Source: Streptomyces sp. T12
GTDB taxonomy: Bacteria; Actinomycetota; Actinomycetes; Streptomycetales; Streptomycetaceae
Direction: 5' to 3'
Assembly (NCBI RefSeq): GCF_028736035.1
Contig: NZ_CP117866.1
Location: 2,914,001-2,978,000, forward strand
DNA length: 64,000 nucleotides
Shown here: positions 1 through 64,000 of the stretch, one piece after another
Position numbering within the stretch: position 1 is the stretch's first letter
Layout: each line of letters starts with the position of its first letter
Made by a program: the position numbers and the translations under genes
Notes under the pieces: generated by a model
What the model was told of the DNA's origin: nothing
The model's database searches: none
The model's input: only the letters and a program-made list of their open reading frames with translations

Positions 1-117
1 GCCCCGGACATCGAGCTCCCCGGCGACGACCTGCTGTCCGGCGACGACTCGCTGACCAGTAACAGCGCGGACTCGATGGCCGCCACCCCCTCCACAACCG
101 CTGATACTCGGCGGTAA
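1..117 (+). CDS. C-terminal fragment of an unidentified protein
   Basis: An open frame runs from the window edge to a TAA at 115-117 and encodes the last 38 residues of a protein whose start lies outside. The tail is acidic and Ser/Thr-rich, with GDD repeated twice (near LPGDDLLSGDDS), and looks disordered. The stop sits 53 nt before the next gene's preferred ATG. There is not enough sequence to name a family. Confidence 0.4.
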   Translation, partial: APDIELPGDDLLSGDDSLTSNSADSMAATPSTTADTRR

Positions 118-170
118 TGTCGCCCCCCGCCGGACGGCACGAGACCGGCGGTGAGCGCAAAGGGGCCCTC

Positions 171-1226
171 ATGGCGACGGACATGCCTGCGGACATGCCC
201 GCAGAGACAGCGGCGGAGTGGGACGCCTCCGACGAACGTTGGCAGCGCATGTGGAGCCACCGCGAGCAGCTGCTCAAGGTGGCCCGGCGCAGGTCGATGA
301 GTGCGGAGGACGCCGAGGACGCGGTGCACGAGGCGATGCTGCGCGCCGCCGAACGCCCCGAGCTGGACGACGAGCGGCTCGCGGCCTGGCTGACGACGGT
401 GACGATGCGGCTGTGCGTCGACCGCTACCGGCAGGTCAACCGTGAGGCCGAGGTGCGCACCAGCCCGACGCTCATCGCCCCCGGTCCCGTGCCCGTCGAG
501 GAGGCGGTGTGCGACCGGGCCGAGGCGAAGTGGCTGGCGGTGCGCAGTGGTGAGCTGCCCGAGCGGCAGGCCGAGGCGCTGCGGCTGAAGTCGGAGGACC
601 TCGACGTCGGGCAGGTCGCCGTCCGGATGGGGCTCAGTTACCGGACCGTCGAGTCGCTGCTGGCCCGGGCCAGGCGGACACTGCGGCAGTCGTTGGCCGC
701 GACGCTCGGGTTCGCTCTCTTCCTGATCGGGTGGGGGCGGCCGCGCGGCGGCGGAAGGGTCCAGGCCGTGGCGGTGGCTTCGACGGCGGCGACGCTGGCG
801 GTGGCGGGGTTCGTGCTGCCGTACGCGCTCGACGGGGGCGGGGACGGAGGCGGTACGGCGCCTCGGCCCGCCGTCGCCTCGCCGGACGGCGCGGAGGCGC
901 TGCGGCCCGACGGCAGTGGTGAGGGCCGTACGCCTCACCGGAACGCGCCTACGGCCACAGCGGCCGAGCGGAAGGCGGTCGAGTCGCCGTCCGGCGAATC
1001 GATCCTCCCGCTGTCCGTGCCGTCGCTGCCGCAGGCGTCGGCGCCCGACGTGTCGGTGCCGGACGTGTCGGTGCCGGAGGTCTCCGTGTCGCCGCTGCCG
1101 GTGCTGTCGGCGCCGGAGGTCGCGGTCCCGCAGGTGCCCGACGTCCCGGAGCTGCCCGAAGTCACCGACCTGCCGGTCACACCCTCCGCCTCGCTCCCCC
1201 TTCCGACGGCGACGCCACTACCGTAA
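171..1226 (+). CDS. Membrane-anchored ECF-like RNA polymerase sigma factor
   Basis: A 351-residue sigma-70 family protein. Region 2 lies at about residues 15-100 (AEDAEDAVHEAMLRAAE; AAWLTTVTMRLCVDRYR). A region-4 helix-turn-helix follows near 125-175 (LPERQAEALRLKSEDLD; MGLSYRTVESLLARARRTL). After this come one or two hydrophobic stretches (ATLGFALFLIGWG; VASTAATLAVAGFVLPYA), so the protein is probably tethered to the membrane. The C-terminal third is low-complexity and Pro/Val/Ser-rich, with a PDVSVP-type repeat, and should be extracellular. The ATG at 171 is preferred over an in-frame ATG at 117 because AAAGGGG lies just upstream. It is followed 132 nt later by the mce operon, which makes it a candidate regulator, but this is only inferred from position. 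Confidence 0.8.
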   Translation: MATDMPADMPAETAAEWDASDERWQRMWSHREQLLKVARRRSMSAEDAEDAVHEAMLRAAERPELDDERLAAWLTTVTMRLCVDRYRQVNREAEVRTSPTLIAPGPVPVEEAVCDRAEAKWLAVRSGELPERQAEALRLKSEDLDVGQVAVRMGLSYRTVESLLARARRTLRQSLAATLGFALFLIGWGRPRGGGRVQAVAVASTAATLAVAGFVLPYALDGGGDGGGTAPRPAVASPDGAEALRPDGSGEGRTPHRNAPTATAAERKAVESPSGESILPLSVPSLPQASAPDVSVPDVSVPEVSVSPLPVLSAPEVAVPQVPDVPELPEVTDLPVTPSASLPLPTATPLP

Positions 1227-1358
1227 ATCCACGCAAACCACCCTCCTCGAAACCCGCCCGAAAAAAATCCGCCACCGAAACGACGGACGCCCCGCCCCTC
1301 CCCGTAGAGCAGATGTCAGAGCTGCTGGAGCTGCTCCACGGGCTGAAGGGTGGACCGG

Positions 1359-2309
1359 ATGGGTGTCGAGATCTGTGTGGAAGGGCTGACCAAGTCCTTC
1401 GGTCACCAGGTCATCTGGCAGGACGTCTCACTGACGCTGCCCGCCGGGGAGGTCTCGGTCATGCTCGGCCCCTCGGGCACGGGCAAGTCGGTGTTCCTCA
1501 AGACGCTCGTCGGACTGCTGAAGCCGGAGCGCGGCTCGATCACGATCCAGGGCCGGGACATCACACGGCTGCGCGAGCACGACCTGTACGAGGTGCGCAA
1601 GCTCTTCGGCGTGCTGTTCCAGGACGGCGCGCTGTTCGGCTCGATGAACCTGTACGACAACATCGCCTTCCCGCTGCGCGAGCACACCCGTAAGTCCGAG
1701 AGCGAGATCCGGCGCATCGTGCTGGAGAAGATGGACATGGTCGGGCTGATCGGCGCAGAGGGAAAGCTGCCCGGCGAGATCTCCGGCGGGATGCGCAAGC
1801 GGGCCGGACTGGCCCGGGCCCTCGTCCTCGACCCCGAGATCATCCTCTTCGACGAGCCCGACTCGGGCCTCGACCCGGTCCGCGTGGCCTACCTCAACCA
1901 GCTGATAGTCGATCTCAACGCCCAGATCGACGCGACCTTCCTGATCGTCACGCACGACATCGCCTCGGCCCGCCAGGTGCCGGACAACATCGGGCTGCTG
2001 TTCCGCCGCGAGCTGGTCATGTTCGGGCCGCGCGAGGAGCTGCTGACCAGCGACGAGCCCGTCGTACGGCAGTTCCTGAACGGCCGCATGCAGGGCCCGA
2101 TCGGCATGGCGGAGGAGAAGGACGCCGCCCAGGTCGAGCAGGAGCTGGCCGCCCTGGGCGACGACGGCAGGGGCACCCGGTCTCCCGGCAGCCAGGCTCT
2201 GACTCCCCGCCTGCTGCCAGGTCCAGGTATTGCGCGGCCACCCCGCTGGGAGGCGATCGCCCGGCGGGAGGCGGAGCTCAGGCACCGCAAGGTGGTGGCG
2301 GACGCATGA
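1359..2309 (+). CDS. Mce-type ABC transporter ATPase (MlaF/MceG-like)
   Basis: Cytoplasmic ATPase predicted to power lipid import by the Mce complex encoded downstream. It has Walker A GPSGTGKSV (about residue 40), the ABC signature SGGMRKR, Walker B IILFDEPDSGLDP and the switch histidine in VTHD. The 316-residue length includes a C-terminal extension of about 70 residues beyond the ATPase core, as in mycobacterial MceG. The ATG at 1359 has GAAGGG 8 nt upstream; an in-frame GTG at 1350 is less well placed. Its end overlaps the first permease by 4 nt. Unlike in mycobacteria, the ATPase gene is inside the mce operon. Confidence 0.9.
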   Translation: MGVEICVEGLTKSFGHQVIWQDVSLTLPAGEVSVMLGPSGTGKSVFLKTLVGLLKPERGSITIQGRDITRLREHDLYEVRKLFGVLFQDGALFGSMNLYDNIAFPLREHTRKSESEIRRIVLEKMDMVGLIGAEGKLPGEISGGMRKRAGLARALVLDPEIILFDEPDSGLDPVRVAYLNQLIVDLNAQIDATFLIVTHDIASARQVPDNIGLLFRRELVMFGPREELLTSDEPVVRQFLNGRMQGPIGMAEEKDAAQVEQELAALGDDGRGTRSPGSQALTPRLLPGPGIARPPRWEAIARREAELRHRKVVADA

Positions 2310-3076
2310 GACTGTCGCCCACCGGAGCCCTGCGGCACTCGGGCAGCCTGTTCGCGATGGCGCTGGACGTCGTCCGGACGATTCCCCGACGGCCCTTCCA
2401 GGCAAGGGAGTTCATCCAGCAGGCGTGGTTCGTCGCGAGTGTCACCATTCTGCCGACGGCCCTGGTCTCCATCCCCTTCGGCGCGGTCATCGCGCTGCAG
2501 ATCGGCAGCCTGACCCGGCAGCTCGGCGCCCAGTCCTTCTCCGGCGCGGCCTCCGTGCTCGCCGTTCTGCGCGAGGCCTCGCCGATCGTCACCGCGCTGC
2601 TCATCGCGGGCGCCGGCGGCACGGCGATCTGCGCGGACCTCGGGGCGCGGAAGATCCGGGACGAGATCGACGCGATGCAGGTGCTCGGCATCGACCCGAT
2701 CCACCGCCTGGTCGTGCCGCGCGTGCTGGCGTCGATGGTGGTGGCCGTGCTGCTCAACGGCCTGGTGTCGGTGGTCGGCGTGGCGGGCGGCTACTTCTTC
2801 AACGTCGTCCTGCAGAACGGCACCCCCGGCGCCTACCTCGCCTCCTTCACCACCCTCGCCCAGCTCTCCGACCTGTGGGCGGCCGAGGTCAAGGCACTCG
2901 TCTTCGGCGCGATCGCCGCGATCGTCGCCTCGTACAAGGGGCTGACCGCGAAGGGCGGCCCGAAGGGTGTGGGCGACGCGGTGAACCAGTCGGTGGTGAT
3001 CACCTTCATGTTGCTGTTCGTGACCAACTTCGTGATGACCGCGGTGTACTTCCAAGTCGTCCCGCAGAGGGGTTGA
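2306..3076 (+). CDS. YrbE/MlaE-family permease A of the Mce transporter
   Basis: A 256-residue integral membrane permease of the MlaE family, with about five hydrophobic segments. The N-terminal amphipathic stretch and the central GAGGTAICADLGARKIRDEIDAM region correspond to the family's conserved cytoplasmic (EQxxAL-like) loop that contacts the ATPase. The start ATG overlaps the ATPase stop (ATGA). It should dimerise with permease B, the next gene, to form the inner-membrane channel beneath the MCE proteins. Confidence 0.9.
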   Translation: MRLSPTGALRHSGSLFAMALDVVRTIPRRPFQAREFIQQAWFVASVTILPTALVSIPFGAVIALQIGSLTRQLGAQSFSGAASVLAVLREASPIVTALLIAGAGGTAICADLGARKIRDEIDAMQVLGIDPIHRLVVPRVLASMVVAVLLNGLVSVVGVAGGYFFNVVLQNGTPGAYLASFTTLAQLSDLWAAEVKALVFGAIAAIVASYKGLTAKGGPKGVGDAVNQSVVITFMLLFVTNFVMTAVYFQVVPQRG

Positions 3077-3087
3077 GGGCTTAACCG

Positions 3088-3903
3088 ATGAGACTTCTCG
3101 ATCGCCCGCTGCGCTCCCTGGAAGCGCTGGGCATCCAACTCTCCTTCTACGGCCGCTCGTTGGCGTGGACCGGCCGTACCCTGCGCCGCTACAAGAAGGA
3201 GATCCTGCGGCTGCTCGCCGAGGTGAGCTTCGGGCGCGGAGCCCTCGCCGTCGTGGGCGGCACGGTCGGCGTGATCGCCTTCCTGTCCTTCTTCACCGGC
3301 ACCGAGGTCGGCCTCCAGGGCTACGCGGCCCTCAACCAGCTCGGCACCTCCAACTTCGTGGCGTTCCTCTCGGCGTACTTCAACACCCGCGAGATCGCCC
3401 CGCTGGTGGCGGGACTCGCGCTCTCCGCGACCGTCGGCGCCGGTTTCACGGCCCAGCTGGGCGCGATGCGGATCAGCGAGGAGACCGACGCGCTCGAGGT
3501 CATGGGCGTGCCCTCGCTCCCGTTCCTGGTGACGACGAGGATGATCGCCGGGTTCGTCGCGGTGATCCCGCTCTACGTGATCGGCCTGCTGTCCTCGTAC
3601 CTGGCCGCCCGCACCATCACCACCGGCTACTACGGCCAGTCGGCCGGCACCTACGACCACTACTTCCAGCAGTACCTGCCACCGGTGGACGTGCTGTGGT
3701 CCTTCGGCAAGGTGCTCGTCTTCGCCGTCCTGATCATCCTCGTCCACTGCTTCTACGGCTACTACGCGAGCGGCGGCCCGGCGGGCGTCGGCGTGGCGGT
3801 GGGCCGTGCGGTGCGGACCTCGATCGTGGCGATCAACGTCCTCGACTTCTTCCTGTCGCTCGCGATCTGGGGCGCCAGCACGACCGTACGGATCGCGGGG
3901 TGA
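3088..3903 (+). CDS. YrbE/MlaE-family permease B of the Mce transporter
   Basis: A 271-residue MlaE-family permease, paralogous to the preceding gene. It has the same conserved loop (ATVGAGFTAQLGAMRISEE, then DALEVMGV) and several hydrophobic helices. It starts 11 nt after permease A, with GAGGG 8 nt before the ATG. Two distinct YrbE permeases are standard for actinobacterial mce operons, whereas proteobacterial Mla uses a homodimer. It is translationally coupled to the first MCE gene, whose possible GTG start at 3900 overlaps this stop. Confidence 0.9.
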   Translation: MRLLDRPLRSLEALGIQLSFYGRSLAWTGRTLRRYKKEILRLLAEVSFGRGALAVVGGTVGVIAFLSFFTGTEVGLQGYAALNQLGTSNFVAFLSAYFNTREIAPLVAGLALSATVGAGFTAQLGAMRISEETDALEVMGVPSLPFLVTTRMIAGFVAVIPLYVIGLLSSYLAARTITTGYYGQSAGTYDHYFQQYLPPVDVLWSFGKVLVFAVLIILVHCFYGYYASGGPAGVGVAVGRAVRTSIVAINVLDFFLSLAIWGASTTVRIAG

Positions 3904-3911
3904 GCCGCCGG

Positions 3912-5174
3912 ATGAAGGCACTGAGACTGCGGTTGTACGGCATCGTCTTCATCGCCGTACTCGCCCTGCTGCTGTCCCTGTCGGTCGCCGTCTACCGGCA
4001 GGCCTTCACGCCGGTCGTGCGGATCACGCTGGAGGCCGACAGCCTCGGCAACCAGCTCGATCCGCGGGCCGACGTCAAGCTGCGCGGGATGCTGGTCGGC
4101 GAGGTGCGCGAGGTGCGGGCGGACGGGACGAAGGCGACGCTGGACATCGCGCTGAAGCCCGAGCACGTCGCGTACATCCCCTCCGACGTGCACGCGCGCC
4201 TGCTGCCCAAGACGCTGTTCGGCGAGAAGTACGTCGACCTCGTGCCACCCCCCGGCGCCGGGTCCTCGTCCGCCCGCCCGATCCGCGCCGGCGATGTCAT
4301 CACCCAGGACCGCACCCGGGTCGGCATCGAGGTGCAGCAGCTGATGAACGACCTGCTGCCCCTGCTGCGAACCGTCCAGCCCGGCAAGCTCAACGCCACC
4401 CTCTCCGCCTTCGCCACCGCCCTCGACGGCCGCGGCGACCGGATCGGCGACAACCTCACGCGCCTGGAGGCCTACCTGCGCCGCCTCAACCCCCATCTGC
4501 CGTCCCTCACCGAGGACATCGCCCGCTTCGCCGAGGTCGCCGAGGTGTACGGCGACGCGGCCCCCGACCTGATGAAGATCCTGCGCAACACCATCACCAC
4601 GAGCCGCACGATCGTCGACCAGAAGGACCGGCTGGCGGCGGCCCTTAAGACCACGGCCACCGTCGCCGGGACGGCCGAGGACTTCCTCGACGCGAACGGC
4701 GACCGGCTGATCACCCTCGGCCGGGTCTCCCGCCCGACGCTGGAGCTGTTCGCCCGCTACTCCCCCGAGTACCCGTGCCTGCTGGCCGGCCTGGTCCGGC
4801 AGGAGAAGGCCTCGGAGGAGGCGTTCCGGGGCGGCAAGATGCACATCACGCTGGAGGTCGTACGGCCGCAGGGGGCGTACGAACCGGGCGAGGAGCCGCG
4901 TTACGGCGAGCGGTCGGGGCCCGACTGCCGGGATCTGCCGAGTCCGCCGGTGCCGGCGCCCGGGGCTCACCTCGACGACGGTTCGAAGTCCGGTGGTCCG
5001 TCCGGGGGTTCGTCCGCGGGCAACCCGCTCGGTGTCTCCGCGACCCCGGCCGAGCAGCGGGCGATCGGCTCGCTGGTGGCCCCGGTCCTGGGCGTGCCCG
5101 CCGACGAGGTGCCGCCGGTGGCGACGCTGCTGTTCGGACCGCTCGCACGCGGGACGGCGGTGACCGTCGTATGA
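3912..5174 (+). CDS. MCE family protein A (lipid-binding, membrane-anchored)
   Basis: A 420-residue MCE protein. One N-terminal transmembrane anchor (about residues 8-28) is followed by an MlaD/MCE domain (about 35-115; DVKLRGMLVGEVREV and FGEKYVDL are typical), a long helical segment and a C-terminal loop rich in Ser/Gly. These proteins assemble as heterohexamers that form a periplasm-spanning lipid tunnel. The ATG at 3912 has a GGGGTGAG-like ribosome site; an in-frame GTG at 3900 overlapping the upstream stop is an alternative. It is first of six consecutive MCE genes. Confidence 0.87.
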   Translation: MKALRLRLYGIVFIAVLALLLSLSVAVYRQAFTPVVRITLEADSLGNQLDPRADVKLRGMLVGEVREVRADGTKATLDIALKPEHVAYIPSDVHARLLPKTLFGEKYVDLVPPPGAGSSSARPIRAGDVITQDRTRVGIEVQQLMNDLLPLLRTVQPGKLNATLSAFATALDGRGDRIGDNLTRLEAYLRRLNPHLPSLTEDIARFAEVAEVYGDAAPDLMKILRNTITTSRTIVDQKDRLAAALKTTATVAGTAEDFLDANGDRLITLGRVSRPTLELFARYSPEYPCLLAGLVRQEKASEEAFRGGKMHITLEVVRPQGAYEPGEEPRYGERSGPDCRDLPSPPVPAPGAHLDDGSKSGGPSGGSSAGNPLGVSATPAEQRAIGSLVAPVLGVPADEVPPVATLLFGPLARGTAVTVV

Positions 5175-6223
5175 GAACCACAGGCGCACGGCAGACCGCT
5201 GCTCCCCTCATCAAGTTCAGCGTCTTCGCGCTGGTGACCGTCCTGGCGACGGCCCTGCTCGCCGCCACCATCGTGAACGTCTCCTTCACACCGGAGCATC
5301 GCTACCGGGCGGTCTTCAGCGACGTGACCGGCCTGGAGGAGGGCGACGACATCCGCGTGGCCGGGGTGCGGGTCGGCGAGGTCGAGGGCATCCGGATCAA
5401 GGACCGGACGCTGGCCGAGGTCACCTTCACGGTCGGCCAGGACCGGCCGCTGCTCACCAGCACCGGCGCGGTCATCCGGTACCGCAACCTGGTCGGGCAG
5501 CGGTACGTCGCGCTGACCGAGGGCACGGGCGACGGCACCCGGCTGCTGCGGCCCGGCGCGACGATCCCGCTGTCTCGCACCCAACCGGCGTTGGACCTCA
5601 ACGCCCTGCTGAACGGCTTCAAGCCGCTCTTCGCCGCGCTCAGCCCGAAGGACGTCAACCAACTCGCCACCGAGATCATCAAGACCCTCCAGGGCGAGGG
5701 CGGGACGGTCAACAGCCTGCTCGTGCACACGGCATCGCTCACCTCGACGCTGGCCGGCCGCGACAAGCTGATCGGCTCGGTGATCGACAACCTCAACACC
5801 GTGCTGGAGACGCTGGACAAGCGCGGCACCCGCTTCTCCGGCCTGCTCAAGCAGCTGCGCCGGGTCATCTCGGGGCTGTCCGCCGACCGCAAGCCCATCG
5901 GGCAGTCGCTGGTGAACATCGGCGACCTGACGGAGGCCACCTCGGGCCTGCTGAAGGACGCGCGCCCGCCGCTCAAGGACGACATCGCCGAGCTGACCGA
6001 GCTCACCGGCACGCTGAACGACAACGAGAAAACCGTGGAGGGCGTGCTGAAGCGGCTGCCGAACAAGCTGGGCGAGCTGACCGGGACGGCGTCCTACGGC
6101 TCGTGGTTCAACTTCTACCTCTGCGATTTCGACGGCCGGATCGTGCTGCCGAAGACGGAGTCGACGTCGCAGCAGGTGCTCACGCCCGACATGCACGTGG
6201 CGAGGGCGAGGTGCGGGGCATGA
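5171..6223 (+). CDS. MCE family protein B
   Basis: A 350-residue MCE protein. The N-terminal anchor is at about residues 14-36 (FSVFALVTVLATALLAATIV). The MCE domain is at about 40-118 (VTGLEEGDDIRVAGVRVGEV; YRNLVGQRYVAL). A helical region predicted to form the needle follows, with paired Cys near the C-terminus (FYLCDFD and ARARCGA). It begins with an ATGA overlap on MCE A, so translation is coupled and subunit stoichiometry is probably equal. Confidence 0.88.
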   Translation: MRTTGARQTAAPLIKFSVFALVTVLATALLAATIVNVSFTPEHRYRAVFSDVTGLEEGDDIRVAGVRVGEVEGIRIKDRTLAEVTFTVGQDRPLLTSTGAVIRYRNLVGQRYVALTEGTGDGTRLLRPGATIPLSRTQPALDLNALLNGFKPLFAALSPKDVNQLATEIIKTLQGEGGTVNSLLVHTASLTSTLAGRDKLIGSVIDNLNTVLETLDKRGTRFSGLLKQLRRVISGLSADRKPIGQSLVNIGDLTEATSGLLKDARPPLKDDIAELTELTGTLNDNEKTVEGVLKRLPNKLGELTGTASYGSWFNFYLCDFDGRIVLPKTESTSQQVLTPDMHVARARCGA

Positions 6224-7392
6224 GCCGTAAACAAGGTCCCGAGCCGCTGTTCAAGGTGCGGGTGGAGCCGCCGCGGCTGCCGCGCATACGGCTGCCGAAG
6301 GTACGGCTCCTGCCGCGCCAAAAGCCCCGCCCGCGCAGCCCGCAGCCGCTGTTCAAGGTGCGCGTCGAGCCGCCCAGGCTGCCGAGAATACGGATCCGTC
6401 GCCCGCGCCTCATCCCCTTCCGCGAGCGCAACCCCGTCGTCATCGGCACGGTCGGCCTCACCGTCCTCGCCCTGCTGACCGTGGCCGCGTTCAACGCGGA
6501 CCGCCTCCCGCTGATCGGCGACGGCGAGACGTACAGCGCGGCCTTCGCGGAGGCGGGCGGACTCAAGCCGGGCGACGAGGTGCGGATCGCCGGGGTCAAG
6601 GTCGGCAAGGTGGAGGAGGTCGACCTGGACGGCGACCACGTCAAGGTCACCTTCAAGATCAAGGGCGAGCCGGGCTTCGGCACCGAGACCGGCGCGTCGA
6701 TCCGGGTCAAGACGATCCTCGGCGCGAAGTACCTCGCACTGCACCCCAAGGGCGGGGGCCAGTTGGCGCCCGGCAGCGAGATCCCGCTCAGGCGCACCGT
6801 CCCGGCGTACGACGTCGTACGGGCCTTCAGCGACCTCACCACCACGACGGAGGAGGTCGACACCGACCGCGTCGCTAAGGCCCTGGACACCCTCTCCACC
6901 ACCTTCGAGGACTCACCGGAGGAGGTACGGGCGTCCATCAAGGGCCTGTCGCAGATCTCCCGGACGGTGGCCTCCCGCGACAAGGCGCTGCGCGGACTGC
7001 TCGACCACGCGAACGGCGTCACGGACGTACTGGCCGACCGGTCGTCGGACTTCACCGCCCTGGTCAAGGACGGCGACAAGCTGTTCAGGGAGATCAGCAA
7101 GCGGCGCGAGGCGATCCACAGACTGCTGAAGAGCTCCGCCGCCCTCGGCATCCAGCTCTCCGGCCTGGTCCAGGACAACGACAAGGAGATCGGGCCCGCG
7201 CTCAAGGGCCTGAACAGCGTGGTGCAGATGCTCGAACGGAACCAGGCCGACCTGGACAGGAGCATCAAGCTCCTCGCTCCCTATGTGCGGCTCTTCACCA
7301 ACACCCTCGGCAACGGCCGCTGGTTCGACTCCTACGTCCAGAACCTGGTCGCGGCTCCGGTGGTGCCACGGACGGGAGGGACGGCACAGTGA
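6220..7392 (+). CDS. MCE family protein C with duplicated basic N-terminus
   Basis: A 390-residue MCE protein. It has an unusually long, basic cytoplasmic leader of about 65 residues before the transmembrane helix (VVIGTVGLTVLALLTVAAF). The leader contains a near-exact internal duplication: PLFKVRVEPPRLPRIR occurs at about residues 9-24 and again at 43-58, separated by an Arg/Pro/Lys-rich spacer. The MCE domain follows (LKPGDEVRIAGVKVGKV; ILGAKYLAL). The start overlaps the previous stop by 4 nt. The leader duplication is odd for the family and is probably a local tandem duplication. Confidence 0.87.
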   Translation: MSRKQGPEPLFKVRVEPPRLPRIRLPKVRLLPRQKPRPRSPQPLFKVRVEPPRLPRIRIRRPRLIPFRERNPVVIGTVGLTVLALLTVAAFNADRLPLIGDGETYSAAFAEAGGLKPGDEVRIAGVKVGKVEEVDLDGDHVKVTFKIKGEPGFGTETGASIRVKTILGAKYLALHPKGGGQLAPGSEIPLRRTVPAYDVVRAFSDLTTTTEEVDTDRVAKALDTLSTTFEDSPEEVRASIKGLSQISRTVASRDKALRGLLDHANGVTDVLADRSSDFTALVKDGDKLFREISKRREAIHRLLKSSAALGIQLSGLVQDNDKEIGPALKGLNSVVQMLERNQADLDRSIKLLAPYVRLFTNTLGNGRWFDSYVQNLVAAPVVPRTGGTAQ

Positions 7393-8537
7393 CCATCCCC
7401 GTCAGGGTGAGAAGGCGGCTGGCCCTGCTCACCGCACTGTCCCTCGTCGCCGCGCTCGCCTACGTCCTGTGGCCGCGCCCCGAGCCGGTCCGCGTCACGG
7501 CGTACTTCCCGCGCACCGTCGGCATCTACCCCGGCTCGGACGTCCGCGTCCTCGGCGTCCGGATCGGCGAGGTCAAGGAGATCACGCCGGAGGGCGGCCG
7601 GGTGCGGGTGGAGCTGGAGTACGAGGCCGGCCGCAAGGTCCCCGCGGACGCGCAGGCGGCCATCATCAACTCCTCGGTGGTCAGCGACCGTTACGTACAG
7701 CTGCTACCGGTGTACCGGGGCGGCGGACCGGTGCTGCGGACCGGGGACGAGATCCCCGAGTCGCGTACGGCCGTACCGGTGGAACTGGACCGTGTCTTCG
7801 ACAGCCTGCACACCACGGCCGAGGCGCTCGGCCCCGGGGGCGCCAACAAGGACGGCGCCCTGTCCCGGCTGCTCGGAGTGAGCGCGGACAACCTGGACGG
7901 CCAGGGCGAGAACCTGCACCGGACGGTGGAGGACCTCTCGGCGGCGGTCACCACCCTGTCCGACGGCCGCACGGACCTGTTCGGCACGATCCGCAACCTC
8001 CAGGTCTTCACGGCGGCGCTGGCGGCCGACGACAAGAGCGTGCGGTCGTTCAACAGCAGCCTCGCGAAGGTCGCGGATCAACTGGCCGGAGAGCGACAGG
8101 ACTTGGCGGCAGCACTGAAGAACCTCGGAACGGCGCTGGGCGACGTGTCGGCCTTCGTGAAGAACAACAAGAAGGCGCTGACCTCGAACGTGGCGGGTCT
8201 CAGCAAGGTGACCAAGGTGCTCGTCACCCAACGCGCGGCGCTGGAGGAGCTGTTGGAGGTCGCCCCGACCGGCATGTCGAACCTGAACAACGCCTACAAC
8301 CCTTCCGCCGGCACGCTCGACACCCGCAACAACGCCGACCAGGCGCAGGACCCGGCGTCACTGCTGTGCTCGGTTCTGAAGACGACCGGCGACGAGGGCG
8401 GCAAGAACCCCGACTGCGCGGAGCTGAGGGACCTGTTCGACTCGCTGCCGAAGGTGCCGGAAGCGCCCCAGGGCGGCGCGGCGGTCACGGGCACGGTCGA
8501 TCGCACCCTCGGCGGAATCCTGGGGGCGAGCGCATGA
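7389..8537 (+). CDS. MCE family protein D
   Basis: A 382-residue MCE protein. A short basic leader and transmembrane anchor (LALLTALSLVAALAYVLW) precede the MCE domain (IYPGSDVRVLGVRIGEVKEI; SSVVSDRYVQL). A long helical portion follows, then a Cys-containing C-terminal segment (LLCSVLKTTG; NPDCAELRDL). The GTG start overlaps the stop of MCE C (GTGA). It sits fourth in the six-gene set, as in mycobacterial mceABCDEF. Confidence 0.88.
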   Translation: MTIPVRVRRRLALLTALSLVAALAYVLWPRPEPVRVTAYFPRTVGIYPGSDVRVLGVRIGEVKEITPEGGRVRVELEYEAGRKVPADAQAAIINSSVVSDRYVQLLPVYRGGGPVLRTGDEIPESRTAVPVELDRVFDSLHTTAEALGPGGANKDGALSRLLGVSADNLDGQGENLHRTVEDLSAAVTTLSDGRTDLFGTIRNLQVFTAALAADDKSVRSFNSSLAKVADQLAGERQDLAAALKNLGTALGDVSAFVKNNKKALTSNVAGLSKVTKVLVTQRAALEELLEVAPTGMSNLNNAYNPSAGTLDTRNNADQAQDPASLLCSVLKTTGDEGGKNPDCAELRDLFDSLPKVPEAPQGGAAVTGTVDRTLGGILGASA

Positions 8538-9826
8538 GCGGGCTGCGTAAGGGCGGGGCTGGGGCGATGGCCTGGGCGGCAGTCGGCTCGCTGCTGCTGA
8601 CCGGCTGCGAGTTCAACGGCTGGTACGACGTCCAGCTGCCCGGCGGCGCGGCCTCGGACGGGAACGCGTACCACGTCACCGTCGAGTTCCGTGACGTACT
8701 GGACCTGGTGCCGCAGTCGGCCGTGAAGGTCAACAACGTCACGGTCGGGGCGGTCGAGAAGGTGGAGCTGAAGGGCTGGCACGCACGCGTGCGCCTGCGC
8801 GTCGCGGACTCGGTGAAGCTGCCCGCCAACGCGATCGCGGAACTGCGCCAGACCAGCATGCTCGGCGAGAAGTACGTGGCGCTGTCCAAGCCGCCGGGCA
8901 CCGCACCGGCCGGCCGCCTCGGCGACGGCGACGTGATCCCCCTGTCCCGCAGCGGCCGCAACCCGGAGATCGAGGAGGTGCTGTCCGCACTGTCGGCCCT
9001 GCTCAACGGCGGCGGGGTGGCCCAGCTGAAGACGATCACCGTGGAGCTGAACAAGGCGCTGGAGGGGCGGGAGAACCGGGTCAAGTCGCTGTTGAAGGAG
9101 CTCGACACGTTCCTGGGGGGCCTGGACAGGCAGAAGGAGGACATCGTCCGGGCACTGAAGGCCGTGGACCGGCTGGCCAAGCGGCTCGGCAAGGAGAAGG
9201 AGACCATCGCCGAGGCGGTCGACGAGATGCCGCCGGCGTTGAAGGTCCTGGCCGACCAGCGGCGCGACCTCACGAGGATGCTCACCGCGCTGTCGAAGCT
9301 GGGCAGGACGGGCACCAAGGTGGTCAACGCCTCGCACGACGACACGGTCGCCAACCTGAAGCAGCTGCGCCCGATCCTGCACCAGCTCAACAAGGCGGGT
9401 GACGACCTGCCCAACTCCCTGGAACTGCTGACGACTTACCCGTTCCCGCGCAACGTGGTGGACGCGATCAAGGGGGACTACGTCAACCTCCACATCACCG
9501 CGGACCTCGACCTGGCGGGAATCTACGGCAACTTGACGGACGAGCCGGGTGACGGCCAGGGCGGCGACGGGGAGCCCCAGGGCCCCGAGCTGCCCGAGAC
9601 CCCTGACCTGCCGGACGTACCGGATCTCCCGGAGCTGCCGGGTGTGCCCACGCCCACGGCGTTGCCGAACGGTCCGACCGCGCCGTCTCCTTCGGCCCCG
9701 TCCGGGGGCGGCGGAGACCTGCTGTGCCCGCCGGTGTGCACCGCCGCGTGGGTCGCGGGGGGCGACTGGCCCGAGGGGATCAACCTCGAACTCGCCGAGC
9801 TGATGCTGAAGGGGGTCCAGCCGTGA
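8534..9826 (+). CDS. MCE family lipoprotein E
   Basis: A 430-residue MCE protein with a lipoprotein signal peptide: SLLLTGC gives a lipobox with Cys near residue 21, so the protein is lipid-anchored rather than transmembrane. This matches the mycobacterial MceE/LprK position, fifth in the set. The MCE domain follows (LVPQSAVKVNNVTVGAVEKV; SMLGEKYVAL). The C-terminus has a Pro/Glu/Leu repeat (LPETPDLPDVPDLPELP) and a Cys pair in LLCPPVCTAAW. The ATG overlaps the previous stop by 4 nt. Confidence 0.9.
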   Translation: MSGLRKGGAGAMAWAAVGSLLLTGCEFNGWYDVQLPGGAASDGNAYHVTVEFRDVLDLVPQSAVKVNNVTVGAVEKVELKGWHARVRLRVADSVKLPANAIAELRQTSMLGEKYVALSKPPGTAPAGRLGDGDVIPLSRSGRNPEIEEVLSALSALLNGGGVAQLKTITVELNKALEGRENRVKSLLKELDTFLGGLDRQKEDIVRALKAVDRLAKRLGKEKETIAEAVDEMPPALKVLADQRRDLTRMLTALSKLGRTGTKVVNASHDDTVANLKQLRPILHQLNKAGDDLPNSLELLTTYPFPRNVVDAIKGDYVNLHITADLDLAGIYGNLTDEPGDGQGGDGEPQGPELPETPDLPDVPDLPELPGVPTPTALPNGPTAPSPSAPSGGGGDLLCPPVCTAAWVAGGDWPEGINLELAELMLKGVQP

Positions 9827-11100
9827 TCACCCGTACGGTCAAGGTCCAACTGCTGGCCTTCGCCACCATCACCGCCGTAGGTGTGTCGTACGTAGGCGCG
9901 GAGTACACCGGCCTGGTGGACGAAGTCCTGGACCGCGGCTACACCGTCCGCGCGGACTTCCCCGACTCCGGGGGCGTCTTCCCCGGCGCCGAGGTGACGT
10001 ATCGCGGGGTGCCGGTGGGCAAGGTCGGCGCGCTGCACCTGACGGGCAAGGACGGGGTCTCGATCGCCCTCGACATCGAGGACGGGGCGCCTCGCATCCC
10101 CGCGGACACGCTGGCGGTGGTGGCGAACCGCTCGGCGGTGGGCGAGCAATACGTCGACCTGCAGCCGCGCACGTCCCACGGCCCGTACTTGCTGGACGGC
10201 AGCGACATCCCGCGCCGGAACACCCGGGTACCGCTGCCGACGACCGACCTGGTCCTCAGCCTGGACCGCCTGGTCAACTCGGTCGGCAAGAAGGACCTCC
10301 GGGTGACGATCGACGAACTGGGCCAGGCATTCTCCGGAACCGGCCCGAACCTGAGCCGCCTGGTGGACTCGGGAAACGACCTGGTCGAGTCGGCGTCGGA
10401 GGCACTGCCCGAGACGATCTCCCTGATCGAGGACTCACGGAAGGTGCTGAAGACCCAGGCGGACCAGGGCTCGTCGATCAAGTCGTTCGCACACGATCTG
10501 GCGGCCCTCACGGCCCAGTTGAAGGCGAGCGACGGTGACCTGCGCAAGCTGATCGGCAACGCCAGGCCGGCGGCCCAGGAGGTGAACTCGCTGCTGAGGT
10601 CGGTCGACCCGGAGCTGTCGGTCCTGCTGGCCAACCTGATCAGCGGCGGCCAGGTGACGCTGGCCCGCCTGCCGGGCGTGGAACAGGCCCTGGTCACGTT
10701 CCCGCTGATGGTGGCGGGCAGCTACACGGTCATACCCGGCGACGGCACCACCCACTTCGGCCTGGTCGTGAACGCCGACGACCCCCCGGCCTGCACCCAG
10801 GGCTACGGCACGGCGCGCCGCGACCCGGCAGACACGAGCACCCGCGAGGCGAACACGAACGCCCGCTGCACGCTCCCGCGGGGCAGCGAGTCGTCGGTGC
10901 GGGGGGCGCAGAACGCCCCCGGCGCATCGGCGGCGTACGGCGGCGCGAACCAGACGGCGTACGTCACCCCGTACGACCCGGAGACCGGCACCACCACCGG
11001 CCCGGACGGAAGGAACGTCGAGATCGGCTCGACGGGCGGCCAACGGGCCGTGTTCGGAAAGGAGTCGTGGCAATGGCTGCTCGTTGGCCCCATGGCCTGA
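9823..11100 (+). CDS. MCE family protein F
   Basis: A 425-residue MCE protein and the last of the six. The N-terminal anchor (VQLLAFATITAVGVSYVGA) precedes an MCE domain with FPGAEVTYRGVPVGKVGAL and SAVGEQYVDL, then a helical segment and a C-terminal region with YVTPYDPETG. The GTG start overlaps the stop of MCE E. Its 3' end overlaps the next gene by 28 nt, a longer overlap than elsewhere in the operon, because that gene's ribosome site lies inside this coding region. Confidence 0.88.
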   Translation: MITRTVKVQLLAFATITAVGVSYVGAEYTGLVDEVLDRGYTVRADFPDSGGVFPGAEVTYRGVPVGKVGALHLTGKDGVSIALDIEDGAPRIPADTLAVVANRSAVGEQYVDLQPRTSHGPYLLDGSDIPRRNTRVPLPTTDLVLSLDRLVNSVGKKDLRVTIDELGQAFSGTGPNLSRLVDSGNDLVESASEALPETISLIEDSRKVLKTQADQGSSIKSFAHDLAALTAQLKASDGDLRKLIGNARPAAQEVNSLLRSVDPELSVLLANLISGGQVTLARLPGVEQALVTFPLMVAGSYTVIPGDGTTHFGLVVNADDPPACTQGYGTARRDPADTSTREANTNARCTLPRGSESSVRGAQNAPGASAAYGGANQTAYVTPYDPETGTTTGPDGRNVEIGSTGGQRAVFGKESWQWLLVGPMA

Positions 11101-11585
11101 GACTGAAGCAATCCAGGGCGATGACGGCAGGACTCGTCATAGCGACGACCCTCACCACCGCACTCACGATCTGGCTGACCCTCGGCCTCTACGCCCAGCG
11201 CGAGGCGGAGCACCGCCGCCAGGACATCCTGTCCGCGGCCCGCCAGTCAGCACTGAACTTCACCTCCCTCGACTACCGCCACTACGACCGCGACAGCGCG
11301 AACGTCCTGGCAGGCGCGACCGGCGACTTCAAGAAGCAGTTCGCGGCACAGACGGAGCAGCTGACGCAGCTCGTGGCGACGAACAAGTCCGTATCCGAAG
11401 GCCAGGTCCTCGACGCGGGCATCGTCCGCTCCGACGAGAACTCGGCCCGCGTCCTGGTGGTCGCCGACAGCAAGGTGACCAACACGGCCGTCCCCCAGGG
11501 CGAGGCGCGCACGTATCGCCTGCAACTGGACCTGGTCCACCGGGACGGCCACTGGCTGACGTCGGACGTCGAGTTCGTCGGCTGA
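11073..11585 (+). CDS. Mce-associated membrane protein 1
   Basis: A 170-residue protein with one transmembrane helix (AGLVIATTLTTALTIWLTLG) followed by an extracellular domain of the Mce-associated (Mas) type, an NTF2-like fold; note NFTSLDYRHYDRDSANVLAGATGDFKKQF. The same pattern (DYRHxDxD...GDFxxxY) recurs in the next gene, so the two are paralogues. The ATG at 11073 is chosen over a GTG at 11067 because GGAAAGGAG lies 9-10 nt upstream. Mas proteins are thought to stabilise Mce complexes. Confidence 0.82.
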   Translation: MAARWPHGLRLKQSRAMTAGLVIATTLTTALTIWLTLGLYAQREAEHRRQDILSAARQSALNFTSLDYRHYDRDSANVLAGATGDFKKQFAAQTEQLTQLVATNKSVSEGQVLDAGIVRSDENSARVLVVADSKVTNTAVPQGEARTYRLQLDLVHRDGHWLTSDVEFVG

Positions 11586-11609
11586 CAAGCACCAACGAGG
11601 AGTACGACC

Positions 11610-12353
11610 ATGCCGAAGACGACCACCGGCCGCGCCCCCGGCCCCGGCACCCGGCGCACCATGACGGCGGCCGCCCGCGCAGCGGCCAAGCGAGCGGAGC
11701 GCGGCCACCACGAACCGGCTCAGGAGTCCACCGTCGCCGGCCGCACCGTACTCATCGAGGCCCCGAAGGACGGCTGGGAGGACCCGCCCGAGCCGTCGCT
11801 GGAGTCGTTCGACGAGGACGTGCCACCACAGGACAGGGGCCGGTCCCGTCGTCGGCGCCGGCTGCTCACCGCGGTGCTCGGCGTCCTACTGGTGGCAGGC
11901 CTGGTGGCGGTCGCGGCACTGGGATGGCAGTACTGGGACGGACGCCAGACGGAGAGCGCCCGGGCCCAAGCGCTGACGGCCGCGCGCAAGGCGGCGCCGG
12001 TCGTCCTGTCGTACGACTACCGCCACCTGGACAAGGACTTCGCGGCGGCCCGCGCCCACCTGACCGGCGACTTCAGCGACGAGTACGAGAAGACCACAAA
12101 GACGGTGGTCGGCCCGACGGCCAAGAAGTACCAGGGCGTAGTGAAGGCGACGGTCGCCGCCCCCGCGACCGCCGGAACCCCGGCAGCCTCCGTCGTCTCG
12201 GCCTCTCCGGACAAGGTCGTGGTGCTGCTCTTCGTCAACCAGGTCACCGAGAGCACGCAGGTCTCGGGCTCCCGGGTGGATCTGAACCGGGTGCGGATGA
12301 CGATGACGCGCACGGCGGACGGGTGGAAGGTGAGCGGGGTGGACGCGCTCTGA
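11610..12353 (+). CDS. Mce-associated membrane protein 2
   Basis: A 247-residue paralogue of the preceding protein, with a longer disordered basic/acidic cytoplasmic N-terminus (about 85 residues). A transmembrane helix (LLTAVLGVLLVAGLVAVAAL) and a C-terminal NTF2-like Mas domain follow (LSYDYRHLDKDFAAARAHL; GDFSDEYEKT). It has a good ribosome site (ACGAGGAG) and starts 24 nt after Mas 1. It is the last gene of the mce operon and is followed by a hairpin and convergent DNA. Confidence 0.82.
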   Translation: MPKTTTGRAPGPGTRRTMTAAARAAAKRAERGHHEPAQESTVAGRTVLIEAPKDGWEDPPEPSLESFDEDVPPQDRGRSRRRRRLLTAVLGVLLVAGLVAVAALGWQYWDGRQTESARAQALTAARKAAPVVLSYDYRHLDKDFAAARAHLTGDFSDEYEKTTKTVVGPTAKKYQGVVKATVAAPATAGTPAASVVSASPDKVVVLLFVNQVTESTQVSGSRVDLNRVRMTMTRTADGWKVSGVDAL

Positions 12354-12374
12354 GGTCCTCTTCACCAGAGGGCC
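12354..12374 (+). terminator. Possible terminator of the mce operon
   Basis: An 8-bp stem, GGTCCTCT at 12354-12361 and AGAGGGCC at 12367-12374 with one T-G pair, encloses a 5-nt loop. It lies directly after the stop of the last mce operon gene and before the convergent DUF429 gene. There is no U tract, which is usual in Streptomyces. Confidence 0.45.
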
Positions 12375-12411
12375 CAGGGCTGGGAAGCGCGGCCTGGCGC
12401 ATGACGGATCG

Positions 12412-13089
12412 TCAGTACAGGATCTCGATGACGCGGCCTGCCGCGTCCACCTCAGAGACCTCGGGAATCCGGGCCGCGATGCCCAGCGCGATCCGGTGTG
12501 CCGACCAGGCCGCGGCAGCGGCGTCGAGAACATCGTCCACGGGAACGCGATCCGCCTCGCCGAGCTCGTCCGGCAGCGTGAGCCCGGCTGCGGCCAGCAG
12601 GCCGCGGCGCGCGTTCTGGCCGCGCCAGCTCTTCTTGGCGTAGGCCAGCGGCACGCCACCGGCCAGGGCACGGAAGGACACCTCGGGGTGAACCTCATGG
12701 ATCCGCTCGTCGGCAAGCCAACACGCCCGAGCCTCCAGAAGCTTCGGAGCCAGCGCCCACGCCTGCCGGCTCAGCCTACGACCGGTGAGCGCATGGCATC
12801 GATCGCCGGCCGCCACGTAGTCCGGCTCCGCCCACGCCGGCCGCGGAGCCACGAGGAAAACACTGCTGCGCCGCGCTCGCAGCAGCGCCCTCGCCTCAAG
12901 ATCCGCGGCCCGCCAGCCCTTCTCGACGAGGCCGAGCGGCATGTCCACCGCGATGGTCTCCACCCCGGGGGCACGCTCGATCAACGCATCGAGCCGGACA
13001 TCGACCAGGCTGCCCGAGTACACGCCGTCCCTCAGCCTGATCCCCACCCACCCCTGCTTGCCACAGGCATCGATCCCCAGGACGTCCAT
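12412..13089 (-). CDS. DUF429 family protein
   Basis: A 225-residue protein of the DUF429 family, predicted to have an RNase H-like fold: the N-terminal GIDACGKQGWVGI with an early Asp, then VDMPLGL, and EVHPEVSFRALAG near the middle. The molecular role is unknown. The ATG at 13089 is preferred to a TTG at 13110 because GAGAGG sits just upstream. It is a single gene converging on the mce operon, with no operonic partner. Confidence 0.75.
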   Translation of the reverse strand: MDVLGIDACGKQGWVGIRLRDGVYSGSLVDVRLDALIERAPGVETIAVDMPLGLVEKGWRAADLEARALLRARRSSVFLVAPRPAWAEPDYVAAGDRCHALTGRRLSRQAWALAPKLLEARACWLADERIHEVHPEVSFRALAGGVPLAYAKKSWRGQNARRGLLAAAGLTLPDELGEADRVPVDDVLDAAAAAWSAHRIALGIAARIPEVSEVDAAGRVIEILY

Positions 13090-13218
13090 GCCGCCTCGCC
13101 TCTCGCGCAAGATCGGAGCGGAAACTCATAGTAGGCAGAGGCAGGAGAGCGGCGGGGCAGAGGCGCAGGCACTCGACACGGCGTACCGGCTGCATGGACG
13201 GATGGCTCTCAGTGGTGA

Positions 13219-13794
13219 TCACTCCGCCGATCTGGGGTTTTTGCGCCGGTTGGCATTGAAGCGCGCTTTCTTCTGACGATTCCCGCACGTGTTCATGTCA
13301 CACCATTTGCGGGTGCGGCTCTGGCTGGTGTCGAAGAAGGCGGCTTGGCAGGTTGGTGACGCGCACAAGGCCAGTTTTCCGTCTCGTTCGCCGGCGATGA
13401 TGCTGATCGCGTCGGCGGCGATCACGCTGAGGGCATCTTCCACGCGGGAAGCCGAGCTGAGCTGCCATCGCCGCTTGCCCTCGGGCGTCAGGATCGCCGC
13501 GGCCCGACCCCGAGCGCTGCAGTCATTGATGACTTGGACAGCAGACGCGGGGAGAGCGTCCTGGATCGCGGCCGCTGTCGCGGCGGCGTGAATCGACTCC
13601 CTCAGTTCCCGAGCGAGGTCGAGCTGGGCAGTGGTGCAGGAGTCCACGGCGAGGCCGTTCGCTGCCAGCCAGTCGATGAGTCGGTGCGGCGTGGGAATGC
13701 GCTCCACGGCGTCGCCGTGACGCTCCGACAGAGTCCCCGTGAAGCTGGTCGCCAGCACGTTGCCGAGGCGGAAGTCAGGGAACGCAGCACGCAT
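13219..13794 (-). CDS. CGNR zinc-finger (ABATE domain) putative regulator
   Basis: A 191-residue protein with an N-terminal ABATE-type domain (about residues 1-130) and a C-terminal CGNR zinc finger: LCASPTCQAAFFD, then KWCDMNTCGNRQKK, which supplies four Cys. Such proteins are presumed transcription regulators that sense a ligand through the N-domain. The gene is divergent from the epoxide hydrolase at 13898, and the 103-bp gap between them carries a repeat array that could be its operator. Confidence 0.85.
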   Translation of the reverse strand: MRAAFPDFRLGNVLATSFTGTLSERHGDAVERIPTPHRLIDWLAANGLAVDSCTTAQLDLARELRESIHAAATAAAIQDALPASAVQVINDCSARGRAAAILTPEGKRRWQLSSASRVEDALSVIAADAISIIAGERDGKLALCASPTCQAAFFDTSQSRTRKWCDMNTCGNRQKKARFNANRRKNPRSAE

Positions 13795-13803
13795 GGAACC
13801 ACC

Positions 13804-13876
13804 TTAGCCGGTTGCAGTACGGCTCGGAGAACTGCTAGAACCGCCTTAGACGGTTCTCGATAGGTCATAGCCGGTT
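13804..13876. promoter_or_regulatory. Operator-like repeat array between CGNR gene and epoxide hydrolase
   Basis: Three direct copies of a TTAGCCGGTT-like 10-mer begin at 13804 (TTAGCCGGTT), 13846 (TTAGACGGTT) and 13867 (ATAGCCGGTT), with start spacings of 42 and 21 bp. A degenerate inverted copy (GAACTGCTA) lies at 13829-13837. A perfect 7-bp inverted repeat, AGAACCG/CGGTTCT, occupies 13837-13857. Same-face helical spacing in a divergent promoter suggests a regulator-binding site, most simply for the CGNR protein. Confidence 0.55.
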
Positions 13877-13897
13877 CCACGACGGCCAGGAGGTCTC

Positions 13898-15070
13898 ATG
13901 CCCCGTCCAACCAGCGACGTGCAAGCATTTGAAGCCCACGCAACTGACGCTGACCTCGACGATCTGCGCGCGCGACTGGCCGCGGCGCGACTGCCGGAGG
14001 CCGAGACGGCCCATCGCGCCCCGCCCGGCCCTCGCCGATGGGAACAGGGCGTTCCGCTCGCCGACCTCGTCGAAGTCGTGAACTACTGGCGCACCGGGTA
14101 CGACTGGCGGTCGTTCGAAGAGCGCCTTGACCGGATCGGCCAGTTCCGCACGACCATTGATAATCTGGGAATCCACTTCCTGCACCGCCGGTCCGCGCGC
14201 GCAGATGCCACTCCTCTGATCCTGACGCACGGCTGGCCGGACAGCATTGCCCGGTTCATCGATGTAGTGGACGAGCTGGCAGATCCGAAAGATGCGGACG
14301 CGCCGGCGTTCCACGTCGTGGTGCCGTCGCTTCCAGGCTTTGGTTACAGCGACAGGCCGGCCACCACCGGGTGGGGAACCGAAAAGATCGCGGCCGCATG
14401 GGTGGAACTGATGGGAAGGCTCGGCTACAGCAAGTTCGCGGCCCACGGCGGCGACTGGGGAGGAAATATCACCACGGTTCTCGGCGGCAGGTTCCCGGCG
14501 CACGTTCTCGGCATCCACACATTGTTCGCGGAGGGACCGCCCGGATTGACAACGGACGGGCTGACGGCGGTCGAGCGCAAATGGACCGAGGAGACCCGCG
14601 ATTTCTGGCGCCACCGCGCGGCGTACGCGAAGCAGCAGGCGACCCGACCGCAGACCATCGGCTACTCGCTCGTCGACTCACCGGTCGGGCTTCTTGCCTG
14701 GATCCTCGACAAGTTCGCCGAGTGGTCGGACACCGAAGACAGCCCGTTCGAGACGATTTCCAGAGACCGCGTTCTTGACAACGTCACCCTGTACTGGCTG
14801 ACGCGGACCGGCGCATCGTCGGCCCGCATTTACTACGAAAGCCACAACTCGCTCGATCCCGAACTTCGGGTCGACGTCCCGTCAGCAATCACCATGTATC
14901 CCCGCGACGTCGAGAAGTGTCCGCGCCCCTGGGCACAGGAGCGGTACCGACAGATCGTCCAATGGAGGTCGCCCGAAAACGGGGGACATTTCCCGTCGCT
15001 GGAGGTTCCCGAGCATTTCGTCAAAGATCTGCAAGAGGGCCTCGCGGCAGTGCTGGCCGCTGATCGGTGA
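13898..15070 (+). CDS. Epoxide hydrolase (alpha/beta hydrolase, EHN domain)
   Basis: A 390-residue epoxide hydrolase of the microsomal/juvenile-hormone type. The N-terminal EHN lid domain (about 1-105; WRTGYDWRSFEERLDRIGQF) precedes an alpha/beta hydrolase core with the HGWPDS oxyanion motif, a nucleophile Asp in HGGDWGG, and a late GGHFPSLEVPE His. It opens epoxides to diols. It is divergent from the CGNR gene and probably regulated by it. Base composition is slightly lower in GC than the neighbours, which would fit acquisition of the pair by transfer. Confidence 0.87.
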   Translation: MPRPTSDVQAFEAHATDADLDDLRARLAAARLPEAETAHRAPPGPRRWEQGVPLADLVEVVNYWRTGYDWRSFEERLDRIGQFRTTIDNLGIHFLHRRSARADATPLILTHGWPDSIARFIDVVDELADPKDADAPAFHVVVPSLPGFGYSDRPATTGWGTEKIAAAWVELMGRLGYSKFAAHGGDWGGNITTVLGGRFPAHVLGIHTLFAEGPPGLTTDGLTAVERKWTEETRDFWRHRAAYAKQQATRPQTIGYSLVDSPVGLLAWILDKFAEWSDTEDSPFETISRDRVLDNVTLYWLTRTGASSARIYYESHNSLDPELRVDVPSAITMYPRDVEKCPRPWAQERYRQIVQWRSPENGGHFPSLEVPEHFVKDLQEGLAAVLAADR

Positions 15071-15079
15071 ACGCGGCTG

Positions 15080-15634
15080 CTACTCGATGTCCTTCACCGA
15101 CGTCGGCCCCAACTGCTTGGCGCTGGCGTACTCCGGCATCGTCATGGGCTTGTCGAACAGGAAGAACGACTGGTTCGTGCCGACCGTGAACTCCATGTAC
15201 GCGCCCGTCGTGGCGTCGAAACCGTAGTAGGCGTTGCAGGTGGAACCCGACGAGTACGTGCCGTCCATGCCGGGCTGCGCGAGGACCGCGACGCCGTGGG
15301 AGGAGGACTCCGCCTTCTCCGTCGGAGTGAGCATCTTGCAGCGCGGCACCGGCAGGCCCTTCATGATGAAGTACCCGTACTCGCCCTTGGCGTTCTGGAT
15401 GTAGACGTACGAGACTTTGCCCCGCTTCCCCCACGTCTTGATCCACTGGTTGATCGCTTCGCGGGTCGGCGAGTACTCCATGCGGCCCGCCGGCTGCTGG
15501 GCCACGAGGTGGTCGTAGTTCTCCTGCTTGGCCTTGTTCTCCTTGTCCTGGCTGGAGTCGGTGCAGGACGTCAGGGCAAGGCCCACAACGAACGCGACGA
15601 CGGTGGCCAGGGCCATGCGTGCGAACTTCTTCAT
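15080..15634 (-). CDS. Secreted lipoprotein of unknown function
   Basis: A 184-residue lipoprotein. A basic start and hydrophobic helix (ALATVVAFVVGLALTSC) end in a lipobox Cys near residue 23, followed by a Lys/Glu-rich linker. The rest is a globular domain with two Cys (VPRCKML; STCNAYYGF). The ATG at 15634 is preceded by GAGGG with 8-nt spacing. The domain resembles widespread actinobacterial lipoproteins of unknown role. It ends 9 nt from the convergent epoxide hydrolase, and the next minus-strand gene upstream ends only 34 nt away, so the two probably share a transcript. Confidence 0.75.
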   Translation of the reverse strand: MKKFARMALATVVAFVVGLALTSCTDSSQDKENKAKQENYDHLVAQQPAGRMEYSPTREAINQWIKTWGKRGKVSYVYIQNAKGEYGYFIMKGLPVPRCKMLTPTEKAESSSHGVAVLAQPGMDGTYSSGSTCNAYYGFDATTGAYMEFTVGTNQSFFLFDKPMTMPEYASAKQLGPTSVKDIE

Positions 15635-15668
15635 GCGGTGCTGCCCTCTTCCCGGGCTGAGATGGGGA

Positions 15669-16115
15669 TCAGTTGGTGCACGTCGTGCGCTCGACGGTGG
15701 CATCCAGCCGGTACGGCAGATCCTGGTCGCGGAAGGGCGCGCGGTGCTCCTGGGCGGCCTTCGAGTTGTAGGCGTTGACCGACTCGATCCGTGTGGCCTT
15801 CAGCGCGGTGATCGACTGGTCGATCTGCGTCGTTCGAGTCTGCGAAGCGGACTTCCGCTCCTCCCGGAGCGCCTGGATCGTCCCTTCGGCGTTCTGCACG
15901 GCCTCACACAGATCGAAGAACTCCTCGTACGTGGTCTGCCGGAACTCGCCCGAGCCGACGGTGTTCTCGCGCTGGTCCGCCTCACCGCGGAACGGGGCGG
16001 TGATCCACCCCGCGCCGCCGAAGGCGAACACTCCGATCACGTACAACACCGCCAGGCCGATGACCCCGCTGACGACCCAAGCCCCTAGCCGTGCTCCCTC
16101 GCGTACCTGCCCCAT
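15669..16115 (-). CDS. Small membrane-anchored protein of unknown function
   Basis: A 148-residue protein with one N-terminal transmembrane helix (AWVVSGVIGLAVLYVIGVF) and an extracellular helical domain (YEEFFDLCEAVQNAEG; ERKSASQTRTTQIDQS) likely to form a short coiled coil. It contains two Cys, in DLCEAV and at the C-terminal TCTN. The ATG at 16115 is favoured over 16121 because GAGGAGGG lies 6 nt upstream of the former. I do not recognise the family. Its neighbours are two lipoproteins on the same strand. Confidence 0.7.
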   Translation of the reverse strand: MGQVREGARLGAWVVSGVIGLAVLYVIGVFAFGGAGWITAPFRGEADQRENTVGSGEFRQTTYEEFFDLCEAVQNAEGTIQALREERKSASQTRTTQIDQSITALKATRIESVNAYNSKAAQEHRAPFRDQDLPYRLDATVERTTCTN

Positions 16116-16144
16116 GGCCATCCCTCCTCGAAGGTGTGCGAGAA

Positions 16145-16699
16145 CTAGTGCTCCGCCGGGAAGAGCCGCAGCCTCGCGGTGTCCCCCACGATGGCGAGAA
16201 CGCGGATCGACAGCTCGTTGACGGTGGAGGGCCCGCCCTGGTCGGGTCGCTGCCCGAGTAGGTTGGAGGTGAATCCGCTCGCGTCGACCGAGGTCAGGTC
16301 CACGCCCTGGGCACCGACGGCGCTCACCGTGAACGGTCCCGCCCGCAGGCCGGCGGCGCGCGGGATCTCGGTGCCCTTCGTCACGACGACCGTGCAGCTT
16401 CCGTCTGCACAGGCCCGCAGCTCGGCCGGCGTCGACGGCTTCATCGGCTTGACCGCGGTCGGCGACGGCGACGAAGAGGGCTTCGTGGGCGTGGGCGAGG
16501 CGGGCGACGGTTCGACCGATCGCGAGGGCGCGGCCGGCGCGGAGGCCGCCGCGTCATCGCCCGCGTCATCGCCCGAGTCGGAGCCGCAGCCGGTCAGCGC
16601 GGCGGCGAGGGCCATCAGGACGCAGACGGTCCCCGCCGCGCCGCGCACCGCAGACAGCCTGCCCGTACGGCGACGGGCCGATGTTTCCGATGTGGTCAT
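16145..16699 (-). CDS. Secreted lipoprotein with Ser/Pro-rich linker
   Basis: A 184-residue predicted lipoprotein. The signal peptide (VCVLMALAAALTGC) has its lipobox Cys near residue 38. A disordered Asp/Ala then Ser/Pro/Thr-rich linker of about 50 residues precedes a small C-terminal domain with a Cys pair (RACADGSCTVVV). The start ATG follows a plausible site. The function is unknown. It is the first of three same-strand genes (16699 to 15080) encoding small envelope proteins. Confidence 0.7.
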   Translation of the reverse strand: MTTSETSARRRTGRLSAVRGAAGTVCVLMALAAALTGCGSDSGDDAGDDAAASAPAAPSRSVEPSPASPTPTKPSSSPSPTAVKPMKPSTPAELRACADGSCTVVVTKGTEIPRAAGLRAGPFTVSAVGAQGVDLTSVDASGFTSNLLGQRPDQGGPSTVNELSIRVLAIVGDTARLRLFPAEH

Positions 16700-16878
16700 G
16701 GGGCCGTTCTACACACGGGTGCCCGGGAGGGGTCCCGCGCGCCCGTCTGACGCCCGCCTTACACGCACGCCAACGCCGCCCCCGAGGCAGCGGGTGCGCA
16801 AGCTCGCGCCGACAGCCTTAGATCTCGTAACCGCCTTCGCCCGAGATGAGCTGGTTCCAAGGCAAAGCCGCAGGTAGC

Positions 16879-17290
16879 GGCAGACGAGTCGGGCTATACG
16901 CCGGGTTCTGTTCCGGGGGGTCCTCGCGAACCCCCCGGCGACGGCCATCCATCTACGACCGGCGTTGCCGCCAGCCTCCTGCGGTCTACCCGCGGACTCG
17001 GGCGGGCAGCCCTCGAACGTCCGCGCAGAGTGCCTGTTACAGCGCTCCTTTTGACCTTGCTCCGGGTGGGGTTTACCTAGCTGCCCAGGTCACCCTGGGC
17101 ACTGGTGGTCTCTTACACCACCGTTTCACCCTTACCCAGCGCCTGAGCGCTGGGCGGTTTGCTTTCTGTGGCACTGTCCCGCGGGTCACCCCGGGTGGCC
17201 GTTAGCCACCACCCTGCCCTGTGGAGCCCGGACGTTCCTCGGGAAGCCCCCTGAGGGACTCCACGCGGCCGCCCGCCCGGCTCGTCTGCC
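16879..17290 (-). ncRNA. rnpB: RNase P RNA (class A)
   Basis: Catalytic RNA of RNase P, which matures tRNA 5' ends. On the minus strand the 5' region carries GAGGAACGTCCGGGCTCCAC, then the GGGCAGGGTGGTGGCTAACG and GACAGTGCCACAGAAA segments of the conserved core. The 3' end has ACCCGGCGTATAGCCCGACT. The termini pair: GGCAGACGAG at the 5' end (17290 downward) matches CTCGTCTGCC at the 3' end (to 16879), giving helix P1 and fixing the approximate ends. The length of about 412 nt is typical for Streptomyces. Confidence 0.95.
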
Positions 17291-17756
17291 GTGTCGACCA
17301 TGTTACCGGGCTGCGGGGTGCGGCCGTCGCCAGTACCGAGCCGGCGAGGATCAGGACGAACGCCGCCAGAACCCCCGCGGCCAGAGGCTCGTCCAGGAAC
17401 AGCGCCCCCGCCGCCACCGCGACCGCCGGATTGACGTACGTCACGCCCAGGGCGGCCAGGGCCGTCAGGACCTCGGCCGACGGCACCGCAGCGGGACGGG
17501 TCAGCAACGCCGCGGTCTCGGCCGGCCTGCCCGTGTGCATCTCTCCCGGTGTCAGTACGACGATGGAGCCCGGGCCTGGGCGGATACGGCCGCCTCGGTA
17601 GTTGATGACCTCGCTGCCGCCGACGCACACGCCAATCGTGAACTCGTCATGGGCGTGCGGGGCGTAGACGTGCCGGTCGAAGCGGGCGGTCAGTAGATCG
17701 AGCGGGGGACCTCCTCGGCCGAGCCTCGCCCTGGTCCACAGCGCCTGCTCACCCAT
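17202..17756 (-). pseudogene. Chimeric remnant: AraC-type cupin N-terminus fused to EamA transporter C-terminus
   Basis: One open frame joins two unrelated protein pieces. Residues about 1-75 look like the sugar-binding cupin of an AraC regulator (VYAPHAHDEFTIGVCVGG; RIRPGPGSIVVLTPGEMHTG). From about residue 90 the sequence is the last two helices of a DMT/EamA transporter (GVTYVNPAVAVAAGALFLDE; VLAAFVLILAGSVLATAAP). The AraC DNA-binding domain and about eight transporter helices are missing. The frame continues through the rnpB promoter and 89 nt into rnpB. The simplest reading is an internal deletion that joined two neighbouring same-strand genes; the product is unlikely to be functional. 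ATG 17756 follows GACGGGGG. Confidence 0.75.
17300..17305 (-). promoter_or_regulatory. Likely -10 element of rnpB
   Basis: TAACAT on the minus strand ends 9 nt before the inferred rnpB 5' end, an appropriate distance for a -10 box. No clear -35 hexamer stands out at 17-18 nt. The site lies inside the chimeric AraC/EamA remnant frame. Confidence 0.45.
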
Positions 17757-17800
17757 TTCGCGCCCCCGTCGGTCCCTCTGGCAGTGCAACACAGGGAGCC

Positions 17801-18376
17801 TCAGAGAAAGTCCGCCGCGTCCAGCTGGAAGGAGAAGGGCTTGGGCAGAGCGAGCGGTTTGCCGAAGGTGGCGGCGCGAAGCTCTTGGTAGTCACCCGAC
17901 TCCGGGTCGCTGAACAGCGTGGTCCACGAGGTCTCGCGGTCGACGAGCAGGTACAGCGGGATGCCGCCGCGGGCGTAGCAGCGGCGCTTGATCTCACGAT
18001 CGACCTGTGGCCTGCGGGACGTCACCTCCAGCACCATGGAGACTCCCTCACAGGGCATCCAGGGGTCAGCCCCTCGGAAGAGCCGCGGCTCCTCGGGGGC
18101 GAATGTGCCATCCGGAATCACGTGGTCCTGCGGGTGACCCTCCGCGTTCTTCAGCTTCAGGCCCTTGTTGCCGGAGAACTGCGTGTCAGTCGTGGATCCC
18201 CTGTGCATCTGGCCCACGATCCGGCTGATGCAATGCTCGTGGTGCCCGTCCGGCACCGGTGTCACGACGAGTTCCCCCTCGACGAGCTCCGCCCGGAGAC
18301 CCTCCGGGGTGTCGAGGTCGACAAACCAGTCCAGCAGGAGCTTCTGCGTGATCGGATCCTGTGCCATGGCGCCCAT
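17801..18376 (-). CDS. Uma2 family (DUF820) putative endonuclease
   Basis: A 191-residue Uma2/DUF820 protein of the PD-(D/E)xK nuclease superfamily. It shows ELVEGELVV near residue 35, DHVIPDGTF (catalytic Asp), SMVLEVTSRRPQVDREIKR (ExTS...K), and IPLYLLVDRE. These are highly amplified in Streptomyces and their role is not established. The ATG at 18376 is favoured because GAAGGGG lies 6 nt upstream; ATG 18367 is in frame. It is a single gene upstream of the AraC/EamA remnant. Confidence 0.85.
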   Translation of the reverse strand: MGAMAQDPITQKLLLDWFVDLDTPEGLRAELVEGELVVTPVPDGHHEHCISRIVGQMHRGSTTDTQFSGNKGLKLKNAEGHPQDHVIPDGTFAPEEPRLFRGADPWMPCEGVSMVLEVTSRRPQVDREIKRRCYARGGIPLYLLVDRETSWTTLFSDPESGDYQELRAATFGKPLALPKPFSFQLDAADFL

Positions 18377-18489
18377 GGAACGCCCCTTCAGCAACTCACC
18401 GGAACGGAATAGTGGCGGGTCACCTGTACGAGACTCCGCCGGAGGCGCCCGCTTGACCCTGCCGCAGCGTCAGCGTCTGTACTGATCCC

Positions 18490-19254
18490 ATGCGGATCGG
18501 AGAACTCGCCGCCGCCGTCGGCGTCACCACGCGGACCGTGCGGCACTACCACCATCAGGGGCTGCTGCCCGAGCCCGAGCGGCGCCCGAACGGATACCGG
18601 GACTACACCCTGCGCCATGCCGTCGCACTCGCGCGGATCCGGCGGCTGACCGAGCTGGGGCTGGGGCTCGCGGAGGTGCGGGACGTGTTGGCCGAGGATG
18701 CCGGGAAGGATCTTGTCGAGGTGCTCACCGAGCTCGATGAGGATCTGGCCCGGCAGGAGGACGCCATCCGAGAGCGGCGGACGCGGTTGCGGGCGTTGCT
18801 GGAGACGGAGGGCGCGCTGCCCGCCGAGGGGCCCGTGTCGCCTCAACTGGCCGCGCTGTTCCAGGACATGGCGCAGGTCGCCGCCGACTCGCCCATGGCC
18901 GCCAAGGACCGCGAAGTGCTCGCCCTGATCGAGACCACCGCCTCCCCGGAAGATCGGGAGCGGCTCATGGGGGTCATGGGCGGCGCGCTGGCCACGCCGT
19001 CCGGTGTGCAGCAGGCCCTCGCCGCCTACGCCCTGCTCGACGACCTGGCCGATGCCGAACCCGACGACCCGCGCGTCGACGAGGCCGCCCGTGCCCTGGC
19101 CGACTGCATCCCCCGCGATCTGCTTCCGGAGACGTGGGGCGGCATCGACCACGACGACAGCTTCCTGCGCGCCTTCTACGCCGACTTCGCCCCGGCCCAG
19201 GCGGAGGCCATCCGCCGTACCTTGCACCTCTTCATGGAAGGAGACGGGCCGTGA
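18490..19254 (+). CDS. MerR family transcriptional regulator
   Basis: A 254-residue MerR regulator. The N-terminal winged helix-turn-helix (MRIGELAAAVGVTTRTVRHY; then HHQGLLPEPERRPNGYRDY) is followed by a coiled coil (about 75-105, DEDLARQEDAIRERRTRLRA) and a C-terminal helical effector domain of about 140 residues without the Cys of metal-sensing members. The effector is unknown. Its stop overlaps the start of the next membrane protein gene (GTGA), so the two are co-translated. Confidence 0.85.
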   Translation: MRIGELAAAVGVTTRTVRHYHHQGLLPEPERRPNGYRDYTLRHAVALARIRRLTELGLGLAEVRDVLAEDAGKDLVEVLTELDEDLARQEDAIRERRTRLRALLETEGALPAEGPVSPQLAALFQDMAQVAADSPMAAKDREVLALIETTASPEDRERLMGVMGGALATPSGVQQALAAYALLDDLADAEPDDPRVDEAARALADCIPRDLLPETWGGIDHDDSFLRAFYADFAPAQAEAIRRTLHLFMEGDGP

Positions 19255-19877
19255 CGCGGACCGTGCTCGTCCTCGCCCGGCACGAGCTGCGGCTGTTCGC
19301 GAGCCTGGCGCTGTGGGTGGCCCGGCGTCGGCATGGGGTCGGCGAAGGCGTCGCTTTCGGGTATGCGCGCGGGCAGGGGCCGGTGATGTTCGGGTTCGCG
19401 TTCGTGTGCGTGGTCGAGTCGGTCACCATGGCTGTGCTGCTGCGGGACTATCCGGCCGCGCACCGGGGGGTGTTCATGCTGGACGTCTACACCATCGTGC
19501 TCGTCATCGGGATGCACGCGGCCTCCGTCGTACGACCGCATGTGCTCGACGCCGGCTCCCTGCGCATCCGGCGTGCCGCGCACGTCGATCTGCGCATACC
19601 GCTGGAGAAGGTCGAAAGCGTGCGGCGCGAGTTGCGCACCACCCATGAGCGGGCCGAGGGTGAGCTTGACGTCGTCATCGGGGCGCAGACGTCCGTCACG
19701 CTCGAACTCGCCGAACCCGTCGCCCACTTCACCTTCCTCGGCCGTCGACGGGACGTCCGCCTCGTCCGCTTCCACGCCGACGACGCCGACAGCCTCGTAC
19801 GAGAGCTCCACGCCGTCAGGCAGACACGAACCGCACCTTCGGCACTCCCGTCGCCACTGCCGGATCAGCCTGGGTGA
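19251..19877 (+). CDS. Membrane protein coupled to MerR regulator
   Basis: A 208-residue protein with two clear hydrophobic segments (VMFGFAFVCVVESVTMAVLL; VFMLDVYTIVLVIGMHAASV) in the first 100 residues, followed by a soluble beta-rich C-terminal domain (LRIRRAAHVDLRIPLEKVES; TSVTLELAEPV). The second half resembles PH-like domains seen after membrane helices, but I would not name it. GTG 19251 follows AAGGAG. The 3' 62 nt overlap the convergent RNB gene. Confidence 0.7.
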   Translation: MTRTVLVLARHELRLFASLALWVARRRHGVGEGVAFGYARGQGPVMFGFAFVCVVESVTMAVLLRDYPAAHRGVFMLDVYTIVLVIGMHAASVVRPHVLDAGSLRIRRAAHVDLRIPLEKVESVRRELRTTHERAEGELDVVIGAQTSVTLELAEPVAHFTFLGRRRDVRLVRFHADDADSLVRELHAVRQTRTAPSALPSPLPDQPG

Positions 19878-21276
19878 GGCGGACCGGGAGCCGCTCCCCC
19901 AGCGGCAGCGGGGACGAGCCTGTGCCGTCGATCCTGCCGATGACCGCCGGCGACTCCAACTGCACAACCCCGACGGCGGGTTGGCGCTCGTCCACGTCCA
20001 CCACCCAGCCGTCGAACACCTCCCCCACCCGGCCCTTCAGCAGCGCCGCCTCGACGATGTCCACGCACTCCCGCTCCACCCTGCCCGCGCGCCGGGTGCC
20101 CTCGGCCATCCTGGCGGGCAGCTCGTCGAGGGCGGCCACCACCCAGTCGGGCACCGGCTGACCGGCGGCGGCAGCGAGGCAGATCTCGGCGGCGTACCGG
20201 TCGGTGAGGCGGCGCAGTGGGGCCGTGCAGTGGGTGTAGGGGGCGGCCACCGCGGAGTGAGTGGTGATGGCGGGCAGGTTCCCGTCCCGGAAGACGGTGT
20301 ATCCGGCGCCGCGCAACAGGGTCGTGCACTCCTGGAGGAAGGCCGCGTGGGGTGGGCGGTGCGGGTCGAGGGAGCGGACGAGTTCGGCGTACGAGACGTG
20401 GTGCGGCCAGTCGATGTGCAGGGCGTGTGCGGTACGGCGCAGGCGGCCGACCGCGCCGTCGGGGGCGGCGGGGAGGGTGCGCAGGATGCCCGTGCCGCCG
20501 GCCAGCATCAGGTCGGCGGCGGCCATTCCGGTCAGCAGGGAGATCTGGGCGTTCCAGCCGTCGGCGGGGTGCGGGGCGCGGTAGGCGAGCTCGTAGGTGT
20601 GGTCGTGGTCGCGCTCGATGATCTCCTGCTCGGGCACGTTGAGCGAGATCCCGCCCCGCTCCACCTCCAGCCGCTCCCGCAGCTCCCCGATCTCCTTCAG
20701 CAGCGCCAGCGGCTCCTCGGCGGTTCCCGTGTCGATCTGCTTCTGTACGCCGTCGTAGTCGAGCTTGGCCCGGCTGCGGACCAGGGCGCGGCGGGCGTCG
20801 ACGGCGAGCGTACGGCCCTGCGCGTCGAGGTCGATCGTCCACAGGACGGCCGGTCGGACCTGGTCCGGGAGCAGGCTTGCCGCGCCCTCGCCGAGCAGGG
20901 TCGGGTGCAGGGGGACCTTCTCGTCGGGGAAGTAGAGGGTCGTCACCCGGCGGTGGGTCTCCCGGTCCAGTGCGCCCGACGGTACGACGAAGGCGGCGAC
21001 GTCGGCGATGGCGTACCGGACGCGGTAGCCGGTGTCCTGCCGGGACAGGTGCATCGCCTGGTCGAGGTCGGTGGACGTGGGCGGGTCGATGGTGAAGAAG
21101 GGGACGTCGGTGGCGTCGTACGGCGGGAGGGCGGGGGCCTTCGCGGCCCGCTCGGCCTCCGCCAGCACCTCGGGCGGGAAGCTCCCGGAGACGCCGAGTT
21201 CTGCGCGCAGCGCGGTGAGGGCGGCCCGGAGGGGGGTCTCGGGGGCGCCGGTCACTCGGATGTGGCGGCGGGGCAT
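19816..21276 (-). CDS. RNB-domain ribonuclease (RNase II/R family)
   Basis: A 486-residue exoribonuclease-like protein centred on an RNB domain. FFTIDPPTSTDLDQAMHLSR supplies the catalytic Asp cluster (about residues 55-70) and YAIADVAAFV follows. The later THSAVAAPYTHCTAPLRRLT and DRYAAE form the conserved RNA-binding/catalytic part. It lacks clear cold-shock and S1 domains, so it is the short actinobacterial type rather than full-length RNase R. ATG 21276 has no strong ribosome site. Its C-terminal codons overlap the opposing gene by 62 bp. Confidence 0.87.
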   Translation of the reverse strand: MPRRHIRVTGAPETPLRAALTALRAELGVSGSFPPEVLAEAERAAKAPALPPYDATDVPFFTIDPPTSTDLDQAMHLSRQDTGYRVRYAIADVAAFVVPSGALDRETHRRVTTLYFPDEKVPLHPTLLGEGAASLLPDQVRPAVLWTIDLDAQGRTLAVDARRALVRSRAKLDYDGVQKQIDTGTAEEPLALLKEIGELRERLEVERGGISLNVPEQEIIERDHDHTYELAYRAPHPADGWNAQISLLTGMAAADLMLAGGTGILRTLPAAPDGAVGRLRRTAHALHIDWPHHVSYAELVRSLDPHRPPHAAFLQECTTLLRGAGYTVFRDGNLPAITTHSAVAAPYTHCTAPLRRLTDRYAAEICLAAAAGQPVPDWVVAALDELPARMAEGTRRAGRVERECVDIVEAALLKGRVGEVFDGWVVDVDERQPAVGVVQLESPAVIGRIDGTGSSPLPLGERLPVRLTQADPAVATGVPKVRFVSA

Positions 21277-21349
21277 GAGTCGAGCGTAGGGCGAGGGTCG
21301 CCGGGTGGCACGCCGTACCCTGTGGCGGAGTTCGAGTGAAGGAGTACGT

Positions 21350-22132
21350 GTGCTTGTCCTGCTGCCGCCTTCCGAAGGCAAGGCCTCGTCCGGTCGGGGT
21401 GCGCCGCTGAAGCTGGAGTCGTTGTCCTTGCCGGGGCTGAGCGAGGCCCGGGAAGCCGTGCTGAGCGAGCTGGTCGATCTGTGCAGCGCCGACGAGGACA
21501 AGGCGCGGGACGTGCTCGGGCTGAGCGAGGGGCTGCGCGGCGAGGTCGCGAAGAACACCGAGCTGCGGACCGCAGGGGCGCGGCCGGCCGGGGAGATCTA
21601 CACCGGCGTGCTGTACGACGCCCTCGACCTGGCGTCGCTGGACGCGGCGGCGAAGAAGCGGGCGGCTCGGTCGCTGCTCGTCTTCTCGGGCCTGTGGGGT
21701 GCGGTGCACGTCAACGACCGCATCCCCTCCTACCGCTGCTCGATGGGCGTGAAGCTGCCCGCCCTCGGCGCGCTCGGCGCGTACTGGCGGGCGCCGATGG
21801 CGGACGTGCTGCCCGAGGCGGCCGGGGACGGGCTGGTGCTGGATCTGCGGTCGTCGGCGTACGCGGCGGCGTGGAAGCCGAAGGGCGAGGTGGCCGGGCG
21901 GACGGCGAGCGTGCGGGTGCTGCACGCGCCGACGCGGAAGGTCGTCAGCCACTTCAACAAGGCGACCAAGGGGCGGATCGTACGGAGTCTGCTGACCGCG
22001 GGGGCGGCTCCCGGTGGGCCGTCCGAGCTGGTCGAGGCGCTGCGGGACCTCGGGTACGAGGTGGAGGTGGAGGCGCCGGCCAAGGCCGGGAAGGCGTGGA
22101 CGCTGGATGTGCTGGTGTCGGAGGTCCACTGA
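21350..22132 (+). CDS. yaaA: YaaA family peroxide stress protein
   Basis: A 260-residue YaaA/DUF328 protein. The start LVLLPPSEGK, the central FSGLWGAVHVNDRIPSYR and the C-terminal SHFNKATKGRIVRSLL are family hallmarks. In E. coli YaaA limits intracellular iron under H2O2 stress and binds DNA; a role in oxidative damage control is inferred here. The GTG at 21350 has AAGGAG 5 nt upstream and removes an improbable 15-residue extension. It is divergent from the RNB gene (73-bp gap). Confidence 0.9.
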   Translation: MLVLLPPSEGKASSGRGAPLKLESLSLPGLSEAREAVLSELVDLCSADEDKARDVLGLSEGLRGEVAKNTELRTAGARPAGEIYTGVLYDALDLASLDAAAKKRAARSLLVFSGLWGAVHVNDRIPSYRCSMGVKLPALGALGAYWRAPMADVLPEAAGDGLVLDLRSSAYAAAWKPKGEVAGRTASVRVLHAPTRKVVSHFNKATKGRIVRSLLTAGAAPGGPSELVEALRDLGYEVEVEAPAKAGKAWTLDVLVSEVH

Positions 22133-22152
22133 CACCCATCCAGCTAGCCATT

Positions 22153-22184
22153 GCAGCATGCGCAACGAGCTTTGCGCATGCTGC
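22153..22184. promoter_or_regulatory. Perfect 13-bp inverted repeat upstream of eda
   Basis: GCAGCATGCGCAA at 22153-22165 and TTGCGCATGCTGC at 22172-22184 are perfect inverted copies separated by 6 bp. The repeat lies between the yaaA stop and the aldolase start, ending 22 bp before the ATG. It could terminate yaaA, but its symmetric, AT-containing half-sites and position also fit an operator for eda. Confidence 0.5.
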
Positions 22185-22206
22185 TTGCCATGGGCAGGAT
22201 GAGGCC

Positions 22207-22839
22207 ATGACCTCAGTCCTGGATCTCGCGCCTGTCGTGCCCGTTGTCGTGGTCGACGATCCCTCCGACGCCGTACCGCTGGCCCGGGCACTGGTCGCGG
22301 GTGGGCTGCCCGCGATCGAGGTGACATTGCGGACGCCGGCCGCGCTGGAGGCGATCCGGGCGATCGCGGACGCGGTGCCGGACGCGGTGGTCGGGGCCGG
22401 GACGCTGATCACGCCGGAGCAGGTGACGGAGGCGGTCACGGCGGGGGCGCGTTTTCTGGTCAGCCCGGGCTGGACGGACGTACTGCTGGACGCCATGCGT
22501 GGGTCCGGGGTGCCGTATCTGCCGGGGGTGTCGACCACGTCCGAGGTGGTGGCGCTGCTGGAGCGCGGGGTGCGGGAGATGAAGTTCTTCCCGGCCGAGG
22601 CGGCGGGCGGTACGGCGTATCTCAGGTCGTTGTACGGGCCGTTGCCGCAGGCCCGGTTCTGTCCGACGGGCGGGATCGGTCCGGCGTCGGCCCCCGGCTA
22701 TCTCGCCCTGCCCAACGTCGGGTGCGTGGGCGCGAGTTGGATGCTTCCGGCGGACGCGGTGGCGGCGCGGGACTGGGGGCGGGTCGAGGCGCTGGCTCGG
22801 GAGGCGGCCGCGCTCGAGGGTTCAGGGACGCAGGTGTGA
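22207..22839 (+). CDS. eda: 2-dehydro-3-deoxy-phosphogluconate (KDPG) aldolase
   Basis: A 210-residue class I aldolase of the KDPG/KHG family that cleaves 2-keto-3-deoxy-6-phosphogluconate to pyruvate and glyceraldehyde 3-phosphate. It has PAIEVTLRTPAALEAI with the catalytic Glu, VGAGTLITPEQ, FLVSPGW, and MKFFPAEAAGG with the Schiff-base Lys, then ARFCPTGGI for phosphate binding. Length is normal. The 3' end overlaps the convergent RNase H gene by 18 bp. The Entner-Doudoroff dehydratase is not in the window, so the aldolase may serve sugar-acid catabolism. Confidence 0.92.
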   Translation: MTSVLDLAPVVPVVVVDDPSDAVPLARALVAGGLPAIEVTLRTPAALEAIRAIADAVPDAVVGAGTLITPEQVTEAVTAGARFLVSPGWTDVLLDAMRGSGVPYLPGVSTTSEVVALLERGVREMKFFPAEAAGGTAYLRSLYGPLPQARFCPTGGIGPASAPGYLALPNVGCVGASWMLPADAVAARDWGRVEALAREAAALEGSGTQV

Positions 22840-24060
22840 CGTGTCGTTGAAGAGCCGTACGCTCGCGTTGCCGTCGGCGTAGTACGCCACCGCCGAGAGG
22901 GAGGCCGCCGAGAGTTCCATGCGGAACAGGGACTCGGGCGGGGCGCCCAGAGCGAGGCGTACGAACGTCTTGATCGGGGTGACGTGCGTGACGAGGAGGA
23001 CCGTGCGGCCCGTGTACGCCGCGATCAGCTTGTCGCGGGTGGCGGCGATGCGGGTGGCGGTCGCCGCGAAGCTCTCGCCGTCGCCGGTGGGGCGGGCCTC
23101 CGGGTCGGCCAGCCAGGCGGTGAGGTCGTCCGGGTAGCGCTCGCGGACCTCGCCGAAGGTGAGCCCCTCCCAGGCGCCGAAGTCGGTCTCGCGCAGGCCG
23201 TCGTCGACGCTCACGTCGAGGCCGAGGCGGGCGGCGACGATGCCGGCTGTCTCCCGGGTACGGGCGAGCGGCGACGCCACGACGGCCTGGATGGTGCCGC
23301 GCCGGGCGAGGGCGGCGCCTACGCGCTCGGCCTGCTCCCGGCCGACGTCGGAGAGGGACGGGTCTGTACCGCCACTGCCCGAGAACCGCTTCTGGGGGGT
23401 GAGGGGGGTCTCGCCGTGCCGGAGCAGGACGAAGGTGGCGGGCGCCCCCATGTCGGCGGGAGCCCAGCCGGAGGCGGCCGTGGCCACGGTGCGCGCGGCC
23501 CTGACATCGGCCTCGGCCTGGGCGGGAGCGGCGGCGTCTCCCGGCGGCCCGGACGGCTCAGGCTCAGCCCTCGCGACGCTCGCGGCCCTGGCCGCCCTTG
23601 CATCAGCCGCCTCCAGCTCCGCCCTGGAAGCCGCCGCCGACCACTGCTCCCCCCGCTTCCCGGCATCCATCGCCTCGTTGGCCAGCCGGTCCGCGTGCTT
23701 GTTCTGCTCCCTGGGGATCCACTCGTACGTCACCTGAGGAGCCGCGAAGACCCGTGCCGCCTCCGCCGCCAGCGGCTTCATGTCGGGGTGCTTGATCTTC
23801 CAGCGGCCCGACATCTGCTCGATGACCAGCTTGGAGTCCATGCGGACGTGGACCGTGGCCGTCGGGTCCAGCTGGTGCGCGGCGCGCAGGCCGGCGACCA
23901 GGCCCCGGTACTCGGCGACGTTGTTCGTGGCGATGCCGATGTACTCGGCGGCCTCGGCCAGCGTCTGCCCCGTGGCCGCGTCGACGACCACGGCACCGTA
24001 GCCCGCGGGCCCCGGGTTGCCCCGTGAACCGCCGTCGGCCTCGACAATGAACTCCCGCAC
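22822..24060 (-). CDS. Bifunctional RNase HI / histidine phosphatase
   Basis: A 412-residue fusion. Residues 1-130 form a type I RNase H: EADGGSRGNPGPAGYG, then NNVAEYRGL, MDSKLV and HADRLANEAMD supply the acidic DEDD-type active site that cuts RNA in RNA-DNA hybrids. After an Ala-rich linker (about 135-205), residues 210-412 are a histidine phosphatase (LLRHGETPLT with catalytic His; LVTHVTPIK with the second His). Mycobacterial homologues (Rv2228c type) combine RNase H with alpha-ribazole phosphatase activity, so a link to cobalamin synthesis is possible. Start is GTG 24060. Confidence 0.93.
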   Translation of the reverse strand: MREFIVEADGGSRGNPGPAGYGAVVVDAATGQTLAEAAEYIGIATNNVAEYRGLVAGLRAAHQLDPTATVHVRMDSKLVIEQMSGRWKIKHPDMKPLAAEAARVFAAPQVTYEWIPREQNKHADRLANEAMDAGKRGEQWSAAASRAELEAADARAARAASVARAEPEPSGPPGDAAAPAQAEADVRAARTVATAASGWAPADMGAPATFVLLRHGETPLTPQKRFSGSGGTDPSLSDVGREQAERVGAALARRGTIQAVVASPLARTRETAGIVAARLGLDVSVDDGLRETDFGAWEGLTFGEVRERYPDDLTAWLADPEARPTGDGESFAATATRIAATRDKLIAAYTGRTVLLVTHVTPIKTFVRLALGAPPESLFRMELSAASLSAVAYYADGNASVRLFNDTSHLRP

Positions 24061-24125
24061 GACCAGAACCCCTCAGACCCTCAGACCTTCAGACCCTCGA
24101 CCCAAGCCCCTCAGTACCAGGCGTC

Positions 24126-24869
24126 CTACAGACCCGACTCGGCCGTACGCACCAGAATCCGGCGGCAGTTCTCGCACCGCACCACCGTGTTCGGAGCCGC
24201 TGCGCGGATCTCGCTCAGCTCGGTGATGGCGAGCTCCTGGCGGCAGCCCTGGCAGGTGCGCTGGTACAGCCTGGCCGCGCCGACGCCGCCCTGCTGCTGG
24301 CGCAGCTTGTCGTAGAGCCCCAGCAGGTCGGCCGGGACGGCGCCCGCGATGACCTCGCGCTCCTTCGTCACCGCCGCCACCTCGCCGTCGATCTCCTCGA
24401 ACGCGGCATCCCGGCGGGCGGTCGCGTCGTCGACCTTCCCCTGGACGGCACCGACCCGCTCGGTCAGCTCGGCGACCCGCTCCTGCGCGGATTCGCGGCG
24501 CTCCATGACCTCCAGGACGATGTCCTCCAGGTCGCCCTGCCGCTTGGCGAGGGAGGCGATCTCGTGCTGGAGGTTCTCCAGGTCCTTGGGGGAGGTGATG
24601 GCTCCGGAGTCCAGGCGCTGCTGGTCGCGGGCGGCGCGCTGGCGCACCTGGTCCACGTCCTGCTCGGCCTTGGTCTGCTCGCGGGCGCAGTCGCTCTCCT
24701 CGGTCTGCGCGGCCACGAGCAGGTCACGCAGCTGCGTGTGGTCCTTGGTCAGCGTCTCGATCTCGGCGTGCTCCGGCAGCGACTTCCGCTTGTGCGCGAG
24801 CTGCTGAAGGCGGACGTCGAGGGCCTGGACGTCGAGGAGGCGGATCTGGTCGGCGGGCTCGGCGTTCAG
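24126..24869 (-). CDS. C4-type zinc-ribbon coiled-coil protein (DUF164)
   Basis: A protein of about 247 residues with long N-terminal coiled-coil helices (about 15-175, Glu/Lys/Arg/Gln-rich) and a C-terminal zinc ribbon (RTCQGCRQELA and VRCENCRRIL, two CxxC). The family is usually encoded beside Nif3, as here; its role is unclear, possibly nucleic-acid binding. No ATG/GTG/TTG start is placed well. A CTG at 24869 overlaps the nif3 stop (CTGA) and has GGAG 7 nt upstream, so it is the likely start, translationally coupled to nif3. Confidence 0.88.
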   Translation of the reverse strand: MNAEPADQIRLLDVQALDVRLQQLAHKRKSLPEHAEIETLTKDHTQLRDLLVAAQTEESDCAREQTKAEQDVDQVRQRAARDQQRLDSGAITSPKDLENLQHEIASLAKRQGDLEDIVLEVMERRESAQERVAELTERVGAVQGKVDDATARRDAAFEEIDGEVAAVTKEREVIAGAVPADLLGLYDKLRQQQGGVGAARLYQRTCQGCRQELAITELSEIRAAAPNTVVRCENCRRILVRTAESGL

Positions 24870-25720
24870 TTGGGGGCTCCAGATGTGTCCGTGGTGGTGG
24901 ACGCCGCGTGGGCGGTCCAGGGGTCGGTGACCGTCTTCGAGACGTGGACGCGCAGGTCCCATCCGTTGCGGTCGGAGATCTCGTCGAGCTGGGCGGCGGC
25001 CAGCTCGCACCAGGGCCACTCGGTGGCCCAGTGCGCCGCGTCGAGCAGCGCGAGAGGACTGTGCGCCACGGCCTCGGACGCCGGGTGGTGGCGGAGGTCC
25101 GCGGTGAGGAAGGCATCCACGCCGGCGGCGCGTACCTGGTCGAAGAGGCTGTCGCCGGAGCCGCCGCTGACGGCGATGGTGCGGACCGTGGCCTCCGGGT
25201 CGCCGGCGACGCGGATGCCCTGCGCGGTGGCGGGCAGGCGCTCGGCGGCGCGGGCGGCGAGTTCGCGGACGGTGAGGGGGTGGTCGAGCTCGCAGACGCG
25301 GCCCAGGCCCCGACGGCCCTCCGGATCGGTCGCGTCGGGCACCAGCGGTCGGACGACTCGCAGGTCCAGCGCGCCGGCCAGCGCGTCGCTGACTCCCGGG
25401 TCGGCCGTGTCCGCGTTGGTGTGCGCGACGTGCAGCGCGATGTCGTTCTTGATCAGCGTGTGGACGACCCGGCCCTTGAAGGTGGAGGCGGCGACCGTCG
25501 TCGTACCGCGAAGGTAGAGCGGGTGGTGGGTGACCAGCAGGTCGGCGCCCAGCTTCATCGCCTCGTCCACGATCTCCTGGACCGGGTCGACGGCGAACAG
25601 GACCCGCGAGACCTCCTGGTCGGGGTCGCCCACGACGGTGCCGACCGCGTCCCAGGACTCGGCCCGCTCGGCGGGCCACAGGGTCTCCAGCGCGGCGATG
25701 ACTTCAGACAGACGGGGCAC
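24866..25720 (-). CDS. Nif3-like dinuclear metal-centre hexameric protein
   Basis: A 284-residue DUF34/Nif3 protein, a toroidal hexamer with a dimetal site. Ligands visible include LLVTHHPLYL (His-His), VAHTNADTA, and a C-terminal LDAAHWATEW. It is annotated in some genomes as GTP cyclohydrolase I type 2, but the true function is unproven. GTG 25720 opens the conserved PRLSEVIAALETLWP start; the upstream 30 residues of the frame look unrelated. It is first of a two-gene operon with the zinc-ribbon gene. Confidence 0.88.
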   Translation of the reverse strand: MPRLSEVIAALETLWPAERAESWDAVGTVVGDPDQEVSRVLFAVDPVQEIVDEAMKLGADLLVTHHPLYLRGTTTVAASTFKGRVVHTLIKNDIALHVAHTNADTADPGVSDALAGALDLRVVRPLVPDATDPEGRRGLGRVCELDHPLTVRELAARAAERLPATAQGIRVAGDPEATVRTIAVSGGSGDSLFDQVRAAGVDAFLTADLRHHPASEAVAHSPLALLDAAHWATEWPWCELAAAQLDEISDRNGWDLRVHVSKTVTDPWTAHAASTTTDTSGAPN

Positions 25721-25884
25721 GAGGGCAAGGCTACCTGGCTGTTCCGTACGGCTGTACCGGTGCCGGAGCCGGTGGATACCCCTCCCCCGGACACCTCGGG
25801 TGGAGAGCACCGGCCGCGCTCGGCCGCCCCGACCCCGCCCAGCACAATCTCCCCCGTTTCCTCAGGCGAATCGTTCCTCGGCCA

Positions 25885-25903
25885 CCCCTTTGTGTGAAAG
25901 GGG
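25885..25903. terminator. Short hairpin in the nif3 upstream gap
   Basis: CCCCTTT at 25885-25891 and AAAGGGG at 25897-25903 form a perfect 7-bp stem around GTGTG. It sits in the 246-bp divergent gap between nif3 and the propeller-like gene, so it is more likely a regulatory hairpin or operator than a terminator. The remainder of the gap shows nothing else I can name. Confidence 0.3.
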
Positions 25904-25966
25904 AACCCCGCCGATCCCACGCCTGCGCGTGCGAAAACTAGCTTCGTGACCGGAGGTGACCGGACC

Positions 25967-27157
25967 ATGACGGCCTGTGCGATCGAGCCCGCGGCGGAGC
26001 ATGAGGACGACGAAGTGCCTCGGGCGGTATGCACCATCACGGCGGACGGTTCCTACGCCGCCCGCCTCGCGCTGAACGGCGACTGCTGGTTCCCGGAGCG
26101 CTGGACCCTCGACGGCCCCGAGCCCTACGCCGTGCCGCTGCCCGCCCACCAGCCGGAGGAGCCCGGCACCGAGGTGCAGCCCATGGGCGACGGCCGGGTC
26201 CTCATCCGCCGCCCCACCGACGGACGGCACATCTTCTCGCTGCTGTATCCGACCGGGCCCGGCACCGGCGAACTGCTGCTGGGCGCCGTCCAGTGCCCGG
26301 ACGAGGGGACCCGGCTGCAGATGCTGCCTCCGGCGCCGGGCGGCGACAAGGCGTACGCCCTCGCGGTGGGCCGGCATTCCAGCGCGGTGTGGCTGGTGGC
26401 GGGGGGCGCCTTCGGGCCCGAGCACCTCGCCGAGATCCCGGGGCGCTGCTCGGGCGGGGTGTGGCTGGACCGGGGCGGGCGGATACTGGCGCTCGACCGG
26501 GAGTCCGGGGGCCGTACGAAGGCCGTCGTGGTCGATCTGGAGCGGGGCGGCGAGGTGTCGCCGCTGCTGCAGATCGCGGACGACAGCGACGACCGGTTGC
26601 TGCTCGCCGACCCGGACAGCGGGCTGCTGCTGATCCGGTCGGACGCTCCCTCGCCGGGGCAGGATCGGTTGGGCTGGGGGGTGCTGGGCAGCACGCTGCC
26701 GGTGCGCTTCCCGGAGTGTCTGCGGGTGCCCGACTGCGCGGTGACGCCGTTCGCGATCCAGCCGGGGCAGGTGCTGACGCCGGAGAGCTGCGGGGTGGCG
26801 CTGCGCATCGACGGGCCGGTCGGGAGTTGGGTGGGGGTGTGGCGGCCCGCCGAACGGCAGGTACGTCATCTTCCGGCGCCCGAAGGGTGGTTGGCGGGGG
26901 CCGGGCTGTGGACGCGGGACGGGGTGCTGCAACTGCCGTATGCCACGCGGGAGGTACGGTGCGGGGTGGCCCGTGTGGGGCTGCCGTCACCGGAGGAAGA
27001 TCCGGAGGGGACTCCGGGGGAAAGTCAGCAGCAAGGACCCGAAGCAGAACCGGAGTCGAGGTCTTCCATGCCGGTGGAAAAGGAGCCTCCGGGTCCGGTC
27101 ACGCGCCGCCCCGTGCCGTTGCAGCAAGCGCCGTTGGGTGGTCTTGTAACGAAGTAG
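25967..27157 (+). CDS. Beta-propeller-like protein of unknown function
   Basis: A 396-residue soluble protein without signal peptide or transmembrane helix. Repeating beta-strand patterns with DG/GD turns (GRVLIRRPTDGRHIFSLL; SAVWLVAGGAF; GGVWLDRGGRILALDRE; DRLLLADPDSGLLLI) suggest a beta-propeller, and the C-terminal 60 residues are disordered and Glu/Pro-rich. The ATG at 25967 is fixed by a near-perfect GGAGGTGA 7 nt upstream. I recognise it only as a conserved Streptomyces protein. It is followed by a small gene 95 nt downstream. Confidence 0.7.
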   Translation: MTACAIEPAAEHEDDEVPRAVCTITADGSYAARLALNGDCWFPERWTLDGPEPYAVPLPAHQPEEPGTEVQPMGDGRVLIRRPTDGRHIFSLLYPTGPGTGELLLGAVQCPDEGTRLQMLPPAPGGDKAYALAVGRHSSAVWLVAGGAFGPEHLAEIPGRCSGGVWLDRGGRILALDRESGGRTKAVVVDLERGGEVSPLLQIADDSDDRLLLADPDSGLLLIRSDAPSPGQDRLGWGVLGSTLPVRFPECLRVPDCAVTPFAIQPGQVLTPESCGVALRIDGPVGSWVGVWRPAERQVRHLPAPEGWLAGAGLWTRDGVLQLPYATREVRCGVARVGLPSPEEDPEGTPGESQQQGPEAEPESRSSMPVEKEPPGPVTRRPVPLQQAPLGGLVTK

Positions 27158-27252
27158 TGGCGGTTGGCGTGGCCGCCTGGATTCGGCCCGTGGTCGTCTG
27201 GTTAAACTCGCCCGGCTGTAAGAAAGATCATGTTGACGGGGTGAGTTTTCCG

Positions 27253-27417
27253 ATGAGCAACGCCAGCACGACCCAGCCGGGGCCGGCCGACGTTCACGAC
27301 GTTCAGAAGGCCTCCGGCCACGGCAGGCACCGGGGCTCCGTCTCGGCCCACGACAGCGAGACGGCTCCCCGCGGCCGTCACCGCAAGCCGGTCGAGGAGA
27401 CCGAGACGGCGGCCTGA
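27253..27417 (+). CDS. Small hydrophilic conserved protein (54 aa)
   Basis: A 54-residue, highly charged, His/Arg/Ser-rich peptide with two GRHRG/GRHRK-like motifs (GHGRHRGSV; RGRHRKPVEE). It has no hydrophobic segment and is probably disordered. GGGGTGAG precedes the ATG by about 8 nt, and a strong terminator starts 14 nt after the stop, so it is a self-contained transcription unit or the end of one. Function unknown; the repeated HRxG motif could bind nucleic acid, which is speculative. Confidence 0.65.
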   Translation: MSNASTTQPGPADVHDVQKASGHGRHRGSVSAHDSETAPRGRHRKPVEETETAA

Positions 27418-27430
27418 CGCCGACGCCGCA

Positions 27431-27463
27431 CGGCCCCGCCCTTCACCACGAGGGGCGGGGCCG
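27431..27463 (+). terminator. Strong intrinsic-type hairpin after the 54-aa gene
   Basis: CGGCCCCGCCC at 27431-27441 pairs perfectly with GGGCGGGGCCG at 27453-27463 (11 bp, 11-nt loop). It lies between convergent genes and probably terminates both the plus-strand small gene and the minus-strand SDR operon that ends at 27495. Confidence 0.8.
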
Positions 27464-27494
27464 TCGCCCTTTCTGCGCCGGCTGCCTGGGCCGT

Positions 27495-28433
27495 CTACGC
27501 CCTTTTCAGGCCCAGCACTTCCACCGCCCCGAAGGTCTCCCCCTGGGGCCGTTCGGCGTAGTGCGGACCGAGTACGGCGTCCAGCTCGTCGTAGGTGAAC
27601 GTCTCCTGCTTGCTGTCGAACTTCGCGGCGACCCGGGGCCGTTCGACGATCGCCACCATGCCGCCGTGCACGACGAGCAGCTGGCCGTTGATCCGGGCGG
27701 CCGCCGGTGCGGCCAAGTAGCCGACGAGCGGGGCGACATGCTCGGGGGCGAGCGGGTCCAGGCCGCTGTCCGGCTGGTCGAGGCCGGCGAAGACGTCCTC
27801 GGTCATACGGGTCCGGGCGCGTGGGCAGATGGCGTTCGCCGTCACGCCGTACTTGGCGAGCGCGAGGGCGGTGGAGGTGGTGAGTCCGACGATTCCGCCC
27901 TTCGCCGCCGCGTAGTTGGGCTGACCGGCGGACCCCGCGAGGAACGCCTCCGACGAGGTGTTCACGACCCGCCCGTACACCGGCCCGCCCGCCGCCTTGG
28001 ACCGCTCGCGCCAGTGCGCGGCGGCGAAGCGGATGGTGTTGAAGTGGCCCTTGAGGTGGACCCGGATCACCGAGTCCCACTCCTCCTCGGCCATGGAGAA
28101 GACCATGCGGTCGCGCAGGATGCCCGCGTTGTTGACCAGGATGTCCAGCTTGCCGAACTCGGCGATCGCCAACTCGACCAGCGCACCGGCCTGGGGGAAG
28201 TCGGCGACGTCCCCGGTGTGGGCGATTGCCTTGCCGCCCGTCGCGCGGATCTCGGCGGCGACCTCCTCGGCGGGACCGGTGGAGGCCTCGCCCGAGCCGT
28301 CCCGGCCGGGCTGTCCGTAGTCGTTGACGACGACGGCGGCGCCGAGCCGGGCGAGCTCCAGCGCCTCGGCCCGGCCGAGACCGCGCCCGGCGCCGGTGAC
28401 GATCGCGGACAGTCCCTCAAGTGGCAGTGACAT
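27495..28433 (-). CDS. SDR family dehydrogenase (Hsd4A-like)
   Basis: A 312-residue short-chain dehydrogenase. The NAD-binding motif TGAGRGLGR is at about residues 13-21, followed by NNAGI, the catalytic Ser in NTSSEAF and YxxxK in NYAAAKGG. It belongs to the classical type with the VVVNDYG segment and a C-terminal extension typical of 17-beta-HSD type 4/multifunctional beta-oxidation dehydrogenases. It likely oxidises a 3-hydroxyacyl-CoA. Third gene of the MaoC-ADH-SDR operon, 19 nt after the ADH stop. The operon has a KstR-like box, so a sterol side-chain substrate is possible. Confidence 0.85.
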   Translation of the reverse strand: MSLPLEGLSAIVTGAGRGLGRAEALELARLGAAVVVNDYGQPGRDGSGEASTGPAEEVAAEIRATGGKAIAHTGDVADFPQAGALVELAIAEFGKLDILVNNAGILRDRMVFSMAEEEWDSVIRVHLKGHFNTIRFAAAHWRERSKAAGGPVYGRVVNTSSEAFLAGSAGQPNYAAAKGGIVGLTTSTALALAKYGVTANAICPRARTRMTEDVFAGLDQPDSGLDPLAPEHVAPLVGYLAAPAAARINGQLLVVHGGMVAIVERPRVAAKFDSKQETFTYDELDAVLGPHYAERPQGETFGAVEVLGLKRA

Positions 28434-28452
28434 ACGACCCCTTCGACGTCGG

Positions 28453-29538
28453 TCAGATCTCGATGCACGTACGCAGCGCCGTGCCCGTCCGCATCTGGTC
28501 CAGGGCCTCGTTGATGTCGGCGAGCGGCACGCGGTGGGTGATCAGGCCCGCCAGGTCGATGCGTCCGGCGCGCCACAGCGCGATGGTGCGTTCGTAGGAG
28601 CGCAGGACGTCTCCGCCGCCGTACATGGACGGCAGGATCCGCTTCTCGTCGAAGAACAGCTCGAACATGTTGAGCTGGAGGAAGTCGTCCATCGCTCCGG
28701 CGCCGACGACGACGAGCGTGCCGCCGCGCCGGGTGTTCTCGTAGGCCGTGCGGGCGGTGGCGGACTTGCCGACGACCTCGAAGACGTAGTCGAAGCCCTC
28801 GCCGCCGGTGACCTGTTGCTTGGCGTCGGCCAGTTCGTCCGGGGACACCGCCTTCGTGGCGCCGAATTTCAGGGCGGACTCGCGGCGCGAGGCGACCGGG
28901 TCGACGGCGACGATCTCGGCGGCCCCCTTGAGCCGGGCGCCCTGGATCGCGGAGATGCCGACGCCCCCGCAGCCGATGACGGCGACCGACGAACCGGCCT
29001 CCACGTCGGCGGTGTTGAGGGCGGCGCCGAGTCCCGTGGTCACCCCGCAGCCGATGAGGGCGGCGATGTCGAAGGGGACGTCGTCGGGGATCGGCACCGC
29101 ACATCCGGCGTCGACGACGACCTCCTCGGCGAAGGTGCCGGTGCCGGCGAAGCCGAAGACGTCGGAAGGGGTGCCGCCGGGGCGCTTGAAGTTGGGGGTG
29201 CCGGCGTTCATGAACCCGGCCAGGCACAGCTCGGTCTGGCCGCGTTTGCAGGCGGGGCAGGCTCCGCAGGCGGGGAGCCAGCAGACGACGACCCGGTCGC
29301 CGGGCTTCAGGTGGCGCACGCCTTCCCCGGCTTCGACGATCTCGCCCGCCCCCTCGTGACCGGGCACGAACGGCCCCGGCTGCGGAAGCACCCCCGCCAT
29401 CGCGGACAGGTCCGAGTGGCACAGCCCGGTCGCCCGCACCCGGACCCTCACCTTGCCGGGCCCGAAGCCCACCGCCTCGACGTCGTCGAGTACCTCGAGC
29501 TTGTCCTGACCGATCTCGTGCAGTACGGCTGCTCGCAT
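28453..29538 (-). CDS. Zn-dependent alcohol dehydrogenase (MDR family)
   Basis: A 361-residue class III-like alcohol dehydrogenase. The catalytic zinc site is GLCHSDL and GHEGAGEI, the structural zinc site CGACPACKRGQTELC, and the Rossmann motif GCGGVGIS near residue 180. It oxidises alcohols with NAD(P) or a mycothiol-type cofactor. It lies 31 nt after the MaoC gene and 19 nt before the SDR. In a side-chain pathway it could act on an omega-alcohol produced by a P450; this is inferred from the shared operator type. Confidence 0.88.
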   Translation of the reverse strand: MRAAVLHEIGQDKLEVLDDVEAVGFGPGKVRVRVRATGLCHSDLSAMAGVLPQPGPFVPGHEGAGEIVEAGEGVRHLKPGDRVVVCWLPACGACPACKRGQTELCLAGFMNAGTPNFKRPGGTPSDVFGFAGTGTFAEEVVVDAGCAVPIPDDVPFDIAALIGCGVTTGLGAALNTADVEAGSSVAVIGCGGVGISAIQGARLKGAAEIVAVDPVASRRESALKFGATKAVSPDELADAKQQVTGGEGFDYVFEVVGKSATARTAYENTRRGGTLVVVGAGAMDDFLQLNMFELFFDEKRILPSMYGGGDVLRSYERTIALWRAGRIDLAGLITHRVPLADINEALDQMRTGTALRTCIEI

Positions 29539-29569
29539 GGTGCGGCTCCCCTCGTACGGCGTTCTGGAC

Positions 29570-30427
29570 TCAGGTGTGTTCGACGACGGTGTCGGCGAGG
29601 ACGGGCGCGTCGTCCCGCTCGATGGCGCTCACGGCCACACGGACGGCGCCCTCCTGCTGCCACATGCGGATGCGCAGGGTCTCCCCCGGATACACGACCC
29701 CGGCGAACCGGGTGACGTACGACCGCACCCGGGTCACGTCCCCGCCGAGCAGCGTGTCCACGACCGCCTTGAGCGTCATGCCGTAGGTGCACAGCCCGTG
29801 CAGGATGGGCCGCTCGAACCCGGCGACCTTGGCGAACTCGGGGTCGGCGTGCAGGGGGTTCCAGTCGCCGGAGAGGCGGTACAGCAGGGCCTGGTCCTCG
29901 CGGACGGACCGCTCCACGACCCGGTCGGGCTCACCGACGGGCGGTTCGAGCCGCCCGGACGGCCCCCGGTCTCCTCCCCATCCTCCTTCGCCCCGTACGA
30001 AGATCTGGGCGTCGTTGGTCCACAACGGGCCGTCGGCGTCGGCGACTTCGGTGCGCATGACGAGGACGGCGGCCTTGCCCTTGTCGTAGACGGCGGCGAT
30101 ACGGCCGGTGGCGGTCGCGGTGCCCTGCACCGGGATGGGGCGGTGGAGGGTCAGCGACTGGCCGCCGTGCAGGACCTTGGCGAGGTCGACCTCGACACCG
30201 GGCATGGACAGGCCGCTGATCACTCCGGGCGAGCCGGAGCCGGCGACGGTGGCGAAGCTCGGCAGGACGTGCAGGCGGGACTCGAGGGTGTAGCGCAGCT
30301 CATCGGGGTCGGTCGCCGGGGTGCCCGCTCCGACACCGAGGTGGTAGAGCTGCACGTCCTTGGAGTTCCAGGCGATCTCGCCCGTCCGGGGCTCTGCTGC
30401 GACGGCCTTGGCCGCGTCGATGGGCAT
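29570..30427 (-). CDS. MaoC-like (R)-specific enoyl-CoA hydratase
   Basis: A 285-residue double hot-dog hydratase of the peroxisomal hydratase-2 type. The N-terminal half is the degenerate hot dog. The C-terminal half carries LSGDWNPLHADPEFAKVAGF with the catalytic Asp/His pair and RPILHGLCTYG. It hydrates trans-2-enoyl-CoA to (R)-3-hydroxyacyl-CoA, the substrate for the Hsd4A-like SDR encoded in the same operon, matching Hsd4B/Hsd4A pairs of actinobacterial steroid degradation. First gene of the operon; a KstR-like operator is 89 nt upstream. Confidence 0.88.
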   Translation of the reverse strand: MPIDAAKAVAAEPRTGEIAWNSKDVQLYHLGVGAGTPATDPDELRYTLESRLHVLPSFATVAGSGSPGVISGLSMPGVEVDLAKVLHGGQSLTLHRPIPVQGTATATGRIAAVYDKGKAAVLVMRTEVADADGPLWTNDAQIFVRGEGGWGGDRGPSGRLEPPVGEPDRVVERSVREDQALLYRLSGDWNPLHADPEFAKVAGFERPILHGLCTYGMTLKAVVDTLLGGDVTRVRSYVTRFAGVVYPGETLRIRMWQQEGAVRVAVSAIERDDAPVLADTVVEHT

Positions 30428-30515
30428 GGGGCTCCTGAAGGCTCACTCTTGGGATCGGAGACCTCGGTACGACCGTCCGCACCGTCGGCCGCACCGAGGT
30501 CGTCACGGGCCGTTC

Positions 30516-30529
30516 TAGAACGCGTTCCA
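30516..30529. promoter_or_regulatory. KstR-like operator upstream of maoC-adh-sdr
   Basis: TAGAACGCGTTCCA matches TNNAACNNGTTNNA, the KstR operator consensus I recall for mycobacteria and rhodococci, at every fixed position. It sits 89 bp before the maoC-like start. Confidence 0.72.
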
Positions 30530-30728
30530 GTCCGGCGCCCCCTGTATAGCCGAGCGCCCCGCACTTGTGAAGGCTCCTGACGTTCCATCAGATCGGCTTT
30601 CACCGGATCGCATGCCGTGACATTTGTCCTGCCGGAGCGCGGACAAGCGCACCTGCCGTACGGCAGCTTCGGTCCGTAGCGTCTGAGTCATGACACGGGG
30701 GACGGAACCGAGGAACGGGGGACGGAAC

Positions 30729-32003
30729 ATGTCCTGGATACGCAAGGCGTCGTGCCGACCGACCCCACTGGAGGCCGGGAAGCTCCCCGACACACCCGGC
30801 CCCCAGCCCACCGGCTACTCCCTGCTGCCCTGGCTGCTGATGGGCATGGGCGCCTTCTCCAACCTCTTCCAGGGCCAGACGCCCAACCCATGGATCGGCG
30901 GCCTGGGCCTGCTGACCTTCAACTCGCTCTACATCTACGTCGCGTTCCGCTCCTTCGTGAAGGAGAAGCGGGACGCGGCCTCGACGCGGCTGGCGCTGCT
31001 CCTGATGACGTTGGTGACCTGCGGCCTGGGCATGGGTTACGGCGGCACCTGGCTGCTGTTCTTCCCGCTGCTCGGCCTCGCGACGGGCGCCGTCGTCCGC
31101 ATGCCGCACCTGCGCGTGGCCGGAGCGGTGGTGACCGTGCTCTGCGGGGTGGCAGCCGTCGTCCGGGACGGCTGGGGCGGCATCGACACCGCGTACGCCA
31201 CCTGGATCTCCACGATGGTGACGGCGGCGATCCTGTCCCTGTCCGAGGCGGTACGGGAACTGCGCGCCGCCCGCGAGGAGTTGGCCCGCCGCGCGGTCGA
31301 GGAGGAACGCCTGCGCTTCTCCCGGGATCTGCACGACCTGCTCGGTCACACCCTGTCGGTGATCGTGGTGAAGTCGGAGGCGGCGCGGCGGCTGGCGTCC
31401 CGCGATGTGGCGGCCGCGCTGGCCCAGGTCGCCGACATCGAGTCCGTGGGCCGGCAGGCCCTCACGGAGATCCGCGAGGCGGTGACGGGCTACCGCAACG
31501 GCAGCCTGGCGACGGAGCTGGACCGCGCCCGCTCCGCGCTGGAGGCCGCCGGCATCGAGCCCGTCGTCCACCGATCCGGCCCACCCCTGACCGCGCACAC
31601 CGAGACACTGCTGAGCTGGGTCGTCCGCGAGGCCGTCACCAACGCGGTACGTCACAGCGGGGCCGCGCGGTGCGAGATCAAGGTGGCGGGCACACCGGAA
31701 CACGTGCGCCTGCGCATCTGCGACGACGGTGCCGGGGCCGGCGCCGGCGCCGGTACGTCCACCGCCCGCCCCGCCGACGGCATCGGCGGCACCGGCCTCA
31801 AGGGGCTGACGGAACGCCTCGCGGCAGCGGGCGGCTCCCTGCAGGCGGGCCCGGGGCGCCGGGGCGGCTTCCTGGTGACGGCCGAGCTGCCGGGGGACAC
31901 GACGGACTCGGCGAAGGCGGCCAAGCCGACGCACACGGTCGGGCGCCGGACCCAGGGCTCACGGGAGGCGGAGGCGCTGCCGGAGGCCGAGCGAGTCCGG
32001 TAA
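30729..32003 (+). CDS. Sensor histidine kinase (HisKA_3, DesK/NarX type)
   Basis: A 424-residue membrane histidine kinase. About five hydrophobic segments span residues 30-160 (LLPWLLMGMGAFSNLF; LALLLMTLVTCGLGMGYG; FFPLLGLATGAVV). The HisKA_3 dimerisation region follows with the phospho-His in FSRDLHDLLGHTLSV, then an ATPase with VVREAVTNAVRHSGA (N box), CDDGAG and GGTGLKGLTERL. The ATG at 30729 (MSWIRK) has GGGGGA upstream; ATG 30690 is an alternative start. It pairs with the response regulator 144 nt downstream. The membrane sensor resembles DesK, but the signal is unknown. Confidence 0.88.
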   Translation: MSWIRKASCRPTPLEAGKLPDTPGPQPTGYSLLPWLLMGMGAFSNLFQGQTPNPWIGGLGLLTFNSLYIYVAFRSFVKEKRDAASTRLALLLMTLVTCGLGMGYGGTWLLFFPLLGLATGAVVRMPHLRVAGAVVTVLCGVAAVVRDGWGGIDTAYATWISTMVTAAILSLSEAVRELRAAREELARRAVEEERLRFSRDLHDLLGHTLSVIVVKSEAARRLASRDVAAALAQVADIESVGRQALTEIREAVTGYRNGSLATELDRARSALEAAGIEPVVHRSGPPLTAHTETLLSWVVREAVTNAVRHSGAARCEIKVAGTPEHVRLRICDDGAGAGAGAGTSTARPADGIGGTGLKGLTERLAAAGGSLQAGPGRRGGFLVTAELPGDTTDSAKAAKPTHTVGRRTQGSREAEALPEAERVR

Positions 32004-32147
32004 CGAGTTCGAGCCGCCCTCACCGACTTTCCCCCGAAGGCTTCCTGCTCGTCCGACGGGAGCGCGGCCGGTGGCACGAGTCGAAGCCGGCTTCCCCAGT
32101 CGCGCCGCCCCCGCTCCCGCCAGGCGCATTCCTCATACGCTGACTCC

Positions 32148-32789
32148 GTGAACGAGATGCCGCGGGATCACCGGCCCGCCAAGTCCATCCGGGTTCTGCT
32201 CGCCGAGGACCAGGGCATGATGCGCGGAGCACTCGCCTTACTGCTCGGGATGGAGCCGGACATCGAGGTCGTGGCGCAGGTGTCGGCCGGGGACGCGATC
32301 GTGGACGCCGCCCTCGACCACCGCCCGGACGTCGCCCTTCTCGACATCGAGCTGCCGGGCCTCAGCGGGCTGGACGCCGCGGCCGAGCTGCGCGACCAGG
32401 TTCCCGACTGCCGGGTGCTGATCCTGACGACCTTCGGCCGCCCCGGCTATCTGCGCCGGGCCATGGAGGCGGGAGCCGCCGGTTTCCTGGTGAAGGACGG
32501 CCCCGTGGAGGAACTGGCGGTCGCGATCCGCCGCGTCCTGACCGGCGAGACGGTGATCGACCCGGCCCTCGCCGCGGCCGCTCTCAGCGCCGGGCCCAAC
32601 CCGCTCACCGCCCGCGAGTGCGACGTCCTCAACGCCGCGGTGGACGGCGCGACGGTCGCCGACATCGCCGGCAAGCTCCACCTCTCCGAGTCCACGGTCC
32701 GCAACTACCTCTCCTCCGCCATCGGCAAGACCGGCACCCGCAACCGGATGGAGGCGCTGCGGGAGGCACGGCAGCGGGGGTGGCTGTAG
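32148..32789 (+). CDS. NarL/LuxR-family response regulator
   Basis: A 213-residue response regulator, partner of the upstream kinase. The receiver domain (about 12-130) has LLAEDQGM, phospho-acceptor Asp in VALLDIELPG and Lys in FLVKDG. The C-terminal LuxR helix-turn-helix is at about 150-210 (LTARECDVLNAAVDGAT; LHLSESTVRNYLSSAIGKTG). The GTG at 32148 is used; ATG 32157 is equally possible. It is DesR-like in length and receiver/HTH spacing. No transporter sits next to it, which would have hinted at its target. Confidence 0.9.
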   Translation: MNEMPRDHRPAKSIRVLLAEDQGMMRGALALLLGMEPDIEVVAQVSAGDAIVDAALDHRPDVALLDIELPGLSGLDAAAELRDQVPDCRVLILTTFGRPGYLRRAMEAGAAGFLVKDGPVEELAVAIRRVLTGETVIDPALAAAALSAGPNPLTARECDVLNAAVDGATVADIAGKLHLSESTVRNYLSSAIGKTGTRNRMEALREARQRGWL

Positions 32790-32819
32790 CCGCGGCCTCC
32801 CAGGTCGCCCGCCCGCTCT

Positions 32820-33614
32820 CTACTGGATCACCTCCACCGCCCTGTTGGCAGCCCCCTCCGGCCCCACGCACACGACCCACTTCAGCGGAGAACCCGCGGC
32901 CGCCTTGGGCAGGTCCACGCTGCTGGTGCCGTCCGACCAGGTGCACTCGACCTGCTGGGCCGTTCGGGCGACACGGCCGACGACGAGACGGTTGGGGCCC
33001 AAGGTGCCTCCCTTCGTCAGCGGCAGCGCGCCGAACACGATGCCCTTGCCCGCCATGTGGTCCCACTTCTCGACCGTGTCGAAGATCAGGACCCGGGGGT
33101 GGCCGGTGCCGTAGTGGAGGCTCACGAAGTACGACGTCCTGCCGACGGCCTCGGAGAGCTTCGGCTGTGCCGGGGCCTCGATGCCGTACTCCGTCATCGC
33201 GGCCAGCTGCTTGCGTGCCTCCGCCTTGTCCCGCGGCGGTTCCCACACGGAAATGACGACGCGCCAGTCCTCGCCCTGGTCGGTCCCCCGCGACAGCTCG
33301 GTCTGCTGCGGCTCGTACACATGCCGCTCCTCGCCCGTCGGCGCCTGCGTCGCCACCCGCACCCCCCGCCCACCGTCCCCGCCGGGCAGGCCGGCCACCG
33401 CCAGGGAGCCCGCCGAGCCCACCAGCGCCAGGGCCGTAACGGTCGCGAGCGCCCAGCGGCGGGCCTTGCGGCGGCGGCCGCCGCGGAGCACCGCGTCGCA
33501 GGGGGCTATGCCGATCTCGACCCCGTCCGCGGCGTCGGCCAGCAGGAGGGCGATGTCCGTGTGGGTCGTGTCGTGGCTGGTCATGCCGTGGTTCGTCTCC
33601 CGGTCCGCGCTCAT
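32820..33614 (-). CDS. Membrane protein co-transcribed with SigE-type sigma factor
   Basis: A 264-residue protein with a cytoplasmic N-terminus of about 50 residues (HTDIALLLADAADGVEIG, then a basic GGRRRKARR), a transmembrane helix (WALATVTALALVGSAGSLAV) and an extracellular domain of about 190 residues. Starting inside the stop of the sigma gene (TGATG), it is a candidate anti-sigma factor, although no ZAS/HxxxCxxC motif is present, so it may be only a co-expressed surface protein. GTG 33617 is an alternative start. Confidence 0.72.
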   Translation of the reverse strand: MSADRETNHGMTSHDTTHTDIALLLADAADGVEIGIAPCDAVLRGGRRRKARRWALATVTALALVGSAGSLAVAGLPGGDGGRGVRVATQAPTGEERHVYEPQQTELSRGTDQGEDWRVVISVWEPPRDKAEARKQLAAMTEYGIEAPAQPKLSEAVGRTSYFVSLHYGTGHPRVLIFDTVEKWDHMAGKGIVFGALPLTKGGTLGPNRLVVGRVARTAQQVECTWSDGTSSVDLPKAAAGSPLKWVVCVGPEGAANRAVEVIQ

Positions 33615-34153
33615 CACTTACGCCCTCCCTGCGTCACCATCTCGGCCAGTCCCGGTATGGCGCGGAGTTTCGCGATCCCCTTGGCCGCGTTGCTCTTCAC
33701 CGCGCCGACGGAGCAGCCCATCGCCTCCGCCGTCTGCGTCTCGGTCAGGTCCTCCCAGTACCGCAGGACCACCGCCTCGCGCTGCCGTGGCGGCAGTTGG
33801 GCGAGCGCCGACAGCAGGGCGCTGCGGTCCTCGGCCTGGGCGATGCGGTCACCGGTGTCCGCCAACTCGCGCACCAGGCCGGAGTCGTCCTTCGGCGCGA
33901 GGAACTCCCTGAGCCTTCTGCGGTGTTTGCGTGCGTGCGCGTTGATCATCACGCGCCGTACATAGGCCTCCGGGTCGTCGGCCGAGCCGACTCGACGCCA
34001 GGCCACGTAGACCTGTTCGAGTGTCGACTGGACCAGGTCCTCCGCGGCATGCTGCTCCCCCGTGAGGAGAAATGCCGTACGCATCAGCCGCGGCCAGCGG
34101 CCGATGACAAAGCTCTGGAACTCCGAGTCCCGAGCCGCCTTGCGATCCCCCAT
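33614..34153 (-). CDS. SigE-family (ECF) RNA polymerase sigma factor
   Basis: A 179-residue ECF sigma factor of the Streptomyces SigE-family group. Region 2 is at about 10-75 (RLMRTAFLLTGEQHAAEDLV; TLEQVYVAW; DPEAYVRRVMINAH) and region 4 at about 115-165 (LPPRQREAVVLRYWEDLTET; AMGCSVGAVKSNAAKGIAKL). ATG 34153 lies 4 nt after GGAGGT. It is translationally coupled to the membrane protein that follows. A TTGAATATCT-like AT-rich stretch 20-30 nt upstream could be its promoter. Confidence 0.9.
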   Translation of the reverse strand: MGDRKAARDSEFQSFVIGRWPRLMRTAFLLTGEQHAAEDLVQSTLEQVYVAWRRVGSADDPEAYVRRVMINAHARKHRRRLREFLAPKDDSGLVRELADTGDRIAQAEDRSALLSALAQLPPRQREAVVLRYWEDLTETQTAEAMGCSVGAVKSNAAKGIAKLRAIPGLAEMVTQGGRK

Positions 34154-34204
34154 GGGCACCTCCTAGATATTCAAAGGAGTCCATGAGCCGCCCGGACCGT
34201 TGCC

Positions 34205-35635
34205 TCAGGACGTGGACGTTTTTCTCGGCAGCCACAGCAGGATCAGCGCCGCCCCCGCCACGAGCACCACCGCCGACGTACGGAACACCAACGCGTACCC
34301 CTCCGTCAGCGCCCGCGGCGTCCCGCTCCCCGCCGACCGCGCCGCCGCGATCGTGGACATGACGGCCAGCCCCAGCGAACCGCCCATCGTGCGCGAGGTG
34401 TTGACCAGCCCCGACACCAGCCCGGCCTCCCCCGGTTGCGCCCCGGACGTCGCCAGCGCCGCGAGAGGGGTGGCACCCAGCCCCGCGCCCAGCATCATCA
34501 GGATCCCCGGCACCATGATCGAGGTCACATACGCGCCCTGCACGCTCAGCATCGACTGCCAGCCGAAGCCGACGGCCGCGACGACCGTGCCCAGCGCCGC
34601 CACGTTGCGCGCGCCCACCGCCGGCATGAGCCGCGGCGCGAGCTTGGACCCGAAGAGCACGGCCAGCGAACTCGGCACCAGTGCCAGTCCGGCCTCCAGC
34701 GGGGTGTAGCCGAGGACGTTCTGCACGTACAGCGTCATGAAGAACCACATGCAGAACATCGCCGAGCCGCACAGGAACATCGCCACGTTCGCCGACGACA
34801 CCGCCCGCACCCGGAACAGCCCGAGCGGCATCAGCGGAGCCGCCGTACGCGACTCCACGACGAGGAACACCCCGATCAGCGCCAGGCCGGCCAGCAGCGG
34901 CACCACCGTGGCCGTCGCCGTCCAGCCCTCGGCCTCCGTCTGCGAGATGCCGTACGCCAGCGTCGCGAGCCCCGCCGTCACCAGCACCGCCCCCGGCAGA
35001 TCCAGCCGCCGCCCGTTCCCCGCCCGGCTCTCCGCGAGCAGGCGCACGGCACCGGCCAGCACCACCGCGCCCACCGGCACGTTGATCAGCAGCACCCACC
35101 GCCACGACAGCACATCGACCAGCACCCCGCCGACGAGCCCGCCCGCCGCACCACCCCCCGCGCCCACGGCCGTCCAGGTGCCGATGGCCCGCGCACGCGC
35201 CGCCCCCTCCGGCACCGCCGCCGTCACGATCGTCAGCGTCGAGGGCGCCAGCACCGCGGCGCCCAGCCCCTGCACGGCCCGCGCGAGAAGCAGCTGCCAG
35301 TCCTGCTGGGCCAGCCCGCCGGCCAGCGAGGCCAGGGTGAACAGGCCGAGCCCGACGAGGAACATCCGCTTACGCCCGTAGAGGTCCCCGGCCCGCCCGC
35401 CGAGCAGCATGAACCCCGCGAAGGCGATCGCGTACGCGTTCACCACCCACTGCAGGCCCTGGGCGCTCAGCCCGAGGTCGGCCCGCATCGAGGGCAGCGC
35501 CACGTTCACGACGGACACGTCGAGCACGACCAGGAACTGCCCGGCGCACGCGAGGGCCACCACCAGCCAGGCGGGCGGCGCGGTACGGCGGGACGTGGGG
35601 GTGGTGGCGTCAGCGGCTCCGAGCATGACTGTCAT
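34205..35635 (-). CDS. MFS drug-resistance-type transporter (DHA2/EmrB, 14 TMS)
   Basis: A 476-residue major facilitator of the EmrB/QacA group. It shows FLVVLDVSVVNVALPSM (motif D1), LLGGRAGDLYGRKRMF (motif A), ARAVQGLGAAVLAPS (motif B) and SWRWVLLINVPVG. Roughly 14 hydrophobic helices are visible. It probably exports hydrophobic drugs or metabolites by proton antiport. ATG 35635 is used; ATG 35626 has better spaced GGGAG. The gene is divergent from the second MFS gene (163-bp gap). Confidence 0.88.
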   Translation of the reverse strand: MTVMLGAADATTPTSRRTAPPAWLVVALACAGQFLVVLDVSVVNVALPSMRADLGLSAQGLQWVVNAYAIAFAGFMLLGGRAGDLYGRKRMFLVGLGLFTLASLAGGLAQQDWQLLLARAVQGLGAAVLAPSTLTIVTAAVPEGAARARAIGTWTAVGAGGGAAGGLVGGVLVDVLSWRWVLLINVPVGAVVLAGAVRLLAESRAGNGRRLDLPGAVLVTAGLATLAYGISQTEAEGWTATATVVPLLAGLALIGVFLVVESRTAAPLMPLGLFRVRAVSSANVAMFLCGSAMFCMWFFMTLYVQNVLGYTPLEAGLALVPSSLAVLFGSKLAPRLMPAVGARNVAALGTVVAAVGFGWQSMLSVQGAYVTSIMVPGILMMLGAGLGATPLAALATSGAQPGEAGLVSGLVNTSRTMGGSLGLAVMSTIAAARSAGSGTPRALTEGYALVFRTSAVVLVAGAALILLWLPRKTSTS

Positions 35636-35798
35636 GCTCCCAACGACCGACGCTCCTGGCATCGGGAATTCGGACTAGGCCGTTCCCTTCCGGCCTAGTC
35701 CGGTAGGCCGGGGCCGCTTCCCCAAGAGAAGGTCAAGAAATCATTAGCTGGCCAAAGCATCGGAATAGTTGCCCAGGCACACCGGGTTGATCCCCCAC

Positions 35799-37541
35799 AT
35801 GACACAAACGACGAACGAACAGCCCACCGGCAGAGCGACCGGCCCCATCGTCCCGGTCCTCGCCTTCGCGGGCATCGTTGTCGCGGTGATGCAGACCCTG
35901 CTCGTCCCGGTCATCAAGGACCTGCCGCAGCTGCTGAGCACCGCGCCCAGCAACGCCACCTGGGTCCTGACCTCCACACTGCTCTCGGGCGCCGTCGCCA
36001 CCCCGATCATGGGCCGGCTCGGTGACCTCTACGGCAAGCGGCGCATGCTGATCGCCAGCCTGGCCGTGATGGTGATCGGCGCGCTGGTCAGCGCGCTCAC
36101 CAGCACCCTGATACCCATGATCGCCGGCCGCACCCTCCAGGGCTTCGCGATGGGCGCGATCCCGCTCGGCATCGGCCTCATGCGCGACATGCTGCCCCGC
36201 GAGCGGCTCGGCTCGGCGATGGCCCTGATGAGCTCCTCGATCGGCGTCGGCGGCGGACTCGCACTGCCCGCCGCGGCCCTGGTCGCCCAGCACGCCGACT
36301 GGCACGCCCTCTTCTACGGCGCCGCCGGCCTCGGTGTCCTCGCCATCGCCCTCACCCTCCTCGTCGTACCGGAGTCCAAGGTCCGCGCGGAAGGCTCCTT
36401 CGACACCCTCGGCGCACTCGGCCTCTCCGCCGGCCTCGTCCTCTTCCTCCTGCCGATCACCAAGGGCAGCGACTGGGGCTGGACGTCGGGCAGCACGCTC
36501 GGCCTGTTCGCCGCATCGGCCGTCGTCCTCGTCCTCTGGGGCGTCTACGAGCTGCGCACGCAGGCTCCCCTCGTGGACCTGCGCACCACGGCCCGCCCGG
36601 CCGTCCTCTTCACCAACCTCGCCTCGATCATGGTCGGCGTCAGCTTCTACGTCGTCTCCCTGGTCCTCCCCCAGCTCCTCCAGCTGCCGAAGGAGACGGG
36701 CTACGGCCTCGGTCAGTCGATGGTCGTGGCGGGTCTGCTGGTGGCCCCGCTCGGCCTGACGATGATGTTCACCGCCCCCGTCTACGCCCGCCTCTCGGCG
36801 AAGTACGGCCCCAAGACCACCCTGATCCTCGGCCTGCTGATCATCGCCATCGGCTACGGCGCCGGCCTCGGCCTGATGAGCGCCCCCTGGCAGAGCCTCG
36901 TCATCTCGGTGGTCCTCGGCGCGGGCATCGGCCTCGCGTACTCCTCCCTCCCCGCCCTGATAGTCGGCGCGGTCCCGGCCTCGGAGACGGGCGCGGCGAA
37001 CGGCCTGAACACGCTGATGCGTTCCATCGGTACGTCCGTGTCGAGCGCCGTCATCGGCATGGTGCTGGCCAACACCGCGAACAACGTCGGCGGCGTCGAG
37101 ATCCCGACGATGCACGGCTTCCGCGTCTCCTTCCTGATCGCGACTGCCGCGGTCGCCGTAGGCCTCCTCCTGGCCCTCTTCCTCCCGAAGCAGCGCCCGG
37201 CCTCCGCCCACCCGCAGCTGCGCGCCAGCAGCGAGGAGGACGCCAACCTGGAGCGCGCCGAAGAGGCACTGCGCGGCTTCCGCGGCCGCGTCCTGGACGC
37301 CACCGGCACCCCCGTCCCCCGCGCCAAGGTGACCCTGATCGACCGCCGGGGCCGCCAGGCGGGCGCCACCCTCTCGGCGGAGGACGGCAGCTACGCCCTC
37401 ACCGTCCCCACCCAGGGCGCCTACGTCCTGGCCGCCCGAGCCGACGGCCACGCCCCGCTCGCCTCGTCGGCCACGCACACGGGCGACGACAGCCCGGTCG
37501 ACCTGGACCTGTCGCTGCCGGGGGAGACGGTCACGGCCTGA
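35799..37541 (+). CDS. MFS transporter fused to a carboxypeptidase-regulatory-like domain
   Basis: A 580-residue protein. Residues 1-470 form a 14-helix MFS exporter (GRLGDLYGKRRMLIASL motif A; AGRTLQGFAMGAIPLGIG motif B). From about residue 500 there is a soluble CnaB/CarboxypepD_reg-like beta-sandwich (FRGRVLDATGTPVPRAKVTL; SAEDGSYALTVPTQGAYVL). The added domain is unusual for an MFS protein and may bind a substrate or the cell surface, depending on the side of the membrane. No good ribosome site precedes ATG 35799. Divergent from a second MFS gene. Confidence 0.88.
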   Translation: MTQTTNEQPTGRATGPIVPVLAFAGIVVAVMQTLLVPVIKDLPQLLSTAPSNATWVLTSTLLSGAVATPIMGRLGDLYGKRRMLIASLAVMVIGALVSALTSTLIPMIAGRTLQGFAMGAIPLGIGLMRDMLPRERLGSAMALMSSSIGVGGGLALPAAALVAQHADWHALFYGAAGLGVLAIALTLLVVPESKVRAEGSFDTLGALGLSAGLVLFLLPITKGSDWGWTSGSTLGLFAASAVVLVLWGVYELRTQAPLVDLRTTARPAVLFTNLASIMVGVSFYVVSLVLPQLLQLPKETGYGLGQSMVVAGLLVAPLGLTMMFTAPVYARLSAKYGPKTTLILGLLIIAIGYGAGLGLMSAPWQSLVISVVLGAGIGLAYSSLPALIVGAVPASETGAANGLNTLMRSIGTSVSSAVIGMVLANTANNVGGVEIPTMHGFRVSFLIATAAVAVGLLLALFLPKQRPASAHPQLRASSEEDANLERAEEALRGFRGRVLDATGTPVPRAKVTLIDRRGRQAGATLSAEDGSYALTVPTQGAYVLAARADGHAPLASSATHTGDDSPVDLDLSLPGETVTA

Positions 37542-37552
37542 GGCTCCTGGGG

Positions 37553-37576
37553 CCTTGGGGCCTTGGGGCCTTGGGG
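37553..37576. repeat. 8-bp tandem repeat
   Basis: CCTTGGGG occurs three times in tandem (37553-37576), preceded by a partial CCTGGGG copy, immediately after the stop of the MFS fusion gene. Confidence 0.85.
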
Positions 37577-37599
37577 CCGACCGAGTCATCCGACTCACC

Positions 37600-37644
37600 T
37601 GAGATCCACACCACTGAGATCCACACCACTGAGATCCACACCAC
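37600..37644. repeat. 15-bp tandem repeat, three perfect copies
   Basis: TGAGATCCACACCAC is repeated three times without change from 37600 to 37644, between the MFS gene and the methyltransferase. Identical copies suggest recent slippage or a hypervariable site. Confidence 0.9.
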
Positions 37645-37680
37645 CCGCACCCCCTGTCGCTCGACCGGCAGGGGGTGCGG
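37645..37680 (+). terminator. 12-bp hairpin after the tandem repeats
   Basis: CCGCACCCCCTG at 37645-37656 pairs perfectly with CAGGGGGTGCGG at 37669-37680 around a 12-nt loop. It probably terminates the MFS transcript; it ends 42 nt before the methyltransferase start. Confidence 0.7.
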
Positions 37681-37722
37681 CAGCATGGGCGCCCATACGC
37701 TCGTACGACCGAAGGGAACCCC

Positions 37723-38373
37723 ATGTCCACGGCCCCCAAGCCGGAGATCCTGGCCGCGTTCGAGGCGGCCAAGGGCTTCATGCCCGTGGGCGAGGGGCTC
37801 GCGCTCTACTCGGCGGCCGTCGAGGCCGGGCGGCTCGGTCTCCCGCTCCTGGAGGTCGGCACGTACTGCGGCCGCTCGACGATCCTGCTCGCCGACGCCG
37901 CCCGCCAGGCCGGGGTGACGGCCCTCACGGTCGACCACCACCGCGGCAGCGAGGAGCAGCAGCCGGGCTGGGAGTACCACGACCCGCAGACCGTCGACCC
38001 CGAGATCGGCCTGATGGACACGCTGCCGACGTTCCGCCGCACGCTGCACAAGGCGGGCCTGGAGGAGCACGTGATCGCCCTGGTCGGCCGCTCCCCGCAG
38101 GTGGCGAAGATCTGGGGCACTCCCCTCGGCCTGGTCTTCATCGACGGCGGCCACACCGACGAGCATGCGAACGCCGACTACGAGGGCTGGGCCCCGCATG
38201 TCGCCGAGGGCGGCCTGCTCGTCATCCACGACGTCTTCCCGGACCCGGAGGACGAGTTCACCGGCCAGGCGCCGTACCGGGTGTATCTGCGGGCGCTGGA
38301 GTCCGGGGCGTTCACGGAGGTGTCGGTGACCGACTCGCTGCGGGTGCTGAAGCGGACGGGGTCAGGGGCCTGA
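37723..38373 (+). CDS. Class I SAM-dependent methyltransferase (Methyltransf_24)
   Basis: A 216-residue methyltransferase. The SAM motif LLEVGTYCGRSTILLADAA is at about residues 41-60. DHHRGSEEQQPGWEYHDPQT forms motif II, and LVFIDGGHTDEHANADYEGW is the characteristic Methyltransf_24 motif. The family modifies small molecules or sugars, and the substrate is unknown. ATG 37723 follows GAAGGGA. It is followed 64 nt later by the amidase gene on the same strand. Confidence 0.82.
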   Translation: MSTAPKPEILAAFEAAKGFMPVGEGLALYSAAVEAGRLGLPLLEVGTYCGRSTILLADAARQAGVTALTVDHHRGSEEQQPGWEYHDPQTVDPEIGLMDTLPTFRRTLHKAGLEEHVIALVGRSPQVAKIWGTPLGLVFIDGGHTDEHANADYEGWAPHVAEGGLLVIHDVFPDPEDEFTGQAPYRVYLRALESGAFTEVSVTDSLRVLKRTGSGA

Positions 38374-38437
38374 ACTCCGGCGCCACTCGACCGTGCCTTC
38401 CCGGCACCGGGCGTGGTCGGCCCGTATGGTGGCAGGC

Positions 38438-39376
38438 GTGTCGTACGTAGGTCCGGACTTCGATCCTCCCCAGCCCCGCCGCAACCGCCGCCGAGCCCTG
38501 ACCGTCGCGGCCGCCGCCCTCATGCCGGGAGCCCTGCTCGGTTGGGTGATGTACGAGGCGGTGGGCGGCCCCGGCGACGGAGGCGCGTCGGGCAACGCGG
38601 CCGTACGGCCCTCCGAGGCGCCCGCGAACACGGCACCGACGATCTCCGCCACGAACGACGACAAGCCACCGGGCCCGACCCCCACTCCCACCGCCGACTC
38701 CGGCGCCCTCAAGGGCAAGGTCGTCGTCATCGACCCGGGCCACAACCCCCACAACTTCCAGCACACGGCCGAAATCAATCGCAAGGTGAACATCGGCACG
38801 AACTGGAAGGAATGCGACACCACGGGGACGTCCACCAACGACGGTTACACCGAGGCCGAGTTCACACTGGACGTCGCCCACCGGCTGCGCACGCTGCTGC
38901 AGAAGCAGGGCGCCACGGTCAAGTTCACCCAGGACGGCGACCGTTCCTGGGGCCCCTGCGTCGACGAGCGGGCCGAGATCGGCAACAAGGCGCACGCCGA
39001 CGCCGTCGTCTCCCTCCACGCGGACGGCGCGGACGCCGGCCAACGGGGCTTCCACGTCATCCTCCCGGCCAAGGTGAACGCGGGCGCCGCGAACACCGGC
39101 CCGATCGTCACCCCCTCCCGCGACCTCGGCGAGCGCATCGCGGGCTCCTTCGTCCGCGCGACGGGCAGCGCGCCGTCCAACTACGTCGGCGACGGCACCG
39201 GACTCGTCACGCGCAAGGATCTTGGCGGTCTCAATCTGTCAACGGTTCCCAAGGTGTTCATCGAGTGCGGCAACATGCGCGATAGCAAGGACGCGGCGCA
39301 GCTCACCAGCGGCGCGTGGCGGCAGAAGGCGGCGCGAGGGATCTCTGAGGGAATCGTGAGTTTCCTGCGCGGGTAG
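38438..39376 (+). CDS. N-acetylmuramoyl-L-alanine amidase (Amidase_3)
   Basis: A 312-residue membrane-anchored cell-wall amidase. A basic N-terminus and transmembrane helix (LTVAAAALMPGALLGWVMY), then a Ser/Thr/Pro linker, precede the catalytic domain. KVVVIDPGHNPHNF carries zinc His 1, YTEAEFTLDVAHRLRTLL the zinc Glu, and VVSLHADGAD the second His; VFIECGNMRDSKDA carries the general-base Glu. It cleaves the amide between MurNAc and the peptide. GTG 38438 is chosen; ATG 38426 is in frame. Confidence 0.9.
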   Translation: MSYVGPDFDPPQPRRNRRRALTVAAAALMPGALLGWVMYEAVGGPGDGGASGNAAVRPSEAPANTAPTISATNDDKPPGPTPTPTADSGALKGKVVVIDPGHNPHNFQHTAEINRKVNIGTNWKECDTTGTSTNDGYTEAEFTLDVAHRLRTLLQKQGATVKFTQDGDRSWGPCVDERAEIGNKAHADAVVSLHADGADAGQRGFHVILPAKVNAGAANTGPIVTPSRDLGERIAGSFVRATGSAPSNYVGDGTGLVTRKDLGGLNLSTVPKVFIECGNMRDSKDAAQLTSGAWRQKAARGISEGIVSFLRG

Positions 39377-39540
39377 TGATCGGCGGGCCGATCCCGGCGG
39401 ACACCCTCGTCGGTCGGACGATAAGGTCTCCGTACGATGAGGGGCCACCCCCGCGCTTCACACCGGGGCCTGACGGCGACATGGTGACAGCGACGCCTCC
39501 AGCGATGCCGATGACGAGACGACTGACGAAGGACCCTGAA

Positions 39541-40329
39541 GTGAATATCCGCTCCCTCACTCGAGGCGACGGCGTGGTGATCGGAGCAGCGGTATTGCTG
39601 TTCATCGCGTCGTTCCTCCAGCTCTACTCCGCCTCCGGGTACAACCTTGACATCACCGGGTGGGAAAACCTCGGACTTGGCTTCGGCACCTACCTGGGCG
39701 GGGTCATCGGTGGTGCCCTGATCGTCGTCAACCGCCTCCTGCCCCAGCCGCGCAAGGTCGCCGGGCTGGACCTCGGAACAGTCGGTGCGGCATTCACGAT
39801 TCTCGCCGCGTGGAGCCTGTTCTGGACGCTGGTGGACGTACCCGAGGGCGGCAGCGCCGCCGCAGGGCTGATCCTCGGCTTCATCGCCGCCCTGGCCCTC
39901 GCGGGCGGCGCCATCGCCACCCCCCTGGTCCCCGCCCTCCAGGCCGCCCTCCTCCCGGCCCCCCGCCCCGCCGCCCCCCAGCCGCCCTACGGCGGTCAGC
40001 CGCAGGGTGGTTACGGCTACCCGGGTGCCCAGCAGCCGCAGCCCGGGCAGCCGTACGGCGGTCAGCCGCAGCCCGGGCAGCCCTTCGGTGGGCAGCCCCA
40101 GCAGCCGCAGCAGCCGCAGGCGCCGGCCGCGGACTTCTCGCCGTTCTGGTTCGCCGTACCCGTGGCGCGGCCGCTGTTCGCGGAGGACGGTTCGCCGACC
40201 CCCATCGCCGAACTCGCGCCGGGCACCTGGTACCTGGCCGTCGAGCAGCGCGGTGCGGCCCTGGTCGCGCAGACGCAGGACGGCCGCCGTGGCGTGCTGC
40301 AGGACACGTCGGGCATCCAGCGCGGCTGA
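39541..40329 (+). CDS. Membrane protein with Gln/Pro/Gly-rich repeat and C-terminal SH3-like tail
   Basis: A 262-residue protein with four hydrophobic segments (VVIGAAVLLFIASFLQLYSA; TYLGGVIGGALIVV; VGAAFTILAAWSLFWTLVDV; GLILGFIAALALAGGAIATP). A PYGGQPQPGQP-type repeat region of about 60 residues follows (about 155-205), then a small C-terminal domain (WFAVPVARPLFAEDG; GTWYLAVEQRG). DUF5336-like membrane topology is a guess. GTG 39541 has AAGGA 8 nt upstream. A strong hairpin terminates the gene. Confidence 0.75.
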   Translation: MNIRSLTRGDGVVIGAAVLLFIASFLQLYSASGYNLDITGWENLGLGFGTYLGGVIGGALIVVNRLLPQPRKVAGLDLGTVGAAFTILAAWSLFWTLVDVPEGGSAAAGLILGFIAALALAGGAIATPLVPALQAALLPAPRPAAPQPPYGGQPQGGYGYPGAQQPQPGQPYGGQPQPGQPFGGQPQQPQQPQAPAADFSPFWFAVPVARPLFAEDGSPTPIAELAPGTWYLAVEQRGAALVAQTQDGRRGVLQDTSGIQRG

Positions 40330-40358
40330 GCCGCAAAAGAAGCCGTAGCGATAGCCGT

Positions 40359-40396
40359 ACGACGGCCCCTCACCCTTCCCGGTGAGGGGCCGTCGT
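40359..40396 (+). terminator. Strong hairpin terminator
   Basis: ACGACGGCCCCTCACC at 40359-40374 pairs perfectly over 16 bp with GGTGAGGGGCCGTCGT at 40381-40396, with a 6-nt loop. It lies 30 nt after the membrane protein stop. Confidence 0.88.
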
Positions 40397-40468
40397 CGTA
40401 CAGTCGCAAGCCTCCACGCAGAGCTGACACACCGTCAGACACCGTCAGGCACCCGTCAGGAGGCAGAC

Positions 40469-41479
40469 ATGCGGCTCGGGCTCGCACTCGGCTACTGGGG
40501 TCGCGGCCCCTCCGCGGACCATGTACCGCTGGCCCAGGAGGCCGAGCGGCTCGGCTACGACTCGGTGTGGACCGCCGAGTCCTGGGGGTCCGACGCCTTC
40601 ACCCCGCTCACCTGGATCGCCGCGCAGACCTCAAGGATCAAGCTCGGTACGGCGGTTGCCCAGATGGCCGCCCGCTCCCCCACCACCACCGCCATGCACG
40701 CCCTCACCCTTGACCACCTCTCCGGCGGGCGCATGATGCTCGGGCTCGGGTTGTCGGGGCCGCAGGTGGTGGAGGGGTGGTACGGGCGGCCGTTCCCCGC
40801 CTCGCCGCTGACCGCCACGCGCGAGTACGTCGATGTCGTACGGCAAGTACTGCGCCGCCAAGCCCCCGTAGAACTCGACGGACGCTTCCACTCCCACCCG
40901 TACCGCGGCCCGGACGCCACCGGCATCGGCAAGGCCCTGAAGCCGATCACCCACCCCCTCCGCCCCGACCTGCCCGTCCTCCTCGGCGCCGAGGGTCCGA
41001 AGAACGTCGCGCAGACCGTCCGGATCGCCGACGGCTGGCTGCCGTTGTACTGGTCGCCGAGCAGGCCCGACGTGTACGGGGAGGCGGTGCGCGACCTCCC
41101 GCAGAGCTTCCTCGTCGCCCCTATGACCCGCGTCCAAGTCTGCGCCGACGTCTCCGAAGGCCTCCTCCCCGTCAAGGCCATGCTCGGCTTCTACATCGGC
41201 GGCATGGGCCACGCGGCCCGCAACTTCCATGCCGATCTCATGGCGCGGATGGGGTACGAGGAGGAAGCCCGCCGGATTCAGCGGCTGTTCCTGGACGGCC
41301 GCCGCGAGGAGGCCGTACTCGCCGTCCCGGACGCCTTCGCCGACGAGATCTCGCTCGTCGGGCCTCGTGAACGCATCGCCGAGCGGTTGGAGTTGTGGCG
41401 GAAGGGGCCGGTGACCGATCTGCTCGCCCTCGCACCCGACCCGCACACCCTGCGTGTGCTCGCCGAGCTCAACTCATAG
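40469..41479 (+). CDS. LLM-class F420-dependent oxidoreductase
   Basis: A 336-residue luciferase-like (beta/alpha)8 protein. It shows LGYDSVWTAESWGSDAFTPL, IKLGTAVAQMAARSPTTTAM, LGLGLSGPQVVEGWYGRPF and LKPITHPLRPDLPVLLGAEG. These features match F420-dependent oxidoreductases, and the last segments remind me of an LLM protein in the mycobacterial KstR regulon (Rv3520c), from memory. No KstR-like box is seen upstream, so membership is uncertain. ATG 40469 follows AGGAGG. Imperfect direct copies of ACCGTCAGGC precede the ribosome site. Confidence 0.87.
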   Translation: MRLGLALGYWGRGPSADHVPLAQEAERLGYDSVWTAESWGSDAFTPLTWIAAQTSRIKLGTAVAQMAARSPTTTAMHALTLDHLSGGRMMLGLGLSGPQVVEGWYGRPFPASPLTATREYVDVVRQVLRRQAPVELDGRFHSHPYRGPDATGIGKALKPITHPLRPDLPVLLGAEGPKNVAQTVRIADGWLPLYWSPSRPDVYGEAVRDLPQSFLVAPMTRVQVCADVSEGLLPVKAMLGFYIGGMGHAARNFHADLMARMGYEEEARRIQRLFLDGRREEAVLAVPDAFADEISLVGPRERIAERLELWRKGPVTDLLALAPDPHTLRVLAELNS

Positions 41480-41526
41480 CCCGGCGCGCCTGGTTTCATC
41501 CGGGGTTCAAGGGCTACCCGAAGGGC

Positions 41527-41820
41527 ATGTCCCCTCGATATGGCAACGGTTCCAACCAGGCCGGAACGGTCATAGCGATCGTCGCCGACATCATGGCCCT
41601 CATCCTGGGCCTGTGGATCCTGATGTATCTGCTGGACGCCAACCGCGCCAACGCCTTCGTCCAGTTCATCCATGACGCGGCCCGCTGGCTGGCGGGCTGG
41701 TCCCATGACCTGTTCACGTTCGACGAGGCGTGGGCGAGGGTGGTGGCCGGGTACGGGCTCGCAGCGGTGGTCTACCTGTTCGTGGGCCACGCGATCGCCA
41801 ATCGCGTACATCGCCACTGA
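41527..41820 (+). CDS. Small membrane protein (97 aa)
   Basis: A 97-residue protein with two hydrophobic helices (VIAIVADIMALILGLWILMY; VVAGYGLAAVVYLFVGHAI) joined by an amphipathic loop rich in Trp and His. It is conserved in type among Streptomyces as an unnamed small membrane protein. The ATG at 41527 has GAAGGG very close, so initiation may rely on the earlier AAGGG. It lies 47 nt after the LLM gene and may be read from it. Confidence 0.7.
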   Translation: MSPRYGNGSNQAGTVIAIVADIMALILGLWILMYLLDANRANAFVQFIHDAARWLAGWSHDLFTFDEAWARVVAGYGLAAVVYLFVGHAIANRVHRH

Positions 41821-41827
41821 CGCCTTG

Positions 41828-41876
41828 AGGGGCGCGGGGAACTGCGCGATCAACCACAGACAACCCGCACCCGCCA
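41828..41876. repeat. Dispersed Streptomyces-type repeat, copy 1
   Basis: A 31-bp core (41828-41858; begins AGGGGCGCGGGGAACTGCGC) followed by an 18-bp partly matching tail (ending ACCCGCACCCGCCA) is identical in its core to a second copy at 54282-54312. I recall this sequence as a common dispersed element in Streptomyces intergenic DNA. This copy is intergenic, between convergent genes. Confidence 0.8.
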
Positions 41877-41898
41877 GACGGCAAGGACATCCGAGCTC

Positions 41899-42969
41899 TC
41901 AGCTGCAGCAGTCCGGGTCCAGCCCCGTCGGCAGGCGATCCCCGCCGAACACCGCACACGTCGCCTCATGCCCGCCCAGCGCCGCGACGGCCAGCAACAG
42001 CGAACCGGCCGTCCAAGTCGTCAGCTCGCGCGGCCAGATGGCGTCGTCGTCGAAGACGTACCCCGTCCAGTACAACCCGCTCTCCGGGTCGCGCAGGTGC
42101 TGGATCGACTGGAGGATCTCCAGCGCCCGGTCCGACTCGCCCATCGCCCACAGGGCCAGGGCGAGTTCGGCCGACTCGCCGCCCGTCACCCACGGGTTGG
42201 GCACGACGCACCGCACCCCGAGGCCGGGGACGACGAAGCGCTCCCAGCCCTCCTCCATCCGGGACTTGGCCTCGGCGCCCGTCAACGCGCCGCCCAGCAC
42301 CGGGTAGTACCAGTCCATCGAGTAGCGGTCCTTGTCCAGGAACCGCTCCGGGTGACGACGGATCGCGTGCCGCAACGCCCCCGCAGCCAACTCCCAGTCC
42401 GGCTGCAGCTCTTCCCGCTGCTCGGCGATGGCCAGCGCGCACCGCAGTGCGTGGTGGATCGAGGAGGAGCCGGTCAGCAGGGCGTCCTGCGTCGCGGTGC
42501 CGTCCTCGTCGCGCCGCCAGCCGATCTGTCCGCCCGGCTGCTGGAGCTGGAGGACGCACTCGATGGCCGCGTAGACGGACGGCCACATGCGGTCCAGGAA
42601 CGTGTCGTCGCCGGTGGAGAGGTAGTGGTGCCAGACGCCTACGGCTATGTAGGCGACGAAGTTGGTCTCGCGGCCGGTGTCGGTGACGTCGTCGAAGGCG
42701 CCGTCCGCGTAGGCGGCGTACCAGGAGCCGTCCTCGTTCTGGTGGGTCGCCAGCCAGGTGTACGCCCGCTCGGCGGCCGCGTGCTCACCGGCCGTGTCCA
42801 GCGCCATCGCCGCCTCGACGTGGTCCCACGGGTCGAGGTGATGCCCGCGGAACCAGGGGATCGCCCCATCCTCACGCTGTACGGCGAGGATCCCTGCGAC
42901 GGTCGCGGCGGCCTGCTCGGCGGTGAGGACCCCGGGCAGGACGAGGTGTTCTGTCCGGGGAGTGGTCAC
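41899..42969 (-). CDS. Six-hairpin (prenyltransferase/terpene-cyclase-like) protein
   Basis: A 356-residue soluble protein built of helical hairpins with repeated WxxxH/Q patterns (REDGAIPWFRGHHLDPWDHV; WLATHQNEDGSWYAAYADG; LQQPGGQIGWRRDEDG). This alpha/alpha-barrel is shared by prenyltransferases, squalene cyclases and some glycosidases, so the activity cannot be assigned. It lacks a DXDD cyclase motif that I can see. The GTG start overlaps the stop of the methyltransferase gene (GTGA). Third of a coupled GT-MT-barrel gene set, so action on a glycoconjugate or lipid is plausible. Confidence 0.78.
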   Translation of the reverse strand: MTTPRTEHLVLPGVLTAEQAAATVAGILAVQREDGAIPWFRGHHLDPWDHVEAAMALDTAGEHAAAERAYTWLATHQNEDGSWYAAYADGAFDDVTDTGRETNFVAYIAVGVWHHYLSTGDDTFLDRMWPSVYAAIECVLQLQQPGGQIGWRRDEDGTATQDALLTGSSSIHHALRCALAIAEQREELQPDWELAAGALRHAIRRHPERFLDKDRYSMDWYYPVLGGALTGAEAKSRMEEGWERFVVPGLGVRCVVPNPWVTGGESAELALALWAMGESDRALEILQSIQHLRDPESGLYWTGYVFDDDAIWPRELTTWTAGSLLLAVAALGGHEATCAVFGGDRLPTGLDPDCCS

Positions 42970-43700
42970 GAGGTGGCCACCTGAGGCAGGTGGGGCTTGG
43001 TCGCGTACGCCACGAAGCTCTTGCCGATCAGCGGGTTCAGCGCCTGTTCGGCGACCCGGGTGGCCAGCGGTTTCTTCATGATGTCCCAGACCAGGAGCTT
43101 GTGGTACGCCCGCACCGGCAGCGCCTTGTCGTTGTCGACACCGAACGCGCACTTCAGCCACCAGTACGGGGAGTGCAGGGCGTGGGCGTGGTGGGTGCCG
43201 TACGGCTTCAGGCCGGCCTCGCGGATCTTCGCGAGCAGTTCGTCCGCCTTGTAGATGCGGATGTGGCCGCCCTCGACCTCGTGGTAGGCGTCGGACAGCG
43301 CCCAGCAGACCTTCTCGGGGCCGTAGCGGGGGACGGTGATGGCGATACGGCCGCCGGGCTTGAGCACCCGGACCATCTCGGCGAGTACGCCCTTGTCGTC
43401 CGGGATGTGCTCCATGACCTCGGAGATGATCACGACGTCGAAGGACTCGTCGGGGAAGGGGAGGGCGAGCGCGTTGCCCTCCATCGCCGTCGCGGTCGCG
43501 CCCTCGGGTGCCTCCCCGGCCTCCTTCATCGCCGCGAACCACTTGGCGACCTCGCGGATCTCCTCCCCGTTCTGGTCCAGCGCCACGACCTGGGCACCGC
43601 GCCGGTAACACTCGAACGCGTGCCGGCCGGCACCGCAGCCGAGGTCCAGGACGCGGTCGCCCGGGGCGAGCGGGAACCGGGAGAAGTCGACGGTCAGCAC
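42966..43700 (-). CDS. SAM-dependent methyltransferase (class I, Methyltransf_11)
   Basis: A 244-residue methyltransferase. Motif I is VLDLGCGAGRHAFECYRRGA (about 19-38), LPFPDESFDVVIISEVMEHI forms motifs II/III, and VLKPGGRIAITVPRYGPEKV is the post-motif strand. The C-terminal half has WWLKCAFGVDNDKALPVRAY, typical of the group found beside glycosyltransferases. Start is GTG 43700, 70 nt after the glycosyltransferase stop. Its stop overlaps the following barrel gene. Probably acts on a sugar or lipid-linked intermediate. Confidence 0.85.
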   Translation of the reverse strand: MLTVDFSRFPLAPGDRVLDLGCGAGRHAFECYRRGAQVVALDQNGEEIREVAKWFAAMKEAGEAPEGATATAMEGNALALPFPDESFDVVIISEVMEHIPDDKGVLAEMVRVLKPGGRIAITVPRYGPEKVCWALSDAYHEVEGGHIRIYKADELLAKIREAGLKPYGTHHAHALHSPYWWLKCAFGVDNDKALPVRAYHKLLVWDIMKKPLATRVAEQALNPLIGKSFVAYATKPHLPQVATS

Positions 43701-43770
43701 GTTGGCCTGCTTTCGCGGTCGGAGCGGTTGGAGGGGCGGGGGTCGATGGTGCGGTGGACGGGCGCGGCGG

Positions 43771-45417
43771 TCATGAGGCGGCCTCGGTCACGCGGACGGC
43801 CTCGCCGTCCCTCGCGGCCTCGGTCACGCGGGCGTCCTCGCCGCCCCCCGCGGTCCCAGTCACGCGGGCGTCCTCGCCGCCCCCCGCGGTCCCAGTCACG
43901 CGGGCGTCCTCGCCGTCCCTCGCGGCCTCGGGCCCTCGCGGGGCATTGGCCACCCTTGCCGGTGCGGCGTGTGCGGGAGTCGCCGCGGAGCGGCCGGGAG
44001 TCGGGGCCGCGGAGCGGGCAGTGCTTGCCGCGGAGCGGCGTGGGGCACCGCCCGTGGAGCCAGGGCGTACGTCACCGCCCGCGGAGCCGAGGCGTGGGTC
44101 ACCGCCCGTGGAGTGGGCTATGGCCTCGCGGTAGCGGGTCACCGTCCCCTCGGCGGCCTTCGCCCAGGTGAAGTTCCGCAGGACGCGGTCACGCCCGGCC
44201 GCTCCCAGGCGGTCGCGGAGCTCCGCATCGCCCAGCAGTCGGCTCAGAGCGGCCGCCAGCGCCCCGGGGTCCCCCGGCGGCACCGCCAGACACGTCTCCC
44301 CGTCGCGCCCGGCGACCTCCGGGATCGCCCCGCCGGTCGTGGCGACCAGCGGCGTCCCCGTGGCCATGGCCTCGGCGGCCGGCAGGGAGAAGCCCTCGTA
44401 CAGCGACGGCACACATGCCACCTGCGCCGATCGGACCAGGTCGACGAGCTCCGCGTCGGAGATGCCCTTGACGAACTCGACGGCGCCTTCGAGGCCGTAC
44501 CGCTCGATCGCCTGCGCGACCGGCCCCTCCTCGGACCGCTTGCCGACGACGACGAGGTGGGCGTCGGGGTGCTCGGTGCGGACCTTGGCGAGCGCCTCGA
44601 CGAGGAAGACCAGGCCCTTCAGCGGGACATCGGCGCTGGAGGTCGTGACGATCCGGCCGGGGATCTGCCGTACCGACGCATCCGGCGAGAACAGGTCGGT
44701 GTCCGCGCCGATGTGGACGACGTGGATACGGTCCTGGCGTACACCGAGGTGGTCGACGATCTCCGCGCGGGACGTACCCGACACGGTCAGTACCGACGGA
44801 AGGCGGCGCGCGACCCGCTTCTGCATGCGCGTGAAGGCGTACCACCGGCGCACCGACATCCGCCGCTGCCAGCCCTCAGCCGCGTCCAGCTCCAACTGGC
44901 GGTCGACGGTGATGGGGTGGTGGATGGTGGTGACGAGCGGGGCGCCGACCTCGCCCAGCAATCCGTACCCCAGCGTCTGGTTGTCGTGCACGACGTCGAA
45001 CTCGCCGCGCCGGGCGCGCAGATGGCGGCGGGCGCGCAGCGAGAAGGTCAGGGGCTCGGGGAAGCCGCCGGTCCACATGGTGGCCACTTCCAGCGCGTCG
45101 ATCCAGTCGCGGTACTCGTCGCGCCCCGGCGTGCGGAAGGGGTCGGGCTGGCGGTAGAGGTCGAGGCTGGGGAGCTCGGTGAGGGTCAGCCGGCCCGCGT
45201 AGTCCGCGCCCTCGTCGAGGACGGGGTAGGGCTGGGAGCCGATGACCTCGACGCGGTGGCCGAGGCGGGCCAGCTCGCGGGAGAGGTGCCGTACGTAGAC
45301 GCCCTGGCCGCCGCAGAACGGGTTCCCTTTATAGGTGAGAAGCGCGATGTCGAGCGGTCGCTCGCCGTCGGCGGCAGGGTCCTGTGGAGACCCGGCCTCC
45401 CTGGCCTCAGCGGTCAC
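43771..45417 (-). CDS. Family 4 glycosyltransferase with C-terminal 12-aa repeats
   Basis: A 548-residue GT-B glycosyltransferase. The glycine-rich acceptor motif GGQGVYVRHLSRELARLGH lies near residue 36. The donor domain (about 230-430) has SSADVPLKGLVFLVEAL, VVVGKRSEEGP, PSLYEGFSLPAAEAMATGTP (the E-x7-E motif) and GRDGETCLAVPPGDP. After about residue 440 the protein becomes disordered and Ala/Ser/Pro-rich, ending in four 12-residue repeats of the GGEDARVTGTAG type. It starts a coupled GT-MT-barrel set and is divergent from the kstR-like gene. Confidence 0.87.
   Translation of the reverse strand: MTAEAREAGSPQDPAADGERPLDIALLTYKGNPFCGGQGVYVRHLSRELARLGHRVEVIGSQPYPVLDEGADYAGRLTLTELPSLDLYRQPDPFRTPGRDEYRDWIDALEVATMWTGGFPEPLTFSLRARRHLRARRGEFDVVHDNQTLGYGLLGEVGAPLVTTIHHPITVDRQLELDAAEGWQRRMSVRRWYAFTRMQKRVARRLPSVLTVSGTSRAEIVDHLGVRQDRIHVVHIGADTDLFSPDASVRQIPGRIVTTSSADVPLKGLVFLVEALAKVRTEHPDAHLVVVGKRSEEGPVAQAIERYGLEGAVEFVKGISDAELVDLVRSAQVACVPSLYEGFSLPAAEAMATGTPLVATTGGAIPEVAGRDGETCLAVPPGDPGALAAALSRLLGDAELRDRLGAAGRDRVLRNFTWAKAAEGTVTRYREAIAHSTGGDPRLGSAGGDVRPGSTGGAPRRSAASTARSAAPTPGRSAATPAHAAPARVANAPRGPEAARDGEDARVTGTAGGGEDARVTGTAGGGEDARVTEAARDGEAVRVTEAAS
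43786..43929. repeat. 36-bp in-frame tandem repeat in glycosyltransferase gene
   Basis: Four 36-bp units begin at 43786, 43822, 43858 and 43894; the middle units are nearly identical. Because 36 is a multiple of 3, copy-number change would keep the reading frame and alter only the C-terminal tail length. Confidence 0.85.
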
Positions 45418-45471
45418 TCTGGGCCCCCTTCTCCCTGCACGGTCCCGCGAGATTACGCCGGGACGCTAATC

Positions 45472-45485
45472 TAGAACAAGTTTCA
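45472..45485. promoter_or_regulatory. KstR-like operator between GT set and kstR-like gene
   Basis: TAGAACAAGTTTCA matches TNNAACNNGTTNNA at all fixed positions. It is 141 bp before the TetR gene start and 55 bp before the glycosyltransferase start, so it could mediate autoregulation, control of the GT set, or both. Confidence 0.7.
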
Positions 45486-45625
45486 GACTTGATCGTTCAA
45501 GAGGCTCTGAATCTACCGGCAGGTAGCGCCGCTGTGAGCGATGGATCAGGTGATTCACGCCACGACCGACGCCCTGGCATGCTGTCCGGTCACTCACCCT
45601 CACCGACTGTCACGGAACGGGATCC

Positions 45626-46252
45626 ATGCCTGCGGAAGCCAGTAGCGCAAGCCCTGCCTCACCGCCCCTCACCGAGCGGCAGGAGGCCCGGCGTCGGCGC
45701 ATCCTGCACGCCAGCGCGCAGCTCGCCAGCCGGGGTGGTTTCGACGCCGTACAGATGCGGGAGGTCGCGGAGTCCTCGCAGGTGGCGCTCGGCACGCTGT
45801 ACCGCTACTTCCCGTCCAAGGTGCATCTGCTGGTCGCCACGATGCAGGACCAGCTGGAGCACATGCACGGCACGCTGCGGAAGAAGCCGCCGCAGGGGGA
45901 GACGGCGGCGGAGCGGGTGGCGGAGACGCTGATGCGGGCCTTTCGCGCGCTGCAGCGCGAGCCGCACCTGGCCGACGCCATGGTCCGGGCCCTGACCTTC
46001 GCCGACCGGAGTGTCTCGCCCGAGGTCGACCAGGTCTCCCGCCAGACCACGGTGATCATCCTGGACGCCATGGGCCTGGCGAACCCGACACCCGAGCAGC
46101 TCTCCGCCGTCCGCGTCATCGAGCACACCTGGCACTCGGCCCTGATCACCTGGCTCTCGGGCCGCGCCTCGATCGCCCAGGTGAAGATCGACATCGAGAC
46201 GGTGTGCCGGTTGATCGACCTGACGGCGCCGGAGCCGGAGGCCCGGGCCTAG
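45626..46252 (+). CDS. TetR-family regulator, KstR-like
   Basis: A 208-residue TetR repressor. The helix-turn-helix is at about 20-65 (RRILHASAQLASRGGFDAVQ; MREVAESSQVALGTLYRYFP; SKVHLLVATM). The ligand domain includes FRALQREPHLADAMVRALTF, ADRSVSPEVDQVSRQ and HTWHSALITWLSGRAS. This pattern closely follows what I remember of mycobacterial KstR (ASKGGYEAVQM; VGTLYRYFPSKVHLLV; SEVDQV; WLTRRAS), repressor of cholesterol degradation that is released by a sterol-CoA. KstR-like boxes occur upstream of this gene and of several metabolic genes in the window. The ribosome site is weak. Confidence 0.85.
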   Translation: MPAEASSASPASPPLTERQEARRRRILHASAQLASRGGFDAVQMREVAESSQVALGTLYRYFPSKVHLLVATMQDQLEHMHGTLRKKPPQGETAAERVAETLMRAFRALQREPHLADAMVRALTFADRSVSPEVDQVSRQTTVIILDAMGLANPTPEQLSAVRVIEHTWHSALITWLSGRASIAQVKIDIETVCRLIDLTAPEPEARA

Positions 46253-46290
46253 GCACACGAAGGACCTACGAGCACACGAAGGACCTACGA
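46253..46290. repeat. 19-bp perfect tandem duplication
   Basis: GCACACGAAGGACCTACGA occurs twice in direct contact, immediately after the stop codon of the kstR-like gene and before the TPP riboswitch 3' end. Confidence 0.9.
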
Positions 46291-46294
46291 GACG

Positions 46295-46416
46295 GGTTCC
46301 CTTCGCCGGTATTACCCGGATCAGGTGATGGGGGTCGCCTTCCGGTCTTCCGACCTCTCGGTCTTCCGACTTTCCGGCCTCTCAGCCCGGACCGTCGACG
46401 TCGGCCCCAGCGGAAG
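46295..46416 (-). ncRNA. TPP (thiamin pyrophosphate) riboswitch without an obvious target gene
   Basis: Read on the minus strand, the 3' half ACCTGATCCGGGTAATACCG followed by GCGAAGGGAA is the conserved TPP sensor sequence (46326 to 46297). Upstream the required CTGAGA lies at 46385-46380, preceded by a 6-bp stem GGGCCG/CGGTCC, and TTCC/GGAA can close P1. Transcription runs toward lower coordinates, yet the next DNA is the 3' end of kstR in the opposite orientation; no thiamin gene lies downstream. It follows the ferredoxin gene on the same strand, so it is either an orphan left by gene loss or a 3' UTR element. Confidence 0.85.
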
Positions 46417-46565
46417 CCGTCTGCTTCCCGCCAGAGTCGGCTACTCCGGTTCGAACTCCCTCACTCGTCCCGTAGGCCGACTTCCAGGATAGAACTTCCG
46501 CCCGAGGAAAGAACCACCTGCAATGGTAATTTTTTTGGCGAAATCGGACGACTCCTCGGACGGCA

Positions 46566-46799
46566 CTACTCCTCGGGCGGGAACACCGGCTCCCCGCTCC
46601 CCAGCAGCGTGATCACGATGGCCTCCACCGGGCAGCTCTCCGCCGCGGCAAGGATCTTCTCGTTCGCGTCGGTCTCGGGGTCGGCCGGATGGGACTGCCG
46701 GCCGGTGTCGAGGTGGAAGCCGTCGGGGGCGTGGTGGACGCACTGGGCCGAGCCGATGCACACCGACCGGTCGACCTCGACGTGCCAGCGGTCACCCAT
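46566..46799 (-). CDS. [3Fe-4S]-type ferredoxin
   Basis: A 77-residue ferredoxin of the type that donates electrons to bacterial P450s. Cluster ligands are visible in RSVCIGSAQCVHHAPDGF and ESCPVEAI; the second position of the first CxxxxxC motif lacks the extra Cys of 4Fe-4S proteins. It starts 4 nt after the aldehyde dehydrogenase stop, so it is in the same operon under the KstR-like box. The natural partner in this window is the CYP125-like P450 at 56.9-58.1 kb. Confidence 0.9.
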   Translation of the reverse strand: MGDRWHVEVDRSVCIGSAQCVHHAPDGFHLDTGRQSHPADPETDANEKILAAAESCPVEAIVITLLGSGEPVFPPEE

Positions 46800-46802
46800 C
46801 CC

Positions 46803-48260
46803 CTACGCCTCCCAGCCCGCCGGGAGGTGGATCATCTTGTGCTCCAGGTATTCGCCGTAGCCCTCGGGGCCGAATTCGCGGCCCAGCCCGGAGTTCTTGT
46901 AGCCGCCGAACGGGCCCAGCATGTCCAGGCTGAAGGTGTTCACCGAGTACGTGCCGGTACGGACCTGGCGGGCGACCTCGATGCCGTGCCCGGTGTCGGC
47001 CGTCCAGACGCTGCCGCTCAGGCCGTAGTCGGAGTCGTTCGCGATCTTCACGGCCTCGGACTCGTCGCCGTAGGGGAGGAGACAGATCACGGGGCCGAAG
47101 ATCTCCTCGCGTGCGATCCGCATCGAGTTGTCGACGTCTCCGAAGAGGGTCGGCTCGACGTACCAGCCCCGCTCCAGGCCCGGCGGACGCCCGCCGCCCG
47201 TCAGGATCTTCGCGCCCTCCTCCTGCCCGATCCGGATGTAGTCGAGGTTCCTGCGCTGCTGCCGCTGCGCCACCAGCGGGCCCACCTGGGTCGCCGCGTC
47301 CAGCGGATCGCCGACCACCAGCGCGCCGGCCGCCGCGGCGAAGGCCTCGGCGAACTCGTCGTAGCGGGAGCGGGGCAGCAGGATGCGCGTCTGGGCCACG
47401 CACGCCTGGCCGTTGTTCATCCAGGCTGCCGGGACGACACCGGCGACCGTCGCCTCGACGTCCGCGTCCGGGAGGACCACGGCCGCCGACTTGCCGCCCA
47501 GCTCCAGCGTCACGCGGGTGAGGTTGCGGGCCGCGACCTCCATCACGCGCTTGCCGGCCGCCACCGAGCCGGTGAAGGAGACCTTGTCGATCCGCGGGTG
47601 CCCGACCAGGTACTCGCTCACCTCACGGTCCGCCGGGAGGATCGACAGCACGCCCTCCGGCAGCCCGGCGTCCTTCGCGATCTCCGCGAGGAGGTAAGCG
47701 TCGAGCGGCGACTCCGGCGACGGCTTGAGCACCACCGTGCAGCCGGTGAGCAGCGCGGGCGCGAGCTTGGCGGCGGCGACGAACTGCGGGACGTTCCAGG
47801 GGACGACGGCCGCCACGACCCCGACCGGCTCGCGCCGCACCAGGATCTTGCCGAGGACTCCGTCGCGCGTCTCCTCGTACGTGAAGTTCCGTGCGACCGT
47901 GATCGCCGCGTCCCACACCATCATCGCGCCGAGCGCCTGCGCGAGGACGCTCCAGGAGTACGGGGAGCCGTTCTCGCAGGAGATCACGCGGGCGATCTCC
48001 TCGTGCCGCAGGGCGATCCCGTCCTTGATGCGGGTGACGACCTCGATCCGCTCGTCGAGCGACATCCGCGGCCAGGGCCCCTCGTCGAACGCCTTGCGCG
48101 CGACCGCGACCGCCCGGTCGACGTCGGCCGGCGAGGCGTGTGGCACGCGTCCGATGACCTCCTCCGTGTGCGGCGAGATCACCTCGATGACGTCCTTGCC
48201 CAGGGGGTCGGTCAACTCCCCGCCGATGAACAGCTGTCCGTGTTCCACGAGCTCGGTCAT
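46803..48260 (-). CDS. NAD-dependent aldehyde dehydrogenase
   Basis: A 485-residue ALDH superfamily enzyme. It shows VVPWNVPQFVAAAKLAPAL (cofactor pocket), LKPSPESPLDAYLLAE, FTGSVAAGKRVME, the catalytic Glu in TLELGGKSAAVVL and catalytic Cys in NNGQACVAQTRI, and EEIFGPVICL. It oxidises an aldehyde to the acid with NAD(P). With a P450 that produces terminal alcohols and a Zn-ADH elsewhere in the window, it could finish side-chain oxidation to the carboxylate. First gene of an operon with the ferredoxin. Confidence 0.9.
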   Translation of the reverse strand: MTELVEHGQLFIGGELTDPLGKDVIEVISPHTEEVIGRVPHASPADVDRAVAVARKAFDEGPWPRMSLDERIEVVTRIKDGIALRHEEIARVISCENGSPYSWSVLAQALGAMMVWDAAITVARNFTYEETRDGVLGKILVRREPVGVVAAVVPWNVPQFVAAAKLAPALLTGCTVVLKPSPESPLDAYLLAEIAKDAGLPEGVLSILPADREVSEYLVGHPRIDKVSFTGSVAAGKRVMEVAARNLTRVTLELGGKSAAVVLPDADVEATVAGVVPAAWMNNGQACVAQTRILLPRSRYDEFAEAFAAAAGALVVGDPLDAATQVGPLVAQRQQRRNLDYIRIGQEEGAKILTGGGRPPGLERGWYVEPTLFGDVDNSMRIAREEIFGPVICLLPYGDESEAVKIANDSDYGLSGSVWTADTGHGIEVARQVRTGTYSVNTFSLDMLGPFGGYKNSGLGREFGPEGYGEYLEHKMIHLPAGWEA

Positions 48261-48321
48261 GGCCGACGCCTCCTGCGGAGCTGGAGCGGGATTCCTTGGT
48301 TTCTGACGCTGTTTCAGGAAC

Positions 48322-48335
48322 TGATACCAGTTCTA
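48322..48335. promoter_or_regulatory. KstR-like operator upstream of aldh-fdx
   Basis: On the minus strand TAGAACTGGTATCA matches TNNAACNNGTTNNA except for one base (GTA for GTT). It lies 62 bp before the aldehyde dehydrogenase start. Confidence 0.55.
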
Positions 48336-48402
48336 CCCGGAGGAGTCCACGGAGCGCACACACCTCGCCCCTACGCTGAGCGAGACAGCGAGGGGGCACG
48401 GG

Positions 48403-48600
48403 ATGGCAGTTCGCGCGCGCGACTGGGCGGTGTTCGCCACGGCACTGGCGGTGGCCGTCGGCGGCGCCGTATGGATGGCGTCGACCTGGGGTGACGTGAA
48501 GCGCGAGAACGGCGTGTCCGTGCACCGGGAGACGAAGAGCCCGGAGGAAATCAGGGAGTACTGGACGCCGGAGCGCGTACGGAACGCCGAACCCGAGTGA
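48403..48600 (+). CDS. Small single-pass membrane protein (65 aa)
   Basis: A 65-residue protein with one transmembrane helix (WAVFATALAVAVGGAVWMAS) and a short charged tail (SPEEIREYWTPERVRNAEPE). GAGGGGG lies close upstream of the ATG. Position between two KstR-like boxes, divergent from the aldehyde dehydrogenase, is the only hint of context. I do not recognise a family. Confidence 0.6.
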   Translation: MAVRARDWAVFATALAVAVGGAVWMASTWGDVKRENGVSVHRETKSPEEIREYWTPERVRNAEPE

Positions 48601-48629
48601 CCCGACAGCCAGGTGACTCAGGCTCCCAT

Positions 48630-48643
48630 CGGAACCTGTTCTA
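48630..48643. promoter_or_regulatory. KstR-like operator upstream of MBL-fold gene
   Basis: CGGAACCTGTTCTA matches the consensus except for the first T. It lies 49 bp before the MBL-fold gene start. Confidence 0.55.
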
Positions 48644-48691
48644 GTTATAGTGGGCCGGTGGCCGGAACGTGGCGCGGCGATTGGGGATCCC

Positions 48692-49720
48692 ATGGCGCAG
48701 GTGTACGACCATGGCGGCGGCGTCCGGTCCATCGAGGTCCCCATCCCTGACAACCCGCTCGGCCACACCCTCGTGTACGTCGTCGACACCGACCGCGGCC
48801 CGGTGCTCATCGACACCGGCTGGGACGACCCGGCCTCCTGGGACACCCTCGCCGAGGGCCTCGCGGCATGCGGCACCGCGCCCGGTGAGATCCACGGCGT
48901 GGTCATCACCCACCACCACCCCGACCACCACGGCCTGTCCGGCCAGGTGCGCGAGGCCTCCGGCGCCTGGATCGCGATGCACGCGGCGGACGCGGCGATC
49001 GTGCGGCGCACCCGCGCGACCCGCCCCGAGCGCTGGTTCTCCTACATGGCGGACAAGCTCACCGCGGCCGGCGCCCCCGACGCCCACGTGTCTCCGCTGC
49101 GCACCGCCCGCCGCCGGAGCACCCTGCCCGGCTTCTCCCCCGCCGCGCCCGACCGCGAGATCGTCCCCGGCGACCTCCTCGACCTCCCCGGCCGCCGCCT
49201 GCGCGCGATCTGGACCCCGGGGCACACCCCCGGCCATGTCTGCCTGCACCTGGAGGAGGAACACCCGGCTCAACTCCCGGGCCACGGCCGCCTGTTCTCC
49301 GGCGACCACCTGCTCCCCGGAATCACCCCGCACATCGGCCTGTACGAGGACCCCGACGACACCACCGTCACCGACCCCCTCGGCGACTACCTGGCCTCCC
49401 TCGAACGCGTCGGCCACCTCGCCCCCGCCGAGATCCTCCCGGCCCACCAGCACGCCTTCACCGACGCCGGCGCCCGCGTACGGGAGTTGCTGCTCCACCA
49501 CGAGTCCCGCCTCACCGACCTCCTGACCCTCCTCGCCGAGCCCCTCACCCCCTGGCAGCTCGCCGAGCGCATGGAGTGGAACCGGCCCTGGGACCAGATC
49601 CCGTACGGATCACGGAACATCGCGATCGCGGAGGCCGAGGCCCATCTGCGGCGGCTGGTGAAGCTGGGGAGGGCGGAGGCGGTGGCCGGGAGTGAACCGG
49701 TGACGTACGTGGCCGTATAG
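48692..49720 (+). CDS. MBL-fold metallohydrolase
   Basis: A 342-residue metallo-beta-lactamase-fold hydrolase with a C-terminal helical extension. Metal ligands are VVITHHHPDHHGLSG (HxHxDH), TPGHTPGHVCLH, FSGDHLL and a late PAHQHAF. The C-terminal about 80 residues resemble the winged region of long MBL proteins (LAEPLTPWQLAERMEW). Substrate unknown; related long MBL hydrolases act as thioesterases or lactonases. ATG 48692 is chosen over 48650 because the extra 14 residues overlap the operator-proximal leader. Followed 2 nt later by the SnoaL-like gene. Confidence 0.87.
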   Translation: MAQVYDHGGGVRSIEVPIPDNPLGHTLVYVVDTDRGPVLIDTGWDDPASWDTLAEGLAACGTAPGEIHGVVITHHHPDHHGLSGQVREASGAWIAMHAADAAIVRRTRATRPERWFSYMADKLTAAGAPDAHVSPLRTARRRSTLPGFSPAAPDREIVPGDLLDLPGRRLRAIWTPGHTPGHVCLHLEEEHPAQLPGHGRLFSGDHLLPGITPHIGLYEDPDDTTVTDPLGDYLASLERVGHLAPAEILPAHQHAFTDAGARVRELLLHHESRLTDLLTLLAEPLTPWQLAERMEWNRPWDQIPYGSRNIAIAEAEAHLRRLVKLGRAEAVAGSEPVTYVAV

Positions 49721-49722
49721 AG

Positions 49723-50190
49723 ATGACCATGAACGCCATGGATCCTGTGGACCGGCTGCTCGCCGAACGCGCCTGCGAGCGCATCGTCGTCGACTTCGTC
49801 CACCGCCTCGACCTCGGCGAACCGTCCTCCGTCGGCGAGCTGTTCACCGAGGACGGCACCTGGGAGTGGCCGGCGGGTGAGCGGCTGGTCGAGGGGCGGG
49901 ACGCGTTGCGCGCGTACTTCGGCTCCCGCCCCGCCGACCGTCTCTCGCGGCGCCTGATGTCCAACATCCTCGTCACGGTGACGTCCCCCGACACCGCGAC
50001 GTCGACCTCGTACTTCACGACGTACCGCGTCGACGGCCACGAGGGCGGCCTGGTCCCGCCGGGGCCCCCGGTCCAGGTGGGGCACTACGAGGACACGTTC
50101 CGCAGGCCGCCGGACGGCACATGGCTCCTGTCCGCCCGGATCCTCCATCTCGCCTTCGCCGGACCGACCCCGCGCCCGCCCAGGCCATGA
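49723..50190 (+). CDS. SnoaL-like (NTF2-fold) protein
   Basis: A 155-residue NTF2-like protein: ERIVVDFVHRLDLGEPSSVG, LFTEDGTWEWPAGERLVEG, LRAYFGSRPAD and VGHYEDTFRRPPDGTWLLS follow the SnoaL_4 pattern of cone-shaped small-molecule binding proteins, isomerases or hydratases. It is coupled to the MBL gene (stop and start 2 nt apart) and so falls under the same KstR-like operator. KsdI-type steroid isomerases share this fold, but sequence alone does not show that activity. Confidence 0.8.
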   Translation: MTMNAMDPVDRLLAERACERIVVDFVHRLDLGEPSSVGELFTEDGTWEWPAGERLVEGRDALRAYFGSRPADRLSRRLMSNILVTVTSPDTATSTSYFTTYRVDGHEGGLVPPGPPVQVGHYEDTFRRPPDGTWLLSARILHLAFAGPTPRPPRP

Positions 50191-50227
50191 AGGCCTCGCA
50201 CCACCTCCCCTCAGCCGTTTCCCTACG

Positions 50228-50372
50228 GGCCGGTAGAGTGACGGCGTCGTCATCACGCCCGTACAGGGGGAAGCCGGTGCAAATCCGGCGCTGACCCCGC
50301 AACCGTGAACCGGTCGTCAAAGGCCGGTGAGCCGGATCGCCCCGTACGGTTCGTGACCGGCTCACGTGCCCC
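50228..50372 (+). ncRNA. Cobalamin (B12) riboswitch
   Basis: The B12-box region is explicit: GGGAAGCCGGTGCAAATCCG, GCGCTGACCCCGCAACCGTG, then TCAAAGGCCGGTGAGCCGGA. The 3' boundary is approximate. Downstream, before the first gene, TTCCC/GGGAA at about 50451-50464 can form a small hairpin over a ribosome-site-like AGGG, a plausible expression platform. It precedes the ECF transporter operon, so adenosylcobalamin or a relative should repress it. Confidence 0.95.
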
Positions 50373-50476
50373 GGCAGCCGGCCGGAGCACGGCACCGTCG
50401 AGGTATACGGAGCCGAGCCGCCCGGGGGTCCCCCCTGTGCTGCCCGGTTCCCCTTAGGGAAGGGCACCCGCCGATC

Positions 50477-51712
50477 ATGTACGTCCGCCGCAGCGCCGCG
50501 GTCCTGGCCGCCACCGTCGTGATCGGTACGGCGACGCCCGTCACCGCCGCCGACTCCGCCCCGTCCGCGTCACCGTCCGTGGCGATTCCCACGGGCTTGT
50601 ACGGCACGACCGACCCGACGTACGACGGTGTATGGCGCCAGTCCCTCGCGCTGCTCGCCCTGGACACGGTGGGTGTGAAGCCGGCGGCGAAGGCCGTGGA
50701 GTGGCTGACCGGGCAGCAGTGTGCCGACGGGGGATTCGCCCCGTTCCGCGCCGACGTCTCGAAGGCGTGCGACGCGAAGACGCCGGTCGACACCAACAAC
50801 ACGGCCGCCGCCGTCCAGGCCCTGGCCGCGCTCGGCGGGCACGACGCCGTGACCGGCAAGGCGGTCGCCTGGCTGAAGAGCGTGCAGAACAAGGACGGAG
50901 GCTGGGGGTACGCGGTGGGCGGCCCGAGTGACGCGAACTCGACCTCCGTCGTGATCGGTGCGCTCACGGCCGTCGGCGAGAAGCCGGGCGACGTACGCAA
51001 GGGGGGCAGGTCGCCGTACGACGCCCTGCTGTCCCTCGCCATCCCGTGCGGCGAGGACGGCGGCGGCGCCTTCGCCTTCCAGCCGGACAAGAAGGGCAAG
51101 CTGGCCGCCAACGCGGACGCGACGGCCGCCGCCGTGGTCGGTGCGCTCGGCAAGACGCTCGCCGGTGCCGCCCCGAAGCCCACCGCCGAGGCCCTCGCCT
51201 GCAAGAACGCCGCCGACCCCGAGCAGGCCGCGCGCAACGGCGCCGCTTACCTCGTCAAGGCCCTGGCCAAGGACGATCACCTCACGTCGGCCATGCCCGG
51301 CGCCGAGAACCAGCCCGACTACGGCAACACCGCCGACGCAGTCCTCGCCCTGTCCACTGCCGGCCACGGCGACAAGGCGGCCGACGCCATGCGCTGGCTG
51401 GGCTCCCACTACCGGCAGTGGGCCGAACAGGCAGGCCCGGCCGCATACGCCCAGCTGATCCTCGCCGCGAACACCGGCTTCGACGTACGAGACTTCGACG
51501 GCACCGGCGACGACCTGGTCGAGCGCCTCACCGCCACCGGCCCCGCCCCCGAGTTCGTCCCAGCCGTCAAGTCGCCCACGGCGAGCGACGTCCAGAAGCA
51601 GGCCGACAAGGACGATGACAACGGCGTCAGCGTCTGGTGGATCGTCGGCGTCGGCCTGGTCGCGGGCATCGGCGTCGGCTTCCTGATCAGCGGCCGCAAT
51701 AAGGGCAAGTGA
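50477..51712 (+). CDS. Surface-anchored (alpha/alpha) barrel protein, first gene of the B12 operon
   Basis: A 411-residue exported protein. The signal peptide (AAVLAATVVIGTATPVTAAD) is followed by a prenyltransferase/squalene-oxidase-type repeat barrel (WLTGQQCADGGFAPFRADV; WLKSVQNKDGGWGYAVGGP; YGNTADAVLALSTAGHGD), with Cys in QQCADG, KACDAK, IPCGED and LACKNA. A C-terminal transmembrane anchor (WWIVGVGLVAGIGVGFLISG) and basic tail finish it. Being outside the cell, it is no prenyltransferase. The same fold forms the N-domain of animal intrinsic factor and transcobalamin. Under a B12 riboswitch and upstream of an ECF transporter, a cobalamin-capturing role is likely. Confidence 0.82.
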   Translation: MYVRRSAAVLAATVVIGTATPVTAADSAPSASPSVAIPTGLYGTTDPTYDGVWRQSLALLALDTVGVKPAAKAVEWLTGQQCADGGFAPFRADVSKACDAKTPVDTNNTAAAVQALAALGGHDAVTGKAVAWLKSVQNKDGGWGYAVGGPSDANSTSVVIGALTAVGEKPGDVRKGGRSPYDALLSLAIPCGEDGGGAFAFQPDKKGKLAANADATAAAVVGALGKTLAGAAPKPTAEALACKNAADPEQAARNGAAYLVKALAKDDHLTSAMPGAENQPDYGNTADAVLALSTAGHGDKAADAMRWLGSHYRQWAEQAGPAAYAQLILAANTGFDVRDFDGTGDDLVERLTATGPAPEFVPAVKSPTASDVQKQADKDDDNGVSVWWIVGVGLVAGIGVGFLISGRNKGK

Positions 51713-52365
51713 CCGTGATCCGCCGCGCTTTCACCCTCCTTCTGACCGCGCTGGTCCTCCTGACCGGCGCGGCCCAGGCCGCCCACGCGACGGGCTACCG
51801 CTACTGGTCCTTCTGGGACCGCGACGGCGACACCTGGGCCTACGCCACCCAGGGCCCCTCCCTCGCCCGCCCCTCCGACGGCGACGTCCAGGGCTTCCGC
51901 TTCGCGGTGAGCGAGGACTCGAAGGACGCCGCGAAGCCGAGGGGCGCGGCCGAGTTCGCGGTGATCTGCGCGAGGACGCCCGCGCAGGACGGCAAGAAGC
52001 GGGTGGCCCTGGTCATCGACTTCGGTAAGGCAGCGGACGCCCCGTCGGGCGAGACGCCACCGGCCCGCCGTACGGCATGCGCGCGGGTGGCCCCGGACGC
52101 GACCACGGCGGAGGCCCTGGCCGCGGTGGCCAAGCCCCTGCGGTACGACACGAACGCCCTGTTGTGCGCGATCTCGGGGTATCCGGAGAAGGGGTGCGGG
52201 GAGCAGGTCGCGGAGGGCGAGAAGCCGACTGCCCCCGAGAAGACGACCGCCGAGAATCGAGAGACGTCGGACGAGGGCCCCTCGCTGGGCCTGGTGGCGG
52301 GAATCGCCGTAGTGGCCGTACTCGGCGCGGCAGCGGTCTGGCAGGCACGGCGGCGGCGGACGTGA
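51709..52365 (+). CDS. Surface-anchored small protein (SCO2322-family), second gene of the B12 operon
   Basis: A 218-residue exported protein. The signal peptide (LLLTALVLLTGAAQAAHATG) precedes a compact domain beginning YRYWSFWDRDGDTWAYATQG with conserved aromatic residues, and Cys in VICART, RTACARV, LLCAI and KGCGE. A Glu/Thr-rich spacer and a C-terminal transmembrane helix (LGLVAGIAVVAVLGAAAVW) follow. The GTG start overlaps the stop of the barrel gene (GTGA). I recall the family name SCO2322. It may be the partner cap for the barrel protein, as in the second domain of transcobalamin; this is inference. Confidence 0.8.
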   Translation: MTVIRRAFTLLLTALVLLTGAAQAAHATGYRYWSFWDRDGDTWAYATQGPSLARPSDGDVQGFRFAVSEDSKDAAKPRGAAEFAVICARTPAQDGKKRVALVIDFGKAADAPSGETPPARRTACARVAPDATTAEALAAVAKPLRYDTNALLCAISGYPEKGCGEQVAEGEKPTAPEKTTAENRETSDEGPSLGLVAGIAVVAVLGAAAVWQARRRRT

Positions 52366-53450
52366 GGGCACGGCCACAGCTGCACCCCGGCGCCTGGTGG
52401 CTCTGGTCCCTCTCCCTAGGCACCGCGGCCACCCGCACCACCAACCCCCTCCTCCTCACCCTCCTCATAGCGACCTCCGCCTACGTAGTGGCGACCTGCC
52501 GCCCCGACGCCCCCTGGGCCCGCTCCTACACGGCCTTCGCCAAGCTCGCCCTGGCCGTTCTCCTCATCCGCCTCGTCTTCGCCGTGGCCCTCGGCTCCCC
52601 CATCCCCGGCACGCATGTGATCGTCACCCTCCCCGAACTGCCCCTGCCGCACTGGGCGCAGGGCATCCGCCTGGGCGGCAAGGTCACCGTCGAGACCCTC
52701 CTCTTCGCCCTCTACGACGGCCTGCGGCTGGCCGCCCTCCTCATCTGCGTGGGCGCGGCGAACTCCCTGGCCAACCCCGCACGCCTCCTCAAGTCCCTCC
52801 CCGGCGCCCTCTACGAGATGGGCGTGGCGGTGGTCGTGGCCCTCACCTACGCCCCCCACCTGATCGCCGACGTCCAGCGCCTGCGTGCCGCCCGCCGTCT
52901 GCGCGGCCGCCCCGACACGGGTATCCGCGGCCTCCTGCACGTCGGACTCCCGGTCCTGGAGGGCGCGTTGGAGCGCTCGGTCGCCCTCGCCGCCGCGATG
53001 GACGCCCGCGGCTACGGCCGCAGCGCCGACGTCCCGCCCCGCGTCCGCCGTACGACCACCGCGCTCACCCTCGGCGGACTGCTCGGCGTCTGCGCGGGAA
53101 CGTACGGACTGCTGACCGCCGAGGGCGGCACGTACGGCCTCCCGGTCCTCCTCGCCGGACTCGTCGCCGCGCTCGCGGGGCTGCGGCTCGGCGGTCGCCG
53201 TACCCTGCGCACCCGTTACCGCCCGGACCGCTGGGACGCCCGCGCCTGGCTGGTCGCCGGTTCCGGCGCGGCCGTCGCCGCCCTGCTGGCCCTCGCCGCC
53301 GCCCGCGACCCGGCGGCCCTGCACCCCGGCGTGGTCCCCCTCGTCGCACCCGCCCTCCCCCTGTGGCCCGCGGCGGCCGTCCTCCTCGGCCTGCTCCCCG
53401 CGTTCATCAGCCCCGCACCCCGCCGTCCCGCCCTCAAGGAGCCGTCGTGA
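52362..53450 (+). CDS. ecfT: ECF transporter transmembrane subunit EcfT
   Basis: A 362-residue membrane scaffold of an energy-coupling-factor transporter. It has about seven hydrophobic helices, and the coupling-helix signature appears as AAAMDARGYGRS (the A-R-G motif) near residue 215, with an earlier RLRAARRLRGR. It transmits ATP hydrolysis to toppling of the S component. The GTG start overlaps the previous stop. The C-terminal about 120 residues add extra helices beyond the minimal EcfT. Confidence 0.88.
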   Translation: MRARPQLHPGAWWLWSLSLGTAATRTTNPLLLTLLIATSAYVVATCRPDAPWARSYTAFAKLALAVLLIRLVFAVALGSPIPGTHVIVTLPELPLPHWAQGIRLGGKVTVETLLFALYDGLRLAALLICVGAANSLANPARLLKSLPGALYEMGVAVVVALTYAPHLIADVQRLRAARRLRGRPDTGIRGLLHVGLPVLEGALERSVALAAAMDARGYGRSADVPPRVRRTTTALTLGGLLGVCAGTYGLLTAEGGTYGLPVLLAGLVAALAGLRLGGRRTLRTRYRPDRWDARAWLVAGSGAAVAALLALAAARDPAALHPGVVPLVAPALPLWPAAAVLLGLLPAFISPAPRRPALKEPS

Positions 53451-55126
53451 TCCGCTTCGAGAACGTCTCCGTGACGTACGACGGTGCCACCGAACCCACC
53501 GTCCAAGGCGTGGACTTCGAGGTCCCGGAGGGTGAACTGGTGCTGCTCGTCGGCCCGTCGGGCGTCGGCAAGTCCACCGTGCTCGGCGCGGTGAGCGGGC
53601 TCGTCCCGCACTTCACCGGCGGCACCCTGCGCGGCCGCGTCACGGTGGCCGGCCGCGACACCCGCACGCACAAGCCGCGCGAACTCGCCGACGTGGTGGG
53701 CACGGTGGGGCAGGACCCCCTCTCCCATTTCGTGACCGACACCGTCGAGGACGAACTGGCCTACGGCATGGAGTCGCTGGGCCTCGCCCCGGACGTCATG
53801 CGCCGCCGCGTCGAGGAGACCCTCGACCTGCTGGGCCTGACCGACCTGCGCGCCCGCTCCATCGCCGCCCTCTCCGGCGGCCAGCAACAACGCGTCGCGA
53901 TCGGCTCGGTACTCACCCCGCACCCCAGGGCGCTGATCCTCGACGAGCCCACCTCGGCCCTGGACCCCGCGGCCGCGGAAGAGGTCCTCGCGGTCCTCCA
54001 ACGCCTGGTCCACGACCTCGGCACGACGGTCCTGATGGCCGAACACCGCCTGGAGCGCGTCATCCAGTACGCCGACCAGGTCGTACTGCTGTCCTCTCCG
54101 GGCGCGGCCCCCGTCCTCGGCACCCCGGCGGAGATGATGGCCGTATCCCCGGTGTACCCCCCGGTCGTCGACCTCGGCCGCCTCGCAGGCTGGTCCCCGC
54201 TCCCTCTGACGGTGAGGGACGCACGCCGCATGGCGCCAGCCCTACGGCAACGGCTTGAGGAACGGAACTACATCGCCGCTAAGGGGCGCGGGGAACTGCG
54301 CGATCAACCACAACGAACCCGCACCCGCCAACAATCCGAGCCCCCCGAGCTATTGGGCACCACCGACCGCCGATGGTTCCGACGAAGGCGCACCCCCACC
54401 ACCACAACAACCCCCCACGCGGCCGAAGTACAAGCCCTCGCCGTAACCCGCGACCGCACCCAGGCCCTACGCCACGTAGACCTCACCGTCTCCCCCGGCG
54501 AAACCATCGCCCTCATGGGCCGCAACGGCGCCGGAAAATCCACCCTGCTCAACACGCTGGTCGGCCTGGTCAAGCCCTCCGCAGGTGCTGTCACCCTCGG
54601 CGGAGTCGTCGGCCTGGTCCCGCAGGAACCCCGCGACCTCCTCTACGCCGACACGGTCGCCGCCGAGTGCACGACCGCCGACGCCGACGTGGGCGCGGCG
54701 CCCGGCACCTGCCGCGCCCTGGTTTCCGAGCTCCTCCCGGACATCTGCGACGACACCCACCCCCGCGACCTCTCCGAGGGCCAGCGCCTGACACTCGCGC
54801 TGGCGATCGTCCTGACCGCCCGCCCGGCGCTGCTCCTCCTCGACGAACCGACCCGTGGCCTCGACTACGCGGCGAAGTCCCGCCTGCTCACCCTTCTGCG
54901 CGGGCTCGCCGCCGAGGGGCACGCCATCGTGCTGGCCACGCATGACGTGGAGCTGGCCGCCGAACTCGCCCACCGGGTCGTGCTCCTCGCCGACGGCGAG
55001 GTGATAGCGGACGGCCCGGCAGCGGACGTGGTGGTCGCCTCGCCGTCCTTCGCCCCGCAGGTGGCCAAGATCCTGGCCCCGCAGAAGTGGCTCACGGTCG
55101 CCGAGGTGCGGGAGGCCCTCGCATGA
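53447..55126 (+). CDS. ECF transporter duplicated ATPase (EcfA-EcfA' fusion)
   Basis: A 559-residue protein with two ABC ATPase domains in tandem. Domain 1 has Walker A GPSGVGKST, signature LSGGQQQRV, Walker B LILDEPTSALDP and switch AEHR. Domain 2 (from about residue 330) has MGRNGAGKST, a degenerate signature LSEGQRLTL and LLLDEPTRGLD, with switch ATHD. The linker at about 270-325 is Arg/Gln/Pro/Thr-rich and includes an in-frame copy of a dispersed repeat (54282-54312). Start GTG 53447 overlaps the ecfT stop. It powers the B12 importer. Confidence 0.9.
   Translation: MIRFENVSVTYDGATEPTVQGVDFEVPEGELVLLVGPSGVGKSTVLGAVSGLVPHFTGGTLRGRVTVAGRDTRTHKPRELADVVGTVGQDPLSHFVTDTVEDELAYGMESLGLAPDVMRRRVEETLDLLGLTDLRARSIAALSGGQQQRVAIGSVLTPHPRALILDEPTSALDPAAAEEVLAVLQRLVHDLGTTVLMAEHRLERVIQYADQVVLLSSPGAAPVLGTPAEMMAVSPVYPPVVDLGRLAGWSPLPLTVRDARRMAPALRQRLEERNYIAAKGRGELRDQPQRTRTRQQSEPPELLGTTDRRWFRRRRTPTTTTTPHAAEVQALAVTRDRTQALRHVDLTVSPGETIALMGRNGAGKSTLLNTLVGLVKPSAGAVTLGGVVGLVPQEPRDLLYADTVAAECTTADADVGAAPGTCRALVSELLPDICDDTHPRDLSEGQRLTLALAIVLTARPALLLLDEPTRGLDYAAKSRLLTLLRGLAAEGHAIVLATHDVELAAELAHRVVLLADGEVIADGPAADVVVASPSFAPQVAKILAPQKWLTVAEVREALA
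54282..54330. repeat. Dispersed Streptomyces-type repeat, copy 2, inside the ECF ATPase gene
   Basis: The 31-bp core (54282-54312) is identical to that at 41828-41858, and the next 18 bp match at most positions. Here it is read in frame as part of the linker between the two ATPase domains (GRGELRDQPQRTRTRQ region), without a stop or frameshift. Confidence 0.8.
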
Positions 55127-55953
55127 CCGGCCGCTCCACTCGCCAGGCCCGAGCCGTCCGCCTCGGACCCCGCTCCATCGCCGCCCTCGTCCTGGTCAGC
55201 GCGGTCGGCGTGGCCGCGCTCGGCTGGCCCTTCCTCTCCCCGCCCGCCTCGCAGGTGAGCGCGCACGCGCAGGACGCCCCGTGGCTGTTCACCGGCCTGC
55301 TTCTCCTGCTGGTCGCCGTCGTCGCCGCGACGATCTCCGAGTCCGGGCTCGGCCCGAAGGCGGTGGCGATGCTCGGCGTGCTGGCGGCGACCGGCGCCGC
55401 CCTGCGCCCCCTCGGCGCCGGAACGGCCGGTATCGAGCCGATGTTCTTCCTGATGGTGCTCAGCGGCCGGGTCCTCGGCCCCGGCTTCGGCTTCGTTCTC
55501 GGCGCGGTGACGATGTTCGCGTCCGCCCTGCTCACGGGCGGGGTGGGGCCGTGGATGCCGTTCCAGATGCTGTCGATGGGCTGGTTCACGATGGGCGCCG
55601 GGCTGCTGCCGGGCCCGGACCGCCTGCGCGGCCGCGGTGAGCTGCTCCTGCTGGCCGGCTACGGCTTCCTGGCCGCCTTCGCCTACGGCACGGTGATGAA
55701 CATGCAGGGCTGGCCCTACTTCGACCCGGACGTCACACCGCTCGCCCCCGACCCGCAGGCCGGGCCCCTGGCCAACCTCGCCCGCTTCGCCGCGTACTGC
55801 CTGGCCACCTCGCTCGGCTGGGACCTCGGCCGGGCGGTGGTCACCGTCGTTCTCACCCTCACGCTCGGTCCGGCGATCCTCAAGGCGCTGCGCCGGGCCA
55901 CCCGCCGGGCGGCCTTCGAGAGCCCGGTCACATTCGACGCTCCCGCAGGGTGA
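55123..55953 (+). CDS. ECF transporter substrate-binding (S) component
   Basis: A 276-residue integral membrane S component with about six to seven helices (SIAALVLVSAVGVAALGWPF; LFTGLLLLLVAVVAATISES; FFLMVLSGRVLGPGFGFVLG). Sequences such as VTMFASALLTGGVGPWMPFQ and MLSMGWFTMGAGLLPG are typical of ECF S subunits of the CbrT/cobalamin-like group. The ATG overlaps the ATPase stop. The riboswitch, rather than the sequence alone, assigns the substrate as cobalamin or a precursor. Last gene of the operon. Confidence 0.87.
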   Translation: MTGRSTRQARAVRLGPRSIAALVLVSAVGVAALGWPFLSPPASQVSAHAQDAPWLFTGLLLLLVAVVAATISESGLGPKAVAMLGVLAATGAALRPLGAGTAGIEPMFFLMVLSGRVLGPGFGFVLGAVTMFASALLTGGVGPWMPFQMLSMGWFTMGAGLLPGPDRLRGRGELLLLAGYGFLAAFAYGTVMNMQGWPYFDPDVTPLAPDPQAGPLANLARFAAYCLATSLGWDLGRAVVTVVLTLTLGPAILKALRRATRRAAFESPVTFDAPAG

Positions 55954-56289
55954 GGGACCGCGCGCGGACCGTCAGCGACCCGGTGAACCACCCCACATGA
56001 CCCACATCACCTACGATCCATCTTAGTCGGACAAATCGGATGCCATGCGCGCGTCAATTTAGCCGCTGACCTGCGCGTTGAGAGCCACGTCACACAAACA
56101 ACCTTCACCCCACATACGACTACAACTAGCAAACAGGCTCATTGCGGACACCTTCCCGGCCTGCTTCTCTGGATGACGTCGCACGGCGCCGACGTGCCCT
56201 CAGGGCCGCGGCGCCGACGCACGCCCCCCGCCTCGCATCGCGTGGTTCCGGCATGCCTGCGGCGCACTGTCCCCGAAGAAAGGCTCCCC
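55954..56289 (+). other. Intergenic leader upstream of the lysozyme-like gene
   Basis: A 336-bp gap with lower GC than its surroundings around 56000-56140 (for example ATCTTAGTCGGACAAATCGG). Secreted cell-wall hydrolase genes in Streptomyces often have long riboswitch-bearing leaders, so I looked for a c-di-AMP (ydaO) motif but did not find its conserved parts. I see no gene in it. Confidence 0.5.
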
Positions 56290-56706
56290 GTGTCCGTGGT
56301 TTCCACCTTCCGTCGCATCTCCGCCCCGAAGAAGGCCCTCGCCGGTGCCGCCCTGGCCGCCGCCACCGCCGGCACCCTGTTCGCCGCCGCGCCCGCGCAG
56401 GCCGCGACGACCGAGGCCGGCTCGGCGCAGCAGATCGCGAAGAAGATGATCTCGGACTCGGCCCAGTACCAGTGCTTCTCCAAGATCGTCGACCACGAGA
56501 GCGACTGGAACATCAACGCCACGAACGCCTCCAGCGGCGCCTACGGCCTCGTCCAGGCCCTGCCCGGCAACAAGATGGCCTCCGCCGGCTCCGACTGGAA
56601 GACCAACCCGGCCACCCAGATCGAGTGGGGCCTGGACTACATGAAGGACCGCTACGGCAGCCCGTGCGGCGCCTGGAACTTCTGGCAGTCGAACGGCTGG
56701 TACTGA
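56290..56706 (+). CDS. Secreted transglycosylase-like (lysozyme-fold) protein
   Basis: A 138-residue secreted protein. The signal peptide (ALAGAALAAATAGTLFAAAP, cleavage near AQAA) precedes a compact lytic-transglycosylase-like domain. CFSKIVDHESDWNINATNAS carries the catalytic Glu, GAYGLVQALPGNKM and IEWGLDYMKDRYGSPCGAWN follow, and the end is a Trp-rich FWQSNGWY. Two Cys may form a disulphide. It should cut peptidoglycan glycan strands. GTG 56290 follows AAAGG. A strong terminator lies 21 nt after the stop. Confidence 0.87.
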   Translation: MSVVSTFRRISAPKKALAGAALAAATAGTLFAAAPAQAATTEAGSAQQIAKKMISDSAQYQCFSKIVDHESDWNINATNASSGAYGLVQALPGNKMASAGSDWKTNPATQIEWGLDYMKDRYGSPCGAWNFWQSNGWY

Positions 56707-56727
56707 GCCGACACCGCCAGACAGAAC

Positions 56728-56767
56728 CGAAGGCGGCGGCCCCCGATCCCCGGGGCCGCCGCCTTCG
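56728..56767 (+). terminator. Strong hairpin terminator
   Basis: CGAAGGCGGCGGCCCC at 56728-56743 pairs perfectly over 16 bp with GGGGCCGCCGCCTTCG at 56752-56767, with an 8-nt loop. It separates the transglycosylase gene from the convergent P450 gene. Confidence 0.88.
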
Positions 56768-56868
56768 CCGTACCCCTTCAGAGCGGCGCTCAACGGGCGC
56801 GTGCCGTCTCGGGGGAGGCAGGAACGGGGCGTAGGGAAAAGGGGTGCTCCTGCCTCCCTCGGGACGGG

Positions 56869-58104
56869 TCAGCCGGTGCTGACCCGGAGTTCCTTCACAC
56901 CGTTGATCCACGCGGAGCGCAGTCGGCGGGGGTCGCCGACCAGCCGCAGGTCGGGCAGGGCGTCGGCCACGGCGTTGAAGATGAGGTCGATCTCCAGGAC
57001 CGCCAGGGACTTGCCCAGGCAGTAGTGAGGGCCGCCGCCACCGAAGCCCAGATGGGGGTTGGGGTCGCGGGTGATGTCGAAGGCGTCCGGGGTTTCGAAG
57101 ACCTCGGGGTCGTGGTTGGCGGAGGCGTAGAAGATGCCGACCCGGTCGCCCTTCTTGATCTGCTTGCCGCCGAGCTCCGTGTCCTGCGTCGCCGTGCGCT
57201 GGAAGGAGACCACCGGGGTCGCCCAGCGCACGATCTCCTCGGCCGCCGTCCCGGGGCGCTCCCTCTTGTACAGCTCCCACTGCTCGGGGTGGGTGAGGAA
57301 GGCGTGCATGCCGTGGGTGATGGCGTTGCGGGTGGTCTCGTTGCCGGCCACGGCCAGCATCAGCACGAAGAACCCGAACTCGTCCGAGCGGAGGTTGCCT
57401 TCGTCCTCGGCCGCGACCAGCGTCGTGACGATGTCCTTCGCCGGGCACTCCTTGCGGTCGGCGGCCATGTTCATCGCGTACGCGATGAGCTCGGTGGCCG
57501 ACTCCTGCCCGACCTCCTCGGTGATGGCGTACTCGGGATCGTCGTACGAGATCATCTTGTTGGACCAGTCGAATATCTTGGCCCGGTCGTCCTGCGGAAT
57601 GCCGATGAGCTCGGCGATGGCCTGGAGGGGCAGTTCGCAGGCGACCTCGGTGACGAAGTCGAAGGGGCCGGGGTGTTCCCGGGCGTTCGCGGCGATCGCC
57701 CGCGCCCGCGTCCGCAGGCGTTCCTCCAGGGCGCGGATGGCGCGCGGGGTGAAGACGCGCTGGACGATCTGGCGGACCCGGGTGTGCTCGGGCGGGTCCA
57801 TGTTCAGCAGGATCAGCCGCTGGGCATCGATGGCATCGCGCTCGATGTGCTCGTTGAAGCGGATGATCGCGGTGTTGAGGGTGGACGAGAACAACTCCGG
57901 GTGCGTCGAGACGTACTTGACGTCCGCGTGCCGGGTCACCGCCCAGTAGCCCTCGTCCTGGAACCCGGCCACGTTGCCCGCCTGCGGGATCCAGCGGACC
58001 GGTTCGGCGCGGCGCAGCTCGGCGAACTCCGGGAGGGGGACGCGGTGGTGCAGCACATCGGGGTCGGTGAAGTCGAACCCGTCGGGAAGCGCTGGACAGG
58101 GCAT
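56869..58104 (-). CDS. Cytochrome P450, CYP125-like (steroid C26/27 hydroxylase type)
   Basis: A 411-residue bacterial P450. It opens with PCPALPDGFDFTDPDVLHHR, then has the oxygen-activating I-helix AVAGNETTRN, the ExxR motif in EEIVRW, and the heme loop FGGGGPHYCLGKSLA with the Cys ligand. The opening, the NKMISYDDPEY segment and the PHYCLG spacing agree with CYP125, which oxidises the terminal methyl of the cholesterol side chain, as I remember it. ATG 58104 follows AGGAG by 6 nt. Divergent from the FadA5-like thiolase; two KstR-like boxes lie between. The likely electron donor is the ferredoxin at 46.6 kb. Confidence 0.87.
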   Translation of the reverse strand: MPCPALPDGFDFTDPDVLHHRVPLPEFAELRRAEPVRWIPQAGNVAGFQDEGYWAVTRHADVKYVSTHPELFSSTLNTAIIRFNEHIERDAIDAQRLILLNMDPPEHTRVRQIVQRVFTPRAIRALEERLRTRARAIAANAREHPGPFDFVTEVACELPLQAIAELIGIPQDDRAKIFDWSNKMISYDDPEYAITEEVGQESATELIAYAMNMAADRKECPAKDIVTTLVAAEDEGNLRSDEFGFFVLMLAVAGNETTRNAITHGMHAFLTHPEQWELYKRERPGTAAEEIVRWATPVVSFQRTATQDTELGGKQIKKGDRVGIFYASANHDPEVFETPDAFDITRDPNPHLGFGGGGPHYCLGKSLAVLEIDLIFNAVADALPDLRLVGDPRRLRSAWINGVKELRVSTG

Positions 58105-58150
58105 GGACAGCTCCTGACGGTCCATCAGCAAAGGGGGTCGTCGTGACGGT

Positions 58151-59466
<1,316 letters not shown>

Positions 59467-59501
59467 CCGTCCACCGGAACGGCAGGCCGGTGAGCGGGGC
59501 A

Positions 59502-60122
59502 TCAGGCACGGTCGATCGTCTCGCAGGTGTTCGTGACCCGGTCCAGGAACGCGATGTCCGCCGTGACGGTGTCGTTGCCGCCCTCACATTCGACGCGATC
59601 GAAGCCGTTGTTGCGGCTGACGAACGTGTCGTTACCGGCGCCGCCGCGGAAGGTGGCCCGGATCGGGCGGACGGGCCAGCCGTCGGGATCCTCCAGGTGG
59701 TCGTCGGCGGTACCGCCGACGAGGATGTCCTGGCCGGGGCCGCCGTCGAAATCGACGGGGATGTGGAGATCCGCCTCGGCCGCGAGCCGGTCGTTCCCGT
59801 CGCCACCGTCGGCCTGGATGCCGGTGACACCGGCGATCGTTCCGCAGGTCGCCGTGCGCGCGCTGGTCTGGGTGCAGCCGGGACCCGCGGTGATGCCGGC
59901 CGGGTCGGAGACTCGCAGCCGGGTGAGGTCGCCCGCGACGTAGAAGGTCACCTGATTGGCCGCACCCGGAAACGGTACGAACGTGACGGTCCCACCGGAC
60001 CGGGTGACCATGCCGGTGGGGGCCGCGGCGGCGGGGGTTGCCAGCACCAGAGGCATGGCCAGCCCCGCGGCCAGTGCGGGAACGATGACGCTGCGACGCC
60101 CACGGCCGATGCACAAGCGCAT
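59502..60122 (-). CDS. Secreted RTX-like calcium-binding protein
   Basis: A 206-residue secreted protein. The signal peptide (SVIVPALAAGLAMPLVLATP, cleavage near AAAAP) is followed by a domain with hemolysin-type nonapeptide-like repeats: ADGGDGNDRLA, FDGGPGQDILVGGTADD, RGGAGNDTFVS and EGGNDTVTAD. These GGxGxD loops bind calcium in beta-rolls. Two Cys pairs (GCTQTSARTATCG; RVECEG and TNTCET) suggest disulphides. ATG 60122 has GGAG 6 nt upstream. Confidence 0.8.
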   Translation of the reverse strand: MRLCIGRGRRSVIVPALAAGLAMPLVLATPAAAAPTGMVTRSGGTVTFVPFPGAANQVTFYVAGDLTRLRVSDPAGITAGPGCTQTSARTATCGTIAGVTGIQADGGDGNDRLAAEADLHIPVDFDGGPGQDILVGGTADDHLEDPDGWPVRPIRATFRGGAGNDTFVSRNNGFDRVECEGGNDTVTADIAFLDRVTNTCETIDRA

Positions 60123-60185
60123 TCCTGACTCCATCCCATGTCCGTTATGGCACGGAATGCACTCTTGATCGGCTGCTCGGTACTG

Positions 60186-60470
60186 TCAAACGGACGGAGC
60201 GGTGGATGCCGTCCAGTCGACGAACGTGGTGAACGCGGCGGGGTCGAGTGTGACGGTTGGCCCCGCCGGGTTCTTGGAGTCGCGGATGGCGAGGGTGGTG
60301 TGAGGGGTTTCGGCGATTTCGACGCAGTCGCCGCCCTGGTCACTGCTGTACGAAGACTTACGCCAGGCCAGGGCCCCGAGCGGCGCGCATTCGATGCAGT
60401 TGCCGCCCTGGTCACTGCTGTGGCTGGACTTACGCCACCGAGTCCCCGTCGGGATCGGGTTGCTCTCCAT
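60186..60470 (-). CDS. DUF397 protein with duplicated N-terminal motif
   Basis: A 94-residue DUF397 protein. The family's single WRKSSYS...CVE motif appears twice: WRKSSHSSDQGGNCIECAPL (about 12-31) and WRKSSYSSDQGGDCVEIAET (about 36-55), followed by the normal C-terminus (RDSKNPAGPTVTLDPAAFTT). DUF397 proteins act with XRE/DUF5753 regulators and HATPase proteins in Streptomyces development (WhiJ/BldB-type systems). It starts inside the XRE gene's end (41-nt overlap) with GAGGA 5 nt before the ATG. Confidence 0.9.
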   Translation of the reverse strand: MESNPIPTGTRWRKSSHSSDQGGNCIECAPLGALAWRKSSYSSDQGGDCVEIAETPHTTLAIRDSKNPAGPTVTLDPAAFTTFVDWTASTAPSV

Positions 60471-61278
60471 AGCGTTCCTCCATCACGCGTCGGATCAGCT
60501 CCGCCGAATCCCTGAGGGAGAGGGAGGCGGCCTGAAGATGATCGTAACGGAGCGAGCAGTCCTTGACGGTGTCCGGGTTGGCGGTTGGGTGCCCGCTCCC
60601 GTAGCCCTCCATATAGACGATGTCCGGATCGCTCTCGAAGCGGTAGAGGTTGAATGAGCCTGTCAGCCCCGCGTGCGCTCCGGCCGAGAACGGCAGCACC
60701 TGGATGTTGATCCGGGGATTACGCTCGAACGACAACAGGTGGGCAAGTTGGCCGCGCATCGTCTCGCGACCGCCAATCTCCTGGTGCAGGGCGGCTTCAC
60801 TGAGAATCGCCCACAGGACCGGTGGCTTCCCCTTCTCGAAGATGCGCTGGCGAGCGAGTCGTACAGCGGTGCGGTCGTCGAGGTCCGTGTCGTCCAGCAG
60901 GCCGAGTACGGCACGCGCGTACTCGGGGGTCTGGAGCAGACCGTGCACCATGCCCATCTGGAAGGTGCAGATCTCCGTCGCCCGCGCCTCCAACTCCGCC
61001 ACCTGCTGAAACCAGGCCGGAAGTTGACTACGCATCACCAGCTCATGCAGCCGGGACAGCAACCCACCCGTCCCCAGCGCCGCATCCGCCCGCTCACTGA
61101 ACTGCAGCGTCGGCAGCTTCCGGGCCGTCTCGATCTGGCCGACCAGCGAACCGGTGCAGTAGACGATGCCCCCGAGCTGCTTCTGGGTCAGCCCGGCGGC
61201 CTCGCGGCACCGCCGTAGCTCGAAGCCGAAGTAGTCGAGTGGCGAGGCGCCGGGGTCGAGGGTGTTGATGTGGGTCAC
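60430..61278 (-). CDS. XRE-family regulator with DUF5753 domain (WhiJ-like)
   Basis: A 282-residue regulator. The N-terminal XRE helix-turn-helix is at about 10-65 (FGFELRRCREAAGLTQKQLG; GSLVGQIETARKLPTLQFSE) and a DUF5753 domain at about 95-270 (AWFQQVAELEARATEICTFQ; VHGLLQTPEYARAVL; INIQVLPFSAGAHAGLTGSF). GTG 61278 follows GAGGGGG. It overlaps the DUF397 gene and is divergent from an HATPase gene, the classic WhiJ-type arrangement. Confidence 0.9.
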   Translation of the reverse strand: MTHINTLDPGASPLDYFGFELRRCREAAGLTQKQLGGIVYCTGSLVGQIETARKLPTLQFSERADAALGTGGLLSRLHELVMRSQLPAWFQQVAELEARATEICTFQMGMVHGLLQTPEYARAVLGLLDDTDLDDRTAVRLARQRIFEKGKPPVLWAILSEAALHQEIGGRETMRGQLAHLLSFERNPRINIQVLPFSAGAHAGLTGSFNLYRFESDPDIVYMEGYGSGHPTANPDTVKDCSLRYDHLQAASLSLRDSAELIRRVMEERYGEQPDPDGDSVA

Positions 61279-61370
61279 GCAGAGCCCCCTCTCACGCAAC
61301 TGGGCCCACTTCGGGACCCGTTGTATCTGTTCCGTAGCCCAAAGTAGTCGCTCGAGGTCACGCTCGTACC

Positions 61371-61796
61371 GTGAACGGATACTTTCCCCCCACCTCCCTG
61401 GCCCCCTTCCGCGCCCAGTACCGCCTGCGCCTCACCGTCGGCACACACTCGGCCCGGCACATCCGCACCATCGCGCGCTCGCTGCTCGACGAGTGGGAGA
61501 TGCGTGAACTGACCGACGCCGTGGAGCTGGGCGTGACGGAGCTGGTCGCCAATGTCGTACGGCATGTTCCGGACCGGCGCTGTGAGGTGCTGATCCTGCG
61601 GCAGGAGGGGGCGGTTCGGGTGGAGGTCACCGATGGGTCCCGTCAACTCCCGGTGCTGCCTGCCGAGTTGTCACTGTCGGCGGAGGGCGGGCGCGGGCTG
61701 TTCCTGCTCGACTCGGTGGTCGACAAGTGGGGTGTGGATCCTGTGTCGGGGGGTGGCAAGGCGGTGTGGTTCGAGTGTTGGTGCGGAAGTACCTGA
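61371..61796 (+). CDS. HATPase-domain regulatory protein (anti-sigma-factor-like)
   Basis: A 141-residue serine-kinase-like ATPase domain protein. It has the N box ELGVTELVANVVRH, then VEVTDGSRQLP and GGRGLFLLDSVVDKWG (G boxes) with the family's C-terminal KAVWFECW. These proteins resemble SpoIIAB/RsbW and accompany XRE/DUF397 pairs. GTG 61371 starts the conserved region. It is divergent from the XRE gene and immediately upstream of the membrane NTPase (stop 61796, next start 61799). Confidence 0.87.
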   Translation: MNGYFPPTSLAPFRAQYRLRLTVGTHSARHIRTIARSLLDEWEMRELTDAVELGVTELVANVVRHVPDRRCEVLILRQEGAVRVEVTDGSRQLPVLPAELSLSAEGGRGLFLLDSVVDKWGVDPVSGGGKAVWFECWCGST

Positions 61797-61798
61797 GG

Positions 61799-63979
61799 GT
61801 GTCGGAGCTGAAACCGGAAGAACTGTTCGCGCAACTGCTGCGGCAGGTGCTGAACGGGCAGGAAGTGCAAAGAAGCGGCGTGCGAGAGGACCAGCTGAGA
61901 CCTGCCGCGGAAAGGCGGCGTGACGTCATTCTGGGGCATGCCCAGGAAGCGCAGAACATGTATCAGCACGCTGTTTCCCGGGCTCGTCTGGAGGCTCGGC
62001 TCCGCAGGGTGTTGGTGGCGGCCGGCGTGCTGGCGTTGCTCATGCTGCTCACGACGTCGATGGCATTCGGCTGGAGCGACGCGCTCAAGGACGCCCTGGC
62101 TCATGACCGTTCCGTTTCGGTCAAGTCCGTTGCGGGTCAAGGCTTTGGATTCGTCCTTATCGTGGCCCTGATCGCCGCCGGTGTGGCCTTCGTGCCCTGG
62201 TGTGTCCACTACCTTCTGTCGCGCGATGTGCGGGCAGGCGTACCAACGGCCAAGGGGCGTCAACTGCTCGTCACCGGGGGCTTCGCGTATGGCGTTCTGG
62301 CGCTCTTGTGCTCGCTCTTTGCGGGGATGTACCCGACGGAGGTCGCCTGGCAGCTCCGGCACGACCGGCCTTTGGAACAGGTCGGTGGGTACAGCGAGGG
62401 CTTCTGGTTCATGCTGGGTTCGCTCGCGTTGTTCGCGCTTGTGCCTTTGTCGCTTCGAAGACTCGCAAAGGCTGCGTCCAGGAAGTCGCTCTCCCTCGCC
62501 TATTTGATCGCCGTACGCGATTCAGGGGAACGGAACCAAGCCGAACGGCAGGCCAAGGCCGTTTGGCAGGAGGCCGTGGAGCAGGTCTTGCTGAGTTTCC
62601 TGCGGGATCAGATCCGCCGACGGACCCAGCGCGTCCTGTCCACGCGCCTCACCATCACGGACGCCCCGGGCCTGAGGCAGCTACGCGCCGGCCATGAGCA
62701 TGTGCCGACGCAGGCCGACCGTCAACTGGACGTGATCAGTGCGGGGATGGAGAGCGGAAGCATCGCTCTGTCCGGGCCACGCGGGGCAGGCAAGACGCAA
62801 CTGCTGAAGAACTTCTGCAAGGTCGACGAAAAACGGGATTCCCCAGGGCAGTTGAGCCTCGTCGAGCCGGTACCGGTCGTCTTCGACCGGCGGGAGTTCA
62901 TGCTCCACCTCTTCTACAAGCTGTGCGACCTCGTGATCAAGGAAGGCCTGGCCACCGCGCAGGAGGCCGAGCGGCACAAGCGCTCGATCCGCTACTTGCA
63001 GACCCAGTCGGACGAGGCGGCCATCGGAGCCGGCTGGCGGAGCTGGACCCTGTCGGCGAAGAGGGCGACCTCGCTCGCCGAGCAGCCGCAGACGTACCCC
63101 GAGATCGTGGACACCCTGAAGAGGTTCCTCAGCCGGACCGCGCAGGAGCTGGACGGAGACAAGCAGCGCAGGCGGCGGTTGGTGATCGGTATCGACGAAC
63201 TCGACCGGATAGAGCCGGCCGCCACCGCGCGTACGTTCCTGAACGAACTCAAGGCCGTGTTCGACGTGCCGAAGTGCCTGTTCGTGCTGTCGGTCTCCGA
63301 CGAGGCGCTGCGGGAGGCGGAGTTGGCGCCGGTCGGCCGACGCGATGCCTTCGACAGCGCGATCGACGAGGTCGTCCGGGTCGAGCCGCTCGATCTGGAG
63401 ACGGCCCAGCGGCTGCTGAGCCGTCGGGTGGTGGGGCTGCCGGTTCCCTTCGCCGCCCTGTTCTACTGCCTGTCGGGCGGCATACCGCGTGACCTCCTGC
63501 GGACGGCCCGCGCGGCCTACTCGTACGTGTCGACGGAGGATGTCCGGCTACTGTCCGACCTGGCCAAGAAGCTGGTCGACCGCGAAGTCGACCGCATCGC
63601 CAACACCGCCGGCGGTTCCGAGGAGCACGCCGAGCTGGCGCAGCTCTTCCGCCGGGACGTGGTCGCCGCGGACGCCCCACTCGACGAACTGGGCAACCTG
63701 ATCCACCAGCGGGCCGGGGCGAGCGGAGAGCGTGCCCGGATGGGCGCGACGCTGGCGAACCGCGCCTACCATCTGGACACGGTGCAGAGGATCTTCACGG
63801 ATTCACTCCCCCTTGAGCGGATCGACGAGGACTCCGATTCCCACCTCCTTGGCTCCTTCTCGGACCTCGCCAGAGCCCAGCGAGAGATCGGCACGGCCGA
63901 CACCTTGGCCCGCTCCACGCTCCAACTCGTCAGAACAGCTTGGTCGTTGCCTGCCCTGCCGCCCGTCCCTCCTGTCTAG
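61799..63979 (+). CDS. Membrane-embedded KAP/AAA-type P-loop NTPase
   Basis: A 726-residue protein. The N-terminal 240 residues hold four predicted transmembrane helices (VLVAAGVLALLMLLTTSMAF; FGFVLIVALIAAGVAFVPW; VTGGFAYGVLALLCSLFAGM; GFWFMLGSLALFALVPLSLR). A P-loop NTPase follows with Walker A SGPRGAGKTQLL (about residue 325) and Walker B RLVIGIDELDRIEP, then sensor-like FVLSVSDEALRE and ARG-containing GGIPRDLLRTAR. KAP-type NTPases are membrane-associated, and some act in phage exclusion. GTG 61799 follows GGAAG; upstream GTG codons are possible. It begins 2 nt after the HATPase gene and is probably co-transcribed. Confidence 0.75.
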   Translation: MSELKPEELFAQLLRQVLNGQEVQRSGVREDQLRPAAERRRDVILGHAQEAQNMYQHAVSRARLEARLRRVLVAAGVLALLMLLTTSMAFGWSDALKDALAHDRSVSVKSVAGQGFGFVLIVALIAAGVAFVPWCVHYLLSRDVRAGVPTAKGRQLLVTGGFAYGVLALLCSLFAGMYPTEVAWQLRHDRPLEQVGGYSEGFWFMLGSLALFALVPLSLRRLAKAASRKSLSLAYLIAVRDSGERNQAERQAKAVWQEAVEQVLLSFLRDQIRRRTQRVLSTRLTITDAPGLRQLRAGHEHVPTQADRQLDVISAGMESGSIALSGPRGAGKTQLLKNFCKVDEKRDSPGQLSLVEPVPVVFDRREFMLHLFYKLCDLVIKEGLATAQEAERHKRSIRYLQTQSDEAAIGAGWRSWTLSAKRATSLAEQPQTYPEIVDTLKRFLSRTAQELDGDKQRRRRLVIGIDELDRIEPAATARTFLNELKAVFDVPKCLFVLSVSDEALREAELAPVGRRDAFDSAIDEVVRVEPLDLETAQRLLSRRVVGLPVPFAALFYCLSGGIPRDLLRTARAAYSYVSTEDVRLLSDLAKKLVDREVDRIANTAGGSEEHAELAQLFRRDVVAADAPLDELGNLIHQRAGASGERARMGATLANRAYHLDTVQRIFTDSLPLERIDEDSDSHLLGSFSDLARAQREIGTADTLARSTLQLVRTAWSLPALPPVPPV

Positions 63980-64000
63980 AGTGAGGAGACTTACGCGGCT

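Follow-up and report, generated by a model that had tools for sequence, protein, structure and literature searches.

A riboswitch-led ECF operon of Streptomyces encodes two tethered proteins that may form a circularly permuted, intrinsic-factor-like corrinoid clamp

A cobalamin riboswitch in Streptomyces sp. T12 precedes an operon that we read, with a probability of roughly 0.57, as encoding a B12-repressed ECF-type corrinoid importer equipped with two tethered capture subunits, which would form a permuted, intrinsic-factor-like clamp. Intrinsic factor and transcobalamin consist of an alpha/alpha toroid and a beta domain. The operon lies in a window of 64,000 nucleotides, the whole stretch of DNA that was analysed (contig NZ_CP117866.1, positions 2,914,001 to 2,978,000). 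Five plus-strand genes follow the riboswitch with a 4-base overlap at every junction, in the order toroid protein, small exported protein, EcfT, fused EcfA-EcfA' and putative S component (Table 1). The aptamer, which includes the position at which the preliminary description began (50228), is one of five RF00174 matches in the whole genome and one of the three over threshold. A riboswitch-led overlapping operon with an ECF transporter and two exported, tethered proteins had already been proposed in that description, and each of these elements is borne out: the riboswitch by its score, the transporter by a CbiQ match and paired ABC domains, and the tethering, as predicted from sequence, by a membrane tail on the toroid and a GPS-CTERM anchor on the small protein. 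A feature absent from that reading is the rotation of the chain in both surface proteins.

Table 1. Features of the riboswitch-led operon, in window coordinates.
Feature	Position	Strand	Basis
Cobalamin riboswitch aptamer	50217..50361	+	RF00174, 36.4 bits vs gathering score 31.5
SCO2321-family exported toroid protein, 411 aa	50477..51712	+	NF053823, 592.9 bits
First toroid piece, equivalent to profile 169-355 (C-terminal half) in unrotated toroids	50594..51166	+	110.3 bits
Second toroid piece, equivalent to profile 60-163 (N-terminal half) in unrotated toroids	51203..51535	+	36.7 bits
Toroid C-terminal membrane tail, approximate	51626..51709	+	hydrophobic stretch then RNKGK, from sequence
SCO2322-family exported small protein, 218 aa, GTG start	51709..52365	+	NF040672, 236.5 bits
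First beta piece, equivalent to profile 80-124 (C-terminal part) in the unpermuted domain	51793..51924	+	37.6 bits
Second beta piece, equivalent to profile 6-77 (N-terminal part) in the unpermuted domain	51976..52206	+	21.3 bits
GPS-CTERM membrane anchor/sorting segment	52276..52359	+	NF040681, 32.8 bits, cut-off 28
EcfT transmembrane component	52362..53450	+	PF02361 CbiQ, 34.1 bits, cut-off 25
EcfA-EcfA' ATPases fused in one chain	53447..55126	+	PF00005, 174.4 bits, two stretches
Putative EcfS membrane component	55123..55953	+	PF12822, 29.2 bits, just under cut-off 30.7

The first surface protein scores far over the curated cut-off of the SCO2321_fam model (300) and carries a signal-like segment at its N-terminus and a membrane tail at its C-terminus. 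Its expected alpha/alpha toroid fold is supported by Pfam matches to SQHop_cyclase_C (PF13243, 36.8 bits) and Prenyltrans (PF00432, 28.5 bits), both above cut-off. The best sequence relatives with solved structures in a PDB sequence search are squalene-hopene cyclases and not transcobalamin, and the alpha half is therefore assigned to the toroid superfamily and not specifically to the intrinsic-factor family. At E ≤ 1, Pfam gave no match to Cobalamin_bind (PF01122) in the window toroid, and one relative that is fused to a beta domain matches it weakly (E 0.0059; 16.1 bits, cut-off 25). As judged from profile matches, the chain order of the toroid is rotated relative to that of unrotated actinobacterial toroids, with two swapped pieces detected in the window protein, in three Streptomyces loci (L056, L057 and L059) and in loci L078 and L079. 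Because toroids contain internal repeats, we considered whether the swap could be a chance product of these repeats, against which 12 toroids outside the model each match the profile as a single collinear piece.

The small protein, which clears the SCO2322_fam cut-off of 85, has no Pfam match at E ≤ 1, DUF4430 included. Its predicted structure is mediocre (pLDDT 66.9, pTM 0.67) and contains five strands, in support of the suggestion that this protein may be beta-rich; fold searches with the same model matched no solved structure convincingly. We built a profile from 33 actinobacterial relatives with an unpermuted domain, a set that is not fully independent of the permuted family because it was collected through the permuted profile. 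Against the window domain this profile scores 55.6 bits (E 3.3e-19) with its pieces in swapped order, and rotating the small protein in silico yields a single continuous match of 68.7 bits, compared with at most 2.9 in 30 shuffles. In family-to-family comparison with hhalign, the rotated permuted family aligns to the unpermuted family over 111 columns (probability 99.3), and the unrotated one over 44 columns (probability 97.7). Across the genome, where 150 of 274 candidates were scored, the sole match to the unpermuted profile is the window small-protein frame, again in swapped order, and the best match of the profile to solved-structure sequences is unrelated (E 0.41). By these comparisons the small protein carries an actinobacterial domain in circularly permuted form; unpermuted, this domain occurs in other Actinomycetota within ECF operons of the same type. 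Loci L078 and L079 combine a rotated toroid with an unpermuted beta domain, and the two rotations are therefore not strictly coupled. In a midpoint-rooted tree of EcfAA' (36 rows), the window and four Streptomyces rows form one supported clade, outside which L054 is placed without resolution. Mapping the permutation label onto the best tree takes two changes, of which the starred branches force only one, and a single change is found in 2% of 200 bootstrap trees; a single origin of the permutation is neither shown nor excluded by these sequences.

The unpermuted beta family bears a remote resemblance to DUF4430, which is the beta domain of transcobalamin, with an hhalign score of 30.4 (E 1.5e-4, probability 51.7%) against at most 18.7 in 200 column shuffles. 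The permuted family alone gives a weak score of about 23 (probability about 9%), and rotation brings no gain. Pfam DUF4430 is seen in one of the 33 unpermuted relatives (E 0.04), and DUF4430 (PF14478) has no match in the genome at E ≤ 0.001. In locus L074, a DUF4430 match is placed between the riboswitch and the toroid of an ECF-type operon. Among 30 DUF4430 loci, 15 have an EcfT-like neighbour and another 10 have an ABC-ATPase neighbour. In the 20 of these loci that were scanned for a riboswitch, stretches of just some 3 kb, no match reached the gathering threshold. Against solved structures the DUF4430 profile gives only weak matches, to the putative metal-binding protein RUMGNA_00854 (3u7z) at E 0.043, to transcobalamin-1 at E 0.31 and, at E 0.53, to an unrelated protein. 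DUF4430 has been described at the C-terminus of transcobalamins (PMC4350170).

Both surface proteins are near universal in the genus, with scores over cut-off in 142 of 150 genomes for the SCO2321 family and in 140 for the SCO2322 family. We also compared 40 loci from 39 genomes, for which a match to the SCO2322 profile was the sole selection criterion. In 33 loci EcfT, EcfAA' and EcfS are all encoded on the strand of the beta gene, and a toroid gene shares that strand in 33. A riboswitch lies within 1.5 kb upstream in 27, with 13 falling outside this rule; the riboswitch core pattern gave no match in 13.5 Mb of base-shuffled sequence. A relative of the S component, whose operon position and conservation fit an EcfS role, is present on either strand in 35. 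A search of this protein against PDB sequences returned one unrelated match (E 0.27), and its family profile returned none at E ≤ 1. No same-strand toroid was detected in seven loci (L040, L041, L044, L054, L063, L068 and L076). Locus L076 is a short contig. In three open frames of these loci the toroid runs straight into the beta domain, which is also the domain order of intrinsic factor, and these natural fusions fit two predicted halves of one clamp.

In the mechanism that we propose, low cobalamin would permit expression of the operon through the riboswitch. The toroid would supply the alpha half, and the small beta protein the beta half, of a clamp like that of intrinsic factor or transcobalamin, each presumably exported and held by its C-terminal membrane tail. 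The halves would close over a corrinoid bound between them and release it to the S component, with EcfT and EcfAA' driving its passage through the membrane. Circular permutation of both halves shifts the chain ends and therefore moves the points at which the membrane tails attach. A more specific version, in which the two-chain permuted carrier is dedicated to the ECF transporter and its relocated anchors let the clamp open toward the S component, we hold tentatively, at somewhat less than even odds. The split clamp envisaged in the preliminary description is thus partly supported, because the beta domain is the permuted form of a domain with remote similarity to DUF4430, the toroid is rotated and one-chain relatives exist, but its alpha half could not be placed specifically with intrinsic factor.

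The seven loci with a beta gene and no detected same-strand toroid, together with a stand-alone, riboswitch-led beta gene that diverges from the operon in L060, would suit an arrangement in which both proteins are B12-related and act independently, for example if each can bind a corrinoid, or dock onto the S component, by itself. We consider this unlikely, given the same-strand pairing in 33 of 40 loci, the three fused open frames and the near universality of both families in the genus. It is quite unlikely that the cargo is a B12 precursor, such as cobinamide or a lower-ligand base, or cobalt instead of complete cobalamin. A CbiB/CobD biosynthesis gene elsewhere in the genome is also preceded by a cobalamin riboswitch, and corrinoids may accordingly be synthesised or remodelled by the strain; EcfT, moreover, falls in the CbiQ family. 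Set against this, CbiM and CbiN are missing among the Pfam matches listed for the operon, and a metal ion needs no two-sided protein clamp.

The likeness to DUF4430 could also reflect no more than a general beta-rich fold, with a ligand other than a corrinoid, as the hhalign probabilities and the at most weak Pfam response might suggest. The score of the unpermuted family above all 200 column shuffles, the DUF4430 match inside a riboswitch-led operon of the same kind, the transporter genes adjoining both families and the connection of the operon to B12 through its riboswitch make this decidedly improbable. Finally, the Pfam and PDB sequence matches of the toroid would allow a squalene-hopene cyclase-type enzyme. 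The catalytic acid of squalene-hopene cyclase lies in a DxDDTA motif, and the position that reads DVDDTA in the cyclase reads VDTNNTA in the window toroid; the DxDDTA/V motif is absent from all 35 toroid relatives, and the protein appears to be exported and tethered, which leaves an enzymatic role scarcely credible.

The putative corrinoid clamp that we favour would resemble animal intrinsic factor, transcobalamin and haptocorrin in pairing a toroid with a beta domain, which three relatives join in one chain. It differs from them in having two tethered, circularly permuted chains coupled to an ECF transporter, and the window proteins match neither PF01122 nor DUF4430. The vitamin B12 transporter ECF-CbrT of Lactobacillus delbrueckii is likewise of the ECF type, with EcfT, a pair of ATPase domains and an S component, which in the operon is putative. 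The operon adds two exported subunits, and its putative S component has no detectable sequence match to a solved one. The S component of ECF transporters is itself described as the substrate-binding protein (PMC5997447). BtuFCD also takes up B12 through an extracytoplasmic capture protein, the function that we infer here, but belongs to another transporter class, and no periplasmic binding protein domain, BtuF-type included, was found in either surface protein (Pfam, E ≤ 1). The idea that the operon works instead of BtuF can apply to this ECF transporter only; for the whole organism it is perhaps too strong, as the genome keeps a possible BtuC-family permease, below its models' cut-offs, behind another, sub-threshold cobalamin riboswitch match. 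BtuG of Bacteroides, like the predicted capture subunits of the operon, is tethered at the cell surface, captures B12 and adjoins a transporter. It is described as a seven-bladed beta-propeller (PMC6143338), a fold other than those expected of the operon's surface proteins. Both of these proteins are clear members of NCBIfam families whose models are named after the locus tags SCO2321 and SCO2322, with no function assigned. We found no relevant paper on the SCO2321-SCO2324 genes, and nothing on the system in titles and abstract openings of the literature on transcobalamin, intrinsic factor, ECF transporters, cobalamin riboswitches and circular permutation, within searches that cover subscription journals poorly.

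If the proposed reading is true, two near-universal Streptomyces families without functional names would serve to capture B12, a transporter-coupled counterpart of the human intrinsic factor architecture would exist in bacteria, and ECF importers would gain a class that depends on binding proteins. A two-chain clamp would contradict the general view of ECF transport as proceeding without a separate binding protein, and a type of carrier familiar from animals would prove to be an ancient device of bacteria. The double permutation in one operon, alongside unpermuted, fused and split relatives, would offer a natural experiment on the influence of tethering geometry on a ligand clamp.

The five genes of the operon, which lie downstream of a cobalamin riboswitch in a genome of 11.46 Mb, overlap by four bases at every junction. 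The first two encode the toroid and the small protein, whose NCBIfam families bear names in the style of S. coelicolor loci. As read off the sequence, both proteins have an N-terminal signal-like segment and a C-terminal hydrophobic tail with basic residues, and the tail of the small protein matches the GPS-CTERM domain (32.8 bits). The preliminary description of a riboswitch-controlled operon of two surface proteins and an ECF transporter is borne out; sequence comparison gave no solved relative of the putative S component. A short perfect hairpin (TTCCC-CTTA-GGGAA, 50448–50464) overlaps the sequence where ribosomes presumably bind ahead of the first gene, and it may act as the off-switch of the riboswitch; it did not stand out when the complete leader was folded computationally. 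In frame within the linker joining both ATPase halves, a 21-base sequence (54283–54303) has 39 exact copies genome-wide (24 forward, 15 reverse; reversed control, 0), another of them at 41829–41849 in the window, and is apparently a dispersed repeat within a coding linker. The flanking genes (48650–50190 and 56281–58131) look unrelated to B12: upstream are a metallo-beta-lactamase-fold protein and a SnoaL-like protein, and downstream come an SLT transglycosylase-domain protein and a cytochrome P450, the latter encoded on the opposite strand. Elsewhere, the window holds a class A bacterial RNase P RNA (16881–17284, minus strand, 291 bits).

Riboswitch and genes of the operon in the window
Feature	Position	Strand	Remark
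Cobalamin riboswitch	50217-50361	+	36.4 bits, gathering 31.5
Toroid gene	50477-51712	+	
Small protein gene	51709-52365	+	
EcfT gene	52362-53450	+	
Fused EcfA-EcfA' gene	53447-55126	+	
S component gene (putative)	55123-55953	+	

The small protein has no Pfam match, and profile comparisons identify it as a circular permutation of an unpermuted actinobacterial domain. The SCO2322 NCBIfam profile matched in 44 of 296 genomes of the phylum (over cut-off in 10), and in two of them (G134 and G284) its halves were matched in reversed order. Of the 44 genomes, the one containing the window and four congeneric ones were set aside, and 40 loci were fetched from the remaining 39. Among 38 domain copies chosen in these loci by motif pattern, 33 are unpermuted, and these were aligned into an unpermuted profile; such relatives were first reached via the profile of the permuted family, chiefly through its first half. 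Against the window domain the unpermuted profile scores 55.6 bits (E 3.3e-19), with profile positions 80–124 preceding 6–77. A rotation scan of the domain peaks at 68.7 bits with the chain cut in the linker, while 30 shuffled window domains, each rotated, reach at most 2.9 bits. The divergent relatives in loci L056 and L054 show the same swapped behavior against this profile. In an hhalign comparison of the permuted with the unpermuted family, 111 columns align when the former is rotated (probability 99.3, E 2.4e-20) and 44 when it is not (97.7, E 2.4e-12). In the window's own genome the sole match of the unpermuted profile among the candidates scored (150 of 274) is the small-protein frame, its two pieces again swapped (E 3.6e-10 and 0.0023).

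The small protein had also been likened to the beta domain of transcobalamin (DUF4430, PF14478), a likeness that holds for the unpermuted family as a remote match and is weaker still for the permuted family alone, which scores only ~23 whether rotated or not. A predicted structure of the small protein was mediocre (pLDDT 66.9) and resembled no solved structure convincingly. PF14478 is present in 51 of the 296 genomes of the phylum; a profile search found it absent from the window's own. Aligned to 30 PF14478 domains, the unpermuted family matches collinearly over 77 columns (hhalign score 30.4, E 1.5e-4, probability 51.7%), compared with at most 18.7 for 200 column shuffles and 8.9 and 9.4 on reversal, and Pfam detects DUF4430 in one of its 33 members (E 0.04). 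Genomic context strengthens this link. In locus L074, the gene directly behind a riboswitch encodes a short exported protein that matches DUF4430 (25.4 bits, cut-off 23.8), and a toroid, an unpermuted beta gene, and ECF genes come after it. Among the neighbors in 30 DUF4430 loci are an EcfT-like gene in 15, an ABC-ATPase in 10 others, by a test that is not ECF-specific, and a toroid in two.

The first surface protein had been described as an alpha/alpha barrel, and sequence searches agree, matching it to prenyltransferase and squalene-cyclase toroids. The cyclase motif DxDDTA is missing from it and from 35 of 35 relatives. A profile of 16 toroids matches the window toroid with profile positions 169–355 (110.3 bits) first and 60–163 (36.7 bits) second. 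Its top single match scores 111 bits in native order and 144.5 after a rotation of ~200 residues; three toroids outside the model score best at or next to native order. Loci L078 and L079 have a toroid rotated as in the window with an unpermuted beta domain, whereas L050 and L067, from genomes of the same family, have unrotated toroids, which may mean that toroids were rotated on more than one occasion.

In the 40 loci, selected by the beta domain only, same-strand EcfT, EcfAA', and EcfS genes occur in 33 and a toroid in 33. A riboswitch, recognized by Rfam or by its core pattern, lies within 1.5 kb upstream in 27, the distance rule explaining some of the 13 misses (in L047 and L053 the Rfam match overlaps a read-through frame). 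In 35 loci the beta domain is collinear, and in five (L054, L056–L059) it is swapped, with both pieces detected in L054, L056, and L059 and only the first above threshold in L057 and L058. The unpermuted profile matches 158 of 296 genomes of the class. Of 150 genomes of the genus, 142 have the toroid family over cut-off and 140 the small-protein family. Among 476 relatives found, 80 were kept, all Streptomyces by title; 79, chosen by swapped-order motifs, were aligned, and 62 of the 80 loci contain the riboswitch core pattern at any position. In one genome of the genus (G171), a permuted operon (L056) coexists with a second operon (L055) that combines toroid and ECF genes with an unpermuted beta domain, and a DUF4430 match lies nearby. 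A stand-alone beta-domain gene in L060 (4700–5461) has its own cobalamin riboswitch and is divergent to the ECF operon, and L051 has four such riboswitches in ~12 kb (5173–16899), along with two genes each for toroid and beta proteins.

In three loci (L042, L045, and L062) a single open frame encodes a toroid followed directly by one or two beta domains (residues 40–379 and 390–509 in L062) and then cell-wall-binding repeats, with a second beta gene and ECF genes adjoining and, in L045 and L062, an Rfam riboswitch in front. Intrinsic factor has its domains in this order, alpha before beta, and one fused protein weakly matches the animal family PF01122 (E 0.0059). In an EcfAA' tree a supported group unites the fusions with L051, L055, and L060. 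The window clusters with four Streptomyces rows in a clade of their own, nested in a larger group with unpermuted members, and we therefore read the permutation as a derived state, on a midpoint root only.

Further cobalamin riboswitch matches in the genome precede a CbiB/CobD gene and an NrdA gene, and a sub-threshold match (28.5 bits, Rfam) precedes a BtuC-family permease gene, for which the top-scoring models, first a putative F420-0 permease and then BtuC, are both below cut-offs. Given the matches before the CbiB/CobD and BtuC-family genes, the strain may have a second uptake route besides this importer and possibly also makes B12. Low B12 would switch the operon on; the toroid and beta protein would jointly hold the corrinoid outside the membrane and hand it to the S component, to be pumped in by the ECF motor. 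Permutation relocates the chain ends of both halves, and thereby their membrane tails, and we speculate that it serves tether geometry.
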